From positions 1,240,001-1,304,000 of the forward strand of contig NZ_JAAGWY010000001.1 in the NCBI RefSeq assembly GCF_010686705.1: 64,000 nt of DNA. Reading direction: 5' to 3'. Positions 1 through 64,000 of this stretch are shown here, in pieces. This DNA comes from Leifsonia tongyongensis (GTDB lineage Bacteria; Actinomycetota; Actinomycetes; Actinomycetales; Microbacteriaceae). The notes below the pieces were generated by a model, which saw only the letters and a program-made list of their open reading frames with translations, did no database searches and had not been told where the DNA came from. A program made the position numbers and the translations under genes. Position 1 is the stretch's first letter, and each line of letters opens with the position of its first letter.

Positions 1-1815
1 AACCCCGAGGTGCTGCTCGCGTTCGTCGACGCCGTGACCGGTCGCGAGCTGCTCCGTGAGCAGCGGGAGCACTTCTGGTCACCGGGAGCGCGCGTCTACC
101 TCGGCAATCGCGCCGGAGCCTACGAACTCCATCAGCAGTTCGCGTCCTACGACGACGAGCTGCTCTTCGGCATGGGCCAGCGGACGCACGGGCGGCTGAA
201 CCTCAAAGGCCTCGCGCTCGACCTGGTGCAGCGCAACGGTGAGGTCAACATTCCGTTCGTGCTGTCCAATCGCGGGTACGGCCTGCTGTGGAATCTTCCC
301 GCAGTGGGCCGGGTGGAGTTCGCCGTGAACGGAACACGGTGGCAGGCGGAGCAGGGTCGTCAGATCGACTACTGGATCACGGCCGGCGCGACGCCGGCGG
401 ACATCCTCGCGTCCTACGCGGATGCGACCGGGCATGTTCCCGAGCTGCCGTCGTGGGCTAGCGGTTTCTGGCAGTCGAAGCTGCGCTACCGCACGCAGGC
501 GGAGCTGCTCGACGTCGCGCGCGAATTCGCACGACGCGAGCTGCCTCTCTCGGTGATCGTCTCCGACTACTTCCACTGGACGGCAATGGGTGACTATCGG
601 TTCGACCCTGAGGAATGGCCGGACCCCACGGCGATGGTCGACGAGTTGCGCGAACTCGGCGTGGAGCTCATGGTCTCGGTGTGGCCCACCGTGTCGCCGC
701 TCTCCGAGAACTACGCGGACTACCGGGATCGCGGTCTGCTCGTCGCCAGCGACCAGGGCATCGAGGCGCACCAGTCGGTCCGCGACAAGGGTATGGCGGA
801 GCCGATGGCCGTCAGCTTCTACGACCCCACCAACCCGGAGACCCGCGAATACGTCTGGGACCTCATCCGGCGCAACTACGTGTCGCATGGCATCGGGATC
901 TGGTGGCTGGACGCCTCCGAGCCCGAGCTGAACCCGTCGCATCCGTCGAATCTGTCGCTCTTTGCCGGCCCCGGCGCGCAGGTCGTCAACATCTATCCGC
1001 GCGACAACGCCCGGCTCTTCGCCGAGGGGATGGCGGCAGACGGTCTCGCCCCGACTGTGCTGTTCTCCCGTTCGGCGTGGGCCGGCTCGCAGAAATACGG
1101 CACGGCCGTCTGGTCGGGCGACATCCCGGCGACCTGGGAGTCCCTGGCGATCCAGGTCCGGGCCGGTCTGAACATCGCGCTCTCCGGCATCCCGTGGTGG
1201 ACCACCGACATCGGCGGCTTCCACGGTGGTGACGCATCCGACCCGCGCTACCGCGAACTGGTGATCCGGTGGTTCCAGTTCGGCGTGTTCTGTCCGATCT
1301 TCCGGCTGCACGGAGACCGCGAACCGCGCAACTCCAACGGCTACGCGGCGAGTGGTGGGCCAAACGAGCCCTGGTCGTTCGGCGATGAGGCGTACGAGAT
1401 CATCGCGGGCATCATCCGGCTTCGCGAGCGGTTGCGGCCGTACGTCCACGAGCAGATGGAGCTCGCGGCGCGTACCGGGCTCCCGCCGATGAGACCGCTG
1501 TTCGTCGACTTCCCCTCCGATGAGGCCGCGTGGTCGATCGAGGACCAGTTCATGTTCGGGCCTGACATTCTCGTCGCACCGGTCCTCGCCCCCGGCCAGA
1601 CCTCACGAGCGGTCTACCTGCCCGCCGGCGGGACGTGGACGGATGCGTGGACCGGCGAGACCCTGACCGGCGGGCAGATCGTGATGGTCGACGCGCCGCT
1701 CGAGCGCATCCCGGTGTTCACGTTCGAAGGCGCGGTGCTGCCGCTGCTGCCGGCCGAGCGGCCCGAGCCCGCTGTCAGTGCGACGACGGACGAGTTCGAC
1801 CAGGCACTGCGCTAA
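1..1815 (+). CDS. GH31 glycoside hydrolase, alpha-xylosidase-like (5' end cut by window)
   Basis: Retaining glycosidase of family GH31, probably cytoplasmic, releasing alpha-linked xylose or glucose from oligosaccharides. The frame is open to base 1, so the true start lies upstream. About 604 residues are visible against roughly 700-780 for full family members, so part of the N-terminal beta-sandwich is missing. The catalytic nucleophile is the Asp in WWLDASEPE (about residue 304 of the visible part), and the acid/base is the Asp in WSGDI (about 374), preceded by SRSAWAGSQKYG. The WLDASEPE form resembles alpha-xylosidases more than alpha-glucosidases; the exact substrate is inferred. A strong hairpin follows the stop codon. 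No signal peptide can be judged because the N-terminus is absent. Confidence 0.9.
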   Translation, partial: NPEVLLAFVDAVTGRELLREQREHFWSPGARVYLGNRAGAYELHQQFASYDDELLFGMGQRTHGRLNLKGLALDLVQRNGEVNIPFVLSNRGYGLLWNLPAVGRVEFAVNGTRWQAEQGRQIDYWITAGATPADILASYADATGHVPELPSWASGFWQSKLRYRTQAELLDVAREFARRELPLSVIVSDYFHWTAMGDYRFDPEEWPDPTAMVDELRELGVELMVSVWPTVSPLSENYADYRDRGLLVASDQGIEAHQSVRDKGMAEPMAVSFYDPTNPETREYVWDLIRRNYVSHGIGIWWLDASEPELNPSHPSNLSLFAGPGAQVVNIYPRDNARLFAEGMAADGLAPTVLFSRSAWAGSQKYGTAVWSGDIPATWESLAIQVRAGLNIALSGIPWWTTDIGGFHGGDASDPRYRELVIRWFQFGVFCPIFRLHGDREPRNSNGYAASGGPNEPWSFGDEAYEIIAGIIRLRERLRPYVHEQMELAARTGLPPMRPLFVDFPSDEAAWSIEDQFMFGPDILVAPVLAPGQTSRAVYLPAGGTWTDAWTGETLTGGQIVMVDAPLERIPVFTFEGAVLPLLPAERPEPAVSATTDEFDQALR

Positions 1816-1824
1816 GAGCTGGCC

Positions 1825-1844
1825 GTGCCCGGCCTGCCGGGCAC
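1825..1844 (+). terminator. Hairpin after the GH31 gene
   Basis: GTGCCCGG (1825-1832) pairs perfectly with CCGGGCAC (1837-1844) around a 4-nt loop, 10 nt after the stop codon. There is no U-tract, which is common for terminators of GC-rich actinobacteria. The same GTGCCCG stem core recurs in hairpins at 10084 and 16611. Confidence 0.6.
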
Positions 1845-1867
1845 CTCGCCCTGACGGACGGAAGCGT

Positions 1868-1928
1868 CGCACTACCTTCGTCCCGTCGCCCTAGGTCTAC
1901 GTAGTGCGCTCGGAAGGAAGTAGTGCGG
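1868..1928. repeat. Palindromic intergenic repeat, copy A
   Basis: First of three related elements (others at 2840 and 23591). Outer arms CGCACTAC (1868-1875) and GTAGTGCG (1920-1927) are perfect inverted repeats, extended inwards by CTTC/GAAG. The centre carries the shared core GGTCTACGTAGTGCGCT (1894-1910), which itself contains the palindrome CTACGTAG. It lies between the GH31 terminator and the next gene. Confidence 0.75.
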
Positions 1929-1998
1929 CAGGCGTGAATGTTGCGCTGTGTGACCGGCGGGTGGCGTGCATCCGCCGGCCTTACGTACTCTGGCGTGC

Positions 1999-2334
1999 AT
2001 GACGCAACCGCTGGACCACAGCCTTCAGGACACTCTGCTCGAGTGCCATGACGGCTGCGCAGCGACCGCTCCGGGGCACGGGCTGTCGCTGATCCAGGAG
2101 CGGCTGGCCTCGGCCACGCCCGGCAAATGGGCGGATGCGGTGGTCGTCGCCGTGTCGGCGGCGGGCTGGATCGAGGTGGCTGTGCTCGCAGACGACAGCA
2201 CGCACGTGCTGTGGAACCACGCCGACCGCACCGGTTCGGTGAGCGTCGGCGACCCTGTGGCCGTGCACTCGGTCTACGACGTACTGGCCGTCGGCGGCGC
2301 GAACTTCAACGTCCTCCGCGCCGGCGCTCTGTAA
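1999..2334 (+). CDS. Hypothetical protein, 111 aa
   Basis: Small, probably soluble protein I do not recognise. The frame is open from 1966, but I chose ATG 1999: a TACTCT box (1986-1991) ends 7 nt before it, the usual geometry of a leaderless actinobacterial transcript, and no ribosome-binding site is visible. The protein has an acidic N-terminus with CHDGC (two Cys), then a beta-rich stretch (VVVAVSAAGWIEVAVL, HVLWNHADRTGSV, GDPVAVHSVYDVLAVG) that looks like a compact beta-barrel or sandwich. There is no signal peptide or membrane segment. The neighbouring copper-storage-like gene converges on it with a 7-nt gap. Function unknown. Confidence 0.65.
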   Translation: MTQPLDHSLQDTLLECHDGCAATAPGHGLSLIQERLASATPGKWADAVVVAVSAAGWIEVAVLADDSTHVLWNHADRTGSVSVGDPVAVHSVYDVLAVGGANFNVLRAGAL

Positions 2335-2341
2335 GAAGCGG

Positions 2342-2740
2342 CTACTTCATCGCTTTCATCGAGGTCATCATGGCCTCGCACGCTGCAGCCATCTCCTGAC
2401 ACGCTTTCGCGCACATCCGGCACTGCTCGTTCATGTCGACGTGCATCGTGCACTCTGCGGCGCACGCGGTCCCCATGACCATGCACGCCTGCATCATCGC
2501 CATCATGCTGTCCATGTCCATCGCGGCGGGGCGCATCATCATCCGCATCATGGTGTTGCTCATGTCGGCGCAGTTCATGCACATCGAAGCGCACTTCTCC
2601 ATGCCCGCCATGCCCAGCGAACCGTCAGCGCACATCGTGCAGGCCTGCTCGCAGGCCGAGCACGCCTCCACGAGATTCTGCGCGGCCACCATGTCCATGC
2701 CCTCCATCATCGAGGTGCTCATCATCATGCTCATGTCCAT
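2342..2740 (-). CDS. Four-helix-bundle copper-binding protein (Csp/DUF326-like)
   Basis: Predicted copper-storage protein of 132 residues with many thiols and thioethers. Helices are marked by CxxC-type spacings: EACSACEQACTMC, KCASMCMNC, QACMVMGTACAAEC, EQCRMCAKAC and AAACEAMM. The protein starts MDMSMMMSTSMMEGMDM and is unusually Met-rich, including MRMMMRPAAMDMDSMMAMM. In Csp proteins the Cys residues line the inside of a four-helix bundle and bind many Cu(I) ions. No signal peptide is apparent, pointing to a cytosolic, Csp3-like form. The start at 2740 is supported by AGGGAG upstream; the frame stays open to 2863, but that extension has a different composition and no Met-rich character. 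It reads alone. Confidence 0.85.
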   Translation of the reverse strand: MDMSMMMSTSMMEGMDMVAAQNLVEACSACEQACTMCADGSLGMAGMEKCASMCMNCADMSNTMMRMMMRPAAMDMDSMMAMMQACMVMGTACAAECTMHVDMNEQCRMCAKACQEMAAACEAMMTSMKAMK

Positions 2741-2839
2741 GCGAATCTCCCTGGGTCGACTGCAGCCTTTGTGCGCGATTTTACGCGCGGCCCCGAACGA
2801 GGGATAGGGGTCGCGCAGACGCGGCGGACGCTGTCTCGC

Positions 2840-2899
2840 CGCACGTGTTGTTTCCCAGCGCACTTGGTCTACTTAGTGCGCTGGGACTTTGCTAGTGCG
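2840..2899. repeat. Palindromic intergenic repeat, copy B
   Basis: Second member of the repeat family. The inner arms CCCAGCGCACT (2854-2864) and AGTGCGCTGGG (2875-2885) form a perfect 11-bp stem around TGGTCTACTT. The outer CGCAC/GTGCG arms (2840-2844, 2895-2899) are also kept. It lies between the desaturase stop codon and the copper-protein start codon, both on the minus strand, so it may act as a terminator here. Confidence 0.75.
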
Positions 2900-2930
2900 C
2901 CGACGTGATTTGCGCAGCGGCGGGCGGCCG

Positions 2931-4040
2931 TCAGCGCCCGAAGCGCTGCGCAGCAGGGCAGTCGAACGGATCCGCGCCGGCGGCGAGGCCGACCCGGTTC
3001 AGGTAGCGGATGACGATCCCGTACGACTGCGTGAGGGTGGTCTCGGTGTAGGCGATGCCCTTGTCTGCGCAGTACTCCATGGTGATCTCACGGGCGCGCT
3101 TGAGGTGGGGCCGGGCCATGTTCGGGAACAGGTGGTGCTCGACCTGGTGGTTGAGCCCGCCCATGAACGTGTCCATCACGACGCCGCCGGCGACGTTGCG
3201 CGAGGTCAGCACCTGGCGACGCAGGAAGTCGACCCGGGCGTCGTGCGGCAGGATGGGCATCCCTTTATGGTTCGGGGCGAAGGACGCTCCCATGTAGATG
3301 CCGAAGACCGCGAGCTGCACACCCAGGAACGCGAATGCCAGGCCGGGCGGAAGAAGGAGGAACAGCACCGCAAGATAGGCGCCGATACGCGACACGAGCA
3401 TGATCGTTTCCAGCCAGCGCTTGTCGACCTTGCCGCGACCGAAGACGGTGCGGAAGCCGTGCAGGTGAAGGTTCAGCCCTTCGAGAGCGAGCAGCGGGAA
3501 GAACAGGTAACCCTGCCGCCTCGTGATCCAGGCGTACAGGCCGCGCGCTTTCGACGCATCCGTCTCGGTGAACGAGACGAAGTCACGCGCGATGTCGGGA
3601 TCTTTTCCGACGATGTTCGGGTTCGCGTGGTGGCGGCTGTGTTTGGACATCCACCACGAATAGCTGATGCCGACGATCAGGTTGGCGATGGTCCGGCCGG
3701 CCACGTCGTTGGCTTTGCCCGACGTGAACACCTGGCGATGCGACGCCTCGTGCCCCAGGAAGGCGAACTGCGTCAGGATGATCCCCAGCACTCCGGCGAG
3801 GATGAGCTGGTACCACGAGTCACCGAGGAGCACGAAGCCGACCCCGACGGCACCGAGGGCGGCCACGAGTGCGGCGAACATCCCGATGTAGAAGCCGCGA
3901 CGGCGCTCCAGCAGACCGGCATCCCGCACCGTGCTCAGAAGAGCCGAATACTCCGTCGTCGGATTGGTCTTGTCGCCACCGCGTTTCGGGCGGGTGAAGA
4001 TGACCGTCGAAGACGACGTCGGAACTGTTGCAGTAGACAC
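2931..4040 (-). CDS. Membrane fatty-acid desaturase (acyl-CoA/front-end type)
   Basis: Integral-membrane di-iron desaturase that introduces a double bond into acyl chains. All three histidine boxes are present: GHEASH, HSRHH and HQVEHH. The last is of the front-end/DesA3-like type (NHQVEHHLFP). Two hydrophobic hairpins lie around residues 55-100 and 215-260. Start chosen at GTG 4040 (VSTATVPTSS), about 369 aa, close to the family's usual length. The frame is open to 4391, but that would run into the lipid-kinase gene. Upstream GGGGG is a weak ribosome-binding site. A single gene, separated by 107 nt from the lipid-kinase gene on the same strand. Confidence 0.9.
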   Translation of the reverse strand: MSTATVPTSSSTVIFTRPKRGGDKTNPTTEYSALLSTVRDAGLLERRRGFYIGMFAALVAALGAVGVGFVLLGDSWYQLILAGVLGIILTQFAFLGHEASHRQVFTSGKANDVAGRTIANLIVGISYSWWMSKHSRHHANPNIVGKDPDIARDFVSFTETDASKARGLYAWITRRQGYLFFPLLALEGLNLHLHGFRTVFGRGKVDKRWLETIMLVSRIGAYLAVLFLLLPPGLAFAFLGVQLAVFGIYMGASFAPNHKGMPILPHDARVDFLRRQVLTSRNVAGGVVMDTFMGGLNHQVEHHLFPNMARPHLKRAREITMEYCADKGIAYTETTLTQSYGIVIRYLNRVGLAAGADPFDCPAAQRFGR

Positions 4041-4147
4041 TGGGCCCCCAATCGTGCGAGCGAAAGCTCGGGCAACCGGGTCTAGGGCAACCGAGTAAAG
4101 ACTATCGGGGCCACCTGCGCGTTGCGTGGGAGGTTCCAGAGAGTCCG

Positions 4148-5149
4148 TCACGTCGCCGGCACCCGGAGTGTCAGCCCTCTGTGCAATACCGTCAGCGTGA
4201 CAGCGGAGGCGAGGCCGATGCTGTCGCCGTCGAGTTCGATCTCCTGCGGAATGCTGAAATGCACGTCGAAGCGGCGGGACTGGACGTAGCTGAGTCCCTT
4301 GAGGTCGGGCGAATTGCGCATCATCCACCGGCCCGGCCTGGTTTTGGAGAACAGTCCGTTCGTCGCCAGGCGGGAGCCGATCCCGGCCCATCCGATCGCC
4401 CCGCGCGGCCGGAAGACGACGACGTCGAGAAGACCGTCGTCGACGATCGCGTCAGGCAGGAGCAGGATGTTGGCGGTGAGGGTGCCGCAGTTGCCGACGA
4501 TCACCGTGTGGGCGCGCAGGGAGAGAGAGCGTCCCCCGTCGATGCGATACCGCAACTGGACCTGCTTGTTGCCGATGACCGACCGGGCGATGGGGTCGAC
4601 GTAGGCGAGCCATCCGATCCGGCTCTTCAACGCAACATCGGTGTTCGCGGCCATGTGGGCGTCGAGGCCGATCCCGGCCATCACGACGAACGCGCGCTTG
4701 ACGGTCGCTCCGCCCGGTTCACGCGTGGTGGCGAACGCGATGTCGACGTCGCGCTCGACGCCGGTGAACGCCGTGCGGACGGCATGCGGGAGGTCGCCGA
4801 GGGTGAGACGCAGGTTGCGGGCGAGGAGGTTGCCGGTGCCGGCCGGAAGGAGGGCGAGCGGCACCCCCGCCTCGTAGATCTCCTCTGCGACGGCGCGGAC
4901 CGTGCCGTCCCCACCGGCGACGAGCACGACGTCGGGCGCCGAAGCGATGGCCTCGCGGGCCGCGGAGGTGCCGTTGTCGTGTTCGCCGGTCTCGAACCAG
5001 AGCGTCGGCTCCCAGGCGTGGTCGGCTTCGGCGGTGGCGACCTCATCGCGCAGCGCCGTCACGGGCACCTTCGAGGGGTTGAAGACGACCGCGGCCAGGC
5101 GCCCGCGCTCGCTGTCCTTTCGTGTATCCATGGGTCGACGGAGCCTCAC
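4148..5149 (-). CDS. Diacylglycerol kinase-type lipid kinase (YegS/LCB5 family)
   Basis: Soluble or peripheral kinase that phosphorylates a lipid such as diacylglycerol. The nucleotide-binding loop VLVAGGDGTVRAV and the LLPAGTGNLLARNL motif are both intact, followed by the C-terminal beta-sandwich (VGNCGTLTANILLLPDAIVDDGLLDVVV). About 333 aa, normal for the family. The GTG at 5149 overlaps the stop of the upstream YihY-like gene by 4 bp, implying translational coupling. An ATG at 5131 with GAGG about 12 nt upstream is the alternative start. Likely acts on phospholipid turnover together with its membrane-protein neighbour (inference). Confidence 0.88.
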   Translation of the reverse strand: MRLRRPMDTRKDSERGRLAAVVFNPSKVPVTALRDEVATAEADHAWEPTLWFETGEHDNGTSAAREAIASAPDVVLVAGGDGTVRAVAEEIYEAGVPLALLPAGTGNLLARNLRLTLGDLPHAVRTAFTGVERDVDIAFATTREPGGATVKRAFVVMAGIGLDAHMAANTDVALKSRIGWLAYVDPIARSVIGNKQVQLRYRIDGGRSLSLRAHTVIVGNCGTLTANILLLPDAIVDDGLLDVVVFRPRGAIGWAGIGSRLATNGLFSKTRPGRWMMRNSPDLKGLSYVQSRRFDVHFSIPQEIELDGDSIGLASAVTLTVLHRGLTLRVPAT

Positions 5150-6207
5150 GAGTCGTCGGAGGCGCTCGCGTCTTCGCGGACGCGACGCCCCTCAGCGATC
5201 AGGGCGTTCTCTTTGGCGACCGACTTCTCGCTCAGTCTCGTGTCGCGGGGAGGCAACTGGATGGTCTCCTCGGCCGCGATTCCGGCCTGGAGTTCGCGGC
5301 CCCGCTCCAGCTCCGAGTCGAACTCGGCCCCGAACAGCAGCGCGAGGTTGGCGATCCAGACCCAGAGGAGGAACACGATCACTCCCGCCAGCGATCCGTA
5401 GGTCTTGGCGTAGTTCGAGAACACGGCGACATAGAGGCCGAAGAGGAGGGTCGCGACACCGAGCACGATCATCGCAAGAAGTGCTCCCATGCTGATCCAG
5501 CGGAATTTCGGCTGCCTGGCATTGGGGGTCGCGTAATAGAGCAGGGCGACGATGGCGACGACCACGACGAGCAGCACCGGCCACTTCGCGATCTCCCAGA
5601 TGAGACGGGGCAACGTTCCGAGTCCCAGCGTGTCGCCGATAGCGCGCGTCACCGGTCCGGAGACGACGAGGATCAGAGCGACGATGGCGACGAGTACCAG
5701 GGTGATCACCGTGACGAGCAGCTGTTGCGGCTTCAGTTTCCAGAAGGGGCGGCCTTCGTCGATCTCGTAGATGCGGTTCATGGCGCGCGAGAACGCCCCG
5801 ACATAGCCGGAGGCCGACCAGATCGCCAGGACGATGCCGAAGACCAGGGCGAATCCGGATGCCGGCGAGTTGACGGCGTTCTCGATGGGTCCGCGCAGCA
5901 GCTGCGCCGTCGAGCCCGGTGCCACGCTGCCGAGGATGCCGAGCAGGGCATCCGTCGCCTTTCGCCCCTGCCCGATGACCCCGAGCAGCGACACGAGGGC
6001 GAGGATCGCGGGAAAGATGGAGAGGATGCCGAAGTAGGTGAGCGCAGCGGCCATATCGGTGCACTTGTCCACGCTGAATTCGCGGAAGGTCCGCTTGGCG
6101 ACGACTTTCCAGGACGGCCGCTCGACCTGCGCGGGCGTGTGCGGCTTGCGGGGGTCGTCAGGGGAGGGGGCATCGACCAGTCGTTCGCTGGCACCGACAT
6201 CGGACAC
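5146..6207 (-). CDS. YihY/BrkB-family inner membrane protein
   Basis: Polytopic membrane protein of the YihY/virulence-factor BrkB family. The N-terminal signature KCTDMAAALTYFGILSIFPAILALVSLLG is clear, followed by about five more hydrophobic helices, including YGSLAGVIVFLLWVWIANLALLFGAEF at the typical family end. The C-terminal tail is charged and cytoplasmic. GTG start at 6207 with AAGGAG upstream. Family members are often called ribonuclease BN in older databases; that label is wrong, and the true role is unsettled. First gene of a two-gene operon with the lipid kinase. Confidence 0.9.
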   Translation of the reverse strand: MSDVGASERLVDAPSPDDPRKPHTPAQVERPSWKVVAKRTFREFSVDKCTDMAAALTYFGILSIFPAILALVSLLGVIGQGRKATDALLGILGSVAPGSTAQLLRGPIENAVNSPASGFALVFGIVLAIWSASGYVGAFSRAMNRIYEIDEGRPFWKLKPQQLLVTVITLVLVAIVALILVVSGPVTRAIGDTLGLGTLPRLIWEIAKWPVLLVVVVAIVALLYYATPNARQPKFRWISMGALLAMIVLGVATLLFGLYVAVFSNYAKTYGSLAGVIVFLLWVWIANLALLFGAEFDSELERGRELQAGIAAEETIQLPPRDTRLSEKSVAKENALIAEGRRVREDASASDDS

Positions 6208-6287
6208 GGGCTTCTCCTTCCAGGGGCGTGCACGCTACACAACCCGCAGACGGAACGCAGGGTAAGTGCTTGACTTCCGCGGACGTG

Positions 6288-7055
6288 TCAGGTAGCCCGT
6301 TCGGAGAACGACTCCACGATCGCGCGGGCCATGTCGGACAATCGCCTCCCGCTGTTGCGCGCGCGAGTCCGGATCAGCTGGAACGCGGTGTCCATGTCGA
6401 CATTCTCGGTGTGGGCGATGACGCCTTTGGCCTGCTCGATGACGACCCGGCTGTTCAGGGCGTACTGGAGCTGGCTGCGTGCCGCATCCGCCTCGCGGAT
6501 CCATCTCTCATGCAGGATCCCGATCGTCGCCACGTCGGCGAGTGCACGCGCGGTGACCTCATCGTCGTCGGAGAAGCCCCCGGTGCGGTCGCGGAAGAGG
6601 TTCAGCGACCCGATCGTCTCCTTGCGGAGCCGGAGCGGGATGGCGTGCATGGATGCGTAGCCGACGTCGGCGGATGCGATCGCGAACGCAGGCCATCGCG
6701 CGTAGGTTGCGGCGATGTTCTCGACGTCGACGGTGCGACCCGTCAGGTAGGCGTCGACACAAGGCCCCTCGCCTTCGCCGAGCTGCAGCAGACCGATGAG
6801 TTCGCTGCGCTCGCTGGTGGACGCGACGACTTCGAGCCTTCCGTCGGCGTCCGGGATCAGGATGCCCGCGTCGGTGGCCTCGAGCAACTGGGAACAGCGT
6901 TCGACGAGGACGTGGAGCAGGTCGACGATGTCGTAGTCGTCGACCAGCGTGTCGGCGAGAGTGACGAACGCCTCGGCGAGCTGACGTTCCCGGGTCGGAG
7001 CCGTCGGGTCGGACTGCTTGGTGTTCGCGTTGCCGCCTGGAGTCCGGGTTTTCAC
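6288..7055 (-). CDS. GAF and ANTAR domain protein (RNA-binding antiterminator)
   Basis: Sensor-regulator: an N-terminal GAF domain (about residues 25-175) senses a small molecule or redox state, and a C-terminal ANTAR domain (about 195-255) can bind tandem RNA hairpins and prevent termination. The ANTAR signature ALNSRVVIEQAKGVIAH and the following AFQLIRTRARNSGRRLSDMA are clear. The ATG start overlaps the stop of the upstream GAF-ANTAR gene by 4 bp, so the two are translationally coupled. The ligand and RNA targets are unknown; the hairpins at 1825, 10084 and 16611 were not tested as targets. Confidence 0.88.
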   Translation of the reverse strand: MKTRTPGGNANTKQSDPTAPTRERQLAEAFVTLADTLVDDYDIVDLLHVLVERCSQLLEATDAGILIPDADGRLEVVASTSERSELIGLLQLGEGEGPCVDAYLTGRTVDVENIAATYARWPAFAIASADVGYASMHAIPLRLRKETIGSLNLFRDRTGGFSDDDEVTARALADVATIGILHERWIREADAARSQLQYALNSRVVIEQAKGVIAHTENVDMDTAFQLIRTRARNSGRRLSDMARAIVESFSERAT

Positions 7056-7810
7056 ACTCCATCGCCTCCTTCATCGGTGAAATTCATCCGCCTGCCCACC
7101 AGGTCGGCGGCTGTCTCCCGCACGGTGCGTCCGGAGGCGAAAGCATGCGCGCGCAGCAGTGCCAGGGCGTTGTCGGCGCTGAGCTGCATCTGGGCGATGA
7201 TCATCCCGGTCGCCTGGTGAACCTCACGACGGGAGAAGTCGGCCTTCTCCCAGTTGTCGTCGTCGGTGACGGGAAGCCGGTGCATCGCCAGCCGCACGAC
7301 CTGGGTGGCGACCACGTCGGCAAGAACCAGCGCCTGGGAGATCAGAGCGGGCGTCATCGGCGCCGGGGTCGTCGCATACAGGTCGACGGCACCGACGTTC
7401 AGGGGGCCGAAGGTGAGAGGGAAGGCGTAGACCGCGTGGATGCCGGCCCGGCCGATCGCTTCCTGAAGCAGCGGCCACCGCGACGTCGATTCATCGTGCT
7501 GGTCGAAATCGATCGAAGGCGCCTTGGTTGCCAGCGCATCCCAGCCCGGCCCGATCCCGAAGTCGATCTGGAGTTCATCCAGACGCGCCGCCTCGTCGTC
7601 GGAGGCGCACACGGTCTCCGACCCGAAGGGTGGGCCGAGCGTGGAGACGGCAGCGTGGCTCACGGGCAGCGCATCCAGGAACGGCGTGCAGAAGCTGGTC
7701 CCGTTCTCGAAAGCTTGCGACAGACTCTGGACGGCATCCGAAAAGGTCTCAGGCGAATTCAAGAGCGCGCTCGGCTGCTCCGACGGGCTCCGGTGCAAGA
7801 AGGAGGACAC
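7052..7810 (-). CDS. GAF and ANTAR domain protein, second paralogue
   Basis: Same domain plan as its downstream neighbour but of the other common actinobacterial subtype. The GAF-like part spans about residues 20-180. The ANTAR core is FSRREVHQATGMIIAQMQLS with ALLRAHAFASGRTVRETAADLV. The listed GTG start at 7810 has no visible ribosome-binding site and overlaps the end of the upstream DUF7882 gene by 62 bp in another frame; an in-frame TTG about 16 codons later is an alternative. Coupled to the next GAF-ANTAR gene by a 4-bp overlap. The pair could work as a heterodimer (inference). Confidence 0.83.
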   Translation of the reverse strand: MSSFLHRSPSEQPSALLNSPETFSDAVQSLSQAFENGTSFCTPFLDALPVSHAAVSTLGPPFGSETVCASDDEAARLDELQIDFGIGPGWDALATKAPSIDFDQHDESTSRWPLLQEAIGRAGIHAVYAFPLTFGPLNVGAVDLYATTPAPMTPALISQALVLADVVATQVVRLAMHRLPVTDDDNWEKADFSRREVHQATGMIIAQMQLSADNALALLRAHAFASGRTVRETAADLVGRRMNFTDEGGDGV

Positions 7811-8069
7811 CGGACTGATTCGCTGAGATGGTCAGCTGCTCCAGCCATTTCCGGTTCAGGCTCGGATAGACCGGGCACGAGTAGATGAACTCGAGCGCCA
7901 CCGCAGGGCTGAGCCACAGCACGTGCAGAACGTCATCCTGCCCCCGGAAGGTCAGGAGGAAATTCTCGGAACGCCGCAGCTTGCCGGCTATGACGAATTG
8001 CAGGTGTGCGAGGTCGCGATCGTCGAATTCGATCGAGCGTCCGTTCGCTCCGTAGATCAGGGTTCCCAT
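7749..8069 (-). CDS. DUF7882-type small protein
   Basis: A 106-residue protein of a family common in Microbacteriaceae that begins MG-L-YG and contains FDDRDLAHLQFVIAGKLRR; I assign it to DUF7882 from memory. Members have sometimes been mislabelled ATP-dependent DNA ligase. ATG 8069 is supported by GGAGA upstream; the open frame to 8330 is not coding-like. A paralogue lies at 10154. It sits at the head of the GAF-ANTAR unit, and its 3' end overlaps the start of the next gene. A TACACT box on the minus strand (8116-8121), inside the palindrome TACAC-CAA-GTGTA (8109-8121), may be its promoter. Function unknown. Confidence 0.78.
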   Translation of the reverse strand: MGTLIYGANGRSIEFDDRDLAHLQFVIAGKLRRSENFLLTFRGQDDVLHVLWLSPAVALEFIYSCPVYPSLNRKWLEQLTISANQSGVLLLAPEPVGAAERALEFA

Positions 8070-8319
8070 GACTTCTCCATCCCTGGGGGGCGAGGTCTGG
8101 GCCCGTAGTACACCAAGTGTAGCTGCGTCCGGGCCGGCCGAACAGGACTCGGACGAAGGACTCAGCGACCCCTTGTCGACCCCTTGTCCGCACCCGCGGG
8201 TACCCCCACACGCGCCCGAGGGCAACCCCTTGATGTATGAGTCTGCTGCACGAACACTGAGTGCATCCCCGCGGTCAGACTCGACACTGTCGACCGCCCA
8301 CGACTGTAAGGAACGAATC

Positions 8320-9063
8320 ATGACAGACATCTACTCGAAGGCCGCGCCGAACGGCTACCCGATCGACGACACCCAGGACGAGTCGACGAAAGAGGTCGTC
8401 GCCGAGCAGGCCGGCGCCCTGAAGGACGAGGTCGTCGAAGGTGGCGGCCGCGTTCTCGACACCGCCAAGGACAAAGCCGGAGACGTCGTCCACGAGGCGA
8501 AGTCGCAGGCGACCGACCTGCTGCACCAGACCCAGGCCGAGCTTCGTGAGCAGGCGACCATTCAGCAGCAGCGTGTGGCGGATGGCCTCAAAGCTGTCAG
8601 CGACGAGCTGAACCAGATGGCGCGCAACTCGTCAGGTGGCCTCGCCTCGGATCTCGTTTCGCGCGCAGCGGCGCGGACCGGAAGTGTCGCTTCGTACCTG
8701 GATGCACGCGACCCCGGTTCGCTCGTCAGCGAACTCAAGGCTTACGCGGCCCGTCGACCCGGTGCGTTCGTCGCGGCGGCCGTCGTCGTCGGCGCGGTAG
8801 CCGGACGCCTGACGCGTTCACTCGCCAGCGGTCCGGCCGACGATGCATCGCCCGCAAAGGGATCCTCGGTTCCGAGTGGATTGCGTGAGCAGACCCCGGT
8901 CCGGCCTCCTGAGGTCCGCACGCCGACCATCCAGAACGCCTCGACCTACACCACGACGCCGGGCGCGCCTACGGATGCGACCACGCCGACGGATGCGACC
9001 ACGCCGCTGTACTCCGCGCTCATCACGGACCGCGATGACGTTCAGAACCCGGATGCCATCTGA
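8320..9063 (+). CDS. LEA-like/apolipophorin-like membrane-associated protein, 247 aa
   Basis: Unrecognised protein with an amphipathic, Ala/Lys/Glu-rich helical N-terminal half (residues 25-110: AGALKDEVVEGGGRVLDTAKDKAG and similar 11-residue-like patterns). One hydrophobic segment, AFVAAAVVVGAVAGRL, lies near 150-165, and a low-complexity tail contains two PTDATT units. ATG 8320 follows AAGGA. It overlaps the downstream holin-X-like gene by one base. The three-gene unit (this gene, holin-X-like, DUF3618) is typical of actinobacterial cell-envelope stress loci. The role in stabilising membranes under stress is inferred from composition only. Confidence 0.75.
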   Translation: MTDIYSKAAPNGYPIDDTQDESTKEVVAEQAGALKDEVVEGGGRVLDTAKDKAGDVVHEAKSQATDLLHQTQAELREQATIQQQRVADGLKAVSDELNQMARNSSGGLASDLVSRAAARTGSVASYLDARDPGSLVSELKAYAARRPGAFVAAAVVVGAVAGRLTRSLASGPADDASPAKGSSVPSGLREQTPVRPPEVRTPTIQNASTYTTTPGAPTDATTPTDATTPLYSALITDRDDVQNPDAI

Positions 9064-9479
9064 TGACGGACATCCACACTCCTTCTGAGCAGAAGGCTGC
9101 GAACACGTCGCTCGGCGACCTCCTCGGCGAGGTCACCCGCGACCTGTCGACCCTGATGCGGCAAGAGATCGAGCTCGCGAAAGCAGAGCTGACCCAGTCC
9201 GCGAAGCGCGCAGGCAAGGGCGCAGGGCTCTTGGGCGGCGCCGGGTACTCGGCGGCGATGGGCGTCCTGTTCATCTCGATCGCGGTCTGGTGGGCGCTCG
9301 GCTACCTCGTCGGCAACGCGTGGTCCGGGCTGATCGTCGCCGTCGTCTGGCTGATCGTCGCCCTCGTGCTCTATCTTCGCGGCCGCACGGCCATCAAGTC
9401 GATCCAGGGCGCGCCCCAGACCGTCGACACCCTCAAAGAGATCCCCGAAACACTGAAACGAAATGAAGAGAACCGATGA
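9063..9479 (+). CDS. Phage holin-like family protein (actinobacterial holin-X type)
   Basis: A 138-residue membrane protein. The N-terminal amphipathic helix LLGEVTRDLSTLMRQEIELAKAEL is followed by two membrane helices (about residues 60-82 and 86-106) and a charged tail. This matches the putative holin superfamily III (PF07332-type) proteins that are widespread in non-phage actinobacterial loci, so the holin name should not be read as phage origin. The start overlaps the upstream stop (TGATGA), and its own stop overlaps the next start (ATGA). Tightly coupled middle gene of a three-gene operon. Confidence 0.83.
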   Translation: MTDIHTPSEQKAANTSLGDLLGEVTRDLSTLMRQEIELAKAELTQSAKRAGKGAGLLGGAGYSAAMGVLFISIAVWWALGYLVGNAWSGLIVAVVWLIVALVLYLRGRTAIKSIQGAPQTVDTLKEIPETLKRNEENR

Positions 9480-10066
9480 GCAACAATCCGGATGAAATCC
9501 GCTACAACATCGAAGAGACCCGCCGCGACCTCGGCGAGAACGTCGACGCGCTGGCCGACAAGGTGAGCCCCACGAAGATCGCCGAACGCCAGGCGGACAA
9601 GGTGAAGGGCGCGCTCCGGTCGGCTCGTGAACACCTGATGGGCTCCGTGTCGGATGTCCACGATTCCGCATCGGGCGCTGTGTCCGATGCAGCCGACAAG
9701 GCTCAGGCCACCGTCAAGGGCAACCCGCTCGCTGTGGGTCTGATCGCCGTCGGTATCGGCTGGCTCGCCGCATCCCTGATCCCCGCGACGGATGCCGAGG
9801 AGAAGCTGGCGGCATCGGCGAAGGATGCGGCCCAGCCGCTGATCGACGATCTGGCGACGACGGCGAAGGACGTCGCCGGCAACCTGAAGGAACCTGCGCA
9901 GGAAGCGCTCGACGCTGTGAAATTCACCGCTACGGATGCGGTCGAGTCCGTGAAGGCGGAGGCGGCCGACGCCGCCGACGGCGTCAAGGAGCAGGCGCAG
10001 GCCAGTAAGGATGCGGTCAAGGAGAACGCGTCGCCCAGCACAAGCGAGGGCTGGAACCCGCAGTAG
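9476..10066 (+). CDS. DUF3618 domain protein
   Basis: A 196-residue protein with the DUF3618 signature at its start (NPDEIRYNIEETRRDLGENVDALADKVSP). One membrane segment follows (NPLAVGLIAVGIGWLAASLIP, about residues 82-102). A long Ala/Lys/Asp-rich helical tail contains repeated AKDAAQPL, AKDVAGNL and ASKDAVKEN units, like LEA proteins. Last gene of the three-gene unit; a strong hairpin follows at 10084. Likely a membrane-anchored structural stress protein (inference from composition and partners). Confidence 0.85.
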   Translation: MSNNPDEIRYNIEETRRDLGENVDALADKVSPTKIAERQADKVKGALRSAREHLMGSVSDVHDSASGAVSDAADKAQATVKGNPLAVGLIAVGIGWLAASLIPATDAEEKLAASAKDAAQPLIDDLATTAKDVAGNLKEPAQEALDAVKFTATDAVESVKAEAADAADGVKEQAQASKDAVKENASPSTSEGWNPQ

Positions 10067-10083
10067 CCCGGGCGATGCCGAAG

Positions 10084-10126
10084 CGTGCCCGATGTGCGGA
10101 CCGGGGGGTCACGCGCATCGGGCACG
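10084..10126. terminator. Bidirectional hairpin between DUF3618 and DUF7882 genes
   Basis: CGTGCCCGATG (10084-10094) is perfectly complementary to CATCGGGCACG (10116-10126), an 11-bp stem with a 21-nt loop that can pair further. It lies between converging genes and would work in both directions. The stem shares the GTGCCCG core of other hairpins in this window. Confidence 0.65.
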
Positions 10127-10153
10127 GCTGTGCGCCAGGCGCACCGGGAAAGC

Positions 10154-10519
10154 TCAGGAGGGTCCCTGGGTGGTCAGCGGCCCACCTGAGCCGCCCTGGT
10201 CGCGATGCTCCGCGAACGCCGCATCGACCTCATCCTCGCTGATGACCTGCATCCCGCCGGTGCGCGCCGCCTTCAGCGAGAGCGCCTCGACCCATCTCGG
10301 GTTGATGTTCGGCGGCCTGCTGCCGGCGAACCGGAACGTGAGGTGGGACTCGCGGCTGATCCACAAGCTGATCCGCCCCGACCCTTTCTCGGCGGGGATC
10401 GTCCAGTTGAGCAGGAAGCTTTCGTGACGCAGCAGCTTCGCGACGATGGCCAGTTTCATGTGCGCGAGAAGACGGTCGTCGAACTCGTACTGGTCACTGC
10501 CATATTGGAGGATGCCCAT
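10154..10519 (-). CDS. DUF7882-type small protein, second copy
   Basis: Paralogue of the gene at 7749 with the same N-terminal plan: MGILQYGSDQYEFDDRLLAHMKLAIVAKL compared with MGTLIYGANGRSIEFDDRDLAHLQ. The shared later parts are LWIS, a proline-rich turn and NPRWVEALSLKAARTGGMQVI. At 121 aa it has a slightly longer acidic/Gly tail. No membrane segment or known catalytic motif. Single gene, convergent with the stress operon. Function unknown; two divergent copies within 2.5 kb next to regulatory and stress genes suggest a regulatory or stress role. Confidence 0.78.
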   Translation of the reverse strand: MGILQYGSDQYEFDDRLLAHMKLAIVAKLLRHESFLLNWTIPAEKGSGRISLWISRESHLTFRFAGSRPPNINPRWVEALSLKAARTGGMQVISEDEVDAAFAEHRDQGGSGGPLTTQGPS

Positions 10520-10653
10520 GAGATAAGTGTGGCCTCAGCAGGGGAAATCCACTAAGGATTGCGGCCACGAACCTGTGGATTCTTTCAGACCGAAGGGGTA
10601 TCTTCCCGCGGCTCGGGCACGTACTGTGGGCGGTCGCGAGAAAGGCTCAAGAA

Positions 10654-11040
10654 ATGAATGCGGTCAAATCCCTGTGGGACATGGTGCGTGGGGACCCCGT
10701 GTTCATGCGCCGCGTCAACGGCTGGTTGGCGATCTTCTGGGTGATCATGATCCCCGTTTCGATCGCAACGGGCTGGGTCAACAGCGTCGTCTACGTTTCG
10801 GCCCTGTCGCTGTGGGCGCTGGTGTCCGGTCACTGGTCCGCCTGGCAGGCGGCGCGTGTCGAAGTGAAGCAGCAGGACGACGCGAAGAAGAAGGACGAAG
10901 AGGACGTGCCGGCCGAAGTCGTCGACGCACTGGTCGAACGCACCGACGTTTCGCTGGCCGACAGCGACGACTCGGGCAGCCGGACCAGCCCGACCAACTC
11001 GACCCGCCCCAACGACCTGAAGGGCGTCAGGGAGCTATGA
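10654..11040 (+). CDS. Small membrane protein, 128 aa
   Basis: Two adjacent hydrophobic helices (VNGWLAIFWVIMIPVSIATGW and VVYVSALSLWALVSGHWSAW, about residues 20-62), then a charged cytoplasmic tail rich in Lys/Glu/Asp (QQDDAKKKDEEDV). I do not recognise the family. AAAGG lies 9 nt before the ATG, and a TACTGT box (10622-10627) is a candidate promoter element. Its stop overlaps the start of the DUF1345 gene by 4 bp, so they form an operon. Confidence 0.75.
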   Translation: MNAVKSLWDMVRGDPVFMRRVNGWLAIFWVIMIPVSIATGWVNSVVYVSALSLWALVSGHWSAWQAARVEVKQQDDAKKKDEEDVPAEVVDALVERTDVSLADSDDSGSRTSPTNSTRPNDLKGVREL

Positions 11041-11690
11041 CACCCGCATCGGAGTTCAGCCACTGGCATGACACCCGGCTCCGTCTGCTCATCATGGCGA
11101 TCGTCGGGATCGTCGTCGGGGTCGTCGTCACCCTCACGGCCGGCGCGCAGTACGGGATCACGGCCGGGTGGGCGGCGGCCTGTGCGCTGTACATCGGCTG
11201 GGCCTGGGTCTCGGTAGGGCGGCTGGATGCGCACCAGGCCGAGCGCTACGCAACGCGCGAAGACCCGAACCGCGGGATCGCGGAAGTCCTCCTCCTGATC
11301 GCCAGCGTCGGCAGCATCGTCGCCGTGGTGATCCTGATCGGCGGCGCCAAGAACGAACCAGGAGCGGGCAAGCTGATCATCCCGATCGTCGCTCTCCTGA
11401 GCGTTGCGCTGTCGTGGTTCCTCATCCACACGCTCTTCACGCTCCGCTACGCCTCGCTCTACTACACGGGGACGAACGGCGGAATCGACTTCAACGAGGA
11501 CGAGCCTCCCAACTACCTCGACTTCGCCTACGTCGCGTTCACCCTCGGTATGACCTACCAGGTCTCGGACACGGACCTGAAGACGCGCCCTATCCGGGCG
11601 ACCGCGCTGCGGCAAGGGTTGCTGTCCTACCTGTTCGGCGCGGTCATCCTCGCCTCGGCCGTGAACCTCGTCGCGGGCCTCGCCAAGTGA
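11037..11690 (+). CDS. DUF1345 domain integral membrane protein
   Basis: A 217-residue polytopic protein with about five membrane helices. Family hallmarks are HTLFTLRYASLYY followed by GGIDFNEDEPPNYLDFAYVAFTLGMTYQVSDTDL, seen in DUF1345 proteins. The conserved acidic/Tyr stretch and the TYQVSDT motif sit before the last helices. ATG 11037 is preceded by AGGGAG and overlaps the upstream stop, so I discard the long upstream extension of the frame. Function unknown in the family. Confidence 0.87.
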   Translation: MTPASEFSHWHDTRLRLLIMAIVGIVVGVVVTLTAGAQYGITAGWAAACALYIGWAWVSVGRLDAHQAERYATREDPNRGIAEVLLLIASVGSIVAVVILIGGAKNEPGAGKLIIPIVALLSVALSWFLIHTLFTLRYASLYYTGTNGGIDFNEDEPPNYLDFAYVAFTLGMTYQVSDTDLKTRPIRATALRQGLLSYLFGAVILASAVNLVAGLAK

Positions 11691-11791
11691 TGGCGGCGCG
11701 CCCTCCCCGCCTTTCCGTCGGCTGTCAACCCCGTTAACTTCGTCCGCCGGTCGGCCTACCGTTCGAGGTCGGGTCGACCGAAAGGACCATC

Positions 11792-12349
11792 ATGGCTACA
11801 GGGCAGACGAAGTCAGCACAGAAGGCATCAGGCAAGGCGAGCGCTTCGGCGGGCGTGCATCGGACGAAGCGCGAGCGCTCCGAGCACGGCTTCGTCGCGT
11901 CGCCGGCACTCGCGGAGTGCCTCCAGCGCGTGCAGGCCGACCTGATCGAACTGCACCTGCAGGGCAAGCAGGCGCACTGGAACATCGTCGGAAAGAACTT
12001 CCGCGACCTGCACCTGCAGCTCGATGAGATCGTCGAGTCGGCGCGCGAGTTCAGCGACGTCATCGCGGAGCGACTCCGTGCGCTCCACGCGAGCCCGGAC
12101 GGCCGGAGCGGAACCGTCGCGAAGGCGACGAGCCTGCGGCAGTTCCCGAACGGCGAAGTTGATACGGCAGCGGCGGTCGACCTGATCACCGAGCGCCTGG
12201 AGGCGGTCGCCGGGACGGCCCGCGACGTGCACGACCAGGTGGACGACGAAGACCCGACGAGCGCGGACCTCCTGCACCAGATCATCGCGACGCTCGAGCA
12301 GTACGCGTGGATGGTGAGCGCGGAGAACCGTACGCCGGCCTCGAAGTGA
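11792..12349 (+). CDS. dps: Dps-family DNA-binding ferritin
   Basis: Mini-ferritin that oxidises Fe(II), usually with H2O2, stores iron and protects DNA. The inter-subunit ferroxidase motif is present: LQGKQAHWNIVGKNFRDLHLQLDEIVE, with the expected His, Asp and Glu. The N-terminal 33 residues are Lys/Ser/Ala-rich (KSAQKASGKASASAG) and suited to DNA binding, as in other Dps proteins with basic tails. AAAGGA lies before the ATG, and a TACCGT box at 11757-11762 is a possible -10 element. The downstream acyl-CoA-dehydrogenase-like gene may overlap its stop codon, hinting at co-transcription. Confidence 0.93.
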   Translation: MATGQTKSAQKASGKASASAGVHRTKRERSEHGFVASPALAECLQRVQADLIELHLQGKQAHWNIVGKNFRDLHLQLDEIVESAREFSDVIAERLRALHASPDGRSGTVAKATSLRQFPNGEVDTAAAVDLITERLEAVAGTARDVHDQVDDEDPTSADLLHQIIATLEQYAWMVSAENRTPASK

Positions 12350-13377
12350 CATCGGCGGGCGAGCGCTACCTGGAGGCGGCCGCCATCTGCGACGGGCAGG
12401 TGGCGCCGCTTCTCGGTGTGCTCCGCGACGCCGACCCGGCTGCGCTCGCGCCTCGTGCCGGCTCGAGACCCGGCGCGACCGCGGAACGTCATCGGTTCCT
12501 GGCACGCACCGCGGCTGCCGACGTCACCGCGGCCCGCGTGCTCGAGCCGCACCTCGACGCTCTCGCCATCCTCGCCGAAGCCGGGCTCCCGCAGAACGAG
12601 CCCGGGCACACCTGGGGCGTGTTCGCCGCCGAGGCGCGCGACGCCGTCCTCGTCGCCACGCAGCACGATTCGTCATGGGTGCTCGATGGCGTGAAGCCGT
12701 GGTGCTCTCTCGGCGGCCGGCTGACGGATGCGCTGGTGACCGCCCGCACCGCATCCGGCCAGCGTCGTATGTTCCACGTCGAGCTCACCTCGGTGACCGT
12801 GATCGCCGAGCCGGCGACCTGGGTGTCGCGCGGTCTCGCCGATGTGGAAAGCGGCCCTCTCCGCTTCGAGCGAGCGGCCGCCGAACCGATCGGAGACTCT
12901 GGCTGGTACCTGTCGAGGCCCGGCTTCCGCTGGGGCTCGATCGACGTCGCCGCCGCCTGGTGGGGCGGATGCCTTCCACTGTTCTCGGCGCTGCTCACGC
13001 GCGCGCAGCCTGAGTCGGCGAGCCCGCTGCTGTGCGCCCGCGTCGGGCGGCTGTTCCGGATGCTCGACAGCACACGCCTCGCACTCGAGCGTGCAGCACA
13101 GGTCGTTGACGCGAAGAGCGTCGAATCAGTCGAAGGGGGCCCGGTCGGCGAGGACGCCGCGGCGGTGCTCGCCCACTCGGTTCGCGGAACAGCGGCGGAT
13201 GCCGTGGCCGAGACCATCTCTGCGGCCCACGATCTTCTCGGGCCGGCCGTCTTCGGGTTCGACGAGTCGCTCGCCCGGCGCGCGGCCGACCTGGAGATGT
13301 ATGTCTCTCAATACCATCGCGGCCCCGACGACGTCTCCCTTGTCGCGCACCTCGGCGGATCGGCCGCGTGGTGGTGA
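12346..13377 (+). CDS. Acyl-CoA dehydrogenase family protein
   Basis: About 343 aa with the acyl-CoA dehydrogenase fold. An N-terminal helical part is followed by a beta domain (WGVFAAEARDAVLVATQHDSSWVLDGVKPWCSLGGRLTDALVTAR) and a C-terminal helical bundle (ARVGRLFRMLDSTRLALERAAQVVD). The catalytic Glu and FAD contacts cannot be assigned with confidence. GTG 12346 gives a 4-bp GTGA overlap with the Dps stop; GTG 12307 is the longer alternative. It overlaps the next gene by 10 bp. With the PIG-L/methyltransferase and glycosyltransferase it forms a trio I recall recurring in actinobacteria; the substrate is unknown. Confidence 0.83.
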   Translation: MTSAGERYLEAAAICDGQVAPLLGVLRDADPAALAPRAGSRPGATAERHRFLARTAAADVTAARVLEPHLDALAILAEAGLPQNEPGHTWGVFAAEARDAVLVATQHDSSWVLDGVKPWCSLGGRLTDALVTARTASGQRRMFHVELTSVTVIAEPATWVSRGLADVESGPLRFERAAAEPIGDSGWYLSRPGFRWGSIDVAAAWWGGCLPLFSALLTRAQPESASPLLCARVGRLFRMLDSTRLALERAAQVVDAKSVESVEGGPVGEDAAAVLAHSVRGTAADAVAETISAAHDLLGPAVFGFDESLARRAADLEMYVSQYHRGPDDVSLVAHLGGSAAWW

Positions 13378-14630
13378 CGTTCGACGCCCGTGCGGCCGTG
13401 ACCAGCCCCGAAGCCTGGGACGAGTGCGCGGAGTGGGCGGGCATCCCGACGTTCGACGGAACCGAGTTCGGCGCGCTCGACCAGGTCGTCGTGTTCTCGG
13501 CTCATGCGGACGACGAGACGCTGGGCGCCGGCGGACTTCTTGCGCGGGTCGCCGGCCACGGCATCCCGGTCCGTGTGGTGGTGGCGACAGGCGGGAGCGA
13601 GCGCATCGCCGAGCTCCGCGACGCGCTCAGCGAGCTGGGCGTGCCTGCCGAGGTCGAGGCGCTCGGGCTCACTGACGGCGACCTCAAGAACGAGTCCGAC
13701 CGGTTGCGAGCACACGTCGAGAGCGTGTTGAGCGGCTGCACGGACCGGTGGCTGGTCCTGGCCCCGTGGCCGGGAGACCGCCACGGCGACCACCGCACGC
13801 TCGGCCGCGAGGTCGGAGAGATTCTTCAGGCGACGAACGCGACCCTGCTGTTCTATCCGGTCTGGCTGTGGCAGTGGGGGACGCCAGACGATGTGCCGTG
13901 GGCCCGGCTGATCGACGCCGCGCTGTCGGCGCAAGAGCAGCAGATCAAGGCCGCGGCGATCGACCGCTTCACGAGCCAGCTGGAGTCACCGTCGAACCCG
14001 TCGGGCGTGCTCACCCCGGAGTTCGTGCTGCATGCCGCCACCGCGCCCGAGGTTCTCATCCGCCCGGAATGGTCGGTGAACGATGCGCACTTCGAGGACC
14101 TCCACCGGCGGCTCGGTGATCCCTGGTCCGTCAGGACCGATTGGTATGAGCGGCGCAAACGCGCCCTGACCGTCGCCTCCCTCCCGCGCGAGCGCTACGG
14201 GCGTGCGCTCGAACTGGGATGCTCGATCGGCGAGACGACCGCATCCCTCGCCGAGCGTTGCGACGCGCTCGTCGCCGTCGATCACGCAGCGGCGGCAGTG
14301 GCGACTGCATCCGAGCGGGTGGCCGACTTCGCCCAGGTGAGCGTCGAACGGATGCGCATCCCCGCCGCCTGGCCCGACGGGGACTTCGACCTCATCGTGA
14401 TCTCCGAGCTCGCGTACTACCTCGCGGCCGACCAGTGGGAGCGCACGATCGACCGCTGTCGCGAGTCGCTCGCGCCGCGCGGGAACGTGCTGCTGTGCCA
14501 CTGGCTCGGCGACTCGGACGACTTCGCCCAGACCGGCGAGGCCGCCCACGAGGCCTTCCGGGCGAGGTCGGGCCTGACCCAGGTGGTCGCGCATCGCGAG
14601 CCCGGGTTCCTCCTGGAGGTCTTCGCGTGA
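13368..14630 (+). CDS. Bifunctional PIG-L deacetylase / SAM-dependent methyltransferase
   Basis: Fusion of two enzymes. Residues 1-215 form a PIG-L/LmbE-type zinc de-N-acetylase with AHADDETLGAGG (metal-binding motif, usually AHPDDE) and the second site PGDRHGDHRTLG. Residues 225-420 form a class I methyltransferase of the NodS-like type with the SAM loop ALELGCSIGETTASLAERC and the later FDLIVISELAYYL. A sugar N-deacetylation followed by methylation is the natural reading. The GTG start overlaps the upstream gene, and the stop overlaps the next start by 4 bp. Substrate unknown. Confidence 0.88.
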   Translation: MVVTFDARAAVTSPEAWDECAEWAGIPTFDGTEFGALDQVVVFSAHADDETLGAGGLLARVAGHGIPVRVVVATGGSERIAELRDALSELGVPAEVEALGLTDGDLKNESDRLRAHVESVLSGCTDRWLVLAPWPGDRHGDHRTLGREVGEILQATNATLLFYPVWLWQWGTPDDVPWARLIDAALSAQEQQIKAAAIDRFTSQLESPSNPSGVLTPEFVLHAATAPEVLIRPEWSVNDAHFEDLHRRLGDPWSVRTDWYERRKRALTVASLPRERYGRALELGCSIGETTASLAERCDALVAVDHAAAAVATASERVADFAQVSVERMRIPAAWPDGDFDLIVISELAYYLAADQWERTIDRCRESLAPRGNVLLCHWLGDSDDFAQTGEAAHEAFRARSGLTQVVAHREPGFLLEVFA

Positions 14631-15319
14631 CGGCGACGATCGAGCGCATCGTCGTCGTCGTTCCGGCGCGCGACGAGGCCGGCACGCTGTCGCGCTGCCT
14701 CGAGTCGGTGCAGGACGCGGTCGACAGGGCCGGCCTGCCGGCGACCGTCGTTCTCGTGCTGGATTCCTGCACCGACTCGTCCGCCGAGATCGCCGCCACG
14801 TTCCCGGAGGTTCGTGTGACGACGACCGACTTCGCCAACGTGGGGCGCAGCCGTGCGTGGGGCGTCACGCACGCACGCGTGCCGGCGGAGGCCGACCCGG
14901 ATGCGGTCTGGCTCGCGACGACGGACGCCGACAGCGTCGTGCCGGTCGGCTGGCTCACCGAGCACCTGCGTGCGGCGGAGGAGGGAGCGCACGCGTTCGT
15001 GGGAGCGGTCGTGCCCGTGCTCCACGAGCTCGACCCCGAACGGCGACGCGTCTGGATGCGCACCCACCCGCCGGGCGCGACCGTCGGGCATGTCCACGGC
15101 GCGAACCTCGGCCTGCGCCTGTCCGCCTACACGGCCATCGGCGGCTTCACCTTCCTCGAGACGGGTGAGGACGTCGACATCGTCGGGCGCCTGCGCGAGC
15201 GACAGGTCCGGATCGCGGCCTCGGATGCGCATCCGGTCGTCACGTCCAGCCGGCTGACCGGCCGGGTGCATGACGGGTACGCGCAGTACCTCGCCGGCCT
15301 CGCGCCGACCGCCTCGTGA
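14627..15319 (+). CDS. Family 2-type glycosyltransferase
   Basis: A 230-residue GT-A-fold glycosyltransferase: IVVVVPARDEAGTLSRCLESV opening, then LDSCTDSS, and the metal-binding TTDADSVVPVGWL. The acceptor-side motif is GANLGLRLSAYTAIGGF followed by TGEDVDIVGRL, the usual (E/G)ED region. GTG 14627 overlaps the upstream stop by 4 bp and has GGAGG at good spacing; the longer frame start at 14219 is a shadow. No membrane helices, so cytoplasmic. Third member of the acyl-CoA dehydrogenase / PIG-L-methyltransferase / glycosyltransferase unit. The stop faces the TetR gene stop with an 11-nt gap. Confidence 0.87.
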   Translation: MTATIERIVVVVPARDEAGTLSRCLESVQDAVDRAGLPATVVLVLDSCTDSSAEIAATFPEVRVTTTDFANVGRSRAWGVTHARVPAEADPDAVWLATTDADSVVPVGWLTEHLRAAEEGAHAFVGAVVPVLHELDPERRRVWMRTHPPGATVGHVHGANLGLRLSAYTAIGGFTFLETGEDVDIVGRLRERQVRIAASDAHPVVTSSRLTGRVHDGYAQYLAGLAPTAS

Positions 15320-15330
15320 CCGGATGCGCG

Positions 15331-15912
15331 TCAGCCGGCGGCGGGCACCTTGCGTTCGAGGCCGTTCAGCAGGAACGACCGCACGGCGTGCACATCCTCG
15401 AATAAGGCCCGGGTGTCCGGGTTGCGCAGCCAGTTGAGCCGGAGGCCGTCGAACAGGTAGCGCAGCATCCTCATCGCCGTGTCGGGGTCGGCGAACTCGC
15501 GTTCGATCACGGGGCGGAGGAGCTCGATGTTCCGCGCGTTTCGAGCGGCGAACCAGCTGTGTGCGGGGTGGTTCGGGTCGAGGGCCTCGGCTTCGAGTGC
15601 GTCGAAACTGCGCTGGTCGTCGACTCGCTCGACGTAGTAGGCGGCGGCGGCGTCGATCAGGTCGGCGAAGGACTGCTCGCCGAGGTCTTCGGGCACGATC
15701 GCCGCGATGTCGACCTCGTCGCGGTGCTCGAGCACCGCTTCGAGAAGGGACTGCATGTCGGGGAAGTAGTACATCAGCCCCGGGGCGCTCATCCCACACC
15801 GCGTCGCCACGGCGCGGAGGCTGAGGGACCGGTAGCCTTTCTCGGCGATCACCTGGTGCGCGGTCTCGACGATCTCCGCTCGACGGGCCTCGGGGGTCAG
15901 GCGACGGGCCAC
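15331..15912 (-). CDS. TetR-family transcriptional regulator
   Basis: A 193-residue repressor-type protein. The N-terminal helix-turn-helix is EIVETAHQVIAEKGYRSLSLRAVATRCGMSAPGLMYYFPDMQSLLEAVL, a standard TetR DNA-binding domain. The C-terminal domain is ligand-binding and not specific enough to assign an effector. GTG 15912 is supported by TGAGGAGG 5 nt upstream; the frame stays open to 16014 without a better start. It is divergent from the coiled-coil membrane gene at 16110, and the shared 197-nt intergenic region holds a near-palindrome at 16037. Likely regulates itself and that gene. Confidence 0.88.
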   Translation of the reverse strand: MARRLTPEARRAEIVETAHQVIAEKGYRSLSLRAVATRCGMSAPGLMYYFPDMQSLLEAVLEHRDEVDIAAIVPEDLGEQSFADLIDAAAAYYVERVDDQRSFDALEAEALDPNHPAHSWFAARNARNIELLRPVIEREFADPDTAMRMLRYLFDGLRLNWLRNPDTRALFEDVHAVRSFLLNGLERKVPAAG

Positions 15913-16036
15913 GGGAACCTCCTCAGGGTCTGCTCGGATGAACGCTATCGTGAGCCGTGTGCCTATCTTATAACTGCCAGATTGCTGACGTCGCGCACCC
16001 CCAGTTCGCGGCACATTTGGCGCGGACAGACAGAAT

Positions 16037-16049
16037 GGTCTAGCTAACC
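16037..16049. promoter_or_regulatory. Possible TetR operator (imperfect palindrome)
   Basis: GGTCTAGCTAACC is an imperfect palindrome centred on AGCT, in the region between the divergent TetR gene and the gene at 16110. A further GGTCTA lies at 16054-16059. Position suits an operator; the symmetry is too weak to be sure. Confidence 0.3.
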
Positions 16050-16109
16050 AAGCGGTCTACGGACATACTGGCGTCTGGAACAGTCACGTCAACCCGAAGG
16101 ACAACGTCT

Positions 16110-16595
16110 GTGTACCAGGTTCATAACCCGACCCATGACAGCGCACAGCTGCTCGTCCGCCGTCTCGAGCGCGACCTGCGCTGGGCGAAGGATCGCCGCC
16201 GCCAGCACGAACGCGAGATCGAAGAAGCCCGTCGGCTTCTCGAAGCGAAACCGCTCGCGCTCGCGGGCAAGACGCCCCAGGTCAGCCTCGTCGCTCTGCT
16301 CGTGATCGCCGGAGGCTACTGGGCCGCGGTGGGTGCGCGAGTGCCCGCCGGGTGGATGACCATCGTCCAATGGCTCGCCGTTGCGCTCCTGCTCGGCGTC
16401 CTCGCAGGGGCACTGGCGTCGCTGCTCAGGGCGCGAGCGCGGCGTGCCGCCGCCCGCACGGTGCTGGCCACCCACGCAGCCCGGCTCGCGCACACGCAGT
16501 ACCACCTCAACCAGGCCGTCCACGCGTACGTCGACGCGCACGTCGAGGCGCGCAACGCCCGCCCGCTCCGCCTGGTCTCGTCGCGGCGAGCGTGA
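16110..16595 (+). CDS. Coiled-coil plus two-helix membrane protein, 161 aa
   Basis: Unrecognised. A charged N-terminal helix likely to form a coiled coil (residues 10-48: LVRRLERDLRWAKDRRRQHEREIEEARRLLEAK in order) is followed by two membrane helices (about 60-75 and 88-108). A cytoplasmic Arg/Ala-rich helical tail ends the protein. GTG 16110 follows GAAGGA. It is divergent from the TetR gene and is probably its target. A GTGCCCG hairpin follows the stop codon. Confidence 0.72.
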   Translation: MYQVHNPTHDSAQLLVRRLERDLRWAKDRRRQHEREIEEARRLLEAKPLALAGKTPQVSLVALLVIAGGYWAAVGARVPAGWMTIVQWLAVALLLGVLAGALASLLRARARRAAARTVLATHAARLAHTQYHLNQAVHAYVDAHVEARNARPLRLVSSRRA

Positions 16596-16610
16596 CACTC
16601 CCGGCCCAGC

Positions 16611-16630
16611 GTGCCCGATACACCGGGCAC
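16611..16630 (+). terminator. Hairpin after the coiled-coil membrane gene
   Basis: GTGCCCG (16611-16617) pairs with CGGGCAC (16624-16630) across a 6-nt loop, 15 nt after the stop codon. No U-tract. It has the same stem core as the hairpins at 1825 and 10084. Confidence 0.55.
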
Positions 16631-16772
16631 ACTCGACCGGAACGTGCACCCTCGGCCCCGGCGGGCCGACGCCCACCGGCCTCTTGACGCGCACGCGGAC
16701 GCGGGTATTGGGTAAGCAGTATCGCCCGCGAGCGCGTTCGGACGTCCTCACCGGTCGACAGGGAGGTCATCC

Positions 16773-17576
16773 GTGGGCAAGAAGAGCGGCGACGGCAGCC
16801 AACAGAAGCTCGGTCGCAAGCAGTATGAGGCCGAGATGGCCGTCCTCCAAGGCGAACTCGTCGCACTGCAGGAGTGGGTGAAGGCGACCGGCACCAAGAT
16901 CTGCATCGTCTTCGAAGGTCGCGACACGGCCGGCAAGGGCGGCACGATCAAGCGGATCGTCGAGCGCGTGAGCCCTCGCGTCTTCCGCGTCGTCGCGCTC
17001 CCGACGCCGACGGATCGCGAGAAGTCGCAGATGTACGTGCAGCGGTACCTGCCGCATTTCCCGGCCGCCGGCGAGGTGGTCATCTTCGACCGGAGCTGGT
17101 ACAACCGGGCCGGGGTCGAACGGGTGCTGGGCTTCTGCACGCCCGAGCAGTCCGACGCGTTTCTGCGGATGGTGCCCGCGTTCGAGAAAGCGATGGTCGA
17201 CGCCGGGATCATCCTGCTCAAGTACTGGCTCGAAGTCAGCGAAGAGGAGCAGACCCGCCGGCTGGAGAGCCGCATCAACGATCCGCGCAAGACGTGGAAG
17301 CTCTCGCCGATCGACCTGAAGTCGTACAGCCGCTGGTACGACTATTCGCGCGCACGGGACGCCATGTTCGAGGCGACCGACACGGCGTGGGCCCCGTGGT
17401 TCGTCGCCGACAACGAGAACAAGAAGCGCGGCCGCCTCAACATCATCAGCCACCTGCTCAGCCAGGTGCCGTACGAAGCTCCGCGGCAGCACGATGTGGA
17501 GTTGCCGAAACGCCAGAAGGCCGGCGACTACCGTGAACCGGCCCTGACCGTTCGGCGGATCCCGACCCCGTTCTGA
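16773..17576 (+). CDS. ppk2: Polyphosphate kinase 2 (class I PPK2)
   Basis: Transfers phosphate between inorganic polyphosphate and nucleoside diphosphates (ADP or GDP). Walker A is FEGRDTAGKGGTIKR (residues 47-61), and the Walker B/lid region is VIFDRSWYNRAGVERV (103-118). The conserved later KLSPIDLKSYSRWYDYSRAR and WFVADNENKKRGRLNIISHLL complete the family pattern. At 267 aa it is the single-domain form. GTG start with AGGGAGG upstream. It precedes a P-type ATPase by 39 nt on the same strand, so the two are probably co-transcribed. Confidence 0.94.
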   Translation: MGKKSGDGSQQKLGRKQYEAEMAVLQGELVALQEWVKATGTKICIVFEGRDTAGKGGTIKRIVERVSPRVFRVVALPTPTDREKSQMYVQRYLPHFPAAGEVVIFDRSWYNRAGVERVLGFCTPEQSDAFLRMVPAFEKAMVDAGIILLKYWLEVSEEEQTRRLESRINDPRKTWKLSPIDLKSYSRWYDYSRARDAMFEATDTAWAPWFVADNENKKRGRLNIISHLLSQVPYEAPRQHDVELPKRQKAGDYREPALTVRRIPTPF

Positions 17577-17615
17577 GCACCACCGCCCCGCACCACCAGC
17601 GTTGAGGAGGAAGTC

Positions 17616-20339
17616 ATGGAGACGGCAACTGCTGAGACACCGTGGTACTCGATCGCCCCGGATGAGGCCGCCACCCGGCTCGAGGTGGACCCGGCTCAGG
17701 GCCTGACGTCGGCCGAAGCCCAGAAACGACTTCAGCAGTACGGCCCGAACGAGTTGGAGGCCGCCAGGCCCGAGCCGGTCTGGCGGCGGTTCCTGAAGCA
17801 TTACCGCGACTACATGCAGATCGTGCTCGTCGTCGCTGCAGCCGTCAGCCTGGTCATCCATGAATACCGCACTGCCGTGGGCCTCTTCATCCTGACCTTG
17901 TTCAATGCGTGGCTGGGCTACCACCAGGAGGGCAAGGCGGAGGCGGCCGCGGCGTCCTTGAGCACGATGATGAAGTCGATGGCCAAGGTGCGCCGCGACG
18001 GTGACATCGTCGAGATCGAGTCCTCCCAGATCGTCCCGGGCGACATCGTCGTCGTCGACGCCGGCGACCGGGTCCCCGCCGACGGGCGAATTATCCTCGC
18101 CGCGACGCTGCAGATCGAGGAGGGGGCGCTGACCGGCGAGAGCGTCGCGGTCGAGAAGGATGCTGCCACGATCGACCATCCCGATGTCGGGATCGGCGAC
18201 CGCCTCGACATGGCGTTCATGAACACCAACGTGACGCGCGGTCACGGCGAGATCCTTGTCACCACCACCGGGATGGGGTCGGAGGTGGGCCACATCGCCG
18301 GCCTGCTCTCGGAGCAGAAGGTGGAGAAGACCCCGCTCACCAAGCAGGTGGACCGCCTCACGATCTTCATCATCATCGCCGCGCTGTTCGCTTTCGTCGC
18401 CATCGTGATCATGGGCCTGGCCCAGGGCAACTCGTTCGCGGCGCTGTTCAGCATCGGCGTGGCGCTCGCCGTCGGCTCGATTCCGGATGCGCTCCCTGCC
18501 GTCGTCACCACGATCCTCTCTGTCGGCTCGATCAACATGGCGAAGCAGAACGCCATCATGAAGGTGCTGCCGGCCGTCGAGACGCTGGGGTCGACCTCCG
18601 CGATCAACTCCGACAAGACCGGCACCCTCACCCTGAACCAGATGACGGTGCGTGAGATCTCGACCGTGCGGCACCGCTACACGGTGACCGGTGAGGGCTA
18701 CAGCTTCGACGGCCAGGTGCAGCTCACGAGCGGCGAGGAGGAACGCAACCTCGATTTCGTGATGTACCCGTGCGCGCTCTGCAACGACTCCGACATCACC
18801 GACGGCCAGGTGGTCGGCGATCCGACCGAGGGTGCGCTGTATGTGCTCGCCGAGAAGGGCGGGGTGGATGTCCGCGAGTTCCGCAAGAACAACCCGCGGG
18901 TCGCATCCGTGCCTTTCGACTCCGACTACAAGTTCATGGCGACGTTCCATCGGATGCCCGGCGATGACGGCCTCCCGGTGATCCGCGCGTACGTGAAGGG
19001 CGCGCCCGACGTCCTGCTCAGCAGGTCATCGACGGCACGGATGTCAGCCGACCACAACGAACCGTTCACCGACGGGATGCGCGCACAGGTGCTCGCCGAG
19101 AACGAACGCATCGCCGGCCAGGGCCGTCGCGTGCTCGCCCTCGCGCAGCGCGAGTTCGACGCAGCGACCTTCGACCCGTCCGGCGACATGATGGCCCTGA
19201 TGCAGGATCTCGAGCTGACCGCGCTGATCGGTGAGGTCGACCCGCCGCGGGCCGAGGCCGTCGCCGCGATCGGGGAGGCGAGACGGGCGGGCATCCGGGT
19301 CCGGATGATCACGGGCGACCACGCGGTCACGGCGGCCGCGATCGCGGATGAGCTCGGCATCGAGGGTCGGGCGGTGACCGGCGCCGAGTTCGCCGCGATG
19401 AGCGACGCGGAGGCGGACGCCACGGTGGACAGCATCGGCGTGATCGCCCGGGTGGCCCCCGAGCACAAGGTCAGGCTGGTGGAGGTCCTGAAGCGCAAGG
19501 GCAACATCGTCGCCATGACCGGCGACGGCGTGAACGATGCGCCCGCGATCGCGGCCGCCGACATCGGCATCGCCATGGGCATCACCGGCACCGATGTCGC
19601 CAAAGGCGCCGCAAAGATGATCCTCGCCGACGACAACTTCGCCACCATCATCGCTGCGGTCAAGGAAGGCAGGCTCGTCTACGACAACCTGCAGAAGTTC
19701 ATCCGCATCCAGGTCGCCAACCTGTACATGTTCATCCTCGCCTTCATCGGTTCGAGCGCTTTCGCGATCGCAGGCACGGCGCTGCTCAGCCCCGCACAAG
19801 TGTTGTGGATCCACCTCGCGATCGTCGCGCCGATCGGCGCCGTGATGGGCCTGGACCTCGCGACGCCGGGCATCATGGACCGCAAGCCCCGCCCGTTCAA
19901 CCAGCCGATCATCGTGCGGTCGATGATGGTTCGGCTGCTCGTCGACGGACTGTACATGGCGGCGGCGACGCTGATCATCGTTCAGATCGGCAAGACGACC
20001 TACGGCTCGCTCGAGGTCGGCCAGACGATGGCGATGGTGGGGCTGGCGGTGATGAACATCTTCCTCGCGCTGAACCTGAGGTACCCGGAGGAGAGCGCCT
20101 TCGGGTCGTCGACCTTCAGCAACCCGAAGCTGCTGTGGGCGTTCGGCTGGGCCCTGCTCGGCTCCATCCTGATCACGCAGACGAAAGCGCTCCAGGGGGT
20201 GTTCCACACGGTTCCGCTGTCCGCGACGCAGTGGGGGATCTGCATCGTGCCCGGTGTCGTGCTGCTACTCCTCGGCGAACTGCTGAAGGTGATCCTCCGG
20301 GCCCGGCGGCGTCGCCAGGCCGCCCGTCGCGCCGTGTGA
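17616..20339 (+). CDS. P-type cation-transporting ATPase (P2-like)
   Basis: A 907-residue ion pump. Domains in order: N-terminal cation ATPase domain (residues 10-75), actuator loop with TGES (173-176), membrane helices 3-4 with the ion-site motif SIPDALPAVVT (288-298), phosphorylation site DKTGTLT (Asp 333), nucleotide-binding domain, TGDGVNDAPA hinge (635-644), and a C-terminal six-helix block. PDALP replaces the PEGLP of classic Ca2+ pumps, so the ion (Ca2+, Mg2+, Na+ or H+) is not settled. GAGGAGG precedes the ATG. It converges on the GH5 gene with only 1 nt between stops. Confidence 0.93.
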   Translation: METATAETPWYSIAPDEAATRLEVDPAQGLTSAEAQKRLQQYGPNELEAARPEPVWRRFLKHYRDYMQIVLVVAAAVSLVIHEYRTAVGLFILTLFNAWLGYHQEGKAEAAAASLSTMMKSMAKVRRDGDIVEIESSQIVPGDIVVVDAGDRVPADGRIILAATLQIEEGALTGESVAVEKDAATIDHPDVGIGDRLDMAFMNTNVTRGHGEILVTTTGMGSEVGHIAGLLSEQKVEKTPLTKQVDRLTIFIIIAALFAFVAIVIMGLAQGNSFAALFSIGVALAVGSIPDALPAVVTTILSVGSINMAKQNAIMKVLPAVETLGSTSAINSDKTGTLTLNQMTVREISTVRHRYTVTGEGYSFDGQVQLTSGEEERNLDFVMYPCALCNDSDITDGQVVGDPTEGALYVLAEKGGVDVREFRKNNPRVASVPFDSDYKFMATFHRMPGDDGLPVIRAYVKGAPDVLLSRSSTARMSADHNEPFTDGMRAQVLAENERIAGQGRRVLALAQREFDAATFDPSGDMMALMQDLELTALIGEVDPPRAEAVAAIGEARRAGIRVRMITGDHAVTAAAIADELGIEGRAVTGAEFAAMSDAEADATVDSIGVIARVAPEHKVRLVEVLKRKGNIVAMTGDGVNDAPAIAAADIGIAMGITGTDVAKGAAKMILADDNFATIIAAVKEGRLVYDNLQKFIRIQVANLYMFILAFIGSSAFAIAGTALLSPAQVLWIHLAIVAPIGAVMGLDLATPGIMDRKPRPFNQPIIVRSMMVRLLVDGLYMAAATLIIVQIGKTTYGSLEVGQTMAMVGLAVMNIFLALNLRYPEESAFGSSTFSNPKLLWAFGWALLGSILITQTKALQGVFHTVPLSATQWGICIVPGVVLLLLGELLKVILRARRRRQAARRAV

Positions 20340-20340
20340 G

Positions 20341-22737
20341 CTACGAGCTCGTCGTCAGGGTGTAGTGCCCGGATGCGCATCCGCTGACGCTCCAGCCGCC
20401 GGGCACCTCCGTCAGCTCGACGTTCGTGACACCCACCGTGTGCACCACTGGCCTGCTCGCGCCCGGAACCCACACGTCGAGTCCGCAGGCGCGCCGGTCG
20501 GCCCGCCCGGCGAGCAGGATGTCCGAGCCCTGCGCTGCGAGCGTCGTGATGCGTCCGGGCGCCGAGCGGGGGTAGGCCCGACCCAGAATCCGGAGCAGGT
20601 CGTCGCGGGCCGGGCCGTCTCCGCCGGTCGCGCAGTTCTGCACCATGATGCCGTTTCCGGTGTCTCCGATGCCGTTCTGGGGGTCTCCGCAGGCCTGCTT
20701 CCACACCCAGTAGGCGCTGCCCAGGGCACGCGCATCCTCGGCTTTCGCGTAGCGGGTGAGGCGCGCATCCACGTCTTTGACGTCACCCCAGTAGCCGTAC
20801 TCGCCCGACCAGAGCGGCACGCCGTATTCGTCGGCGACGCGCTGCGCGAGGCCGAACTGGCGTTCGAGCCCGACGATCGCGGGGATCCCGAGCGACCGGT
20901 CCATGGTGATCGACTCGGCGTAGAGGTGCGGCGAGAACACGATGTTGCGGTCGCTGGTGAAGCCCGGCGTCGGGCCGCTGTCGAAGCCGAGCCCCGACCA
21001 GAGGATGCTCGGCTCCACGAACACGATCTGCGGGGCGCCGGATGCGCGGATCGCCTTGATCGCCCGGTCGTAGAACTGGCCGAGCTGGTACGACGTCGTG
21101 ACCGGCGCCGTCTCGCCGAAGCCCGGCTCGTTCAGCAGATTGTAGCCCGCGACCGTCGGGTCGTCGTGGAAGGTGGCGGCGAGCATCCGCCAGGTGCGGA
21201 TGAGCGCGCTCTGGACGCCCTCGGTGTCGAAGTAGAAGTTCTGGAACGCGCGGTCGCCGGCGGGGGAGATGTCGCGACCGGTGAACTGGCAGCGCGGTGC
21301 GCCATCCGTGATCGTCGCCCACGCGGGTGCGCCGTCGTAGCCCCACATCGGGTCCGTGCCCGGTCGGCAGGAGGTGCCGTCCGGTGTCGCTCCGTTCCAC
21401 CAGCCGTCCTGGTGCATGTCGAGCACCACGTATACGCCGTGCTCTTTCGCCCAGCCGACCGCCTCGGTGATCCGTTTCAGGTAGGACTCGTCGAACTTTC
21501 CGCGCGACGGCTCCAATGCCGACCACGACAGGTTCAGCCGCACGACGTTGAACCCCTGCGCGGCGATGCCCGCGAAGTCGCGCTCGGTGAGCGGACGGGT
21601 CGCGGCCACGCCGGCGCGCGGCTGGTAGAAGTCCACGAGCTGGTTCACGTTGACTCCGCGCAGCAGCACCTGGTTTCCGTGGCCGTCGGTGATGATTCGC
21701 CCGTCGGCGCGGAGGAAACCAGCGGGGGCGGATGCGGCGGATGCGGCGGATGCGGCGGATGCGGCGGCTGCCTCCGGTGTCGTCACCGGCAGCGTGAGCG
21801 CCGCGATCACAGCCACTGCAGCGGCGGATGCGGCGGCGAGCCGCGGCACCCGTGACCAGCCTCGGGCGCGCATCCGGTCGGCGACGATCGCGCTCACGCC
21901 GACGATCCAGCCGATGCACGCGCCGAACGCGAGCCCGTCGGAGACGGCGACGTAGGAGCCCATCAGGGGCCACAGGTCGCCGTTCAGGCCCCCGTCGACG
22001 GCGAAGGCGATGACCGCCTGTACGAGACCGACCACTCCGCCGGCGACGAGGGCCGCGAGCCATCCGCCCAGCAGGCCGGGGACGCGGGCGCGCATCCAGC
22101 GGACGCAGAGTGCGGTGGCGGCAGCGATCAGGAGCATGGCGACGATCACGGACACAGCGCCGCGGTCGGGCCGGGCGGCCGGAACGCCGGGTGCGTACAC
22201 GGCGCCCGTCCACCACACCCCGGAGAGCACCGGGGCGACGACCGCGAAGACTGCAGCCGGGATCCAGACCGAGCCCGCGGCGGCGGTCTTCCGCGTGCGG
22301 AACAGCGGCCATAGCGCTCCTGCCGGGTACAGCTCGCGCCTCGTCGGGCCACCGAACCAGCGGGCGAACGCCGCGACGATGAGCGCGGCCGGGATGGCCT
22401 TCGCCGTCACGTAGCCGGCGGACCACGCGGCGACAGGCAGGTTCCCTGTCATGACCAGGCACGCAGCGGCCTGCGCCAGCAGTACCGCGAGGACCACCCC
22501 AGCGGTGAGGGTCCAGAAGCGGTCGCCCGCGCCTGCCGCCGCCCACCACACCACACCGAGCAGCACCGGTACGAACACGACGTACGGAGCGAAGGGCCAC
22601 ACGCCGGCCTCCAGCCGCGGCTGTGCTCCGGACCAGCCGACCAGGGCGAGCAGGCCGGTGGGGTCGGCGAGCGCCTGGACGATGACCAGGGCGAGCATGG
22701 TGGACACCGCGACAACGGGACGTCGGACCGACTTCAT
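20341..22737 (-). CDS. Membrane-anchored GH5 glycosidase (multi-pass domain plus cellulase-like domain)
   Basis: A two-part protein of 798 aa. Residues 1-330 hold about eight to nine hydrophobic helices. From about 345 an extracellular GH5 domain follows, starting after an Ala/Ser-rich linker. Catalytic Glu 537 lies in LLNEPGFGE (acid/base) and Glu 646 in LWSGEYGYW (nucleophile); the shape resembles endoglycoceramidase-like GH5 enzymes. Cys pairs in the outer domain suggest disulfides. ATG 22737 has GGAG at 6-nt spacing. Divergent from a TetR gene with an inverted repeat between them. Fusion of GH5 to a long polytopic domain is unusual; the substrate is unknown. Confidence 0.87.
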   Translation of the reverse strand: MKSVRRPVVAVSTMLALVIVQALADPTGLLALVGWSGAQPRLEAGVWPFAPYVVFVPVLLGVVWWAAAGAGDRFWTLTAGVVLAVLLAQAAACLVMTGNLPVAAWSAGYVTAKAIPAALIVAAFARWFGGPTRRELYPAGALWPLFRTRKTAAAGSVWIPAAVFAVVAPVLSGVWWTGAVYAPGVPAARPDRGAVSVIVAMLLIAAATALCVRWMRARVPGLLGGWLAALVAGGVVGLVQAVIAFAVDGGLNGDLWPLMGSYVAVSDGLAFGACIGWIVGVSAIVADRMRARGWSRVPRLAAASAAAVAVIAALTLPVTTPEAAAASAASAASAASAPAGFLRADGRIITDGHGNQVLLRGVNVNQLVDFYQPRAGVAATRPLTERDFAGIAAQGFNVVRLNLSWSALEPSRGKFDESYLKRITEAVGWAKEHGVYVVLDMHQDGWWNGATPDGTSCRPGTDPMWGYDGAPAWATITDGAPRCQFTGRDISPAGDRAFQNFYFDTEGVQSALIRTWRMLAATFHDDPTVAGYNLLNEPGFGETAPVTTSYQLGQFYDRAIKAIRASGAPQIVFVEPSILWSGLGFDSGPTPGFTSDRNIVFSPHLYAESITMDRSLGIPAIVGLERQFGLAQRVADEYGVPLWSGEYGYWGDVKDVDARLTRYAKAEDARALGSAYWVWKQACGDPQNGIGDTGNGIMVQNCATGGDGPARDDLLRILGRAYPRSAPGRITTLAAQGSDILLAGRADRRACGLDVWVPGASRPVVHTVGVTNVELTEVPGGWSVSGCASGHYTLTTSS
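21728..21763. repeat. Four tandem 9-bp units inside the GH5 gene
   Basis: GCGGATGCG is repeated four times without error. In the gene it encodes the Ala-Ala-Ser linker between the membrane and catalytic domains. Such a run could vary in length by slippage, which would change linker length but not the frame. Confidence 0.85.
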
Positions 22738-22767
22738 GACACTCCATCGTGACAAGGTGGTTGTGAT

Positions 22768-22794
22768 CGGTCGATTGTACATAACTATCGATCG
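22768..22794. promoter_or_regulatory. Putative TetR operator between GH5 and TetR genes
   Basis: CGGTCGAT (22768-22775) and ATCGATCG (22787-22794) are inverted repeats with one mismatch and an 11-nt spacer, followed by further ATCG units to 22800. It sits in the 106-nt region between the divergent GH5 and TetR genes, as expected for an autoregulated local repressor. Confidence 0.5.
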
Positions 22795-22843
22795 ATCGAT
22801 CGGACGGTGCTACGCTGCTCGAACGCCATAGGGGAGGATGTGC

Positions 22844-23494
22844 ATGAGTTCGTCGGCCGCGCCACCATCCGTTCGACGGGTCGCATCCGAGCGGATCGTC
22901 CTGCCCGACGCGATGGCGACACCGGATACGCGCGGCAGAATCCTCGAGGCAGCGCTCGGCTTGTTCGCCGAGAGAGGCTACGCCGGAACCTCGATTCGCG
23001 ACATCGCCGGTGCAGTGGGGATCCAGTCGGCGACGCTCTACGGGCACTTCCCGTCGAAGGAGCACATCCTCGCCGAACTCGCCCAGGCCGGGCACGAAGC
23101 GCACCGGCGCAGGCTGGCGGATGCCATGGCCGGCGCAGGCGCGGACCCGGTCGACCAGCTCGCCGCGCTTGTGCGCGCCCATGTGCTGTTCCACACCGAA
23201 TTCGCGATGCTCGCCATCGTCGCCAATGCCGAGCTCGAGGCGCTGTCGCCCGAACTCGTCGCCGGCTCGATCAGGCCGCGGTCCGAGACGGAGCGGCTCT
23301 TCACGGGGACGATCGACCGCGGGATCGAGCTCGGGCGCTTCAGCACCCCGGATGCGTGGCTCGCCGCTGCCGCGATCGGCGGCATGGGACTGCGCGTCGC
23401 CAGCTGGTTCGGCCCAGGCGCCCGGATGACCGCGGATGCGGTTGCCGACACCTACGTCGAGTTCGCGCTGCGCATCCTGGGCGCCTCGCGGTAG
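22844..23494 (+). CDS. TetR-family transcriptional regulator
   Basis: A 216-residue regulator. The helix-turn-helix domain is GRILEAALGLFAERGYAGTSIRDIAGAVGIQSATLYGHFPSKEHILAEL (about residues 30-78), and the C-terminal half is a TetR ligand domain. I chose ATG 22844 because GGGGAGG ends 6 nt before it, while ATG 22838 would be too close. Divergent from the GH5 gene, so that gene is the likely target. The downstream region carries tandem and palindromic repeats. Confidence 0.87.
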   Translation: MSSSAAPPSVRRVASERIVLPDAMATPDTRGRILEAALGLFAERGYAGTSIRDIAGAVGIQSATLYGHFPSKEHILAELAQAGHEAHRRRLADAMAGAGADPVDQLAALVRAHVLFHTEFAMLAIVANAELEALSPELVAGSIRPRSETERLFTGTIDRGIELGRFSTPDAWLAAAAIGGMGLRVASWFGPGARMTADAVADTYVEFALRILGASR

Positions 23495-23511
23495 CCGCTC
23501 TCGCCGGGCGG

Positions 23512-23553
23512 TCGCGCTGGACGCACCGGCCCCTCGCGCTGGACGCACCGGCC
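23512..23553. repeat. Two exact 20-bp direct repeats, 22-bp period
   Basis: The same 20-nt unit occurs at 23512-23531 and 23534-23553. It is followed at 23560-23570 by CGCACTACTTC, a half-copy of the palindromic repeat that appears in full at 23591. This intergenic stretch therefore looks built from repeated insertions or duplications. Confidence 0.75.
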
Positions 23554-23590
23554 GCTCGCCGCACTACTTCGGCCGAGCCGCTGCGCTCGC

Positions 23591-23650
23591 CGCACTACTT
23601 CCTTCCCACCGCACGTGGTCTACGTAGTGCGCTCGGAAGTTACTAGTGCG
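23591..23650. repeat. Palindromic intergenic repeat, copy C
   Basis: Third member of the family. The left arm CGCACTACTTCC (23591-23602) pairs with the right arm GGAAGTTACTAGTGCG (23635-23650) apart from a small bulge. The core GGTCTACGTAGTGCGCT is identical to copy A. It lies between the converging TetR and PspC genes. Confidence 0.78.
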
Positions 23651-23739
23651 GGGAGCAACCCCGGTCGATGCGCGCGACAACAGGTGACGGAACGCGTGCG
23701 ACGAGCGTCGCAGAGCGGAACCGCGGCCACGCGCCGCGG

Positions 23740-23934
23740 TCAGACGCGCGCGGGCGACTCGGAGGGGATGAGGATCCAGAGCGCAATGTACGCAATGAAC
23801 TGCGGCCCGGGAAGCAGGCACGAGAGCAGGAACAGGATCCGCACGGTCGTCGGGCTCCAGCCGAAACGCTGGGCCAACGCCGCACAGACGCCGCCGATGA
23901 TGCGGCCGTTGATGGGTCGGTAGAGAGTGTTCAT
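23740..23934 (-). CDS. PspC-domain membrane protein, 64 aa
   Basis: A minimal PspC protein: LYRPINGRIIGGVCAALAQRFGWSPTTVRI matches the family start, followed by one membrane helix (LFLLSCLLPGPQFIAYIALWILIP). PspC proteins sense or respond to envelope stress; short single-domain forms like this are common in actinobacteria. Single gene, with no linked PspA or two-component gene in view. Confidence 0.86.
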   Translation of the reverse strand: MNTLYRPINGRIIGGVCAALAQRFGWSPTTVRILFLLSCLLPGPQFIAYIALWILIPSESPARV

Positions 23935-24012
23935 GGTTCCAGCCTGCTCGGGATGCGGCGTGGTGGCTATCGGGGAAACCCCCCAACCGACCCTGAATCA
24001 TCCGTTCAGCGC

Positions 24013-26403
24013 CTAACGGCCGCGCTCCGGGGTCGCCGGTCGGGTCGGTACCGGGGTCGGAGCCGGTGCCGGAGGAGGACCCGTGCTCGTGTAGACGGTG
24101 ACGCTCTCTCCCCGGTACACGGACGAGCCGGCCGCGGGCAACGTTGCGTGGACCGTCCCGCTGGGCTCGCCGCCATCCTGAACCCCGCCATCCTCATAGT
24201 TCAAGCCGATCGCCTCAAGCGCGTGCTGGGCTTCTGCGATGGTCGTGCCGGTGAGGTCGGGAACCGCGATCGCCTTCCCGAGCCTGAGCGATGCCGGTGG
24301 CGCCGCGAAGGCGTCACCGCCGTATTTGGCCACCGCGGCGCCCATCACAGCTCGCATGACCGACGTGCGGGCCCGTGCGGGTGTGGTGCCGTGGGTGGGA
24401 TAGATCCTGCGCATGTCGGCATGGCCGTCGATGTTGCCGACCCAATAAGCGCCGGCGACTTTCGTCGTCGCCGCGACGAGCCACAGCTGTTCGTTGCCGT
24501 CGGTGGTGCCCGTCTTGGCGAGCATGTCCGTGCCCGTGGGATTCATCCCGGCGGCCGTGCCGTACGAGATGACCCGTTGGAGCGCATACGCCATCGCTGC
24601 AGCGATCTCGGGCGCGACCGACTGGGTGCATTCGGATGTGGGGGCGGGGAGTTTCTTGCCTGTCGCGTCGACGATGGCGTCGATCGCGATCGGCGTGCAG
24701 GTCTTGCCACCGTTGGCGATGCCGGCGAACGCCGTCGCCATCGTGAGCGGCGAGACGTTGTTCGTGCCCAGCACGCTGGCGGGGTTGGTGTCGAGGTCGC
24801 CGCCGATCGCAGGGTGGACGCCGAACGCTTCAGCCGTCTTGCGGATGTCGCAGAGGTCGAGCTCCCGCGCCATGGCGACGAACGCCGTGTTGATCGATTC
24901 GGCGGTTGCATTGAGCACGCTCTGGTGTCCCTCCTCCCCAGGGGCGTCGTTCACCGGCTTCCAGGGCCCGCCCCACCCTCCGCCGCACGAGTCGGTGAAC
25001 GTGGACTGTTGATACGTGCGGATGTCAGCGTTGACGGTCTCACCGAGGGAGTGTCCGTTCTTGAGCCACTCGGCCAGGGTGAACACCTTGTAGGTCGACC
25101 CGACCTGGAAGCCGCCCGACCCCCCGTAGGCCTGGTCGGTGGAGTAGTTGACCGACGTGTATTGCGCACCGGTGCTGAGCACATCCGGGTCCTGACTGTA
25201 CTGCTTGTTCTGCGCCATGTAGAGCACGCGGCCGTTGCCAGGCTGGACCCCCACGAGCGCGCCACCGAGGTTCGCGTGTTCGTAGGTCGGCGGCACGTAG
25301 CTCGCGATCGTCTCTTCGGCCGTGTGCTGCAGTTCCAGATCGAGTGTGGTGTGGATCTTGTAGCCGCCCCGCTTCAAGTTCGATGCGCGCGTATCCGGGT
25401 CCGCTCCGAAGGTCGGATCGTTCAGGATGGTCTTCTGCACGAAATCGCAGAAATAGGCGGCGCCCCCTGCGGTCTGGCAGCCGCGTACCGACGGCGTGAT
25501 GTGTGGTTCGACCGGGGTATCCACGGCGGCCTTGTGCTGGGCCTCCGTGATCTTCTTGTGCTCGAGCATCTTGCCGAGGATGTAGTCCCGGCGCTGTTTG
25601 TTGGCCGCGTAGCCGTTCGCGGCGCCGTTGGTCGTGCTGCCCGGATCGTCGATCTTGAGACCCGTCGGCTCGTTGACGATGGCGATCAGGCTCGCGGCCT
25701 GGGCGACCGTGAGGTCCTTGGCCGTCGTGCCGAAGTAGTAGCGCGCGGCGGCCTCGATGCCGTACACCGATCCGCCGAACCCTGCGATATTGAGGTAACC
25801 GGTGAGGATGGTCGCCTTCGAGTACTTCTTCTCGAGGCCGATCGCGTACCGGATCTCCCTCAGCTTGCGTTCGGGCGTGACGCCGGTGGATTCGTCGACG
25901 CACTCCTGATACGCGGCCCGCTGCTCCGTGGTCTTGAGCGGCAATGCTTCGCATTTCTGCAGCAGCACGTTCTTCACGTACTGCTGGGTGATGGATGATC
26001 CGCCCTGCACACCACGATGCGTGACGGTACTGAGCGCGCCGCGAAGCGTGCCGGGGACATCGATGCCGCCGTGCTCGTAGAAGCGCGGGTCCTCGCCCGC
26101 GATGGCCGCATCCTTCGCCGCGACCGAGATCTGGTCGAAGGTCGCCGGCAGGCGGTTCTGCGAATAGAAGGTGGCGAGGGTCACCTCCGCGTCGCCGTTC
26201 TTCGCATAGATGGTGGTGGGCTGGGCGAGCTCGTCGATCGTCAGGTACTCGGGGAGGCCCTCGAAGATGCCGAGCGTATGGCTCGCGGCCCCGCCGACGA
26301 CGCCGATGGCCGGGGTCACAGCGATGGTGGCCAGAATTGCCGCTACCGCGCTCATCCCGATGAAGGCGGCGAAGGCGCCGAGGGCTCGAAATGCTCGTCT
26401 CAT
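24013..26403 (-). CDS. Class A penicillin-binding protein with PASTA domain
   Basis: Bifunctional peptidoglycan synthase of 796 aa. An N-terminal membrane helix (residues 5-35) is followed by a GT51 transglycosylase with catalytic Glu 104 in GEDPRFYEHGG and GGSSITQQYVKN. The transpeptidase has GSTYK (Ser 436), the SIN triad and LAKTGTTDG (Lys 630). One PASTA domain near 715-775 (VPDLTGTTIAEAQHALEAIGL) and a Pro-rich tail end the protein. Eight Cys residues lie in the extracellular part, which is unusual. ATG 26403 chosen; the frame continues to 26535 without a better signal. A single gene. Confidence 0.94.
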   Translation of the reverse strand: MRRAFRALGAFAAFIGMSAVAAILATIAVTPAIGVVGGAASHTLGIFEGLPEYLTIDELAQPTTIYAKNGDAEVTLATFYSQNRLPATFDQISVAAKDAAIAGEDPRFYEHGGIDVPGTLRGALSTVTHRGVQGGSSITQQYVKNVLLQKCEALPLKTTEQRAAYQECVDESTGVTPERKLREIRYAIGLEKKYSKATILTGYLNIAGFGGSVYGIEAAARYYFGTTAKDLTVAQAASLIAIVNEPTGLKIDDPGSTTNGAANGYAANKQRRDYILGKMLEHKKITEAQHKAAVDTPVEPHITPSVRGCQTAGGAAYFCDFVQKTILNDPTFGADPDTRASNLKRGGYKIHTTLDLELQHTAEETIASYVPPTYEHANLGGALVGVQPGNGRVLYMAQNKQYSQDPDVLSTGAQYTSVNYSTDQAYGGSGGFQVGSTYKVFTLAEWLKNGHSLGETVNADIRTYQQSTFTDSCGGGWGGPWKPVNDAPGEEGHQSVLNATAESINTAFVAMARELDLCDIRKTAEAFGVHPAIGGDLDTNPASVLGTNNVSPLTMATAFAGIANGGKTCTPIAIDAIVDATGKKLPAPTSECTQSVAPEIAAAMAYALQRVISYGTAAGMNPTGTDMLAKTGTTDGNEQLWLVAATTKVAGAYWVGNIDGHADMRRIYPTHGTTPARARTSVMRAVMGAAVAKYGGDAFAAPPASLRLGKAIAVPDLTGTTIAEAQHALEAIGLNYEDGGVQDGGEPSGTVHATLPAAGSSVYRGESVTVYTSTGPPPAPAPTPVPTRPATPERGR

Positions 26404-26537
26404 TAGTCCATGCTCCGCACTGAGAATCCGCGAACTCGTCCGTTTGCCGTGATTTGAGTACTCCGGGCACAAGAGTTCAGTAGTGGATGCCCTTGCCTTA
26501 AGTAGTCGGCCCGTCCGTGCCGCGTAGAGTCGCACCT

Positions 26538-27131
26538 GTGCAGCCGCTGCCCTTCGATGTGCTCCCGGCGAAGATCGTGTTCAACGCGCTGATCTTCCTC
26601 TTCGCGGCGTCAGAGGTGGGCATCCGCGTGGTTTCCTTCCGCAACCGCGATGCCGGCGCCCGCGAGGTCGCCAGCCTGATCGTCGTCGCCTTCGGATTCG
26701 TGATCGGCATCGTCGGCGCCATGCTCATCGCGGGCAAGGTGACGGCGGCAGCGATACCGTTCGGCCGGGAGGCGTTCTTCGTCGCCGGATGCGCGGCGAT
26801 GGTCTTCGGCATCGCCTTCCGGGCCTGGGCGGTGATCACGCTCGGACGCTATTTCACCGTCGTGGTGCGGGTGCTCGAGCATCAGCCTGTCGTCGATCGC
26901 GGGCCGTACCGCGTACTCCGGCATCCGTCGTACACCGGCCTGTTGTGCACCTGCCTCGGCATCGGGTTGGCTCTCGGCAACTGGCTGGCCCTGCTGTTCG
27001 CGGTCGTTCCGACGACGATCGCGATCGTCTACCGCATCCGCGTCGAAGAGCGTGCGCTGCTCGCCGGCATCGGTGAGCCGTACCGGCAGTTCAGCGCGAC
27101 GAGATACCGCCTCATCCCGTACATCTGGTAG
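26538..27131 (+). CDS. ICMT/PEMT-like membrane methyltransferase
   Basis: A 197-residue membrane protein of the isoprenylcysteine carboxyl-methyltransferase family. About five helices, with the SAM-binding C-terminal signature GPYRVLRHPSYTGLLCTCLGIGLALGNW and RVEERALLAGIGEPYRQF. Bacterial members methylate unknown lipid or small-molecule acceptors. GTG 26538 lies 7 nt after a TAGAGT box (26525-26530), suggesting a leaderless transcript; GTG 26517 is the longer alternative. It is divergent from the penicillin-binding-protein gene. Confidence 0.86.
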   Translation: MQPLPFDVLPAKIVFNALIFLFAASEVGIRVVSFRNRDAGAREVASLIVVAFGFVIGIVGAMLIAGKVTAAAIPFGREAFFVAGCAAMVFGIAFRAWAVITLGRYFTVVVRVLEHQPVVDRGPYRVLRHPSYTGLLCTCLGIGLALGNWLALLFAVVPTTIAIVYRIRVEERALLAGIGEPYRQFSATRYRLIPYIW

Positions 27132-27168
27132 CCGTGCGCAGGCGCGTCTTTCGGAGGAGACTATCGCC

Positions 27169-27618
27169 GTGAAGGCTGCACGCGCCTGGGTGCTGTCGGC
27201 CGCTGCGATCCTCGTCGTGGCGGGCGCGACCGGGGTGGGCGCCGCGGTTGTGGGGCGCGCGCCCGATGACTCGTCGATTGCTCAGAAGACCTGCTTCTCT
27301 GCGGCTTCTTTCGAGAGGTCGTTTCCGGTGCGGTTCAGTGACATCGTCGTGGTCGACGGATCGCGCACGATCGAAGCGTGGGATGCGGTCCAGGGCTGGG
27401 AGAGCCACGCGACGATCGCCCAGCAGATCGCGTTGTCGCACGACGTGAGCGCGTTCGCCGACCTGAGGTCTGCGGTCCTGGCACGGGGCACCCGCGTCGT
27501 CGCGGCGCTCATGGGCGAACTGTACGGGCCGAAGAAGGCGTACGTACTCTGCATGGTCGCCGTCGTCGACCACAAGGTGACCCGCGGGCCGCTCATCGAG
27601 TACACGACGCCGCAGTGA
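27169..27618 (+). CDS. Secreted or membrane-anchored protein of unknown function, 149 aa
   Basis: N-terminal hydrophobic segment (AWVLSAAAILVVAGATGVGAAVV, residues 6-28) acting as a signal peptide or anchor, then a mainly soluble outer domain with two Cys (KTCFS and VLCMV). GTG 27169 follows GGAGGAG. I do not recognise the family. It follows the ICMT-like gene by 37 nt on the same strand and may be co-transcribed. It is the last gene before the polysaccharide locus. Confidence 0.65.
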   Translation: MKAARAWVLSAAAILVVAGATGVGAAVVGRAPDDSSIAQKTCFSAASFERSFPVRFSDIVVVDGSRTIEAWDAVQGWESHATIAQQIALSHDVSAFADLRSAVLARGTRVVAALMGELYGPKKAYVLCMVAVVDHKVTRGPLIEYTTPQ

Positions 27619-27942
27619 GCTGCATCCCAGGCCGCCCCCAATAGGAGGGACCATTTGCGGTATGAGGCGAATTTCGCCCGATGACGCGCCGGCCTCGCAG
27701 AACACTCTCCGAACGATATGCGAAAATACGAAGGTATGGTCTGCGTCTGCAGCCATCGACCCGCGGTATAACACCTCACAGGGAACGGCGCGACTACGTG
27801 CGAGCCTTGCCGAAGAGCTAGCTCTTGCATGGTTTCTGGAGCGTCTCAAGGGTCGTATCATTCATCGTTCGACGGCAAATGCCATGGCAGCGGGACTGGA
27901 GTTCGGAAGTGAATCGGGATCCCCTTCGTCCTGCAGGCGTAC
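27619..27942. other. 324-nt gap before the flippase gene
   Basis: No convincing gene. An open frame at 27662-27946 (94 codons) overlaps the flippase start by 4 bp, but it lacks the strong GC-ending codon preference of neighbouring genes and resembles no protein family, so I leave it out. A TATAAC box (27767-27772) is a possible -10 element for the flippase operon. Base composition becomes visibly more AT-rich here, marking the edge of the polysaccharide locus. Confidence 0.5.
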
Positions 27943-29280
27943 ATGAAAAATAGAGGACAACGACTTCTCGGTGGGATCGCTTCGTCGGCGGTCTCACGCG
28001 GTACCGCCGCCATCGCCCCGATCATCACCGTGCCGGTGGCCCTCACCGCGCTGGGAGTCGAGGGCTATGGCGCATGGTCGGCTGCCCTCGCATTGACCGC
28101 GTTCACGGCATTTGCCGACCTGGGAATCGGTGCCGGCCTGATGACCCGCCTGTCAGCATCTATCGCAAGCGGAGACGTTGTCCGATCCCGCCGGTTGGTG
28201 TCGTCTGCGTACACCGCCCTTGGTCTCGTCGTCACGTTGGCGCTGATTCTCCTATGGGCATCGAGTGCGTTCGTTCCGTGGGCGAGGGTCGTGGGCGGTG
28301 TTGGCTCGGAGGCAAACGGTGAAGTTGGGGCTATCGCCCTCGTGACACTCACTGGCTTCATCCTTAACGTCATTGCAGGGCTGATCGTTCGAGTCCAGTA
28401 CGCGGCCCAAGAAGTCGCTCGTTCGAATCTCTGGCAGGCGAGCGGAAGCGTCGCCGGGATCATCGCTGTTTTGGTCGCGGCTTCGCTGGGAGCAACGGGC
28501 GCCGTGTTTGTTGCGGTAGCCGCGTTCGTGCCCATTCTGGTTGCCGGGATGAACGCGGTCCTGTTCTTCTCTGGAAAAGTGGGGAAGCAGTTCCGGCCGT
28601 CCGTTCGCGACTTCCATCTATCGACTACCAGGGACCTCGCGTCTATCGGTGGGCGGTTCCTCACGATCAGCATCACAATGTCGGTCGCGCTGGGTGTGGA
28701 CAGTTGGATCGTCGCTCAGACCTCGTCGCTGAGCCAGGTCCCTGAATATGCCATTCCGGCCCGGGTTTTTGCGATGGTGGGAACCCTTGTCTCGGTTCTC
28801 ACCATTCCGCTCTGGCCAACCAGTGCCGAGGCGCTCAGCGCTGGTGACACCGCATGGGTCCGTCGGACGGCACGACGTATGACAATGATCACGCCAGCTA
28901 TCGTTGGCGCCGCGTCAGTGATCGCGGTGGTCGCGGCACCATTCGCGTTCAACGTCTGGCTGGGCGGTAAGGTCCCGATCGACTTCTTTTTGCTTGCCGG
29001 GCTCGCCCTCTGGAACGTCGTGCAGGCGTGTGTTGCGCCAGCCTTCATGGTGCAGAATGCTGCCGGAGTGCTCCGTCCCCAGATGATTGGCTATGCAGTC
29101 TTGCTGGCGATATTCCCCGTGAAATGGATAGTCGCATCAACCCTTGGCTTTGCGTGGCTACCGCTGGTCACATCCATCGCGTATGTCCTGATCATCTGGC
29201 CGGCCGCCTGGGTCGGCTATCGGCGAGCGTTGAACAGACCATCTGAAGTAGCGGCCCCGGTCGAAGCGGCGGCCCTGTGA
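27943..29280 (+). CDS. Wzx-type polysaccharide flippase
   Basis: A 445-residue MATE/MVF-fold transporter with about twelve membrane helices, belonging to the oligosaccharide flippase family. It would move the lipid-linked repeat unit across the membrane. The opening GGIASSAVSRGTAAIAPIITVPVALTALGVEGYGAWS is typical. Weak ribosome-binding site. The stop overlaps the GTG of the next glycosyltransferase gene (GTGA), so the two are coupled. Base composition is less GC-rich than region 1, fitting a horizontally acquired locus. Confidence 0.86.
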   Translation: MKNRGQRLLGGIASSAVSRGTAAIAPIITVPVALTALGVEGYGAWSAALALTAFTAFADLGIGAGLMTRLSASIASGDVVRSRRLVSSAYTALGLVVTLALILLWASSAFVPWARVVGGVGSEANGEVGAIALVTLTGFILNVIAGLIVRVQYAAQEVARSNLWQASGSVAGIIAVLVAASLGATGAVFVAVAAFVPILVAGMNAVLFFSGKVGKQFRPSVRDFHLSTTRDLASIGGRFLTISITMSVALGVDSWIVAQTSSLSQVPEYAIPARVFAMVGTLVSVLTIPLWPTSAEALSAGDTAWVRRTARRMTMITPAIVGAASVIAVVAAPFAFNVWLGGKVPIDFFLLAGLALWNVVQACVAPAFMVQNAAGVLRPQMIGYAVLLAIFPVKWIVASTLGFAWLPLVTSIAYVLIIWPAAWVGYRRALNRPSEVAAPVEAAAL

Positions 29281-30416
29281 AGCCGCTCGAAATCGCTTAC
29301 GTAAGCTCATACTCATATGCAAGCGGAGCAGCTAACAACACCCGCACGAACGGGGTAATTCGGTCGCTGGAGTTGGCCGGGCACCGCGTCCGACAGATGG
29401 GTGGCGACAGCGACGGCCTGCGGCCAACGGGTTGGATGCGAAAGACGATTGCGAAAATCCCCGCGCTCCGGACGTTGGGGATGGGCTCCGATGTGAGCTC
29501 GTGGCTGAGCGGGCTGAACCCCACGCCAGACGTGGTGTTCGTTTACGGTGCCGACCCACGCTTCCTGCGGCCAGCGCGAAGGTGGGCTCGGAGTCGTAAG
29601 ATTCCCATCGTTGTCGAGGTGGTCGACTGGTATGAAATCCGCGACGGCGTGAACCTGGGCCAGAAGTTCTTCATTGGGCTGACGAATCTCTGGTCGATGC
29701 CACGGGAAGCCGCGCGGTGCGATGCTGCGGTCGTTGCAAGTACCGCGCTCGAGGACTACTTCCGCGATCGCGGGCTGGTTTGTCTTCGCATCCCCGCGAT
29801 CATGGACACGATCAGTCCGACGCATCTCGGATCACAGCCGCGCGCGGGCGCCCTGAGCCTCATCTACGCGGGCACACCGGGACGACGGGACCGGAAGACG
29901 CTCGAGAACATCGATCGCCTGACCGACAGTTCGGCGATGGCCGGCCTGAATATTGAAATTGATGTCATCGGCGTCGAATCCCCTGAGGAGCCCGCGCGAC
30001 GCAACGATTCGACCGTGAAGGTTCGGTACCACGGGAGAGTGCCCCGCGAAACGGTCCTCGCGCTCACGTCCGGCGCAGATTTCACAGTTCTGCAGCGTGA
30101 TCCTGCCCGGCGCTTCGCAAGGACCGGGTTTCCATCGAAGATCGCCGAGAGCCTCCTGCTCGGAACGCCTGTTCTGTCCAACTTGTCGAGCGACCTGCGC
30201 GAGTTTCTCCGCGACGAGGAGAACGCCATAGTTCTGGCCTCGGATTCATATGACTCGCTGGTCGACGGAGTAGTGCGAGCAGCCCAGTGGATGGATTCGG
30301 TCGAGCCGGACCGACAGAAGATCGCCGCTGATTCACGCGGCGTATTCTCGCCGGACGCATACGTCGAAGCGTTATCAGAATTGCTAGGTTTCGTTGTCGA
30401 GGGCGGGAAGAAATGA
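29277..30416 (+). CDS. GT4-like glycosyltransferase
   Basis: A 379-residue GT-B-fold enzyme. The N-terminal Rossmann domain starts LEIAYVSSYSYASGAANNTRTNGVIRSL. The C-terminal donor domain has LIYAGTPGRRDRKTLE, VRYHGRVPRETVLAL, and the region FPSKIAESLLLGTPVLSNLSSDL that holds the donor phosphate/ribose contacts (E-x7-E-like). Cytoplasmic. Donor and acceptor unknown. Coupled to the flippase by a 4-bp overlap, so it probably adds one sugar of the repeat unit. Confidence 0.82.
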   Translation: MKPLEIAYVSSYSYASGAANNTRTNGVIRSLELAGHRVRQMGGDSDGLRPTGWMRKTIAKIPALRTLGMGSDVSSWLSGLNPTPDVVFVYGADPRFLRPARRWARSRKIPIVVEVVDWYEIRDGVNLGQKFFIGLTNLWSMPREAARCDAAVVASTALEDYFRDRGLVCLRIPAIMDTISPTHLGSQPRAGALSLIYAGTPGRRDRKTLENIDRLTDSSAMAGLNIEIDVIGVESPEEPARRNDSTVKVRYHGRVPRETVLALTSGADFTVLQRDPARRFARTGFPSKIAESLLLGTPVLSNLSSDLREFLRDEENAIVLASDSYDSLVDGVVRAAQWMDSVEPDRQKIAADSRGVFSPDAYVEALSELLGFVVEGGKK

Positions 30417-30441
30417 CATCGGGCCGGAGTCCCTTGTCTAA

Positions 30442-31713
30442 TTAGTAGTTCGAAACGGCGGGGATCTCCGATGCCGGTGTAATGGCGAAACGGGCCACAC
30501 CGGCGTGTGGTTTAGACACTTTCGCACGTGGGCTCACGAATGCGTCCAGCGTTGGGACGACAATGCCTCCCGACGAGTCGGATGCCGCGAGCACGCTGAT
30601 TCGGGAGAAGATCGCAAGAATCATCCAGGCGGTCGGTGTCGCCTCCCATGCGCCAGAGAAATAGGCGGGAGCGGACACTGCCAAGAGTGAGCCGATCACC
30701 AGAAACCGGACACGCTTCTCGACACTGCGCGTACCGGTGACAAGAATTGACCAGAGCAGGGCGACGAACAGGCCGACGCCAATTATCCCCAGCGCGGAGC
30801 CGATCTCAAGGAACACGCTGTGAGCGTCGACGCCCCACGGATTCGACGCACGCATGGCCCACATGCCATTGCCAACCCAGGGGCTCGAGTTCCAGAGTTC
30901 GCGTGCGATTGGCCAGAGACTGAGCCTGCCGGACAACCCTCCTCCGCCCCGCGAGCCGAAGTCCAGCAAACCCATCACAGGATCGAGCAGTCCTGTTGTA
31001 ATCCCTATCGCTATAGCGGTGAGCGTCACAGTCAGCAGCCTGATGGGTGGGGTCCTAAAGGTTCTGCAAAGCAGCAACCACGCCAGCAAACAGACGACGC
31101 CCAACTCTGCACCGCGCGTGCCTGTCAATTCGATGCCAACGATGATTGCAGCCCCGACCCCGACAAGTCCGAGCTTCGCGGTAAACGAATTCTCCTTTGT
31201 TTCCCAAAGGAGCACGATCATGGCGAATCCGGCAGCGAGTGAGTACCCAACATAGTTCGCATTGAGTTGATCAGCCGAGTATCGGCCAACACCGGCCGAA
31301 GAGATAGCGCTCCAGTTCGACACCACCGTCACAATTACAGTGATCAAAAGGCCAACCAGGTACGACCAGGCCAGGAACCGCAGCTGACGGGTTGACTTGA
31401 TGAGGTCCTGTACGCCTAGGAACATGACCAGTAACGATATCCAGATCAATACGTCTTGATGGGCAAGCGGGTTGATCGCCCATTTCGAGGACAAAGCGAT
31501 CCATCCACCGAATGCGATCGTCAACCAGATCGTGGACGACACGCGGAACCGGGCCGGATTTCCGGTGAGCCAAAGCGCGACCGCCAAATACGGCCCATAC
31601 TTCACCAGCGCGCCTGGGTCCATGGTCGAGAAAATGACCATCAGCGCAGCCAGCCAGGTTCTCAGACCTAGTAGCTTGCTCCGGGTGTGCATGCTCACGA
31701 GAATATCAGCCAC
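30442..31713 (-). CDS. O-antigen polymerase/ligase-like membrane protein (Wzy-type)
   Basis: A 423-residue protein with about ten to eleven membrane helices and a large outer loop. The O-antigen ligase/polymerase family pattern is present: GGGGLSGRLSLWPIARELWNSSPWVGNGMW with AHSVFLEIGSALGIIG. This would polymerise flipped repeat units at the outer membrane face. The listed GTG start lacks a ribosome-binding site; ATG 31692 is an alternative. It follows the glycosyltransferase gene by 5 nt on the minus strand. Confidence 0.84.
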   Translation of the reverse strand: MADILVSMHTRSKLLGLRTWLAALMVIFSTMDPGALVKYGPYLAVALWLTGNPARFRVSSTIWLTIAFGGWIALSSKWAINPLAHQDVLIWISLLVMFLGVQDLIKSTRQLRFLAWSYLVGLLITVIVTVVSNWSAISSAGVGRYSADQLNANYVGYSLAAGFAMIVLLWETKENSFTAKLGLVGVGAAIIVGIELTGTRGAELGVVCLLAWLLLCRTFRTPPIRLLTVTLTAIAIGITTGLLDPVMGLLDFGSRGGGGLSGRLSLWPIARELWNSSPWVGNGMWAMRASNPWGVDAHSVFLEIGSALGIIGVGLFVALLWSILVTGTRSVEKRVRFLVIGSLLAVSAPAYFSGAWEATPTAWMILAIFSRISVLAASDSSGGIVVPTLDAFVSPRAKVSKPHAGVARFAITPASEIPAVSNY

Positions 31714-31718
31714 GATGT

Positions 31719-32645
31719 CTAAGGTTCGGCGGTCGTCGGGGCTTCGGCTTCGGGGTTCCAGAGCCGGAGGAGGTCGTCGGATTCGTAGAGTTTCGCCAAT
31801 TGCGCATTGGTCCCGGAAGTGCCTAGGTTCTCGTTAGACAACTTCTGTGCTTGAGTCCCAGGGATAGCTCGGATGGGGACCGCGCCTTCCGTCGATTGTC
31901 CGATGAGAAGTCCAACGCGGTGTGCCCGATTGTTGAGCCACGCGTCATCGGAGGTCGGGGCAACGCTCAAGAACCGGTCTCCGTCAGTTGCCAGAACGTG
32001 ATTGAAGCTGACCGGAAATACCGTGCCGGAACCTCCCATGAAGTAGTTCTCGCGTCTGAGGATGGTGTCGTGAGCAGTGGGCCAGTCCTCGTAAGGAATC
32101 AGTTTTGAGTCAGCCACTGCTGGTCGCTTCACCCATGCCGAAATGACGGCGCTGCGCCCGGAGGCCGTGAATCCCTCCCAAAGGTCCCGGTACCACGTAT
32201 GCGGATAGAGGAGGTCGTCGTCGGCGATGATGAGCGGACGAGCTGAGAGCTCAGAGTCGTGAACGAAGTGGAAGTACTTCTTGTGCGAGCGTAGGGATGC
32301 GTTCGCCGACCGCAGTTCAAGCCCACGGCCGACCAAACGTTTTAGTGTGGGCAACTGCCCGGCGGCCTCGTACTGCTCCGTATCGACCCAGAGGATGATT
32401 CTGCTTGGGCGCATGTGTCCTGCAGCGATCGACTCGATGGCGATATGTACGGTCCGAAGTCGTCGCCCGTAAGTCGTAATCGAAACTACTCCGTCGGTTC
32501 GGGGAGAGGTGATTCCTCGCCGGCCGAGTCGATTGGTCGTTGCGTACCCTGCTCGCAAGAACCATCCCACCGCGTTCCTCAGCGCGAACGCGGAGAGCTT
32601 CTTCGGAGTGACACGCCATTCGCCTCGATCGTTACGCAGCCGCAC
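31719..32645 (-). CDS. GT-A-type glycosyltransferase of the polysaccharide locus
   Basis: A 308-residue protein. VVSITTYGRRLRTVHIAIESI opens the nucleotide-binding domain, and the metal-binding triad is IADDDLLYPHTWY (about residues 140-152). ILWVDTEQYEAAG is also typical of this poorly described glycosyltransferase group. GTG 32645 has GGAGA upstream. It lies between DUF4012 (22 nt upstream) and the polymerase gene. Donor unknown. Confidence 0.76.
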   Translation of the reverse strand: MRLRNDRGEWRVTPKKLSAFALRNAVGWFLRAGYATTNRLGRRGITSPRTDGVVSITTYGRRLRTVHIAIESIAAGHMRPSRIILWVDTEQYEAAGQLPTLKRLVGRGLELRSANASLRSHKKYFHFVHDSELSARPLIIADDDLLYPHTWYRDLWEGFTASGRSAVISAWVKRPAVADSKLIPYEDWPTAHDTILRRENYFMGGSGTVFPVSFNHVLATDGDRFLSVAPTSDDAWLNNRAHRVGLLIGQSTEGAVPIRAIPGTQAQKLSNENLGTSGTNAQLAKLYESDDLLRLWNPEAEAPTTAEP

Positions 32646-32667
32646 TTGGACTCTCCATGCGCCAACC

Positions 32668-34494
32668 CTACTTCGACGGCCAGGTGGCGCAGTTCAGCGT
32701 TCCCTGAGTGATCGTCGTCGGGCTGACCGCGGGCGTCACCTGAGCCGCAAGGGCGCGCTTGTCGGCATGATCGGCAATCAGGTCGAACGTGATCGTCTGG
32801 GTCTGGCCAGGCATGATCGTCACGCGGTCTTGGGCAGCGGTGTACTCGCCGTCCGTGCCTGTGAGTGGGGCTTCACCGCCGTTGCTGACCTTGATGGCCG
32901 CCACCTTGTACCCATGCGGAGAATAGGCGGTGACCCCGAGACGGATATGACCGTCTGCCACTGTCACATATCTCGGCAGGGTGGCGCCCGCGTCGGCGGC
33001 TGCGGTGTTGGTCAGCTTCACGGTGATGCGAACATCCGTCGGGCCGCCTGCTTTGCAGGTTGCCTGTGACAGGTCGACGTTCTGCTTCAGAAAGTAGGCC
33101 ATTTTGGATGGGGTCATGTCACGGAAGTAGACGCCGAACGCATCCGTCGTTGCGGTGCTCTTCGGTGGCGCCCCGTAGAAGCTGGACTTCTCGATGACGG
33201 CCTGTTCGGCCTTGTTGGAGCTCCACAGAAGGATGCGGTGCTCCTTTGACGCCGTAGCCACGAAGCTCGCAAGTGCCTTGGGGTCGATGCCGCCGTCGAG
33301 GAGCTTGCTCATCACCGAGCCGGCGACTGCCTGGTTGATGAGGTCGACGGTCGCGGCATCATGCTTCTCGTATAGACCGAAGAGGAGGGTCTGAACTGCG
33401 TTCGCGCTCGTCAGCTGGGTTCCATCGATCAGTGGGACCGGTCCGGTAACGGCGAGGAAATGGCTGAGCGCCACCGTGTCCACCGCGATCATGCCATCGA
33501 TCTGAATGCCCTTGGCCTTCATCCACATGGCTTTCGCGATGTCGAAGGTCAGCGGGAACCGGGGGGTCTCGGTGAGGTTCTGCACGAAACGGCCGAGGCT
33601 CGTCGGGTACAGAGCACTCGCGTCCGCAGGCACCGAGATCACCGGGCTGTCAAACATCGGGAACTCGGCCGGTGCGGCAGACGATTGTGCAATCAGCTTG
33701 ATCGCGCCCTTGTCGACGTTCATCACGGCCATCGAACCAGTGGTGCCGCCGGCGGGCATCAGCTCACCGTTGTTCTGGAAAATCAGAAGATAGTTGCGTG
33801 GGCCGTTCGCGCCGAGCACGCCAGGCATGATGGCGAGGACGGAATTCGCCGAGTGAAGCTGAGTGGATGTCGAGGCGAGCATCGTCTGCAGCTTGGTCTT
33901 GGCGGCGACCACCTGGCTGAGCGTCCCGCTCGTGTCGACGCCGTTTACCGCAGTCAACGCCTTGTCGATGGCACTGGATGCGCTGGTGAGGGCAGGAATG
34001 ATCTTCTCGATCGTTGTCACGTCGATGCGCCCGTTGTGTGGTTTCAGGGATTCGAGCGAGAGCGAGCTGCTTACCGTGACCAGGGGATGGACTGCTCCGG
34101 TGACGACCGCATCCGTCTCGTTCGCGAGAATGCGAACCGCGGCCAGGTTGCGACCGAGAACAGGCACGACCTCGGCGAATCGCCAAAGGGGATCGCTCGT
34201 GAGCTCACGCGCGCTCGTGACTTTGGGTTCGAGTTTCGCATAGGTGGCCTTTGCGCCTGCGCCGTTCTGAGCCAGAACCTGAGATTTGAGCGTGCTGATC
34301 AACGGCGTGGAACTCTGAAGGTCCTGCTTTGCCTGCAACGCACGAACGCTTACCCACGATGCGCATGCGACGAGGATGAGGACGAGAGCGATGATAAGCC
34401 AGAACCACCAGCGCGAGTAGAACCGGCTGCGCCGACGTCTGCGGTGCGCGGCGGCATAGCGTCGCGCGATGCGCGAATCGGCTTCAGAAGACAT
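32668..34494 (-). CDS. DUF4012 domain protein
   Basis: About 608 aa with an Arg-rich cytoplasmic N-terminus (RRRRRSRFYSR), one membrane helix (WWFWLIIALVLILVACASWV, about residues 30-50) and a large outer domain. DUF4012 proteins resemble LytR-CpsA-Psr-type proteins in places and occur in Gram-positive polysaccharide loci; a role in attaching or processing the polymer is inferred. NYLLIFQNNGELMPAGGTTGS matches the family core. ATG 34494 chosen; an upstream TTG (34506) is the alternative. First gene of the minus-strand unit DUF4012, glycosyltransferase, polymerase. Confidence 0.85.
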   Translation of the reverse strand: MSSEADSRIARRYAAAHRRRRRSRFYSRWWFWLIIALVLILVACASWVSVRALQAKQDLQSSTPLISTLKSQVLAQNGAGAKATYAKLEPKVTSARELTSDPLWRFAEVVPVLGRNLAAVRILANETDAVVTGAVHPLVTVSSSLSLESLKPHNGRIDVTTIEKIIPALTSASSAIDKALTAVNGVDTSGTLSQVVAAKTKLQTMLASTSTQLHSANSVLAIMPGVLGANGPRNYLLIFQNNGELMPAGGTTGSMAVMNVDKGAIKLIAQSSAAPAEFPMFDSPVISVPADASALYPTSLGRFVQNLTETPRFPLTFDIAKAMWMKAKGIQIDGMIAVDTVALSHFLAVTGPVPLIDGTQLTSANAVQTLLFGLYEKHDAATVDLINQAVAGSVMSKLLDGGIDPKALASFVATASKEHRILLWSSNKAEQAVIEKSSFYGAPPKSTATTDAFGVYFRDMTPSKMAYFLKQNVDLSQATCKAGGPTDVRITVKLTNTAAADAGATLPRYVTVADGHIRLGVTAYSPHGYKVAAIKVSNGGEAPLTGTDGEYTAAQDRVTIMPGQTQTITFDLIADHADKRALAAQVTPAVSPTTITQGTLNCATWPSK

Positions 34495-34632
34495 TCGACC
34501 ATTCAATCAGAGGGAAGCTGAACCGCCGCTGTTGGCGGGTGTCCCCCATTTGGCCAGAATGCCATTTTGGTAAGGTTCCTAAGGCAGCGGGCCAGCTCGG
34601 CACGTACTCGCCGGTCAAGAGGTCAGGAAAAA

Positions 34633-35901
34633 ATGGAGAGTTCCGCGCCCAAAGCAGTCGTCGTCGGCCAGGGTTACGTCGGGCTTCCCGTCGCGATGCG
34701 CGCGGTCGAGGTCGGGTATGACGTCATAGGTGTCGACTTGGACACCGTCCGCATCGCGAGCTTGCAGGATGGCGTCTCATATGTCGACGACATCTCCGCA
34801 GATGTGTTGAGGGATGCGCTGGCCGGCGGAAGGTACCTGCCCACGGCGGACTACGAGCACACCGCTGATTTCGATTTCGCCGTGATCACCGTACCAACGC
34901 CGCTCCGGGAGAGTCTCCCCGACTTGACGTTCATCGAGGAGTCATCGCGATCGCTAGCGAAGAAATTGAAGCGCGGCGCGACAGTCGTGCTCGAGTCGAC
35001 GACTTACCCTGGCACGACTGAAGAGCTGATGGTGCCTATCCTCGAGGAAGGATCAGGACTCACGGCAGGCGTCGACTTCTTCGTCGGCTACAGCCCAGAG
35101 CGAATCGACCCGGGCAACCGCACGTGGAACTTCGTGACCACCCCGAAGGTCGTATCCGGTATCGACGCTGCCTCACTTGAAAAGGTTCAGGGATTCTACG
35201 ACGACCTCGTCGAGCGGACCGTCCCGGTCAGTTCGCCGAAAGAGGCAGAGCTGACCAAGCTTCTCGAAAACACCTTCCGCCACGTAAACATAGCTCTGGT
35301 GAACGAGCTGGCGATCTTTGCCAACCAGCTCGGGGTGAATGTCTGGGAATCGATCGAGGCAGCATCGACCAAGCCCTTCGGGTTCATGAAATTCACTCCC
35401 GGTCCAGGAGTCGGTGGACATTGCCTTCCTGTGGACCCGAGCTATCTCTCTTGGCAGGTCCGCCGCAAGCTCGGACAGAACTTCCGGTTCGTCGAGTTGG
35501 CGAACGATGTGAATGACCACATGCCTGACTATGTGGTGCAGCGACTCATGGCGATGTTGAACGGCGAAAAGCGTGCACTCAATGGTTCACGCATTGCCTT
35601 GATCGGACTGTCCTACAAGCGGAACTCTGGCGACATTCGCGAATCCCCTGCGTTGCGATTGATCGAATTGCTCGACGAGTACGGAGCAACTCTCACCGCG
35701 GTGGACGGCCATGTCGAACCCAACCGTTGGCCGGCGAAAGTCAGCCGAGCCGATGATGTCGCGGCTGCGATCGACGGGGCGGATGCCGCCATTCTCGTTA
35801 CTGACCACGATGATCTTGACTTGACGAGCCTCGGGACGGCGATCCTGCCGGTCCTGGACACCAAGAACCGCCTTCGAGGTCCGAAAGTCGTTCGGCTCTG
35901 A
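34633..35901 (+). CDS. UDP-N-acetylhexosamine 6-dehydrogenase (WecC/WbpA-like)
   Basis: NAD-dependent oxidation of a UDP-sugar C6 alcohol to a uronic acid. The Rossmann motif is VVGQGYVGLPVA (residues 10-21), and the catalytic Cys 264 lies in GPGVGGHCLPVDPSYL. The GGHC(L/I)PVDP form is typical of UDP-GlcNAc/ManNAc dehydrogenases rather than UDP-glucose dehydrogenase. It predicts a hexosaminuronic acid in the polymer. ATG 34633 with AGGA upstream; the earlier frame start at 34567 is unlikely. It is divergent from DUF4012 and its stop abuts the stop of the GT4 gene at 35902. Confidence 0.9.
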   Translation: MESSAPKAVVVGQGYVGLPVAMRAVEVGYDVIGVDLDTVRIASLQDGVSYVDDISADVLRDALAGGRYLPTADYEHTADFDFAVITVPTPLRESLPDLTFIEESSRSLAKKLKRGATVVLESTTYPGTTEELMVPILEEGSGLTAGVDFFVGYSPERIDPGNRTWNFVTTPKVVSGIDAASLEKVQGFYDDLVERTVPVSSPKEAELTKLLENTFRHVNIALVNELAIFANQLGVNVWESIEAASTKPFGFMKFTPGPGVGGHCLPVDPSYLSWQVRRKLGQNFRFVELANDVNDHMPDYVVQRLMAMLNGEKRALNGSRIALIGLSYKRNSGDIRESPALRLIELLDEYGATLTAVDGHVEPNRWPAKVSRADDVAAAIDGADAAILVTDHDDLDLTSLGTAILPVLDTKNRLRGPKVVRL

Positions 35902-37068
35902 TCACTCGCCCGTTGTCGCCAGGCGCGACGCAAGGAGTTCCAGTACGTGGGGATCACCCGGCTGAGCGCGCCATTTTGCAAAAGCCTCGCCAGCCCGTTC
36001 ACGCGCGATGAGGCGTTCTGCCGGCGATAGTGAGGCGTAGTCGTCGAGGGCGGCAGCCCATACCTCACCGGATCGATCGAGAACCCATCCGCCGCCATCT
36101 TCCAGAAGAGCGTTCCACGGCGTGTGAGGGCTGCACATGACCGGACAAGAGGCCGACAACGACTCGGCAATCACATGTCCGAAGTTCTCACCCGCTGTCG
36201 GCATCAGCAGCACTTCGTAGCCCGAAAGTGTCGAGCGGATGTCTGCCGGGTCGAGCATCCCGAGCAGGCGAACCGACGCGTTCTCCGGGAGCTCGCTTAT
36301 CAGTCGGCGGCAGAACTCGACGTATTGCGGATCTTCGGTCGGCCCGTAGACGTCGAGCTCGATTGTCGACTCCACCTGCGAGAGGGCTTCTAATGCGATA
36401 TGCAGACCTTTGTGCTCCACCAGGCGACCCAGAAAGGCTGCCCGAAGCCCAGGTGCGGCTCCAGAAGTGATTCTTGGCGACAGAGCGGTTTGAGGAAGAA
36501 GTGTCTCGTTCTGTCTAATAAGGATCGTTGATTGACCGCCCCATAGCCGACGGATGTCGTCCGCCTCAAATTCCGACGACGCGTGCCAGTACAGACCGCG
36601 ATGGAGGCCGAGCGCTCTGTAGACGCTGAGGAAAGTTCTCTTCTTGAGCGAACGTCGACCCAGTGCGTTCAACCCGAACTCGCCTCGGGGTGCGAGAAGT
36701 CTGACGGTGCGACCCCAATACCTGACACGCCAAAGTAGTTGCGGCAGGATTGAGAACTTGAAGTCGAAGAAGCCGTTGAGATACAGCACTTCGGGGTGAC
36801 GGGATTTCAGGGCCCGGTAGCCGCGAAACAGCCCTCTGATCGAAGTGGCCGACGCGTAGTAGACGCTCGCATCATGATGTTTCAGCCACTGGTCGCTCCT
36901 AACGGGCAAGCGGTCCCTTGAGCCGAGATCGTGGTCTGACGTGAGCACGCTCAGCGGGAAGCCGCTCGGGGCCGCCTCGACTAACGCCTCCAGGGTTCGA
37001 ATGGGTCCTCCGCCGAGCTTTGCCGGCGGAAAGAGGGGGGCGAAAAGGGCGACAACTTGCGACTTCAT
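35902..37068 (-). CDS. GT4-family glycosyltransferase
   Basis: A 388-residue GT-B enzyme. The N-terminus VVALFAPLFPPAKLGGGPIRTLEAL has the flexible Gly loop. The donor domain contains RAAFLGRLVEHKGLHIALEAL and the E-x7-E-like motif MPTAGENFGHVIAESLSASCPV. No membrane segment. Last gene of the long minus-strand operon, 55 nt after the CapG gene. It likely adds one of the later sugars of the repeat; donor unknown. Confidence 0.88.
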   Translation of the reverse strand: MKSQVVALFAPLFPPAKLGGGPIRTLEALVEAAPSGFPLSVLTSDHDLGSRDRLPVRSDQWLKHHDASVYYASATSIRGLFRGYRALKSRHPEVLYLNGFFDFKFSILPQLLWRVRYWGRTVRLLAPRGEFGLNALGRRSLKKRTFLSVYRALGLHRGLYWHASSEFEADDIRRLWGGQSTILIRQNETLLPQTALSPRITSGAAPGLRAAFLGRLVEHKGLHIALEALSQVESTIELDVYGPTEDPQYVEFCRRLISELPENASVRLLGMLDPADIRSTLSGYEVLLMPTAGENFGHVIAESLSASCPVMCSPHTPWNALLEDGGGWVLDRSGEVWAAALDDYASLSPAERLIARERAGEAFAKWRAQPGDPHVLELLASRLATTGE

Positions 37069-37123
37069 CGGACGCCTAGTCGGTCCAGGCCCGCATTTGC
37101 TCGCGCGTTAGTTGTGCGTGGGT

Positions 37124-38257
37124 TCACCCTCGGATCCCTGCCCGTTCATGGTGACGAGTTGCCGTCGACATGATGAAGGAGACAGTTCGCCATGCGGTGT
37201 CGTCGATCTGATACTCCGCGGGGATGTCGGGAATCGAAGCCAGCTCGCGGCGGGCGAGAACAAGCTTCACACCAGCCAACATGTCCGAGCCGCGCACACC
37301 GACGGTCAGGATCGATCCGGTGTCCAGCGCCTCGGGCCGCTCGATCGAGTCGCGCAGTGTGACGGCGGGGAAGCCCAGGATGCTCGACTCCTCGCTGATC
37401 GTCCCGCTGTCGGAGAGCACCAGCTTCGCCGACTGCTGCAGTTTCACGTAGTCGTTGAAGCCGAAGGGCGGGTGGAACAGCAGTTTTGATTTCAGGTCGT
37501 CCGGTTGGGCTTCCAGGCGCTTGCGAGTTCTTGGGTGCGTCGACACCAGAACGGGCACGCCATACTCGTCGGCGAGCAGGCCTAGGCCCCCCAACACCGA
37601 GGCAAGGCGCGCGGGGTTGTCCACGTTCTCTTCGCGGTGCAGGCTCACGAGGAAGAACTCACCCTCAGCCAGCCCCTGACGCTGAACGACGTCGCTCGCC
37701 GCGATCGCCGACGCATTTGCTTCGAGCACCTCGCGCATAGGCGAACCGGTCAGGAGGATGCGTGACGGGTGGATGCCCTCGGCGAGCAGGTTGCGTCGGG
37801 CGTGCTCGGTGTAGACGAGGTTGTAATCAGCCACATGGTCGACCATGCGACGGTTGACCTCTTCGGGCACGTTCTCGTCGAAGCAGCGGTTGCCCGCCTC
37901 CATGTGGTAGACGGGAATCTTCATCCGTCGCGCCATTAGGGCCGAGATGCAGCTGTTGGTGTCTCCGAGCACAAGCATCGCATCCGGTCGCTCCTCGGCG
38001 AGCACAGCCTCGACCTTGGTAAGGACCGAGCCGAGCACGGCGCCGAGCGAGCTCGTGTCCGCACTGAGAAAGTGGTTCGGCCGGCGCAGGCCGAGATCTT
38101 CGAAGAAGACCTCGTTGAGCTCGTAGTCGTAGTTCTGGCCGGTGTGCACGAGCACGTGGTCGGTGAGCCGATCGAGAAGCTTGATCGTCGCGGCCAGTCG
38201 GATGATCTCCGGTCGTGTGCCGACGACGGTGAGCACCTTCAAACGCTTGTTGGTCAT
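37124..38257 (-). CDS. capG: UDP-HexNAc 2-epimerase of the CapG/WbjD type
   Basis: Third enzyme of UDP-N-acetyl-L-fucosamine synthesis: 2-epimerisation of UDP-N-acetyl-L-pneumosamine/talosamine-type intermediates. KVLTVVGTRPEIIRLAATIKLLD opens the fold. VHTGQNYDYELNEVFF, VLGDTNSCISALMARR and HMEAGNRCFDENVPEEVNRRMVDH follow and match CapG more closely than WecB. 377 aa. ATG 38257 overlaps the CapF stop by 4 bp. The gene completes a CapE-CapF-CapG set in order. Confidence 0.88.
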   Translation of the reverse strand: MTNKRLKVLTVVGTRPEIIRLAATIKLLDRLTDHVLVHTGQNYDYELNEVFFEDLGLRRPNHFLSADTSSLGAVLGSVLTKVEAVLAEERPDAMLVLGDTNSCISALMARRMKIPVYHMEAGNRCFDENVPEEVNRRMVDHVADYNLVYTEHARRNLLAEGIHPSRILLTGSPMREVLEANASAIAASDVVQRQGLAEGEFFLVSLHREENVDNPARLASVLGGLGLLADEYGVPVLVSTHPRTRKRLEAQPDDLKSKLLFHPPFGFNDYVKLQQSAKLVLSDSGTISEESSILGFPAVTLRDSIERPEALDTGSILTVGVRGSDMLAGVKLVLARRELASIPDIPAEYQIDDTAWRTVSFIMSTATRHHERAGIRG

Positions 38258-39351
38258 ACTGGCTCCGCAATCGTGTCTGGGCGCTCGGGATCGAACAGCT
38301 CGTTCGACCAGAAAGATGTGTACAGGTCTGCTTCGCCGACGTTCGTGATGTTGTGTGCCCACATCGTCGGCATGTCGATGCTCGCAGGGGACTCGCCGAC
38401 CACACGAAACTCGTGGACTTGCGTCGAGAACAACTTGCGCAGCTTGATGGTCGCCTCGCCCGACAGAACGGTGAACCGCTCGACTTTACGGCGGTGATAG
38501 TGGTCGCCGCGAGTTACCCCGCTGACCGTGGTCGAGAACGAGCTCTGGCCGGCACCGCCCTGGGAACGGACGATCTCGAAGAACGACCCGCGGTTGTCCG
38601 CGTGACGCTGCAGCGAAATCGGCGTTCCCTCGGGGAAAGCTGCTGCACGGTAGGTGTTGAAAAGGTCACGCTCGAACGGGTGCGCAATGTCGGGGATCTC
38701 GCCACCGCGCGAATACACGCTCGCGATGTCGCCGAGCCTTGCGAGGAGGCCGGTCACCGTCTCGCGTTCCTCCAGATCGGAGAGCTGATCGGCCTCGACG
38801 AACCCGAGGAGGGCATCCGCTGCGTTCTGCGCGTGCAGGAGCGACAGCTCGCGGTCTTGGTCGATCACCGGACGCCCGCCGGTGGCCAGCAGGTGGCTGA
38901 ACGTGGCGACGACCGAATTGTAGAAGGGGCGGCCGTGCTCGCCGAACAGGTTCGGCAGGCGCAGGTCCACGAAGGTCGCGCCCACACGTTCGGCAGCGCT
39001 GCGCAGGATGTCGGCCGCCACTCGCTTCGCGGTGCCGTATGCGCTGTCATTGTCGGCCTGGATCGAGTTGGCGAATACGACGACGGACGGTGCTGGTGCC
39101 GCCTGCTCAAGAGCGCTCGCGAGCTGCTCGGCGAAGCGGACGTTCCCACCGACCACTTCTTCGTCCGACGCGCGATTAACGCCGGCGACGTGGATGAGGC
39201 GGTCGGTCCCAGAGATGGCCCCAGTTGCAGCGGCAAGGTTGAAGCCGTCTCCGACAGCGATGGTCGTAACCGGGATTCCCTGCGCGTGAGCGGCGCAGCG
39301 GGTATGCCACCCGAGGAATCCGTTCGCTCCGGTCAGTGAAACGCTGGTCAC
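38254..39351 (-). CDS. capF: CapF/WbjC-type bifunctional UDP-sugar reductase
   Basis: Two domains. Residues 1-240 form an SDR (SLTGANGFLGWHT; AYGTAKR with the catalytic Tyr-Lys), and residues 245-365 form a cupin whose metal site is RGDHYHRRKVERF with MPTMWAHNITNVG. In CapF the cupin does a C3 epimerisation and the SDR an NADPH reduction on the way to UDP-L-FucNAc. 365 aa is normal for the family. GTG 39351 overlaps the CapE stop by 4 bp, and its stop overlaps the CapG start. All key motifs look intact. Confidence 0.9.
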   Translation of the reverse strand: MTSVSLTGANGFLGWHTRCAAHAQGIPVTTIAVGDGFNLAAATGAISGTDRLIHVAGVNRASDEEVVGGNVRFAEQLASALEQAAPAPSVVVFANSIQADNDSAYGTAKRVAADILRSAAERVGATFVDLRLPNLFGEHGRPFYNSVVATFSHLLATGGRPVIDQDRELSLLHAQNAADALLGFVEADQLSDLEERETVTGLLARLGDIASVYSRGGEIPDIAHPFERDLFNTYRAAAFPEGTPISLQRHADNRGSFFEIVRSQGGAGQSSFSTTVSGVTRGDHYHRRKVERFTVLSGEATIKLRKLFSTQVHEFRVVGESPASIDMPTMWAHNITNVGEADLYTSFWSNELFDPERPDTIAEPV

Positions 39352-40403
39352 ACGGCATCCGATCGCTCAGGCGTCAGGCCGGCCGCGAAGAGCTCCTCCT
39401 GGACTTCGGGCAGACCCAGCAGCATGTCTTCGACCTCGCCGACCGACAGGCGCACAGTGGTGTGGGAGTCGTAGTCGCTGTACTCGGTCTGCTTCGTATC
39501 GCCTTCTTCGACGTAGACACTGTAGTTGAGGTCGCGCTTGTCGGCCGTGATACGGAAGTACTCTCCCATGTCAGTTGCCCGTGAAAGCTCCTCGCGGCTC
39601 GCCAGAACTTCGGACACCTTTTCTGCATGGCGCGTGCCGATCACGTTGATGTCGGCCTTCACGCGGAACAGGTTCGACAGGGCCTGGGCGAGATCGCCGA
39701 TAGTGCATGACGGAGCCTTGCGGATGAAGAGGTCGCCCTGCTCGGCGTTGACGAAGGCGAATTCGACGAGGTCGACCGAATCTTCGAGCGACATCATGAA
39801 CCGCGTCATCGCCGGGTTGGTGACGGTCAGACGCCCGCCGGCCCGGAGCTGCCGGATGAACAGCGGGATGACCGACCCGCGGGAGTACATGACGTTGCCG
39901 TAGCGAACGCACGACACGACGGTCTCAGCATGAGGGTTGTTCAGGCCATGCGACTGCGCGACCTTCTCCATCATGGCTTTTGTCATTCCCATGGCGTTGA
40001 CCGGGTAGACCGCTTTGTCAGTGCTGAGGCACACCAGTGACTTGACGCCCGAGGCCTCGGCCGCCCTGACGACGTTCTCGCTGCCGATGACATTCGTCTT
40101 GACGGCTTCCATCGGGAAGAACTCGCACGACGGCACCTGCTTCAGTGCCGCAGCGTGGAAGACGTAGTCGACGTCCTTCGAGGCACGCTCGACGCTCAGG
40201 TAGTCGCGCACGTCGCCGACGTAGAAGCGGACGCGCGAGTCGCCGAGCTCGTGGCGCATCAGATCCTGTTTGGCTTCGTCACGGCTGAGGATCCGGATCT
40301 CGGCGACATCGCGCGTGAGGAGTTTGCGCGCGACAGTGTGACCGAACGAACCGGTACCGCCGGTGATCAGGATTCGCTTGCCTGCGTAGTCCGTCGTAGT
40401 CAT
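39348..40403 (-). CDS. capE: CapE/WbjB-type UDP-GlcNAc 4,6-dehydratase/5-epimerase
   Basis: First enzyme of UDP-L-FucNAc synthesis. ILITGGTGSFGHTVARKLL is the NAD-binding loop. The catalytic region reads STDKAVYPVNAMGMTKAMMEK; the Met-containing active site with Lys (MGMTK) is typical of CapE and FlaA1. VRYGNVMYSRGSVIPLF and the acidic C-terminus are also as in CapE. 351 aa. ATG 40403 has GGAGAAGGA upstream. Overlaps CapF by 4 bp. Confidence 0.91.
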   Translation of the reverse strand: MTTTDYAGKRILITGGTGSFGHTVARKLLTRDVAEIRILSRDEAKQDLMRHELGDSRVRFYVGDVRDYLSVERASKDVDYVFHAAALKQVPSCEFFPMEAVKTNVIGSENVVRAAEASGVKSLVCLSTDKAVYPVNAMGMTKAMMEKVAQSHGLNNPHAETVVSCVRYGNVMYSRGSVIPLFIRQLRAGGRLTVTNPAMTRFMMSLEDSVDLVEFAFVNAEQGDLFIRKAPSCTIGDLAQALSNLFRVKADINVIGTRHAEKVSEVLASREELSRATDMGEYFRITADKRDLNYSVYVEEGDTKQTEYSDYDSHTTVRLSVGEVEDMLLGLPEVQEELFAAGLTPERSDAV

Positions 40404-40463
40404 TCCTTCTCCATGCTTGTTGCGTGATTCATCTGGTTCAGTTCGTGGGGCGCCATCGAGCGC

Positions 40464-41528
40464 TCATGCCCGGTATTCCGGGAAGAAACCTTGGCGAAGA
40501 GGCTCCGCCTGTTCGGCCTGGCGATGCTCAACGAGCCTACGGTAGGAGTCCGGATCGATGATCCGCATACCGACGGCGAAGGGGCGGATCCCGTTCGGGG
40601 CGAACGCCCGCTTGTACCTGAAGATCCCGTCTCCGGCCTCGTAGCCGCCACCGAGAACGAACCAGCGCCGACCGCTCTCTGCCAACCAGCGCATGACTTC
40701 GTACTTCAGCAGGTCGTTCGGTCGTACGGCGAAGGCGTGGTCGAGCGTTCCGCCGAGGAACGAATACCCGCTCTCCTGCGACAGCAACACCAACTCGGTC
40801 GAGATGACCGCGCCGTCGAGTAACGCGTGGAAGTAGGCGAATTGACCGGGCATTTCGCGGTGGATCGCTTCGAAGAACTCCCGCTGGAAGTAGTACCCGC
40901 CATCCGCACCGCGCCGATCCATCGTGGCTTCGTAGATCGCGATGAACTCGTCGAACCGGCTCCCGGTCGTGTCGACCTCGACGACTACCCCCGAGCGCTG
41001 CGCCTTCTTGACGTTCTTGCGCACCTTCTGGTCGAAACTCATCCACAGCGCGTCCGGCTCGAGCCCGAGATCGCACACGACGTTGTCTTGTCTCACCTCG
41101 ACGGTTCCCGGGTAGGACAGCAGGGATTCGTCAAGCACACTGAGGCGGAGGAATTCCGAAACGACGCCTTGCCGCTCGGACCACTCGGTGAACGCCCCCC
41201 AGAAGTCCCCGGAAAGCGACTGGTCGTCAGTGACGTTCCATGCGTAGGCGCCTCCGTAGCCGTACGGTGTCACGATGTCCGTGAGAGCCGTGTCGTCCTC
41301 GTCGACCCCTGACAGGCGTACGTCACGCAGGATGAACGGGAAGAGTACAGACCCGGTCGGCGACTCCCACACGGCGCAATATGGACGCCCCACGCCTTCC
41401 GCGAAGAGCGACACATACGACGGATGGGCGTGAACCTCCCGTTGGGGCCAGCTCTCCCAGAGTCGCAGCCAGTCGGGACGTTCGGACGGTTTCGTCGCAT
41501 CCAGTACACGAAGGGATGCCGTGGTCAC
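40464..41528 (-). CDS. FemAB/GNAT-like acyl- or aminoacyltransferase
   Basis: A 354-residue protein with a doubled GNAT fold of the FemAB/Acetyltransf_6 type. QKVRKNVKKAQRSGVVVEV and FDEFIAIYEATMDRRGADGGYYF are typical of FemAB-like enzymes, followed by GYSFLGGTLDHAFAVRPNDLLKYEVMRWL. Such enzymes attach amino acids or acyl groups to amines, including amino sugars in polysaccharides. GTG 41528 overlaps the upstream aminotransferase stop by 4 bp, so the two may work on the same sugar. Acyl donor unknown. Confidence 0.78.
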   Translation of the reverse strand: MTTASLRVLDATKPSERPDWLRLWESWPQREVHAHPSYVSLFAEGVGRPYCAVWESPTGSVLFPFILRDVRLSGVDEDDTALTDIVTPYGYGGAYAWNVTDDQSLSGDFWGAFTEWSERQGVVSEFLRLSVLDESLLSYPGTVEVRQDNVVCDLGLEPDALWMSFDQKVRKNVKKAQRSGVVVEVDTTGSRFDEFIAIYEATMDRRGADGGYYFQREFFEAIHREMPGQFAYFHALLDGAVISTELVLLSQESGYSFLGGTLDHAFAVRPNDLLKYEVMRWLAESGRRWFVLGGGYEAGDGIFRYKRAFAPNGIRPFAVGMRIIDPDSYRRLVEHRQAEQAEPLRQGFFPEYRA

Positions 41529-42490
41529 GACTGATCGCCCATCGCCAGGTGGCGCCGGAAGGATTCGAGCATCCCGTCGACATCCGCAACACGTACATCC
41601 TGATGAACGGGGAAGTTGATGATGTGGCGGGAGAGCTCCTCGAGCACTTCGAAACGGCCGCGAACCTGCTCGATCAGCGTGTGGTACAGACTCACCATGC
41701 CGTAACCGTCCGCGTTCATCCCTGCATAGATCGCGTCACGCCTATCGCTGAGGATCCGGACGGGAAGGGTCTGAGGGACATCGTCGTCGCCGAGGTGCTC
41801 CCACAAGAAGTCGAAATCGCGCCCGCACTCGGGAAGGGCGGCGAGACGCTCACTCAGGACCAGGAAGTTCTCCCGTCGAGCCCGGGCGATCGTCGCCCAG
41901 TCATAGTCGAGGATGCGCTGCGCCAGTTCGGGACGGGTCTGGGCCTGACCCCGGAGGAGGTCCGTGGTCGCATACTGGACCATTCCGCCGTCGTCGAACG
42001 GGAACATCTTGTGAAGGGAGAAGAGGTTGAGGTGCCCGTGGCGTCCGGCCGTACCGCCCGACAGTGCCGTGAAGAATCCGTGGGCGAGGTCCTCTACGAC
42101 GAGCGCACCGGTGGCGTCGGCGAGCGTACGAATGGCCGCGAGACGGGGCTCGGTGCGCCCGTAATAGTGAATGATCACGACCACCCGGTAGGAATCCGTG
42201 CTGAGGCGGCGCTCAAGGTCATCGACGTCGACCGTCAGGTCGGGGTTCAGGTTGTAGAAGCCGGCCTGGGCGCCCACGCTCAGAACGGGGTCGAGCACTC
42301 CGCTGCCCTCGCGCGGCGAAAGGCCGATGAAAGCCGGCAACAGCACTCCGTCGTCCGGTGAGGCAAGGGTGTGGGCGAGAAAGTCGCGCATTCCTTCGCG
42401 GGCCGACCCGTAGAAGAGCGATGGCCTCCGGCCGGTGTCCTGGTCGCGGGCGGTCTTGGTCACGATCGGCCGCACGGTTTCGTTCCTCAT
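41525..42490 (-). CDS. DegT/DnrJ/EryC1-like PLP aminotransferase, short form
   Basis: A 321-residue protein shorter than usual sugar aminotransferases (about 370-400). The fold-I features remain: VLLPAFIGLSPREG, VVVIIHYYGRTEPR, VVEDLAHGFFTALSG (Asp-x-Ala-His) and LFSLHKMFPFDDGGMVQYA with the PLP Lys. Some loops of the large domain are reduced, so it may have a changed substrate. ATG 42490 overlaps the GNAT stop by 4 bp; the long upstream extension is a shadow. It is linked to a FemAB-like enzyme downstream. Confidence 0.78.
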   Translation of the reverse strand: MRNETVRPIVTKTARDQDTGRRPSLFYGSAREGMRDFLAHTLASPDDGVLLPAFIGLSPREGSGVLDPVLSVGAQAGFYNLNPDLTVDVDDLERRLSTDSYRVVVIIHYYGRTEPRLAAIRTLADATGALVVEDLAHGFFTALSGGTAGRHGHLNLFSLHKMFPFDDGGMVQYATTDLLRGQAQTRPELAQRILDYDWATIARARRENFLVLSERLAALPECGRDFDFLWEHLGDDDVPQTLPVRILSDRRDAIYAGMNADGYGMVSLYHTLIEQVRGRFEVLEELSRHIINFPVHQDVRVADVDGMLESFRRHLAMGDQS

Positions 42491-43257
42491 CGTGTTGGTC
42501 GACCTTCGTCGAGGGCTAGCGACATCCGGTCGGACACCAGGAGAACGTCGTGCGGGGTGAGGATTTCGTGGACCTCGGATTCCGCCACCACTGCGAATGC
42601 CGTGTCCAGTCGGCCGAAGACCGCGGAGACGCCCCCGAGGATCGCGTCGTCTTCGAATGTCGCTCGGTCGAAGCACCGCAGGACGCGGTCACCCATCAGC
42701 CCGACGCGGACGGGACGCTCCGACGAGACCACGTTCAGCTCGCAGAACCCATAAACCTCATACGCCGCGAGTGATACGGCGAGGGCACTGATGGGCAGCG
42801 GGTCGGTGGCGTGCGGAAGCGCGCGAGTGACCCAGCAGGAAGCGGATTCCACCGTGAATCCCCAACGGGCGTAGAGAGCACGAGCCGCCGAGTTGTCACG
42901 GAAGGTGTCGAGCTTGACCGTGGTCAGGTGCGGATGCTCCGCAAGGAAGCGGTCGAACATCATCGTGGCGACACCCTTGCCACGCGCCGCCGGGTCGACG
43001 CAGATGTATGACAGGAAGCCGACCCCGTCGCCTCTGATTGTGAAATCAGCGAAACCGATGGGCGCATCCGAGCTCTCGTCCGTCGCGACGATGAGGAAAC
43101 GAGGCTCGACAGACAGCGGATAACGCAGCGCGACCTCGAGGAATCGACCGATTCCCCGTTGGGCGTAGGTCATGAACGGCCAGAGGGCAGGTGCGAAAGA
43201 GTTCTTCACCATGTCGGTGACGGCCGGCACATCCTCTGTTGAAAGAAGACGGATCAT
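42487..43257 (-). CDS. GNAT-family N-acetyltransferase
   Basis: A 256-residue protein: an N-terminal GNAT domain (residues 1-150; IRLLSTEDVPAVTDMV, then the acetyl-CoA loop VDPAARGKGVATMMFDRFL and ARALYARWGFTVESASCW) and a C-terminal extension of about 100 residues that may be a degenerate second GNAT domain. It may N-acylate the 4-amino sugar made by the PglF-like and PglE-like enzymes. Left-handed-helix PglD enzymes usually do this job, so the assignment is inference. ATG 43257 overlaps the upstream stop by 4 bp. Confidence 0.78.
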   Translation of the reverse strand: MIRLLSTEDVPAVTDMVKNSFAPALWPFMTYAQRGIGRFLEVALRYPLSVEPRFLIVATDESSDAPIGFADFTIRGDGVGFLSYICVDPAARGKGVATMMFDRFLAEHPHLTTVKLDTFRDNSAARALYARWGFTVESASCWVTRALPHATDPLPISALAVSLAAYEVYGFCELNVVSSERPVRVGLMGDRVLRCFDRATFEDDAILGGVSAVFGRLDTAFAVVAESEVHEILTPHDVLLVSDRMSLALDEGRPTR

Positions 43258-45107
43258 TCCACCGAGGCCTTTGTTCGGGCGGTCGAGCGCTCGACATCGA
43301 GATTCGCCATCAACGACTCGGGATCTTCGACGACACCCGACCGTCTGAACACTCGCGCGACCGTCCGGCACAGGATGCGGAGGTCGAGTGCCAGCGAAAG
43401 ATTCTCGACATACGTGACGTCGTCAGCCAGCCGGGAATCCCACGAGGCCGTATTGCGCCCGTTGATCTGGGCGAGACCTGTGATCCCCGGGCGAACGTGG
43501 AGTCGGATCGACTCCTCGTCGGTGAAGTACTCGGTGTACCGGAGAAGAAGGGGGCGGGGACCGACGAGGGACATGTCCCCTCGAAGTACGTTCCACAGGC
43601 TGGGCAACTCATCCGCGCTCGTCGAACGGAGAAGGCGCCCGAAAGAAGTGAGCCGCTCTGCATCGGACAGGAGTGTGCCGGATGCATCTCGCTTGTCCGT
43701 CATCGTGCGGAACTTGATCATCTCGAACGGTTCACCATGGCGCCCAGGGCGCAACTGCCGGAAAATCACCGGTCGACCGAGTTTGAGGCGGACAGCGATG
43801 GCGATCACCCCGATCGGCACGGAGAAGAGCACAAGCGCGGCTCCTGAAACGACGATGTCGCCCAGTCGCTTGGGCCCGAGTACCCACGGCTTCGACAAGC
43901 TGGCCGTCCTCAGGACTTCGCCGAATCGTGCTGCGCCGACTTTCAGCGAGAGCTTCTCCTGGTAGAAGCGGGCGCCGGCTCGCCCCAGCTCTGCTCGCGC
44001 TTCGGGGGTGAGCGACATGAGCTCCGTGACAGCGTCGGCCAGTTGCGCGGGGCTTTCGGGCTCGAACACCTTTCCGGCTCCGGCGCATTCCACGAGGCGT
44101 GCTGCATCCCCTCTGACGGCCATCAGGATCGGCCGGCCGGCCATCAGGTATGCCTGTGTCTTCGAAGGAATCGTGATCTCGAACAGCGGTTCGTCCCTCA
44201 AGTGAACAAGCAGCGCATCCGATCGGGTCAGGATATTGCCCATCTCGGAGATGGGCCGGCGCGGAAGGAAGGTCACGTTCGCGAGCCCTCTTCGCCGCGC
44301 TTCCCGTTGGAGGTTCTCCGCTTCCAGGCCGCCACCCACGAAGACGAAACGGAGGCCCGTCTTTTCGCGCAGCAACCCTGCTGCGTCGAGAACAGACTCA
44401 AGTCCCTGCGCTTTGCCGAGGTTGCCGGCGAAGGTCACGATGAAGTCGTCACCGAATCCGAGATCTTCTGCTGGTTTGTCGGATGTGACAGAGACATCGA
44501 TCTGTGCCTCGTCCGCCCAGTTGTGGATGACCTCCACCTTCGACCTCGGTACCCCGCGAGTGGAGAGCGCTTCGCGGAAGCCGTCTGACAGGACGGCGAT
44601 TCGAGCTGCGCCCGAATACACCCCCTTCATGAAACGTCCGACGATGGCGAGCGCACGGGGATGCGTCAGCATTCCGGTCGCAGCCAGGGTGTCGGGCCAC
44701 AGATCTTGCACGTCGTAGACGTAGGGAACGCCTTTCAAGGCTTTCAGCACAACGGCGGGCAGACAGACGGTCGCCGGGGGATGGTACACGTACGCGACGT
44801 CGGGCCGGCCCATGGCGAGGACACCGACGGAGGCCGCAGCCGCAAAAGATACGTAGTTGGCGATGCGCTTCACCGCTGACCCATCGTGGCTCGGGTAGAG
44901 CGGTACCCGAAGCACCCGCACCCCACCGACGACTTCCCGACGGAAACCGGTCATCGTATAACCGTCGTAGAGCTTTCCACCCGGATAGTTCGGGTAGCCG
45001 GTGACGACTTCGACGTCGTGACCTTGCCGAATGAGCTCTTGCGCGAAGAGGAGCCCTTTGAAGGTCGGTTCGGGGTCGAACCACTGCGTGATCATCAGAA
45101 TTCTCAA
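43254..45107 (-). CDS. Fusion: WbuB-like GT4 glycosyltransferase plus initiating phosphoglycosyl transferase
   Basis: One 617-residue polypeptide with two enzymes. Residues 1-400 are a WbuB-like GT4 (QWFDPEPTFKGLLFAQEL, TGYPNYPGGKLYDGY, RVPLYPSHDGSAVKRIANY). Residues 408-600 are a monotopic phosphoglycosyl transferase: KRLGDIVVSGAALVLFSVPIGVIAIAV membrane hairpin, FRQLRPGRHGEPFEMIKFRTM, and the Asp-Glu dyad SADELPSLWNVLRGDMSLVGPRPL. The C-terminal part would load the first sugar on undecaprenyl phosphate, and the N-terminal part would add the second, probably FucNAc as in WbuB. TTG start at 45107 without a clear ribosome-binding site; its stop overlaps the GNAT start. Confidence 0.88.
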   Translation of the reverse strand: MRILMITQWFDPEPTFKGLLFAQELIRQGHDVEVVTGYPNYPGGKLYDGYTMTGFRREVVGGVRVLRVPLYPSHDGSAVKRIANYVSFAAAASVGVLAMGRPDVAYVYHPPATVCLPAVVLKALKGVPYVYDVQDLWPDTLAATGMLTHPRALAIVGRFMKGVYSGAARIAVLSDGFREALSTRGVPRSKVEVIHNWADEAQIDVSVTSDKPAEDLGFGDDFIVTFAGNLGKAQGLESVLDAAGLLREKTGLRFVFVGGGLEAENLQREARRRGLANVTFLPRRPISEMGNILTRSDALLVHLRDEPLFEITIPSKTQAYLMAGRPILMAVRGDAARLVECAGAGKVFEPESPAQLADAVTELMSLTPEARAELGRAGARFYQEKLSLKVGAARFGEVLRTASLSKPWVLGPKRLGDIVVSGAALVLFSVPIGVIAIAVRLKLGRPVIFRQLRPGRHGEPFEMIKFRTMTDKRDASGTLLSDAERLTSFGRLLRSTSADELPSLWNVLRGDMSLVGPRPLLLRYTEYFTDEESIRLHVRPGITGLAQINGRNTASWDSRLADDVTYVENLSLALDLRILCRTVARVFRRSGVVEDPESLMANLDVERSTARTKASVE

Positions 45108-45137
45108 CGGGTTCGCCCCACTGAGTACCGAACTCGC

Positions 45138-46274
45138 TCACTCATGGGCGCACGCGAATCGCTCAAGGGCCGCGATCACGAACGCGACGTCCGCATCCGA
45201 CAGGGCCGACCCGCTCGGCAGGGTGACGCCGGTCTCGAACAGCCTCTGCGCATTGCCGTTGAGGGTGGACTGGGCCCCCGCGAACACGGGCTGCAGGTGC
45301 ATGGGCTTCCAGAGCGGACGGCTCTCGATGTCGTCGGCCGCGAGGGCCGCGCTGAGATCCGCGGCCGACCAGCCGGTCACCTCTGCGTCCACGACGACCG
45401 AGGTCAGCCAGCAGTTGTCGTCGCGGTCGTCGGCGCCGCCGAAGATCTCGACGCCGTCCACTGTTGCGAACAACGCGCGGTACCGGTCCCGTGTCGCGCG
45501 GCGCCTCGCCATCATGCCGTCGAGGCGCGTGAGCTGGGCGCGGCCGACCGCGGCCAACAGGTTCGAAAGCCGGTAGTTGTAGCCGATCTCCGTGTGCTCG
45601 TAGTGCACGGCAGGCTGCCGCGCCTGGGTGGCCAGGTAGCGCACCCGGCGGGCGAGGTCCGCGTCGTCGGTGAGCAGCATCCCTCCGCCGGAGGTCGTCA
45701 TGATCTTGTTGCCGTTGAACGAGATCGCTGACGCTGCACCGAACGCACCCGCCTGCTTGCCGGCATGGGATGCACCGAGCGCCTCCGCGGCATCCGCGAA
45801 CACAGGCACCCCGTAGGCGTCAGCGATCGGCTCGATGCGCGTGTAGTCGGCGGCCTTTCCGAGCAGGTCGACCGGTACGACGGCGGCGACATCCTCTCCG
45901 GCCATCCGCAGCTCGCCGAGCGCTCGCTCGAGCAGGTCGGGATCCATGTTGCCCGTCTCGAGCTCCGAGTCGACGAAGTGGGGGCGAGCGCCGGTGTAGG
46001 TGATCGCGTTGGCTGTCGCCGCGAACGTCAGGGTCGAGGTGACGACCACGTCACCGGGCTTGACCCCGAGGCAGAGGAGGCCGAGGTGCAGGGCTGCGGT
46101 GCCGGACGAGAGGGCGGCAGCGTGGGTGACGCCGACGCGGTCGGCCACTTCGCGTTCGAAGGCGTCGACATCAGGACCGAGCGGTGCGATCCAACCCGAC
46201 CGGAAGGCGTTGACGAGGTAGGTCTCCTCGAGCTCGCCGACATCAGGCGACGACATGAGGATGCGATCGTTCAC
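45138..46274 (-). CDS. PglE-like sugar 4-aminotransferase (DegT/DnrJ/EryC1/StrS)
   Basis: A 378-residue PLP enzyme. MSSPDVGELEETYLVNAFRSGWIAPLGPDVDAFE is the family start; VFADAAEALGAS and ISFNGNKIMTTSGGGML follow, with the PLP Lys. NYRLSNLLAAVGRAQL is present as well. It would aminate a 4-keto-6-deoxy UDP-HexNAc made by the next-upstream dehydratase. GTG 46274 overlaps that gene's stop by 4 bp. Confidence 0.9.
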   Translation of the reverse strand: MNDRILMSSPDVGELEETYLVNAFRSGWIAPLGPDVDAFEREVADRVGVTHAAALSSGTAALHLGLLCLGVKPGDVVVTSTLTFAATANAITYTGARPHFVDSELETGNMDPDLLERALGELRMAGEDVAAVVPVDLLGKAADYTRIEPIADAYGVPVFADAAEALGASHAGKQAGAFGAASAISFNGNKIMTTSGGGMLLTDDADLARRVRYLATQARQPAVHYEHTEIGYNYRLSNLLAAVGRAQLTRLDGMMARRRATRDRYRALFATVDGVEIFGGADDRDDNCWLTSVVVDAEVTGWSAADLSAALAADDIESRPLWKPMHLQPVFAGAQSTLNGNAQRLFETGVTLPSGSALSDADVAFVIAALERFACAHE

Positions 46275-48130
46275 TGGCGCTGCTCCTGTGGCGACCCCAA
46301 GGCGAGGCCCATCGTGTCGGTTGCGCCCTCGCGCACGCGCCTGAGCCACAGGTCGTGGTCGAGCTGGCCGACGGACAATGGGGCGATCCGGGTGTGCGAG
46401 ATCTTCGGATGCTTCGGTCGCGCGTCCGACTCGGCGCTGCCGATCAGGTCCTCGTGCAGCTTCTCCCCCTGGCGGAGCCCCGTGAAACGGATCTCGATGT
46501 CCTTGCCGCTGAAAGCGATCATGCGCTCGGCGATGTCGAGGATCCGTACCGGCTCGCCCATGTCGAGGATGAGCACTTCACCGGGTTCGCCGATCCCGCC
46601 CGCCTGCACGACGAGCTGGCACGCTTCGGGGATCGTCATGAAGTAGCGGGTGACATCAGGATGCGTGACCGTGAGCGGTCCGCCCGCGTCGATCAGCGAC
46701 TGGAAGGTGGGAAGCATCGAGCCGCGGCTGCCGATCACATTGCCGAACCGTACCGAGAGGTAGCGACCCTGCGCGTTCAACGCGGTGCCGGCCGTGAGCT
46801 TCTCCGCGATCCGCTTCGAATGCCCGAGCACGCTCGTGGGGTTCGCCGCCTTGTCCGTGGAGATGTTCACGAACGTGGAAACGTTCACATCGCTCGCCGC
46901 ATCCAGCACGTTCAACGTGCCGATCACGTTCGTCTTCCAGGCCTCATCCGGGTATTGCTCGAGCATCGGCAGGTGCTTGAGGGCCGCGGCATGGAACACG
47001 ACCTCGGGGCGACGGCGGTGGAAGATCTGCCGCAGTGCATCCGCGTCGCGGATGTCCGCAAGTACGACGTCGCTCGTGTCCAGCAGGCCGTGACCCGAGA
47101 TCGCGATCTGGGCGTTCTGCAGGCCGGTCTCGTCGCGGTCGAGCATGATGAGCTCGCCAGGAGCATACTTCGAGATCTGGCGGCACAGCTCCGATCCGAT
47201 CGAACCGCCGGCGCCGGTGACGAGTACGCGACGACCAGTGAGGTAGCTCGCGATGGCTGCGACATCCGTTTCGACGGGCTGCCGCCCGATCAGGTCCTCG
47301 ATGGCGATGTCGCGCACATCCGACAACTTCGACCGCCCGTCGACCACATCGTTGAGTGTAGGCAGCACCTTCACCTGAACCCCAGCGGGCTCGGCTATGT
47401 CCGTGATCGTGCGCAACAGGGCGGCATCCACACGTGCGATCGCAACGATGACGACCCTCGCGCCCGTCCGGTCGGCCACGTCCGGGAGGTCGCGTAGCCC
47501 GCCGAGGACGGGAACGCCGCGGATCAGCCGCTTCGCATTGACGGGGTTGTCGTCGAGGAGGGCGATGGGGAGATAGGGCGAATCCCGATCAGTGAGCATC
47601 CACTGCACGAGTGATCGCCCCATGTAGCCCGCCCCGAAGATCAGGGTCGGCTGGGCGCTGTCGCCCGGCTTCATGCGGTGCTCGACATAGAGGCGCTTCA
47701 CATAACGAGCGCCGCTCATCAGCACCAGCGCGAGAGGCAGGGCGATGAACATGACACTGCGCGGGAGCCAGAGTTCGTTACCGATGATGGCGATGGGGAG
47801 GCCCAGCGCGAGGGCGACGAGGCACGCCACGAACAGGAGCGAACGGAGCTCCTCGAAGCTGCCGTACGTGTGGCGGCCACGGTAGAGCGAGAAGGCGAGG
47901 CCGATCAGCAGCTGGCAGGCGACCGCTCCGGCTGCGACGAATGCCAGCGTCACATACGCCATGAACTCGAGGTCGAAGTCGTAACGGAGGACAGCCGCGC
48001 AATAGATCGCGACGATCCAGGCGGCGGCGTCAATGACGAACTGCGCACCGAAGCGCCGTAAGAGCGTCTCACCGCGCGAGCGAGTCTCTGCCCGCACCCG
48101 GTCGCTGAAAAGTCTGCCCATCACCGCCAT
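46271..48130 (-). CDS. Membrane UDP-GlcNAc 4,6-dehydratase (PglF/WbpM/CapD family)
   Basis: A 619-residue inner-membrane enzyme. Four N-terminal helices (residues 30-145), a CoA-binding-like Rossmann domain (TLIFGAGYMGRSLVQWML), then the SDR dehydratase domain (VLVTGAGGSIGSELCRQI; NISTDKAANPTSVLGHSKRIAEKL as the active-site region). It would make UDP-4-keto-6-deoxy-GlcNAc for the PglE-like enzyme. Here the usual Met of the catalytic region is replaced by Leu (VLGHSKR, commonly MG.SKR). ATG 48130 overlaps the upstream stop by 10 bp; ATG 48121 is an alternative. Confidence 0.91.
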   Translation of the reverse strand: MAVMGRLFSDRVRAETRSRGETLLRRFGAQFVIDAAAWIVAIYCAAVLRYDFDLEFMAYVTLAFVAAGAVACQLLIGLAFSLYRGRHTYGSFEELRSLLFVACLVALALGLPIAIIGNELWLPRSVMFIALPLALVLMSGARYVKRLYVEHRMKPGDSAQPTLIFGAGYMGRSLVQWMLTDRDSPYLPIALLDDNPVNAKRLIRGVPVLGGLRDLPDVADRTGARVVIVAIARVDAALLRTITDIAEPAGVQVKVLPTLNDVVDGRSKLSDVRDIAIEDLIGRQPVETDVAAIASYLTGRRVLVTGAGGSIGSELCRQISKYAPGELIMLDRDETGLQNAQIAISGHGLLDTSDVVLADIRDADALRQIFHRRRPEVVFHAAALKHLPMLEQYPDEAWKTNVIGTLNVLDAASDVNVSTFVNISTDKAANPTSVLGHSKRIAEKLTAGTALNAQGRYLSVRFGNVIGSRGSMLPTFQSLIDAGGPLTVTHPDVTRYFMTIPEACQLVVQAGGIGEPGEVLILDMGEPVRILDIAERMIAFSGKDIEIRFTGLRQGEKLHEDLIGSAESDARPKHPKISHTRIAPLSVGQLDHDLWLRRVREGATDTMGLALGSPQEQRQ

Positions 48131-49107
48131 GTCACGCCACCATCCGTCGACTTGACCACTGTGTCACCCGACCACATCCACAACGTACCGCCGCCGTTTG
48201 CGACCGAAACCCCTCCCGCGGGCGGTTTGGTGCTTGTGGCACAACCGCCGGCGGCCTGAGCGGTGCCGCCGTCGAAGCTCGTCGTCGCGGTGCCGGCGCA
48301 TCCCTGCCGACCCGTGACCGCCAGGACGTATCCGTTGCCGGCCGTGGAGATCGCGACCGCTCCAGTGACCGGAACCGCCTGACCCCAGGCCGCGCCGGCG
48401 TTGCCGGTGACGTGGACGTCGTGGTTCGCGCACAGCACTGCCGCATTGGCGGGGTCGCGCACGGCCACACCGATGACGGCCGCGCACGGGGCCTGTACGT
48501 CACCGGTCGGCGTGTGAACGACGCTGCGCTTTGTCGCATCCACATACCACGAACCGGCCAGCTGGTCGGGGTAGGCCGCCCAGTTGTCGCCGGCGACATA
48601 GGTGCGGATGTACTGGGGCGCGCAGCCTTGCGACGCGAGCGTGATAGCGCTGGCCTGCTTCGCGGACTGAACGGAGATGGCGAGGATCGAGGATGCACCG
48701 GTCGGCCCTGCCGCGTCGGTGGGCTTCCAGTTGGCGCCGCCGTCCGTCGTGATCTCGGGGGACGCGGGGGTGGCAGGGCATGGCCCGGTGGATGCGCGCC
48801 ACGCGGTCGAACCGTCGAGTGCGGCGAGCACCCGGGTGGGCGCAACGGCGTCGGCGGCCGGCGTGCTGGTCGGTTTCGGGGTCGCGCTCGCTGTCGGCTT
48901 CGGCGTCGCGGAAGGCGTCTGCGCTACCGTCGTCGAACTCGTCGCGACCGGTACGGTGGCGTCAGGTGGCGTGCGCGCGGCGACCAGCGCCCACACCACG
49001 AGGATCACGTCGAGGAGGGCGAGCACGATCACGCCGGCGATGGCGACGTGGTGGCGGTTCCACCCGGGCTGCGTAGCCGGGTCCCTCTTCTTTGCTGCGG
49101 CTGCCAT
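48121..49107 (-). CDS. Membrane-anchored BNR/beta-propeller-like protein of the polysaccharide operon
   Basis: A 328-residue protein: short cytoplasmic N-terminus, one membrane helix (VAIAGVIVLALLDVILVVWALVAA, about residues 21-44), a Thr/Pro/Ser-rich linker (ATPKPTASATPKPTSTP), then an outer domain. ITTDGGANWKPTD and VKSTDGGVTWR are sialidase/BNR-type Asp-box repeats at its two ends. Several Cys residues suggest disulfides. No sialidase catalytic set is visible. Its place between the phosphatase and the dehydratase genes suggests a role in export, trimming or recognition of the polymer. Function unknown. Confidence 0.72.
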   Translation of the reverse strand: MAAAAKKRDPATQPGWNRHHVAIAGVIVLALLDVILVVWALVAARTPPDATVPVATSSTTVAQTPSATPKPTASATPKPTSTPAADAVAPTRVLAALDGSTAWRASTGPCPATPASPEITTDGGANWKPTDAAGPTGASSILAISVQSAKQASAITLASQGCAPQYIRTYVAGDNWAAYPDQLAGSWYVDATKRSVVHTPTGDVQAPCAAVIGVAVRDPANAAVLCANHDVHVTGNAGAAWGQAVPVTGAVAISTAGNGYVLAVTGRQGCAGTATTSFDGGTAQAAGGCATSTKPPAGGVSVANGGGTLWMWSGDTVVKSTDGGVTWR

Positions 49108-49112
49108 CGGTC

Positions 49113-49706
49113 CTACTCGAATCCCGCTGCTGCGCGCGTGAGCGTCAGGGCGATGGACTGGACGGCGGGCACGAGTTGCCGGGTCGACTCGGCGTACACG
49201 TTGTCATCCTGACGGTACGGGTCGACGACGTCGTCCTCTTCAGGATTGTCCGGGCGCTCGGCCACGCCGCGGTTCGCAGAAGCGATCTCCACGAGCGTGC
49301 TGAGTCGTGCCCGCGCGTCGGGCTGCGCTGCGATGGTGTCGCGGTCGTCCGTGTTCACGGTCTCGAGCAGGCGCGCGAACTCGCGGAGGGTGAACGCGGA
49401 ACGGGATGCGCGGGGCAGGGTTTCAACAACAACGCGCCGGTGTTCCCGGCTCAGCGCGAGCACGAGATCGGCGTCGCGCAGGTGCTCGACGGTCAGCTGG
49501 CGTGCGACATGCGCATCCGGAATCCCGCCGTACTGCCGCGAGTACTCAGCTGCCCGCTCATCCATGGGACGCCCGATGAGCGCGGCAGTGCCTGCGCTGC
49601 TCAACGTGACGGCGAGACCGTCGAGGCCCGCCCGCAACAACTGCTCGGCGAGCGGGGAACGACAGATGTTCCCCGTGCACACGGTCAGGATGCGAAACTC
49701 GTTCAC
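49113..49706 (-). CDS. Low-molecular-weight protein tyrosine phosphatase (Wzb-like)
   Basis: A 197-residue cytoplasmic phosphatase. The P-loop VCTGNICRSP (Cys 10, Arg 16) is intact, and the general-acid Asp is probably in VVDPYRQ near the C-terminus. It would dephosphorylate the Tyr cluster of the BY-kinase encoded just upstream. GTG 49706 overlaps the kinase stop by 4 bp, so the two are made together. The much longer open frame to 50117 is a shadow of the kinase gene. Confidence 0.9.
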   Translation of the reverse strand: MNEFRILTVCTGNICRSPLAEQLLRAGLDGLAVTLSSAGTAALIGRPMDERAAEYSRQYGGIPDAHVARQLTVEHLRDADLVLALSREHRRVVVETLPRASRSAFTLREFARLLETVNTDDRDTIAAQPDARARLSTLVEIASANRGVAERPDNPEEDDVVDPYRQDDNVYAESTRQLVPAVQSIALTLTRAAAGFE

Positions 49707-51121
49707 ACCTGTGCCGCCCGGCGGATTCGCTTCTCGATGACCGATTCGTCTTCGAACTCGTTCTGCACGCCGTAGCCGTAGACGCCGTAGCCGTTGGAGT
49801 CCGGGCCCTTGGTCGGCAGCATGGTGACGATGACTCCGACGAGCCGGCTGCCGATGTGCTCGAGTGCGCGCACCGCCGCGGCGAGCTCGTTCTTCTTCGT
49901 GACGCCGGACGCTGCAGCGATGATCGCGCCGCCGGTGAGCTTGCTGACGACGGCGGCATCGGTGACGAGCAGGAGCGGAGGTGCGTCGACGAGCACATAG
50001 TCGAACTCGGCGGTCAGTGTGTTGAGCAGCTGTGACATGGCGTTCGAGCCCAGCAGTTCGCTCGGGTTCGGCGGAATGCGGCCGGCCGGCAGGATGTACA
50101 GCTCGCCGCGGCCCCATTTGTGCATCACATCGGCGAGTGGCGTCCGCCCGATGAGCACGTCGGTGAGGCCGACGGCGCCCTCGACGCCCATGTAGTCGGC
50201 GACCTTCGGCAGGCGCAGGTCGCCGTCGATCAGTGCGACTCGCGCGCCTGTCTCGGCCAGGCTGATCGCGAGGTTCGCCGCCGTGGTGCTCTTGCCCTCA
50301 CCCGGGATCGAGCTGGTGATGACATAGCTGCGCGGTCCGTTGCCGAAGTTGACGAATTGAAGGTTCGTGCGGAGGCTGCGGAACGACTCAGCGCGTGGGT
50401 TGCGCGGGTCGGCGTGCACGATCAGCGGACGCTTCTTCGCGCCCGGGTCGTAGCTGATCGCACCGAGGATCGGTCTGTCGGTCACGTCTTCGATGTCGTG
50501 CGAGTTGTGGATGCGTGTGTCGAGGATGCTGCGAAGCAGGCTCACGCCGACACCGACGGCCAGGCCGATCAGAAGCCCGAGGATGATGTTGAGGGGGACG
50601 TTCGGGCTGGTCGGCTTCGACGGGGCGACAGCAGGCTGAATCGTCTGGATGTTGATGAGGCTTGTTCCGCCTGTGGGCTTCTCGAGCTCGTTCGTCACGA
50701 CATAGGAGGTGTTCTGGCCGATCGAGTTTGCGATGTTCGCTGCCAGCTGCGGGTTGCTGTCAGTGACCGTGATGTCGATCAGCACCGTGTTCAGGGGCGA
50801 GTCGGCGGTCACCTTGGGAGCGAGTGCCGTGGCGGTCGTCTTGAGGTGCAGGTCGTCGATGACCCGATCGAGGACGCTCGCGCTGTTCACCACGCTGACG
50901 TAGCTGGTGACGGCCTGTCGGGCGAAGCTCGTGCCCTGGACGAGGTCAGTTGCCGCACCGGAATTACCTGCACGAACGGAGACGTACAGTTCGGTCGATG
51001 CCTGGTACTTCGGGGTGAGCGTCAACGAGTAGCCGGCCGCGATGGCGACGCCCAGAAGGGTGGCTACCGCGATGAAGATCCAATTCTTATGAAGGATCCT
51101 CACGTAGTCACGCAGCTCCAA
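49703..51121 (-). CDS. Fused Wzz chain-length regulator and BY-kinase (tyrosine autokinase)
   Basis: Head gene of the polysaccharide operon. A Wzz domain has two membrane helices (residues 14-34 and 178-198) and an outer loop. A cytoplasmic BY-kinase follows: Walker A SSIPGEGKST (270-279), Walker A' ALIDGDLRLP (296-305), then DYVLVDAPPLLLVTDA. The C-terminal Tyr cluster is short (YGVYGYG, about 448-454). Gram-positive bacteria often split these parts; here they are one 472-residue chain. TTG start at 51121 with GGGAGG 5 nt upstream. Kinase and phosphatase together tune polymer length and export. Confidence 0.92.
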   Translation of the reverse strand: MELRDYVRILHKNWIFIAVATLLGVAIAAGYSLTLTPKYQASTELYVSVRAGNSGAATDLVQGTSFARQAVTSYVSVVNSASVLDRVIDDLHLKTTATALAPKVTADSPLNTVLIDITVTDSNPQLAANIANSIGQNTSYVVTNELEKPTGGTSLINIQTIQPAVAPSKPTSPNVPLNIILGLLIGLAVGVGVSLLRSILDTRIHNSHDIEDVTDRPILGAISYDPGAKKRPLIVHADPRNPRAESFRSLRTNLQFVNFGNGPRSYVITSSIPGEGKSTTAANLAISLAETGARVALIDGDLRLPKVADYMGVEGAVGLTDVLIGRTPLADVMHKWGRGELYILPAGRIPPNPSELLGSNAMSQLLNTLTAEFDYVLVDAPPLLLVTDAAVVSKLTGGAIIAAASGVTKKNELAAAVRALEHIGSRLVGVIVTMLPTKGPDSNGYGVYGYGVQNEFEDESVIEKRIRRAAQV

Positions 51122-51419
51122 CGTTGCCTCCCGACAAGCAATTCAATAGAAGATCGGTGACAGACAGCCACCCGCGTTGCTGCCTCGCACCCGGGTCTGA
51201 GGGCGCGCGAGCATCTTTCGGCATCCTAGCTTCGACGTACGTGCCAGGAGCGAAACGCGCGTTAATGATCGCATACCCGTATGTGTAGTCCGAGCGTTCC
51301 ACCCTGTGGGAGCGGGAAAGACCCTGATCTTCAGCGATCGCCAGGCGCGCTAGGCACCCGAACTGGGGGTGTACGCGCGGCGCTTTTGGTGTCGTGGCCG
51401 GCTTCCGGGCTACCGTGCC
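51122..51419. other. Leader and promoter region of the polysaccharide operon
   Basis: A 298-nt gap with no convincing gene. On the minus strand it holds the GGGAGG ribosome-binding site for the BY-kinase gene, and it must carry the operon promoter. I could not pick a clear -35/-10 pair. CGTGCC/GGCACG (51414-51419 and 51424-51429) forms a small hairpin across the stop codon of the antiporter gene. Confidence 0.5.
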
Positions 51420-52517
51420 TCACGGCACGATCGACAGGAATATGAATGCCGCGAACAGCACGAGGTGCACGCCGCCCTGGAGGCGGGCCGCCCGACCGGG
51501 GACGACGGTCAGCACGCTCACGATCACGGTCAGGACGAACAGCACGATCTGGCTGGCGCCGAGGCCCAGCAGCAGCGGGCCGGTCAGCCAGATCGAGGCG
51601 AGCGCGATGGCTGGGATGGTGAGGCCGATGCTCGCCATGGCCGAGCCGAGCGCCAGGTTCAGGCTGGTCTGCATCCGGTTTCGTGACGCGGCCTTTGCCG
51701 CCGCGATCCCTTCGGGCAGCAGCACGAGCAGCGCGATCACGACCCCGACGAACGTCTTCGGGAACCCGATCGCCGCGACACCCACCTCGATCGGATGCGA
51801 CTCGAGCTTCGCGAGGCCGACCACGGCGACCAGGGCGACCACCAGCAATCCGAGACTCGTGTAGGTCTGGCGGGTGCTGGGCGCTTCGGCGTGCGCGTCT
51901 TCGTCGGCGACCGGATTTCCGTTGGTCCTCACCGGCATGAAGAAGTCGCGGTGCGCCACCGTCTGGGTGAACACGAACATCGCATACAGGGCGACGGATG
52001 CGATGGCCGCGAACACGAGCTGGGCCGGCGAGAACTGCGGGCCGGGAGTCGCGGTGAATGTCGGCAGCACCAGTGTCAGGGTGGCGAGCGCGGTCACGGT
52101 TGCGAGCGCGGCGCCGGTGCCTTCCGCGTTGAAACGAGTGGTGGTGCGACGGGATGCGCCGAGCAAGATGGAAAGCCCCACGATTCCGTTCATCGTGATC
52201 ATCACCGCAGAGAAGACGGTGTCGCGGGCCAGGGTCGGTGTGTCTTTGCCGCTGGTCATGAGGGTGACGATGAGCGCGACTTCGATGACCGTGACTGCGA
52301 CGGCGAGCACCAGCGACCCGAACGGCTCGCCCACCTTGTGGGCGACGACCTCGGCGTGCTGCACGGCCGCGAGCACCGTGCCGGCGAGCACGATAGCGGT
52401 GAGTGTCACAAGAACGGGGCCGAGGGTCACATTCCATTCCGCGACCAGCAGCACGACCCCGATGACAGGTACCACCACGGCCCAGTAGCGGACGGCCCAG
52501 GCCGCGGCAGCTTTCAT
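51420..52517 (-). CDS. chaA: Ca2+/H+ antiporter (ChaA-type, CaCA superfamily)
   Basis: A 365-residue membrane exchanger with about eleven helices. The two CaCA alpha repeats are seen: HKVGEPFGSLVLAVAVTVIEVALI (first) and PEGIAAAKAASRNRMQTSLNLALGSAMASIGLTIPA (second). A charged cytoplasmic linker (ADEDAHAEAPSTRQ) separates the halves. It exports Ca2+ or monovalent cations in exchange for protons. Single gene with no strong ribosome-binding site visible; the hairpin at 52545 insulates it from the DUF6328 gene upstream. Confidence 0.9.
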   Translation of the reverse strand: MKAAAAWAVRYWAVVVPVIGVVLLVAEWNVTLGPVLVTLTAIVLAGTVLAAVQHAEVVAHKVGEPFGSLVLAVAVTVIEVALIVTLMTSGKDTPTLARDTVFSAVMITMNGIVGLSILLGASRRTTTRFNAEGTGAALATVTALATLTLVLPTFTATPGPQFSPAQLVFAAIASVALYAMFVFTQTVAHRDFFMPVRTNGNPVADEDAHAEAPSTRQTYTSLGLLVVALVAVVGLAKLESHPIEVGVAAIGFPKTFVGVVIALLVLLPEGIAAAKAASRNRMQTSLNLALGSAMASIGLTIPAIALASIWLTGPLLLGLGASQIVLFVLTVIVSVLTVVPGRAARLQGGVHLVLFAAFIFLSIVP

Positions 52518-52544
52518 CCATCCATCATGGCAGCCGAACGCAAC

Positions 52545-52578
52545 GTGGGTCGGGATGGACTATGCCATCCCGACCCAC
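52545..52578. terminator. Perfect 14-bp hairpin
   Basis: GTGGGTCGGGATGG (52545-52558) and CCATCCCGACCCAC (52565-52578) pair without mismatch around a 6-nt loop. It lies after the DUF6328 gene and just before the antiporter start, both on the minus strand. Probably a strong terminator for the DUF6328 transcript. Confidence 0.7.
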
Positions 52579-52690
52579 TGCCCCCCGGCCGAAACCGTGA
52601 ACCCAACGTTACGGCCGCGGAAGTTGCGCCACATCAGGGCTTCCACGGAGAAATGCACCGTGGCCGCCCCCATCGGTGCGAGCTCGGCGG

Positions 52691-53224
52691 CTACGTCAAC
52701 CGGTGCGAAGCCGCCGTCTCCGACCGCGACCGCGAGCGCACGATGCGCGGCATCGCCAGCAGCAGCACGATCATGAGCATCAGCACGAGCAGCCCGGCGG
52801 CGATCGCCAGCGCCAGGCCGACCGTCACCTCGAAGACGAAGAACACCACGCCTGTCGTCAGCAGCGCGACGAGGACCAGCGTGGAGCGCAGCAGGCCGTC
52901 CGCGATGGCGACCGCCTCGGGCTTCTCGTGCCGGCCGAACAGGGTGCGGTGCAAGGCGACCGGCGCAAGGCCGAGCGCAGTACACGCCGCCGCCATCAGC
53001 ACCAGCCCGAGGTAGGTCCCGGTCTGGAAGCCGTTCAGTTCGGCGAAACGCTGCTGGAACGCGAGCGTGAGAAGGAATCCGCTCACGATCTGCGTACCGG
53101 TCTGTGTGACCCGCAACTCCTGGAGGATGTCCGACCAGTTGCGATCGGACCGCTCGCTGCGCGTCTCGTCGCGGCCGTCACGCGGGTCGGCATCGCGATC
53201 GTCTTCGGGTGTGCCGGGAACCAT
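52691..53224 (-). CDS. DUF6328 family membrane protein
   Basis: About 177 aa with an acidic N-terminus (EDDRDADPRDGRDETR), a conserved stretch WSDILQELRVTQTGTQIVSGFLLTLAFQQRF, then three to four more membrane helices and an Arg/Ser tail. This matches DUF6328 proteins, sometimes mislabelled sodium:proton antiporter. ATG 53224 has GGAG at 9-nt spacing; ATG 53230 is 6 nt upstream. The stop is followed by 112 nt before the strong hairpin. Function unknown. Confidence 0.8.
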   Translation of the reverse strand: MVPGTPEDDRDADPRDGRDETRSERSDRNWSDILQELRVTQTGTQIVSGFLLTLAFQQRFAELNGFQTGTYLGLVLMAAACTALGLAPVALHRTLFGRHEKPEAVAIADGLLRSTLVLVALLTTGVVFFVFEVTVGLALAIAAGLLVLMLMIVLLLAMPRIVRSRSRSETAASHRLT

Positions 53225-53310
53225 CGCCATCGTCTCCGTTCGTCTGCGCCGCCAACGGTAGTCCCGCCGCCGCGTCGCGTCGAGGTCCCTGCTAGCGCGG
53301 CCCGCCGGCG

Positions 53311-54066
53311 TCAGCCGAGGAAGAACTCTTCCAGCACCGGCGTGAGCACCTCGTACGACACCCCGTGCGTCTGGCCCGGCAGCGTGTGGCGCGTCGCACC
53401 CGGGATGCTCGCGGCCAGCGCGCTCGCCGCCTCCGCCACCCAGGCGGGGCTCGCCCCGCCGTCCAAGACCAGCGAAGGGATGCGGATCGTCGCGAACCGC
53501 TCGACCGGCACACCCGCATCCACGAGCGCGAACTCGTAGGGGAGTGTGTGCGCGACCGCGACCAGCCCCGGCCACCACGGTGTGTCTCGCATGGTCGCGG
53601 GGTCGTTCCCGGTGGTCACCAAAAAGAGCTCGGTCGCGCGCTCGCGGTCGCCGGCCGCCAGAGCCGCGGCGACCTGTTCCGTCGGCTCGCTCTGCGCGAT
53701 GTACGGCGCCTCGTACCCGGCGACACGGGCGATGGATGCGCCGGCCGCGGCCGCCTCGAAGGCGAGGGCCGCCCCTGACGAGTGGCCGTACACGAACGCG
53801 TCGTCGCCGACCGCGTCGAGCAGCACCCGCACATCCTCGATCTCGCGTTCCCGTTCGTATGGCGGCGGGTTGCTCGCATCCGTGCTGTCCCCGCGCCCGC
53901 GCCTGTCGAACGCGACGACGGTGAAATGCGGGGTGAGGTTCGGCAGGACCGCTGCAGCGGACTGGCGGGTGCTGAACGCCCCGCCGATCACGAGAAGGGT
54001 CGGCCCGCTGCCCTGGACCTCGTAGGCGATCGTCGAGCCGTCGGCTGACGTCACGGTTTCGGCCAT
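53311..54066 (-). CDS. Alpha/beta hydrolase
   Basis: A 251-residue cytoplasmic hydrolase. The oxyanion region is LLVIGGAFSTRQ, the turn is FDRRGRGDS, and the nucleophile elbow is VYGHSSGAALA (Ser about residue 95). The acid is probably in SLVLDGGASP (Asp about 202), and the catalytic His lies in PGQTHGVSYE (about 235). Substrate unknown; the family includes esterases and lactonases. AAAGGA precedes the ATG. Divergent from the SorC regulator gene. Confidence 0.88.
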   Translation of the reverse strand: MAETVTSADGSTIAYEVQGSGPTLLVIGGAFSTRQSAAAVLPNLTPHFTVVAFDRRGRGDSTDASNPPPYEREREIEDVRVLLDAVGDDAFVYGHSSGAALAFEAAAAGASIARVAGYEAPYIAQSEPTEQVAAALAAGDRERATELFLVTTGNDPATMRDTPWWPGLVAVAHTLPYEFALVDAGVPVERFATIRIPSLVLDGGASPAWVAEAASALAASIPGATRHTLPGQTHGVSYEVLTPVLEEFFLG

Positions 54067-54163
54067 GGCTGTTCCTTTCGGTGGATGCGATGGACAGGTC
54101 CATGCTCCTCCCGACCGGTGACACTGGCTAGCGCATCCGCGTATCCGCCCGCCCGGTCCCGAG

Positions 54164-54177
54164 TGAATAGCTATGCA
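54164..54177 (+). promoter_or_regulatory. SorC operator-like site 1, in front of the regulator gene
   Basis: TGAATAGCTATGCA lies 13 nt before the SorC start codon and directly beside a TAGACT -10 box (54179-54184). The same 14-mer with one change recurs at 59714 on the other strand, and a variant is at 59742. This suggests an autoregulatory operator. The TAGACT box ends 6 nt before ATG 54191, so the transcript is probably leaderless. Confidence 0.65.
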
Positions 54178-54190
54178 ATAGACTCGCGTC

Positions 54191-55186
54191 ATGTCGATCG
54201 GGAACGCGGAGTGGAGCAGACTGCCCGCCGACCGCATGTCCCTGCTGACCAAAGTCGCGCGCATGTACCACGAGCAGCACATCCGCCAGCCTGAGATCGC
54301 GCAGCGGCTCCACATTTCGCAGTCCCGGGTTTCGCGACTCCTCAAAGAGGCGGTCAACCTCGGCGTCGTCCGCACGATCGTGGTCACGCCGCCGGGGGTG
54401 CACTCGCAGCTCGAGGACGCCATCCGCGACCGCTACGGCCTAGCCGATGTCGTGGTCGGCGGAGACGACGGCGGCAGCGACGGCGGCGACCTCGACGACA
54501 ACGCCCTGCTCGCGACCCTCGGGAGCGCGGGCGCCGCCTACCTCGAGACGACACTCTCCGAGAAGGACGACATCGGCGTCTCGTCCTGGTCGTCCACACT
54601 GCTCGCGGTGGTGGATGCGATGACGCCGCAGCGCACGCGCCTCGCCCGGAGCGCGGTGCAACTCCTCGGCGGCGTCGGCGACCCCAGCGTGCAGGTCAAG
54701 GCGACCCACCTCACCGACCGGCTCGCACGTGTCACCGGCGCGCAGGCCCGCTACTTTCCGGCGCCCGGTATCGTCGCGCGCAAATCGGTCCGGGATGCCC
54801 TGCTCGAAGATCCCTATGTGAGCGAAGTCGCATCGGCATGGGACGCCCTGACCGTCGCACTCGTCGGCATCGGAAGCCTCCGGCCCTCGCCCCTGCTCCA
54901 GTCGTCGGGCAATGCGATCTCAGACAAAGACCAGGATTCGCTGCGCGAACTCGGCGCCGTCGGCGACGTCTGCCTGCACTTCTTCGACGCAGGGGGTGCG
55001 CTCGTCGACAGTGAGCTCGAAGAGCGGGTCATCGGCATCTCCGGTGCGCAGCTGCGCGCGATCCCGCGCACCATCGGCATCGCCGGCGGCGCGCGCAAAG
55101 TGGATGCGATCCGTGCGGCAGCCCTCGGCGGCTGGATCGACGTGCTCATCACCGATGTCGGCACCGCCCACCGCCTCGTCGACTGA
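54191..55186 (+). CDS. SorC/DeoR-type sugar-binding transcriptional regulator
   Basis: A 331-residue regulator. The N-terminal helix-turn-helix is VARMYHEQHIRQPEIAQRLHISQSRVSRLLKEAV (residues 22-55), and the C-terminal sugar-phosphate-binding domain (65-331) contains GVSSWSSTLLAVVDAM and IGIAGGARKVDAIRAAALGGWIDVLITD. Family members bind phosphorylated sugars as effectors. It sits next to a sugar isomerase / kinase / transketolase cluster, and its operator-like sequence is shared with that cluster's promoter region, so it is the likely local regulator. Start supported by the leaderless promoter geometry. Confidence 0.9.
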   Translation: MSIGNAEWSRLPADRMSLLTKVARMYHEQHIRQPEIAQRLHISQSRVSRLLKEAVNLGVVRTIVVTPPGVHSQLEDAIRDRYGLADVVVGGDDGGSDGGDLDDNALLATLGSAGAAYLETTLSEKDDIGVSSWSSTLLAVVDAMTPQRTRLARSAVQLLGGVGDPSVQVKATHLTDRLARVTGAQARYFPAPGIVARKSVRDALLEDPYVSEVASAWDALTVALVGIGSLRPSPLLQSSGNAISDKDQDSLRELGAVGDVCLHFFDAGGALVDSELEERVIGISGAQLRAIPRTIGIAGGARKVDAIRAAALGGWIDVLITDVGTAHRLVD

Positions 55187-55205
55187 CGCGCATCCTCTCA
55201 CCTGT

Positions 55206-55312
55206 GTTCATAAAACAGGAGTTCGTGTGACGGGAGTGACGGATGTGGCCCAGATCGGCCGCATCCGACCTCTTTAGGCGCTCCCCACCCTGCAATCTCC
55301 TGTTTTATGAAC
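55206..55312. repeat. Perfect 16-bp inverted repeats flanking 75 nt
   Basis: GTTCATAAAACAGGAG (55206-55221) and CTCCTGTTTTATGAAC (55297-55312) are exact reverse complements, separated by 75 nt, between the converging SorC and isomerase genes. They are AT-rich compared with the surroundings. The spacing is too long for an ordinary terminator; a small mobile element with terminal repeats or a paired regulatory site are both possible. Confidence 0.8.
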
Positions 55313-55339
55313 CGCGCGCGTCAGGAATTCGCCCCGCGC

Positions 55340-56326
55340 CTACTCGTAGCTCGAGAACAGCGCCTGCTGCGCCAGCGCGAGCGCCCCGAGAGCATCGTGC
55401 CGATCCTGCGCCGCCTGCACGGCCGCGAAGTCGAGCTTGTCGAGCCCTCGGTCGGCAGCTTTCAGGAAGTCGATCGCGTGGTTCGCCGCCTCCACGCTGT
55501 CTTCCCGGAACGGGAACTGGTCGAGCTGCCAGACGCCTTCCCAGTTGTTCTTGCGCAGCGTGTAGAAGAACTCGAACAGCTCGATCGGATGCACGGTGCC
55601 GGCGACCATGTCGTCATCCCATTGCCGCAGGTTGTCGTTGACGTCCATGCCGAAGAGGCGACCGTAATCGATGGCCAGCTGCGCGGAGTCGGCTGGCGAC
55701 TCGCCGCCGAACAGCGCGTGACCGAAGTCGAGGAGGATGCCGACGTTGGGCAGTCCGATGCGTTCGATCCCGAGGAGGGTGCGCGACACCGAGTCGAACG
55801 ACATGTGCACGCGCGGCTCGCGCGGCTTGTACTCGATGACGAACTTCAGGTCGGGGTTCTCCGAGGCGAGCAGGCCGACGCCGTCGAGGGAGTTCTTCCA
55901 GAGCGCGCCGTGGTCGACCTGGAACGGGTAGTCCCAGCCGTCCTGACCCGGCCACAGTTTCACATAGTCGGCGCCGAAGTACCGCACGACGTCGGCGGCT
56001 TCGCTGATGAGTTCGTGGGCGTGGCGCCGCACGCCCGGGTCGGGGTTCGTGAACGCGCCTTTCGCGAACTCGCGCGTGTAGATCTCGGGCGTGATCCCGA
56101 TGACGCCGAGGTTGTTGCGGTCGAGCGCCTCCTTGACCTGCTCGTTCGTGAATGATCCACCGAAGAACGGGTAGTTGAGGTCGACGACGGACAGGTCGCG
56201 AACCTGCCCGGCCAGGTCGATCGCGTCGATGACGCTGCGCGGGTCGCCGTAGCCGTCGGTGGCGTAACGGTCGACGTAGGTGGCGAAGTGCCAGATTCCG
56301 GCGCCGTAACGCTGAGTGCTGGGCAT
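55340..56326 (-). CDS. Xylose-isomerase-like TIM-barrel sugar isomerase
   Basis: A 328-residue TIM-barrel protein (AP-endonuclease-2/xylose-isomerase-like). The stretch [11 protein letters not shown] (residues about 171-181) matches the IEPKPNEP catalytic motif of xylose isomerase, with metal Glu and catalytic Lys. [15 protein letters not shown] and [12 protein letters not shown] supply further metal ligands. It probably interconverts an aldose and a ketose. ATG 56326 has AAGGAG upstream. Last gene of the minus-strand unit with the FGGY kinase and split transketolase. D-apiose isomerase is one candidate; the exact sugar is inferred. Confidence 0.82.
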
Positions 56327-56337
56327 TGGTGTTCTCC

Positions 56338-57864
56338 TTATATATAGGGATGCGGTGCAGCGGCACTGCGTGTGTCCGAGCTGCAGGCCAGGTCGATGGC
56401 GGCGTGCCACCGGTCACGGCGGGCTCGCGCCCGCTCCGGGCTCATGATCGGGTCGAAGATGGTGCCGTTGCGGTCGAGCGCGAGCACCTCATCCGCGGTC
56501 CAGATGCCGGCGCCGATGCCGGCGAGGTGGGCCGCACCGAGCGCGGACAGTCCCGCTACATCCGGCCGTCGCACCCGTCGCTGGCTCAGGTCGGCGAGCA
56601 GTTGGGCGAGCCAGTCGTTGGCGGCCGGTCCGCCGTCGATGAGGATGGTGTCGAACCGCCGCCCGGTCGCCTTCTCGGCTGCGCACAGCACGTCGTCGAT
56701 CTGGAGCGGGATGGACTCCACGGCCGCCCGGGCGAGTTCGGCCCGGGTCGTGCTCAGGTCGAAGCCGCTGATGATCGCACGGGCGTCGTCGTCCCACCAG
56801 GGAGCCCCGAGCCCCGAGAAGGCGGGCACGAGGTCGACGCCGCGGCCGGGGTCCGCATCCCTGTCGGTTTCGGCCGCGAGGGCAGCGAGTTCGGCGGGTG
56901 TCGTCTCGAGGACCTCGGCCAGCCAGACGAGTGTCGCCCCGGTCGAGAGGATGTTGCCCTCGAACGCGTAGCTGGGCTCCGGGTCGCTCCACGCGACGGT
57001 CGTCACCAGGCCGCCGGGGCTGGATGCTCGCGACTCGAGCAGCCCCATGATCGACGAACCCGTGCCGAGGGTGACCTTGACCGAACCGGCGGTCCGGGCG
57101 CCGTGGCCGAAGAGGGCGGCGTGCGAGTCGCCGAGAATCGCGTGGATGCGCGTCCCCCGTGGCAGCATCGGCAGGCCGGTCACGGGCTCGGTCACCGAGT
57201 TCGACGCGACGACCGGTGGAAGGGCGGCGCGCGGGATGCGGAAGAGAGCGAGGAGCTCGTCGCTCCAGTCGAGGGTCGCCAGGTCGAGGAGTGCGGTGCG
57301 GCTCGCGTTGCCCGATTCGATGCGGAACTCGCCGGTGAGCCGGTGGACGAGCCAGGCGTCGACAGTGCCGAGGGCGATCTCGCCGCGGTTGGAGCGTTCG
57401 CGCCCCGGGTCGACCTGGTCGAGCAGCCACGCGAACTTCAGGGCCGAGAACATCGGGTCGACCGGCAGGCCGCTGAGCTGCCGGACGCGTTCGGCCGCAC
57501 CGTCGTCTCGCGCGGTGATCGCCTGTGCGGCGGCCACCGTGCGGCGGTCCTGCCAGCCGAGCACGGGCCCGAGCGGTTCGCCGGTGGTGCGGTCCCAGCA
57601 GACGGCCGACTCGCGCTGTGTGCTGAGCGCGAGCCCGGCGACGCGGTCCTCGATGCCTGCGACCGCGAGCCGGACGGCCTCGAACGCGCTGTCGGCGATC
57701 TCACGCGCATCCTGTTCGACCCAGCCGGGCCGCGGATGCGTCTGGGCGACCGCGACGGCCCCCCACCCGACGACGTTCCCCGACGCGTCGACCGCGAGGG
57801 CTTTCGTGGAACTGGTGCCCTGGTCGACCGCGACGATGACGGCCGATCCGGCAGGCTCATCCAT
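56338..57864 (-). CDS. FGGY-family carbohydrate kinase
   Basis: A 508-residue sugar kinase. The first phosphate loop is [16 protein letters not shown], then [11 protein letters not shown], the catalytic-Asp region [13 protein letters not shown], and the second phosphate loop [28 protein letters not shown] and [22 protein letters not shown] complete the family pattern. Glycerol-kinase/xylulokinase-like; the ketose is unknown. It overlaps the transketolase C-terminal gene by 8 bp and precedes the isomerase by 11 nt, so it sits in the middle of a pentose-type catabolic operon. Confidence 0.92.
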
Positions 57865-58834
57865 GCGCGAGTGCCTCCCTGGCAGCGTCGGCGATGTGGT
57901 CGGCGGTGAGTCCGAAATGACCGAGCAGGAAGTCGGTGCTGCCGGTCGGAGCGAACTCCGTCAGCCCAAGGATACGCAGCGGCACCCGCGCCGCGCTCTC
58001 CAGCTGGCCGACGACAGAGGCGACTGCGGCGCCAAGCCCGCCGGCGATGTTGGCTTCTTCGGCCGTGACGATCGCGCCGGTGGTGCGCGCAGCATCCGCG
58101 ATCGCCTCGACGTCGAGCGGAGCGATGTACGACGCGTTCAGCACGCGCGCGTCGAGACCGGCGGCCTGCAGGAGCTCGGCGGCGATGAGCGCGCGCGAGA
58201 CGAGGGTGCCGGTGGCGATGATCGTGAGGTCGGAGCCCGCGCGGGCCGTGGTGAACCGGCCCCGGACCAGGCGGTCGCCTTCCACCGTGACGTCGGGCAC
58301 CTTGTGGCGGCCGACCCGGATGAACGTGGGGCGCGGATGCTCGACCGCCTGGCGCACCGCATCCCGCGTCTGCCTGCGGTCGGCCGGCACGACGATGTCG
58401 AGCCCGGGCAGCGCGCGCAGCCAGGAGAGGTCTTCGACGGAATGGTGGGTCGGCCCGAGCTCCCCGTACGCCATGCCGGGGCTCATGCCGCACAGGATGA
58501 CCGGATGCTGGCTGTACGCGACGTCGGCTTTGACCTGCTCGAGCGAACGCCCGGTGAGGAACGGCGCTGCCGCGCAGACGAACGGGATGAGCCCCGAACT
58601 CGCGAGGCCCGCCCCGACACCGACCATGTCCTGCTCGGCGATGCCGACGTTGATGAGCCGGTCGGGGAATTCGTCGCGGAACGCGGTCAGGTTGCTCGAA
58701 CCGACCGAGTCGTTGCAGACGGCGACGATGCGCTCGTCGCGTCGCGCGAGCTGGATGAGTTCGTCGGCGAACGCCGCACGGTTGTCGTATACGGGTGCGT
58801 CGGCGAGCGAGGTGGACGGGGCTTCGATGGTCAT
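57857..58834 (-). CDS. Transketolase C-terminal subunit (split transketolase)
   Basis: A 325-residue protein with the pyrimidine-binding (DXS/Pyr) domain and C-terminal transketolase domain. INVGIAEQDMVGVGAGLASSG carries the catalytic Glu, and GELGPTHHSVEDLSWLRALPG and VVPADRRQTRDAVRQAVE are also typical. Together with the next gene it forms a heteromeric transketolase. ATG 58834 overlaps the N-terminal subunit's stop by 4 bp. In D-apiose pathways a split transketolase of this kind uses a branched ketose phosphate; here the substrate is inferred only. Confidence 0.92.
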   Translation of the reverse strand: MTIEAPSTSLADAPVYDNRAAFADELIQLARRDERIVAVCNDSVGSSNLTAFRDEFPDRLINVGIAEQDMVGVGAGLASSGLIPFVCAAAPFLTGRSLEQVKADVAYSQHPVILCGMSPGMAYGELGPTHHSVEDLSWLRALPGLDIVVPADRRQTRDAVRQAVEHPRPTFIRVGRHKVPDVTVEGDRLVRGRFTTARAGSDLTIIATGTLVSRALIAAELLQAAGLDARVLNASYIAPLDVEAIADAARTTGAIVTAEEANIAGGLGAAVASVVGQLESAARVPLRILGLTEFAPTGSTDFLLGHFGLTADHIADAAREALAHG

Positions 58835-59718
58835 GCGAGTTCCTCCAGGGCGAGTTCGACCTGCTCGGCCGACGGCACCTTGTGGTGCCATTCGACGCGG
58901 TCTTCGATGAACGAGATGCCCTTGCCTTTGGTGGTGTTGGCGACGATCGCGACCGGCTTCCCGGTGGTCGACGGCCGGAACGCATCGATGAGGGCGTCGT
59001 AGTCGTGGCCGTCGATCTCGCGTACCTCGCAGCCGAAGGCGGCGAGGCGTTCGTCGAGCGGGTCGAGCGCGTTGGTGTCTTCGGTGCGTGCACCCTGCTG
59101 CAGGCGGTTGCGGTCCACGATCGCGACGAGGTTGTCGAGACCGAAATGGGATGCGGCCATCAGGGCCTCCCAGTTGCTGCCTTCCTGCATCTCGCCGTCG
59201 CCCATGACCACGAAGACGCGTGCGCCGGACCGGGTGAGCTTAGCGGCGACCGCCTGCCCGACGGCGACGGGCAGCCCGTGGCCGAGAGGGCCGGTGTTGG
59301 TCTCGACGCCGGGGATCTTGTTGCGGTTGGGGTGGCCGTTCAGTTCGGAGAGCGGCGCCATGAACGTGCTGAGCGCGGCGGGGGAGAAGTACCCGGTGAA
59401 GGCGAGCGTCGAGTAGAGCGCGGCGGCGCAGTGGCCTTTGCTGAGGATGAACCGGTCGCGGCCCGCCAGGTCGGGCTGGGCGGGGTCGATGCGGAGCGTG
59501 TACGCGAAGAGTGTCGTGAGAATGTCGGTGACCGACAGGTCGCCGCCGATGTGGCCCTGCCCGGCTTTCGAGATCATCTGGACGACGCTGCGACGGGTGC
59601 GGCGGGCCGTGTCGGCGAGCAGTCGCGAGCGCTCGGCGGGGGCGGATGCGGTCAGTCGCGCCCGCAGTTCGCGCCAGTCTTCGACCTGTCGGGAGTCGGT
59701 GGTCAACATGATGTGCAT
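58831..59718 (-). CDS. Transketolase N-terminal subunit (split transketolase)
   Basis: Thiamine-diphosphate-binding half of a two-gene transketolase. SKAGQGHIGGDLSVTDILTTLF, SKGHCAAALY and the TPP motif VMGDGEMQEGSNWEALMAASHF are clear. 295 aa from ATG 59718, or 292 from ATG 59709. The start region overlaps an operator-like site (59714-59727), so binding of the SorC regulator would block this promoter. Head gene of the unit transketolase N, transketolase C, kinase, isomerase. Confidence 0.92.
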   Translation of the reverse strand: MHIMLTTDSRQVEDWRELRARLTASAPAERSRLLADTARRTRRSVVQMISKAGQGHIGGDLSVTDILTTLFAYTLRIDPAQPDLAGRDRFILSKGHCAAALYSTLAFTGYFSPAALSTFMAPLSELNGHPNRNKIPGVETNTGPLGHGLPVAVGQAVAAKLTRSGARVFVVMGDGEMQEGSNWEALMAASHFGLDNLVAIVDRNRLQQGARTEDTNALDPLDERLAAFGCEVREIDGHDYDALIDAFRPSTTGKPVAIVANTTKGKGISFIEDRVEWHHKVPSAEQVELALEELA

Positions 59719-59727
59719 ACCTATTCA
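59714..59727 (-). promoter_or_regulatory. SorC operator-like site 2, at the transketolase start
   Basis: On the minus strand this reads TGAATAGGTATGCA, 13 of 14 identical to the site in front of the SorC gene. It overlaps the first codons of the transketolase N-terminal gene. Confidence 0.65.
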
Positions 59728-59741
59728 GTGGTGACGAGAGT

Positions 59742-59756
59742 TGCAATAGCTTTGCA
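59742..59756 (+). promoter_or_regulatory. SorC operator-like site 3, between transketolase and nucleoside hydrolase
   Basis: TGCAATAGCTTTGCA is a palindrome (TGCAA, 5 nt, TTGCA) and shares AATAGCT-TGCA with the other two sites. It sits in the middle of the 75-nt divergent region, so one regulator could control both directions. Confidence 0.6.
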
Positions 59757-59793
59757 TGACCGAGAGGATACTGTCAACAGGACAGGAGAGACC

Positions 59794-60765
59794 ATGGCCG
59801 ACCAGCGCATCCGGGTCATCATCGACAACGACTACTCAGGAGACCCGGACGGCCTGGTGCAACTCGCGCACCACCTGCTGTCGCCGTCGGTCGACATCAG
59901 GGCGGTGATCGGGTCGCACCTGCGGCCCGGCGACCCGTTCGACCCCTCGGATCGCACCGCGGACAACGCGTGCGACCGCATCCGCGACGTGATCGTTGCG
60001 CTCGGCATGGTGGCGGATGCGCCCCCGATCGCCGTCGGCTCGAACACGGGCCTCGTCGACAGGACAACCCCGATCGCGTCCGCCGGCGCGCGCGCCATCG
60101 TCGACGAGGCCATGCGCGACGACGACCGGTCGCTGTACGTCTGCTGTGGAGCGGGCCTCACCGAGCTCGCCAGTGCATGGCTGCTCGAGCCGCGCATCGC
60201 CGACCGGCTCACGCTCGTCTGGATCGGCGGACTCGAAGACCCGGCGCTCGCCGTGCCGCCGCCGGTCGCCGACCCGGTCGAATACAACCAGAACATCGAC
60301 GTGGTCGCGGCGCAGGTCGTGTTCAACGAGTCGCGCATCCCGATCTGGCAGGTGCCGCGCAACGCCTACCGGCAGGCGCTGGTCTCCAACGCGGAGGCCG
60401 GGATGCGCATCCGCCCGCATGGCGCGATCGGCAGTCTGCTCTGCGACAGCATCGACCGGGTCGCCGACCTGGCTGGGCGCCACGGGCTCCCGCTCGGTGA
60501 GACCTACGTCTACGGCGACAGCCCGCTGGTGCTGCTCACCGCCCTGCAGTCCTCGTTCCAGCCGGACCCGTCGTCGAGCGAGTACGCCGTGCGGCCGGCC
60601 CCGCGCATCCGCGACGACGGCACCGCCGACTTCGGTGCGGGCGACTTCGGTGCGGGCGCCGGCTCTGGAGGTGTCGGCCGGCCGATCCGCGTCTACACGC
60701 GACTGGACCTCCGCCTCATGTTCGAGGACCTCTTCGCCAAGCTCGCGGCTACAGCTCGACGGTGA
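59794..60765 (+). CDS. Nucleoside hydrolase family protein
   Basis: A 323-residue protein of the inosine/uridine-type nucleoside hydrolase fold. The N-terminal metal and ribose site reads VIIDNDYSGDPDGLVQL, a variant of the usual DTDPG(I/V)DDA, and the late ETYVYGDSPLVLLTAL supplies the C-terminal acidic residue. PVEYNQNIDVVAAQVVF corresponds to the substrate Asn/Asp region. It would release ribose or another pentose from a nucleoside or glycoside. ATG 59794 has AGGAGAG upstream. Divergent from the transketolase unit with shared operator-like sites. The 3' end overlaps the TetR gene by 17 bp. Confidence 0.82.
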   Translation: MADQRIRVIIDNDYSGDPDGLVQLAHHLLSPSVDIRAVIGSHLRPGDPFDPSDRTADNACDRIRDVIVALGMVADAPPIAVGSNTGLVDRTTPIASAGARAIVDEAMRDDDRSLYVCCGAGLTELASAWLLEPRIADRLTLVWIGGLEDPALAVPPPVADPVEYNQNIDVVAAQVVFNESRIPIWQVPRNAYRQALVSNAEAGMRIRPHGAIGSLLCDSIDRVADLAGRHGLPLGETYVYGDSPLVLLTALQSSFQPDPSSSEYAVRPAPRIRDDGTADFGAGDFGAGAGSGGVGRPIRVYTRLDLRLMFEDLFAKLAATARR

Positions 60766-61357
60766 GGATGCCGCGCAGGTAGCGCCGCATCTCTTCGGCC
60801 ATGTCGACGCTGGACCGGTCGAGGAGCCACTGCACCTGGAGTCCGTCGGAGAGGGCGACCATCGCGCGTGCCGCGCCCTCGGGGGTGGTGTTCTCGGTGA
60901 GCTGGCCGGCGTCGCGCATCCGCTCGAAGGCGAGCCGCATCTGGCCGACGACGAACGCGTACCGGTCGACGAAGTACTGGTGGGCCGGATGCTCGGCCCC
61001 GGTCGCCTCGGCCGAGAGGGTGCAGTGCAGTTCGACGAGACCGGGGACGGTCGCGTTGTATTCGAGGAGGGAGACGAATCCGCGGATGGTCGCGATCCCC
61101 GCATGCTCGTCGTCGACGGGTACGACTTCGGCCGAGCGGTCGTCGCGCAGTTGCAGGACCGCGGCGAGCAACTCGCTCTTGTTGGAGAAGTGGTGGAGCA
61201 GGCCGGCCTGGCTCATTCCCACGCGTTCCGCGATCTCACGGATGGACCCGCTTCGGAAGCCGGACGTCGAAAAGACGTCGATGCCGGCTTCGAGGATCTC
61301 GCGGCGTCGCGCGGGCGTCTTCGCATACGATCCGCGGACCTTGCCTGTGGTGCTCAT
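60749..61357 (-). CDS. TetR-family transcriptional regulator
   Basis: A 202-residue regulator: the helix-turn-helix ARRREILEAGIDVFSTSGFRSGSIREIAERVGMSQAGLLHHFSNKSELLAAVL (residues 16-68) and a BetI-like C-terminal domain. A TAATCT box lies 6 nt before ATG 61357, so translation is probably leaderless. It is divergent from the ABC-transporter operon, the likely target. Its tail overlaps the nucleoside-hydrolase tail by 17 bp on the opposite strand. Confidence 0.9.
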   Translation of the reverse strand: MSTTGKVRGSYAKTPARRREILEAGIDVFSTSGFRSGSIREIAERVGMSQAGLLHHFSNKSELLAAVLQLRDDRSAEVVPVDDEHAGIATIRGFVSLLEYNATVPGLVELHCTLSAEATGAEHPAHQYFVDRYAFVVGQMRLAFERMRDAGQLTENTTPEGAARAMVALSDGLQVQWLLDRSSVDMAEEMRRYLRGILTVEL

Positions 61358-61363
61358 GAGGGC

Positions 61364-61393
61364 AGATTAGCAGTCCATTGAAACGATTGAAAC
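61364..61393 (-). promoter_or_regulatory. Leaderless promoter of the TetR gene with direct repeats
   Basis: TAATCT on the minus strand (61364-61369) is a -10 box 6 nt from the TetR start. Two exact copies of ATTGAAAC (61377-61384, 61386-61393) lie upstream of it at 9-nt spacing, and TTTCAAT in the other orientation is at 61427-61433. These are candidate binding sites for the TetR protein between the two divergent genes. Confidence 0.5.
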
Positions 61394-61481
61394 AAAAACC
61401 TAGTGCTTATTCGGTTTTCGTGTTACTTTCAATTCCCAACAGAGGGTCCGACGGCGGACCTCCCGACCGAAAGAGACAAAG

Positions 61482-62996
61482 ATGTTCCGATGGAAGAGGC
61501 TGGCGGCCCTAGCAGCCGTCGTCGCACTGGGACTTGCTGGATGTTCTTCCACCAACTCCACGAGCGGCTCATCGCCCACCCTCACGCTGGGTGTGCTCGT
61601 ACCTGCGACGACGTTTTCTGCGCAGGACGCCAACTGGGCGAATGAGTCGCCCTACATGCAGGCGGTCTACGACACCCTGCTCAAGGCGGACCCGAACGGC
61701 GACGTCAAGCCGGGTCTTGCCACCAAGTGGGCGTACAACGCCGACAACACGGTATTGACCCTGACCCTTCGCGACAACGTGAAGTTCACGGACGGCACGG
61801 CCTTCACCGCCGACGCAGCCGCCCAGAACCTCATCCGCTTCCGCGACGGCAACTCGCCCAACAAGTCGAACCTCGCCGACCTCGCCAGCGCCAAGGCGGT
61901 CGACCCGACCACCGTGCAGCTGACCCTCAAGCAGTCCAACCCCGCGCTGCTGACCTACCTGACGCAGAACGCCGGCCTCCAGGAGAGCCCGAAGGCGTTC
62001 ACGGCCGCCACGATCAAGACCGACCCGGTCGGATCCGGACCGTACACGCTCGACACCGGCAAGACCGTCGTCGGAACTTCCTACGTGTTCAACAAGAACC
62101 CGAAGTACTGGGACAAGTCGAGTGTCCATTACGACAAGATCGTGATGAACGTCTACAGCGACCCGACCGCGCTCCTCAACGCGATCAAGGGCGGCCAGGT
62201 CAACGCGGCGAACACGCCGAACAACAACGACCTCGACCAGATCAAGGCGACCGGCTTCACCGTGTGGCCGCTCGAACTGAACTGGAACGGCCTGATCCTG
62301 CTGGACCGCGCCGGAACGATGAACCCCGCGCTGAAGGATGTCCGCGTCCGCCAGGCCATCAACTACGCCTTCGACACCAAGGCGCTGCTGAAGGCGGTCG
62401 GCCAGGGTTTCGGAACCCCGACGACCCAGGTCTTCCCGAAGAGCTCGGTCGCGTATGACCCGAGCCTCGACTCGTTCTACAAGTACGACCCGTCGAAGGC
62501 GAAGTCGCTCCTCGCGGCAGCCGGCTACGCCAAGGGTCTGACGCTGTCGATGCCGTCGAGCAACCTCCTCGGGTCCACGGTCTGGACGCTCATCGGCCAG
62601 CAGCTGAAGGATGTCGGGATCACGGTGAACTTCACCGACGCCGGCAACAACTTCATCACCGACATGCTCGCTCCGAAGTACCCGGCGACCTACATGATCC
62701 TGCAGCAGGACCCCGACTGGGCCCTGATCAACTTCCAGATCTCGAAGAACGCCACGTTCAACCCGTTCCACTACGACGACCCGAAGGTCGACGCACTGAT
62801 CGCCACCGTCCACAACGGCTCGAAGTCCGAGTCGGACACAGCGGTCAAGGAACTGAACAAGTACGTCGTCGAGCAGGCGTGGTTCGCCCCCTGGTACCGC
62901 ATGCAGTCGAGCTTCGTCAGCGACGCGAAGACGAAGGTCACCGTGCAGACCGGTAACGCCTATCCCTACCTCTGGAACATCGTTCCCACCTCCTGA
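61482..62996 (+). CDS. ABC transporter substrate-binding lipoprotein (SBP family 5)
   Basis: A 504-residue extracellular solute-binding lipoprotein of the peptide/nickel/oligosaccharide type. Signal peptide residues 1-20, with lipobox GLAGC (Cys 21). LTLTLRDNVKFTDGTAFTADAAAQNLIRF and VRQAINYAFDTKALLKAV are family 5 hallmarks. AAGAGA precedes ATG 61482, and a small hairpin (GGTCCG, 4 nt, CGGACC; 61445-61460) lies in the leader. First gene of an operon with the DppB-like permease. Substrate could be a peptide or a plant oligosaccharide; not decided by sequence. Confidence 0.92.
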   Translation: MFRWKRLAALAAVVALGLAGCSSTNSTSGSSPTLTLGVLVPATTFSAQDANWANESPYMQAVYDTLLKADPNGDVKPGLATKWAYNADNTVLTLTLRDNVKFTDGTAFTADAAAQNLIRFRDGNSPNKSNLADLASAKAVDPTTVQLTLKQSNPALLTYLTQNAGLQESPKAFTAATIKTDPVGSGPYTLDTGKTVVGTSYVFNKNPKYWDKSSVHYDKIVMNVYSDPTALLNAIKGGQVNAANTPNNNDLDQIKATGFTVWPLELNWNGLILLDRAGTMNPALKDVRVRQAINYAFDTKALLKAVGQGFGTPTTQVFPKSSVAYDPSLDSFYKYDPSKAKSLLAAAGYAKGLTLSMPSSNLLGSTVWTLIGQQLKDVGITVNFTDAGNNFITDMLAPKYPATYMILQQDPDWALINFQISKNATFNPFHYDDPKVDALIATVHNGSKSESDTAVKELNKYVVEQAWFAPWYRMQSSFVSDAKTKVTVQTGNAYPYLWNIVPTS

Positions 62997-63004
62997 GGTG
63001 ACCT

Positions 63005-63039
63005 GACCGGGTCGCGCCACCCGTCGGCGCGACCCGGTC
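63005..63039 (+). other. Perfect 14-bp hairpin between binding protein and permease genes
   Basis: GACCGGGTCGCGCC (63005-63018) and GGCGCGACCCGGTC (63026-63039) form a perfect stem with a 7-nt loop, 8 nt after the binding-protein stop. There is no U-tract. Such intra-operon stems usually protect the upstream message or cause partial termination, giving more binding protein than permease. Confidence 0.75.
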
Positions 63040-63070
63040 CCCACACTCCTAAGCCAGCAGAGGAACTTCA

Positions 63071-64000
63071 ATGTTGAGATTCATCCTCCGACGCCTGTTC
63101 TCCGGCATCGTGCTGCTCTTCGTCATCACGACGATCGCGTACGTGCTGCTCTACCTCGGCGGCGGCAACATCGCCCGCCGCATCCTCGGGACGTCTGCCA
63201 CCCAGGCGAACGTGCAGGCGAAAGCCGCGAGCCTCGGCCTCGACCGCCCCCTCATCGTCCAGTACATCGACTGGCTCGGCAACGCGCTCCACGGCGACTT
63301 CGGTGCCTCGTGGTTCACCGGGCAGCCGGTCGCCGACGCCATCAGCTCCCGTGCCGCTGTCACCCTCTCCATCGTCATCGGCGCCACCGTGCTCAGTGCG
63401 ATCGTCGCAGTGATCCTCGGAGTGTGGGCTGCGGTCCGCCGCGGCGGCGTCGACCGCAGCGTCCAGGTGCTCTCGGTGCTCGGTTTCGCGATCCCCGGCT
63501 TCCTCATCGCCCTGGGGCTCGTGCTCATCTTCGCGATCAACCTGCACTGGTTCAAGCCGACCGGCTACATCCCGTTCACTGATTCACCGTCGGGCTGGCT
63601 CTCGTCGGTCACCCTCCCGATCATCGCCCTGGCGATCGGCAGCATCGCCGGCGTGACCCAGCAGATCCGCGGTTCGGTGATCGACGCGCTCCGCCAGGAC
63701 TACGTCAGGACCCTCCGCAGCCGCGGCCTCTCATCCAGCCGCGTCATCTACAAGCACGTCCTCCGGAACGCAGGAGGACCTGCCCTCGCCATCCTGGCCG
63801 TACAGTTCATCGGCCTCCTCGGTGGCGCCGTGATCGTGGAGCAGATCTTCGCGATCCCCGGTCTCGGCCAGGTCTCGGTCAGCGCCACCACGCAAGGCGA
63901 CATCCCGCTCGTCATGGGACTCGTCGTCATCACAGCGATCATCGTCGTGGTCGTCAATCTCCTCATCGACCTGCTCCAGGGCTGGCTCAACCCGAAGGTG
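63071..64000 (+). CDS. ABC transporter permease, DppB/OppB type (3' end cut by window)
   Basis: Integral-membrane permease of a peptide/sugar-type ABC importer. The first 310 codons are present and the frame is open at the window end. Start MLRFILRRLFSGIVLLFVITTIAYVLLYLGGG gives the first helix; four to five more follow. The EAA loop reads DYVRTLRSRGLSSSRVIYKHVLRNAGG (about residues 216-242), and the end region LGGAVIVEQIFAIPGLGQ matches DppB. AGAGGA precedes ATG 63071. The second permease and ATPase genes must lie beyond the window. Confidence 0.93.
   Translation, partial: MLRFILRRLFSGIVLLFVITTIAYVLLYLGGGNIARRILGTSATQANVQAKAASLGLDRPLIVQYIDWLGNALHGDFGASWFTGQPVADAISSRAAVTLSIVIGATVLSAIVAVILGVWAAVRRGGVDRSVQVLSVLGFAIPGFLIALGLVLIFAINLHWFKPTGYIPFTDSPSGWLSSVTLPIIALAIGSIAGVTQQIRGSVIDALRQDYVRTLRSRGLSSSRVIYKHVLRNAGGPALAILAVQFIGLLGGAVIVEQIFAIPGLGQVSVSATTQGDIPLVMGLVVITAIIVVVVNLLIDLLQGWLNPKV

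Follow-up and report, generated by a model that had tools for sequence, protein, structure and literature searches.

A GT4–phosphoglycosyl transferase fusion protein of Leifsonia tongyongensis that very probably starts a surface polysaccharide and adds its second sugar

The gene cluster

The window (the whole stretch of DNA analysed, 64,000 nucleotides) carries a polysaccharide gene cluster on its minus strand, in which a glycosyltransferase of family GT4 and a phosphoglycosyl transferase (PGT) are joined in one reading frame. Features are given by position in the window, strand and assignment, with the basis in brackets.

30442..31713, minus: Wzy_C-type polymerase/ligase (domain match)
35902..37068, minus: further GT4 of the cluster, probably for a later step (Pfam)
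37124..38362, minus: CapG-type 2-epimerase for UDP-L-FucNAc (CapG 7ya2, 395 bits; wecB model above cut-off)
38254..39351, minus: CapF/WbjC reductase (Cap5F 2zkl, E 1.3e-50)
39348..40403, minus: CapE/FnlA, UDP-GlcNAc 4,6-dehydratase/5-epimerase (4j2o, 416 bits; CapE 3vvb, 409 bits)
40464..41528, minus: FemAB/GNAT-like acyl- or aminoacyl-transferase (Pfam)
41525..42676, minus: DegT-like aminotransferase homologue, partial match (Pfam); true start probably further in
42487..43257, minus: GNAT acyltransferase; its ATG start overlaps the stop of the fusion gene as ATGA
43254..45107, minus: GT4–PGT fusion protein, 617 aa, TTG start (frame, Pfam, PDB match, AlphaFold, intact relatives)
43308..43871, minus: C-terminal monotopic PGT half, about residues 413–600, core to about 590 (Pfam, PDB match, motif counts, model)
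43872..43895, minus: short junction of about 8 residues, 405–412 (model: last GT4 helix 388–403, next helix 407–427)
43896..45107, minus: N-terminal GT4 (GT-B) half, residues 1–404 (Pfam, fold, motif counts)
45138..46349, minus: PglE-type aminotransferase for a UDP-4-amino sugar (best PDB match 1o61, 247 bits; 4ztc and 7b0m close behind)
46271..48130, minus: PglF-type 4,6-dehydratase (best PDB match 5bju WlaL; PF02719)
49113..51121, minus: low-molecular-weight tyrosine phosphatase and Wzz/tyrosine-kinase-like chain-length protein, in overlapping frames

Entry 1o61 was taken to be C. jejuni PglE; LegC and PseC models remained below cut-off on the same frame. On the GNAT frame, RimI, WecD and other GNAT models matched only weakly. 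CapE, CapF and CapG all match S. aureus structures; the FnlA model scored 443 bits on the CapE frame and did not reach its cut-off of 730, and the runner-up structures for the CapG-type frame were 4hwg, named a UDP-GlcNAc 2-epimerase (366 bits), and 1f6d (118 bits). The wecB model is also above its cut-off for the E. coli gene that follows wbjC. Besides the fusion, the cluster holds two further GT4-type genes.

Two domains in one chain

The single frame from 45107 to 43254 is intact, with a TTG start, a TGA stop and no internal stops; the plus strand of 43254–45107 has three stops in the given register. Both domains were detected above curated Pfam cut-offs, and the earlier note's claim of one polypeptide with both was thus borne out. 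The AlphaFold model of the fusion protein has a pLDDT of 94.7 and a pTM of 0.90. No solved structure with both domains was found among the sequence matches or among the 50 Foldseek and 50 VIA-align matches listed.

In the C-terminal half, Bac_transf (PF02397) was matched at residues 413–587 (2.1e-58; 197 bits against a curated cut-off of 27). The best solved relative is C. concisus PglC (8g1n, E 9e-53; 48–50 % identity in the Foldseek rows), with WbaP behind. The catalytic Asp-Glu dyad (D499, E500) and the uridine-binding Pro-Arg-Pro (P517, R518, P519) of monotopic PGTs are both present, each residue in 51 of the 51 aligned PGT rows; K413 is found in 50 and R414 in 47 of these. The model has helices at 407–427 and 429–443 with a break near S429-V430-P431, so that the turn reads S-V-P rather than S-P, with the Ser-Pro offset. 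The PglC membrane helix is described as having its two ends in the cytoplasm (PMC6133551, in the part available), and an N-terminal fusion is therefore allowed. The N-terminal part has a GT-B fold, not the four-helix membrane bundle and DUF of large PGTs such as WbaP and WcaJ. A single further PGT-like match came up in the genome at E <= 0.001; it is some 700 kb distant, forms the last part of a 613-aa frame and is therefore probably a large-type PGT.

The N-terminal half combines a GT-B fold with the GT4 Pfam domains Glyco_trans_4_4 (22–197, 1.2e-22) and Glycos_transf_1 (219–379, 2.8e-15), and by structure comparison it resembles MshA (Z 35.8, rmsd 3.3 over 372 residues) and PglA (Z 31.7–31.8). 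Its clade signature is VHLxx(D/E)PLFxITIPSKTQAY (residues 301–320). The GT4 assignment of the earlier note was confirmed, but its "WbuB-like" label describes a distant resemblance, as the E. coli GT4 encoded at the wbuB position is 27 % identical; a WcaI-family model was also matched, below that model's cut-off. GT4 enzymes have an EX7E motif with a second Glu, which is not strictly defining for the family. In the fusion protein this Glu is replaced by A319 (Ala in 32 of 45 aligned GT4 rows), and K316 is invariant (45/45).

The missing Glu speaks for a chain with one inactive half that acts only as a membrane anchor or regulator. Such a reading is very unlikely, as the PGT catalytic residues are intact, fused and stand-alone enzymes share the conserved GT4 signature, and the Glu is equally absent from the E. 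coli homologue, which has Gly at this position. A sequencing or assembly artefact would fit the excess of separate (32) over fused (10) gene pairs among the 80 related loci described below, but its probability is negligible: the same fusion occurs in five actinobacterial assemblies (own included, one clade) and in two Variovorax. Full-length matches of the same layout were found in three of 299 genomes of the same family (own, and two other genera at 73 % and 61 % identity; among the matches listed, with three to four candidates scored per genome), and single-frame relatives also in Nocardioides and Microbacterium marinilacus. The two-domain order for which a database search had been proposed was thus recovered within and beyond the family, and because these intact relatives in independent genomes carry the same fusion, the missed frameshift near the junction that the earlier note had raised as a check, like a misassembly between the domains, is ruled out. 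The fusion of GT4 and PGT in one protein is real.

Gene order and origin of the fusion

Related loci were gathered with two patterns, both in the GT4 half, and the best 80 of at least 591 stretches were chosen by match to the fusion, which favours fused and adjacent pairs. Ten of the 80 are fused; in 32, separate neighbouring GT4 and PGT genes stand in the same order at most 250 nt apart (up to 330 nt counted as adjacent in the trees). The GT4 tree covers 86 of 90 loci (four low-scoring, non-adjacent GT4s left out) and the PGT tree 59 (31 without a paired PGT above 140 bits left out); both are "quick" trees with SH-aLRT support alone, and 27 of 56 PGT branches are open. Seven changes are required for fusion on the GT4 tree. 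Judged from these data, fusions of the same two neighbouring genes arose repeatedly, and the GT4–PGT adjacency is kept even where the GT4 partner has been swapped.

All 14 fused frames examined have the order GT4–PGT. No PGT-first fusion was seen among the 90 loci, an absence that is weak because the loci were gathered with the fusion protein as query. The order reported as reversed relative to the reactions is therefore correct as an observation, but it has no special meaning: it mirrors the operon order of the separate genes, not the order of the reactions. Descent from an unfused pair of the same family is not favoured, since the fused GT4s form a group of their own (98, starred), to which none of the four unfused copies examined from the family belongs; in these copies the order is PglF-PglE-PGT-x-GT4-CapE-F-G.

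Sugar donors and predicted function

What we infer for the fusion protein (both activities, donors, acceptors, order of reactions and membrane topology) is as follows. One membrane-attached protein on the cytosolic face would catalyse the two opening lipid-linked steps in building a Wzx/Wzy-type repeat unit. The C-terminal half, a D499/E500-type monotopic PGT, would transfer phospho-D-QuiNAc4N-acyl from its UDP form to undecaprenyl phosphate; this bacillosamine-type sugar would come from PglF and PglE, with the GNAT as a probable third enzyme. The N-terminal GT4 would then add L-FucNAc from the UDP-L-FucNAc of CapE, CapF and CapG to give Und-PP-D-QuiNAc4N-acyl-L-FucNAc. The fusion itself would have originated by the joining of two side-by-side genes in this order. 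We consider this assignment of both halves and both sugars probable. That one protein starts a surface polysaccharide on the lipid carrier and adds the second sugar, as the earlier note had proposed, is very probable, and is supported by the catalytic residues, the precursor genes and the clade linkage.

The second sugar is suggested by the UDP-L-FucNAc pathway genes beside the fusion gene. Locus genes were called at bit thresholds of 140 (CapE), 140 (CapF) and 300 (CapG). In GT4 clade 1, that of the fusion protein, CapE was found in 32, CapF in 31 and CapG in 34 of 35 loci; none of the three occurs in clade 2 (0/31), mostly beside or fused to PGTs as well, or in a third GT4 group (0/22; together 0/53). 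PglE-like and PglF-like frames were counted in 29 and 25 of 35, 24 and 12 of 31, and 0 and 1 of 22 loci, respectively. For these counts, loci were assigned to clades by score and motif so as to agree with the tree; flanks were limited, missing genes were scored as misses, and L001 (the window's own gene) and L044 were omitted. CapE was missed in L068, L070 and L083; in L070 a contig end truncates the locus, in the other two it does not. L083 is without CapE, CapF and CapG in full flanks, and L068 has CapG without CapE or CapF in the available flanks. Mapped onto the PGT tree, the GT4 partner switches clade 13 times, and in all 6 of the 6 pairs that fall on starred branches the presence of CapE/G switches with it (p 0.031; 58 of 59 rows, L044 left out and L001 coded by hand); in one partner swap, two Acinetobacter PGTs are 88 % identical and their GT4s 29 %. 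This linkage is one of gene neighbourhood, not biochemistry. Together with the S. aureus matches, its specificity for the GT4 clade points to UDP-L-FucNAc as donor of the GT4 half and to CapEFG as its source, in line with the earlier note.

For the first sugar, the PglC match and the adjoining PglF and PglE genes point to a UDP-bacillosamine-type donor. UDP-diNAcBac itself, which the earlier note had named for an assay, is less certain, since a GNAT stands where PglD would. PglF, PglE and PglD would adjoin a diNAcBac-specific PglC; here the first two are present, and a phmmer search of the window with two PglD-type queries turned up no frame of that type. The nearest in the genome lies about 680 kb away and is 32 % identical to a Pseudomonas PglD-type protein. 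PglD-type frames (three of them identified by family models) occur in 21 of the 35 clade-1 loci. In L080 the corresponding gap holds ATP-grasp and HAD genes, not PglD.

Two other readings concern the sugars. The GT4 half might use another donor, such as UDP-GlcNAc, with L-FucNAc added later by the cluster's other GT4 genes. Bacillus subtilis EpsD, a GT4 acting on Und-PP-diNAcBac, is described as using UDP-GlcNAc (PMC10653937, in the part available), two further GT4-type genes are at hand, and identity to the E. coli GT4 compared is just 27 %; but the clade tracks CapE and CapG (32 and 34 of 35 loci against 0/53) and all six contrasts on the PGT tree agree, which makes a different donor improbable. 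Much closer to an even chance, if still short of it, is a refinement of the preferred reading, in which the GNAT, DegT-like and FemAB-like genes determine a different 4-N substituent, acyl or aminoacyl, and the first sugar is a QuiNAc4N derivative other than diNAcBac. The GNAT is confined to four of the 35 clade-1 loci, all actinobacterial fusions, none of which has a PglD-type frame; the DegT-like and FemAB-like genes occur in the same four and in a Myxococcota locus (L064); and Flavobacterium psychrophilum strains are reported to vary the 4-N-acyl group (PMC6519341, in the part available). Against this, the extra genes could act on a later sugar, ten of the 35 loci have neither PglD nor GNAT within reach, the distant PglD-like gene of the genome could take on this task, and the PGT half has its closest match in PglC, an enzyme for diNAcBac.

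The preferred reading, a bacillosamine-type sugar followed by L-FucNAc, has parallels in known systems, given here as described in the available parts of the sources cited. Like the fusion protein, bifunctional monotopic PGTs have a PglC-type catalytic core and a second functional domain at one end (PMC10942596, PMC6133551, PMC6959607). Neisseria PglB carries a domain for the step before, sugar N-acetylating in PMC6959607 and an aminotransferase in PMC6133551, whereas the fusion has an N-terminal glycosyltransferase that would act after the PGT. F. psychrophilum has WfpB and WfpA, homologues of PglC and WbuB, alongside fnl, pglE and pglF; reasoning from the gene content and the solved structure of the O-polysaccharide, the authors predict transfer of L-FucNAc onto D-Qui2NAc4NR-PP-lipid (PMC6519341). 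There, two proteins are used and a PglD homologue supplies the acyl group; the likeness is by description, not sequence. In S. aureus, CapM, a small monotopic PGT, and then CapL, a GT-B enzyme that attaches L-FucNAc as second sugar and takes it from the CapE/F/G product, were reconstituted in vitro (PMC6441080); these are separate proteins, the first sugar is D-FucNAc, and CapL is likened by description, not sequence. The B. subtilis diNAcBac PGT EpsL and the GT4 EpsD are likewise separate, with GlcNAc second (PMC10653937). E. coli WbuB, a FucNAc transferase encoded directly after fnlA-wbjC-wecB(fnlC) and identified by position alone, shares the P-x-K motif without the second Glu, but is unfused and uses a D-GlcNAc acceptor (PMC6519341).

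With the GT4 (residues 1–404) as an extra functional domain at one terminus of the chain, the fusion belongs to an already described class, the bifunctional PGTs (Bi-PGTs) of O'Toole et al. 2021 as described in the available part of PMC10942596. As fused PGTs are known, the architecture is unlikely to surprise specialists. Glycosyltransferase fusions are reportedly among those listed by O'Toole et al.; no description of a GT4–PGT fusion was found in the literature searched, with most subscription journals outside its reach.

The PGT-tree contrast suggests a genomic rule by which the TIPSKTQAY-type clade flags L-FucNAc-adding GT4 enzymes. A more tentative and rather doubtful idea is that repeated joining and tight adjacency reflect a general membrane-bound complex, in which the Und-PP-monosaccharide might pass directly, unreleased, from PGT to GT4 and commit scarce Und-P; if so, the fusion would offer this complex in a single chain, ready for structure determination and assay. 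Channelling within the one chain, as the earlier note predicted, is likewise a hypothesis. If both halves work as predicted, one purified protein would yield an Und-PP-disaccharide from Und-P, which would be handy for L-FucNAc/bacillosamine glycans and would permit a direct test of whether the first two lipid-linked steps are coupled.

The fused frame and its relatives

The frame at 43254-45107 (-) starts at TTG and encodes a single chain of 617 residues, uninterrupted by stops. GT4-type domains were assigned by Pfam to residues 22-379 and Bac_transf to residues 413-587, which confirmed the two-domain single chain claimed in the earlier note. The best NCBIfam models were of the WcaI family for the N-terminal part and of polyprenyl glycosylphosphotransferases for the C-terminal part, all below the curated cut-offs. 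PglC of Campylobacter concisus was the closest solved structure to the phosphoglycosyl transferase (PGT) half, in which D499-E500 and P517-R518-P519 were conserved in 51 of 51 aligned PGT rows. The PglE gene ends 30 bases upstream and the stop of the fusion overlaps the start of the GNAT gene (ATGA); the fusion gene is therefore probably part of an operon.

The AlphaFold model of the fusion (mean pLDDT 94.7, pTM 0.90; 83 aligned rows) placed the final GT4 helix at 388-403, followed almost directly by helices 407-427 and 429-443, which in the model would fit what is expected of the re-entrant membrane helix of PglC. K413-R414 corresponds to the Lys-Arg motif of PglC; at the turn the chain reads S429-V430-P431, compared with S-P in the PglC motif (motifs as described in PMC6133551). 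Because the PglC helix is reported to be cytoplasmic at both ends (PMC6133551), a soluble glycosyltransferase N-terminal to the PGT should pose no topology problem. In structural alignments the GT4 half matched MshA over 372 residues (Z 35.8, rmsd 3.3) and C. concisus PglA over 357-358 residues (Z 31.7-31.8, rmsd 4.1-4.3).

Among the matches listed for 299 family genomes, full-length matches were found in three genomes of three genera (its own, and two with 73 % and 61 % identity). At order level (396 genomes) its own genome gave the sole fusion match, and at phylum level (396 genomes) one additional, divergent fusion was found (genome G966, 35 %); in G028, the one other genome of the genus searched, the GT4 and PGT genes are separate. 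The two-domain order for which the earlier note suggested a search thus occurs in other genomes, such as the 73 % and 61 % family relatives, and the missed frameshift considered there was not borne out, the fused frame being intact in relatives. An artefact was ruled out by intact fused relatives in independent genomes.

Genomes of 84,980 species were scanned and the best 80 of at least 591 stretches, ranked by match to the fusion, were retained. Both domains lay in one frame in 10/80 and were separate neighbours in the order of the fusion (≤250 nt) in 32/80; the gap was 250-1500 nt in 3/80, the arrangement differed in 5/80, and a PGT above threshold was absent in 30/80. On the GT4 tree (86 rows, 14 fused) the fusion state needs at least seven changes, all seven forced by supported branches; the PGT tree (59 rows) needs seven changes, three of them forced. 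Part of these changes may be losses. The fusions of the window's own genome, G055, G148, Microbacterium marinilacus and Nocardioides form one GT4 clade (98, supported); on the PGT tree the actinobacterial fusions form one group (91), joined by loci L064 and long-branched L081. The position of the window's fusion next to Microbacterium on both trees points to Microbacteriaceae as the probable family of its genome. Two Variovorax fusions are placed apart from the actinobacterial group on both trees. GT4-PGT fusions also occur in the comparison GT4 clade 2 (loci L086, L087, L088, L092, L098, L099 and L044), with hosts from Alloalcanivorax, Peptococcaceae, Prochlorococcus, Synechococcus, Rhodospirillaceae and another lineage of the phylum; CapE/F/G were absent within reach of the first six.

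Precursor genes and the predicted donor of the GT4 half

Window CapE best matched 4j2o (416 bits), then S. aureus CapE (409); CapF matched Cap5F; CapG scored highest against S. aureus CapG (395 bits), with 4hwg, a structure named UDP-GlcNAc 2-epimerase (366), and 1f6d (118) below it. The top matches of PglF and PglE were WlaL and, by a small margin, 1o61. Judging from these matches, UDP-L-FucNAc and a bacillosamine-type UDP-4-amino-sugar are the expected products of the cluster; at sequence level, the matches to S. aureus CapE, Cap5F and CapG agree with the earlier assignment of the neighbouring genes as the UDP-FucNAc source.

Within the fusion's own GT4 clade (clade 1), CapE was present at 32/35, CapF at 31/35 and CapG at 34/35 loci; CapE/F/G were present at 0/31 loci of clade 2, mostly adjoining or fused to PGTs, and at 0/22 of a third group. 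By themselves, the clade 1 counts could represent one inherited linkage. Such a single linkage is broken, because GT4 clade and CapE/G switch together across the PGT tree: the tree shows 13 switches of GT4 clade, and in 6/6 independent pairs on supported branches the presence of CapE/G changed along with it (two-sided sign test, p 0.031). This pattern, in which the PGT is kept and the second-sugar module replaced, supports UDP-L-FucNAc as the predicted donor of the GT4 half; it likewise supports the product of the PGT as the acceptor. Locus L083, with full flanks, is a counter-case without CapE/F/G. Two Acinetobacter loci (L080 and L125) have PGTs 88 % identical and GT4 partners only 29 % identical; CapE/F/G lie at one locus, with none at the other within the sequence examined. 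Such pairings suggest that the second-sugar module and its donor genes were swapped behind a constant first-sugar PGT.

Acyl group and surroundings

The actinobacterial fusions are accompanied by the following genes:

40464-43257 (-), GNAT, DegT-like and FemAB-like genes

The adjoining GNAT weakly matched several GNAT models, including RimI and WecD. GNAT was found at 4/35 clade 1 loci, the four actinobacterial fusions besides the window's own, and DegT-like and FemAB-like genes at 5/35 (four actinobacterial fusions and L064). PglD-type frames (query frames typed PglD/NeuD by Pfam and NCBIfam) were present at 21/35 clade 1 loci and at 0/4 GNAT-bearing loci; 10/35 had neither. With these queries no PglD-type frame was found in the 64-kb window; a PglD-like gene (32 % identity) lies ∼680 kb from the fusion in its own genome. 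The GNAT/DegT-like/FemAB-like set may modify the 4-amino sugar with an acyl or aminoacyl group of an unusual kind.

At 28001-42000 the G+C content is 0.59-0.63 over much of the polysaccharide cluster, versus 0.64-0.71 elsewhere in the window, as expected of an acquired island. Four long frames gave no Pfam match at 1e-5:

23668-25998 (+), long frame
25040-26470 (-), long frame
27943-29280 (+), long frame, possibly encoding the cluster's flippase
48121-49107 (-), long frame

Predicted two-step function and enzyme class

Und-PP-D-FucNAc formation followed by L-FucNAc transfer has been described in vitro for S. aureus CapM and CapL (PMC6441080), which are two chains, whereas the window protein is one. 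In F. psychrophilum, where the polysaccharide structure was solved, transfer of L-FucNAc to D-Qui2NAc4NR was attributed by the authors to PglC and WbuB homologues (PMC6519341); in B. subtilis EpsL and then EpsD add diNAcBac and GlcNAc (PMC10653937). The earlier proposal that one chain starts and first extends the repeat unit was partly supported, by the intact two-domain frame and, for a UDP-FucNAc donor, by the clade 1 CapE/G linkage. Direct passage of the Und-PP-monosaccharide from PGT to GT4 is rather doubtful, because fusion and adjacency, which would fit it, would equally fit co-expression and fixed stoichiometry.

Monotopic PGTs are described as small, large or bifunctional; bifunctional ones carry additional domains N- or C-terminally (PMC10942596, PMC10653937), and the window protein fits this class. 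Judged from sequence, it is a predicted two-step enzyme with a clear and testable function. What it adds to the bifunctional class is a next-step glycosyltransferase as the extra domain, together with evidence of recurrent fusion.
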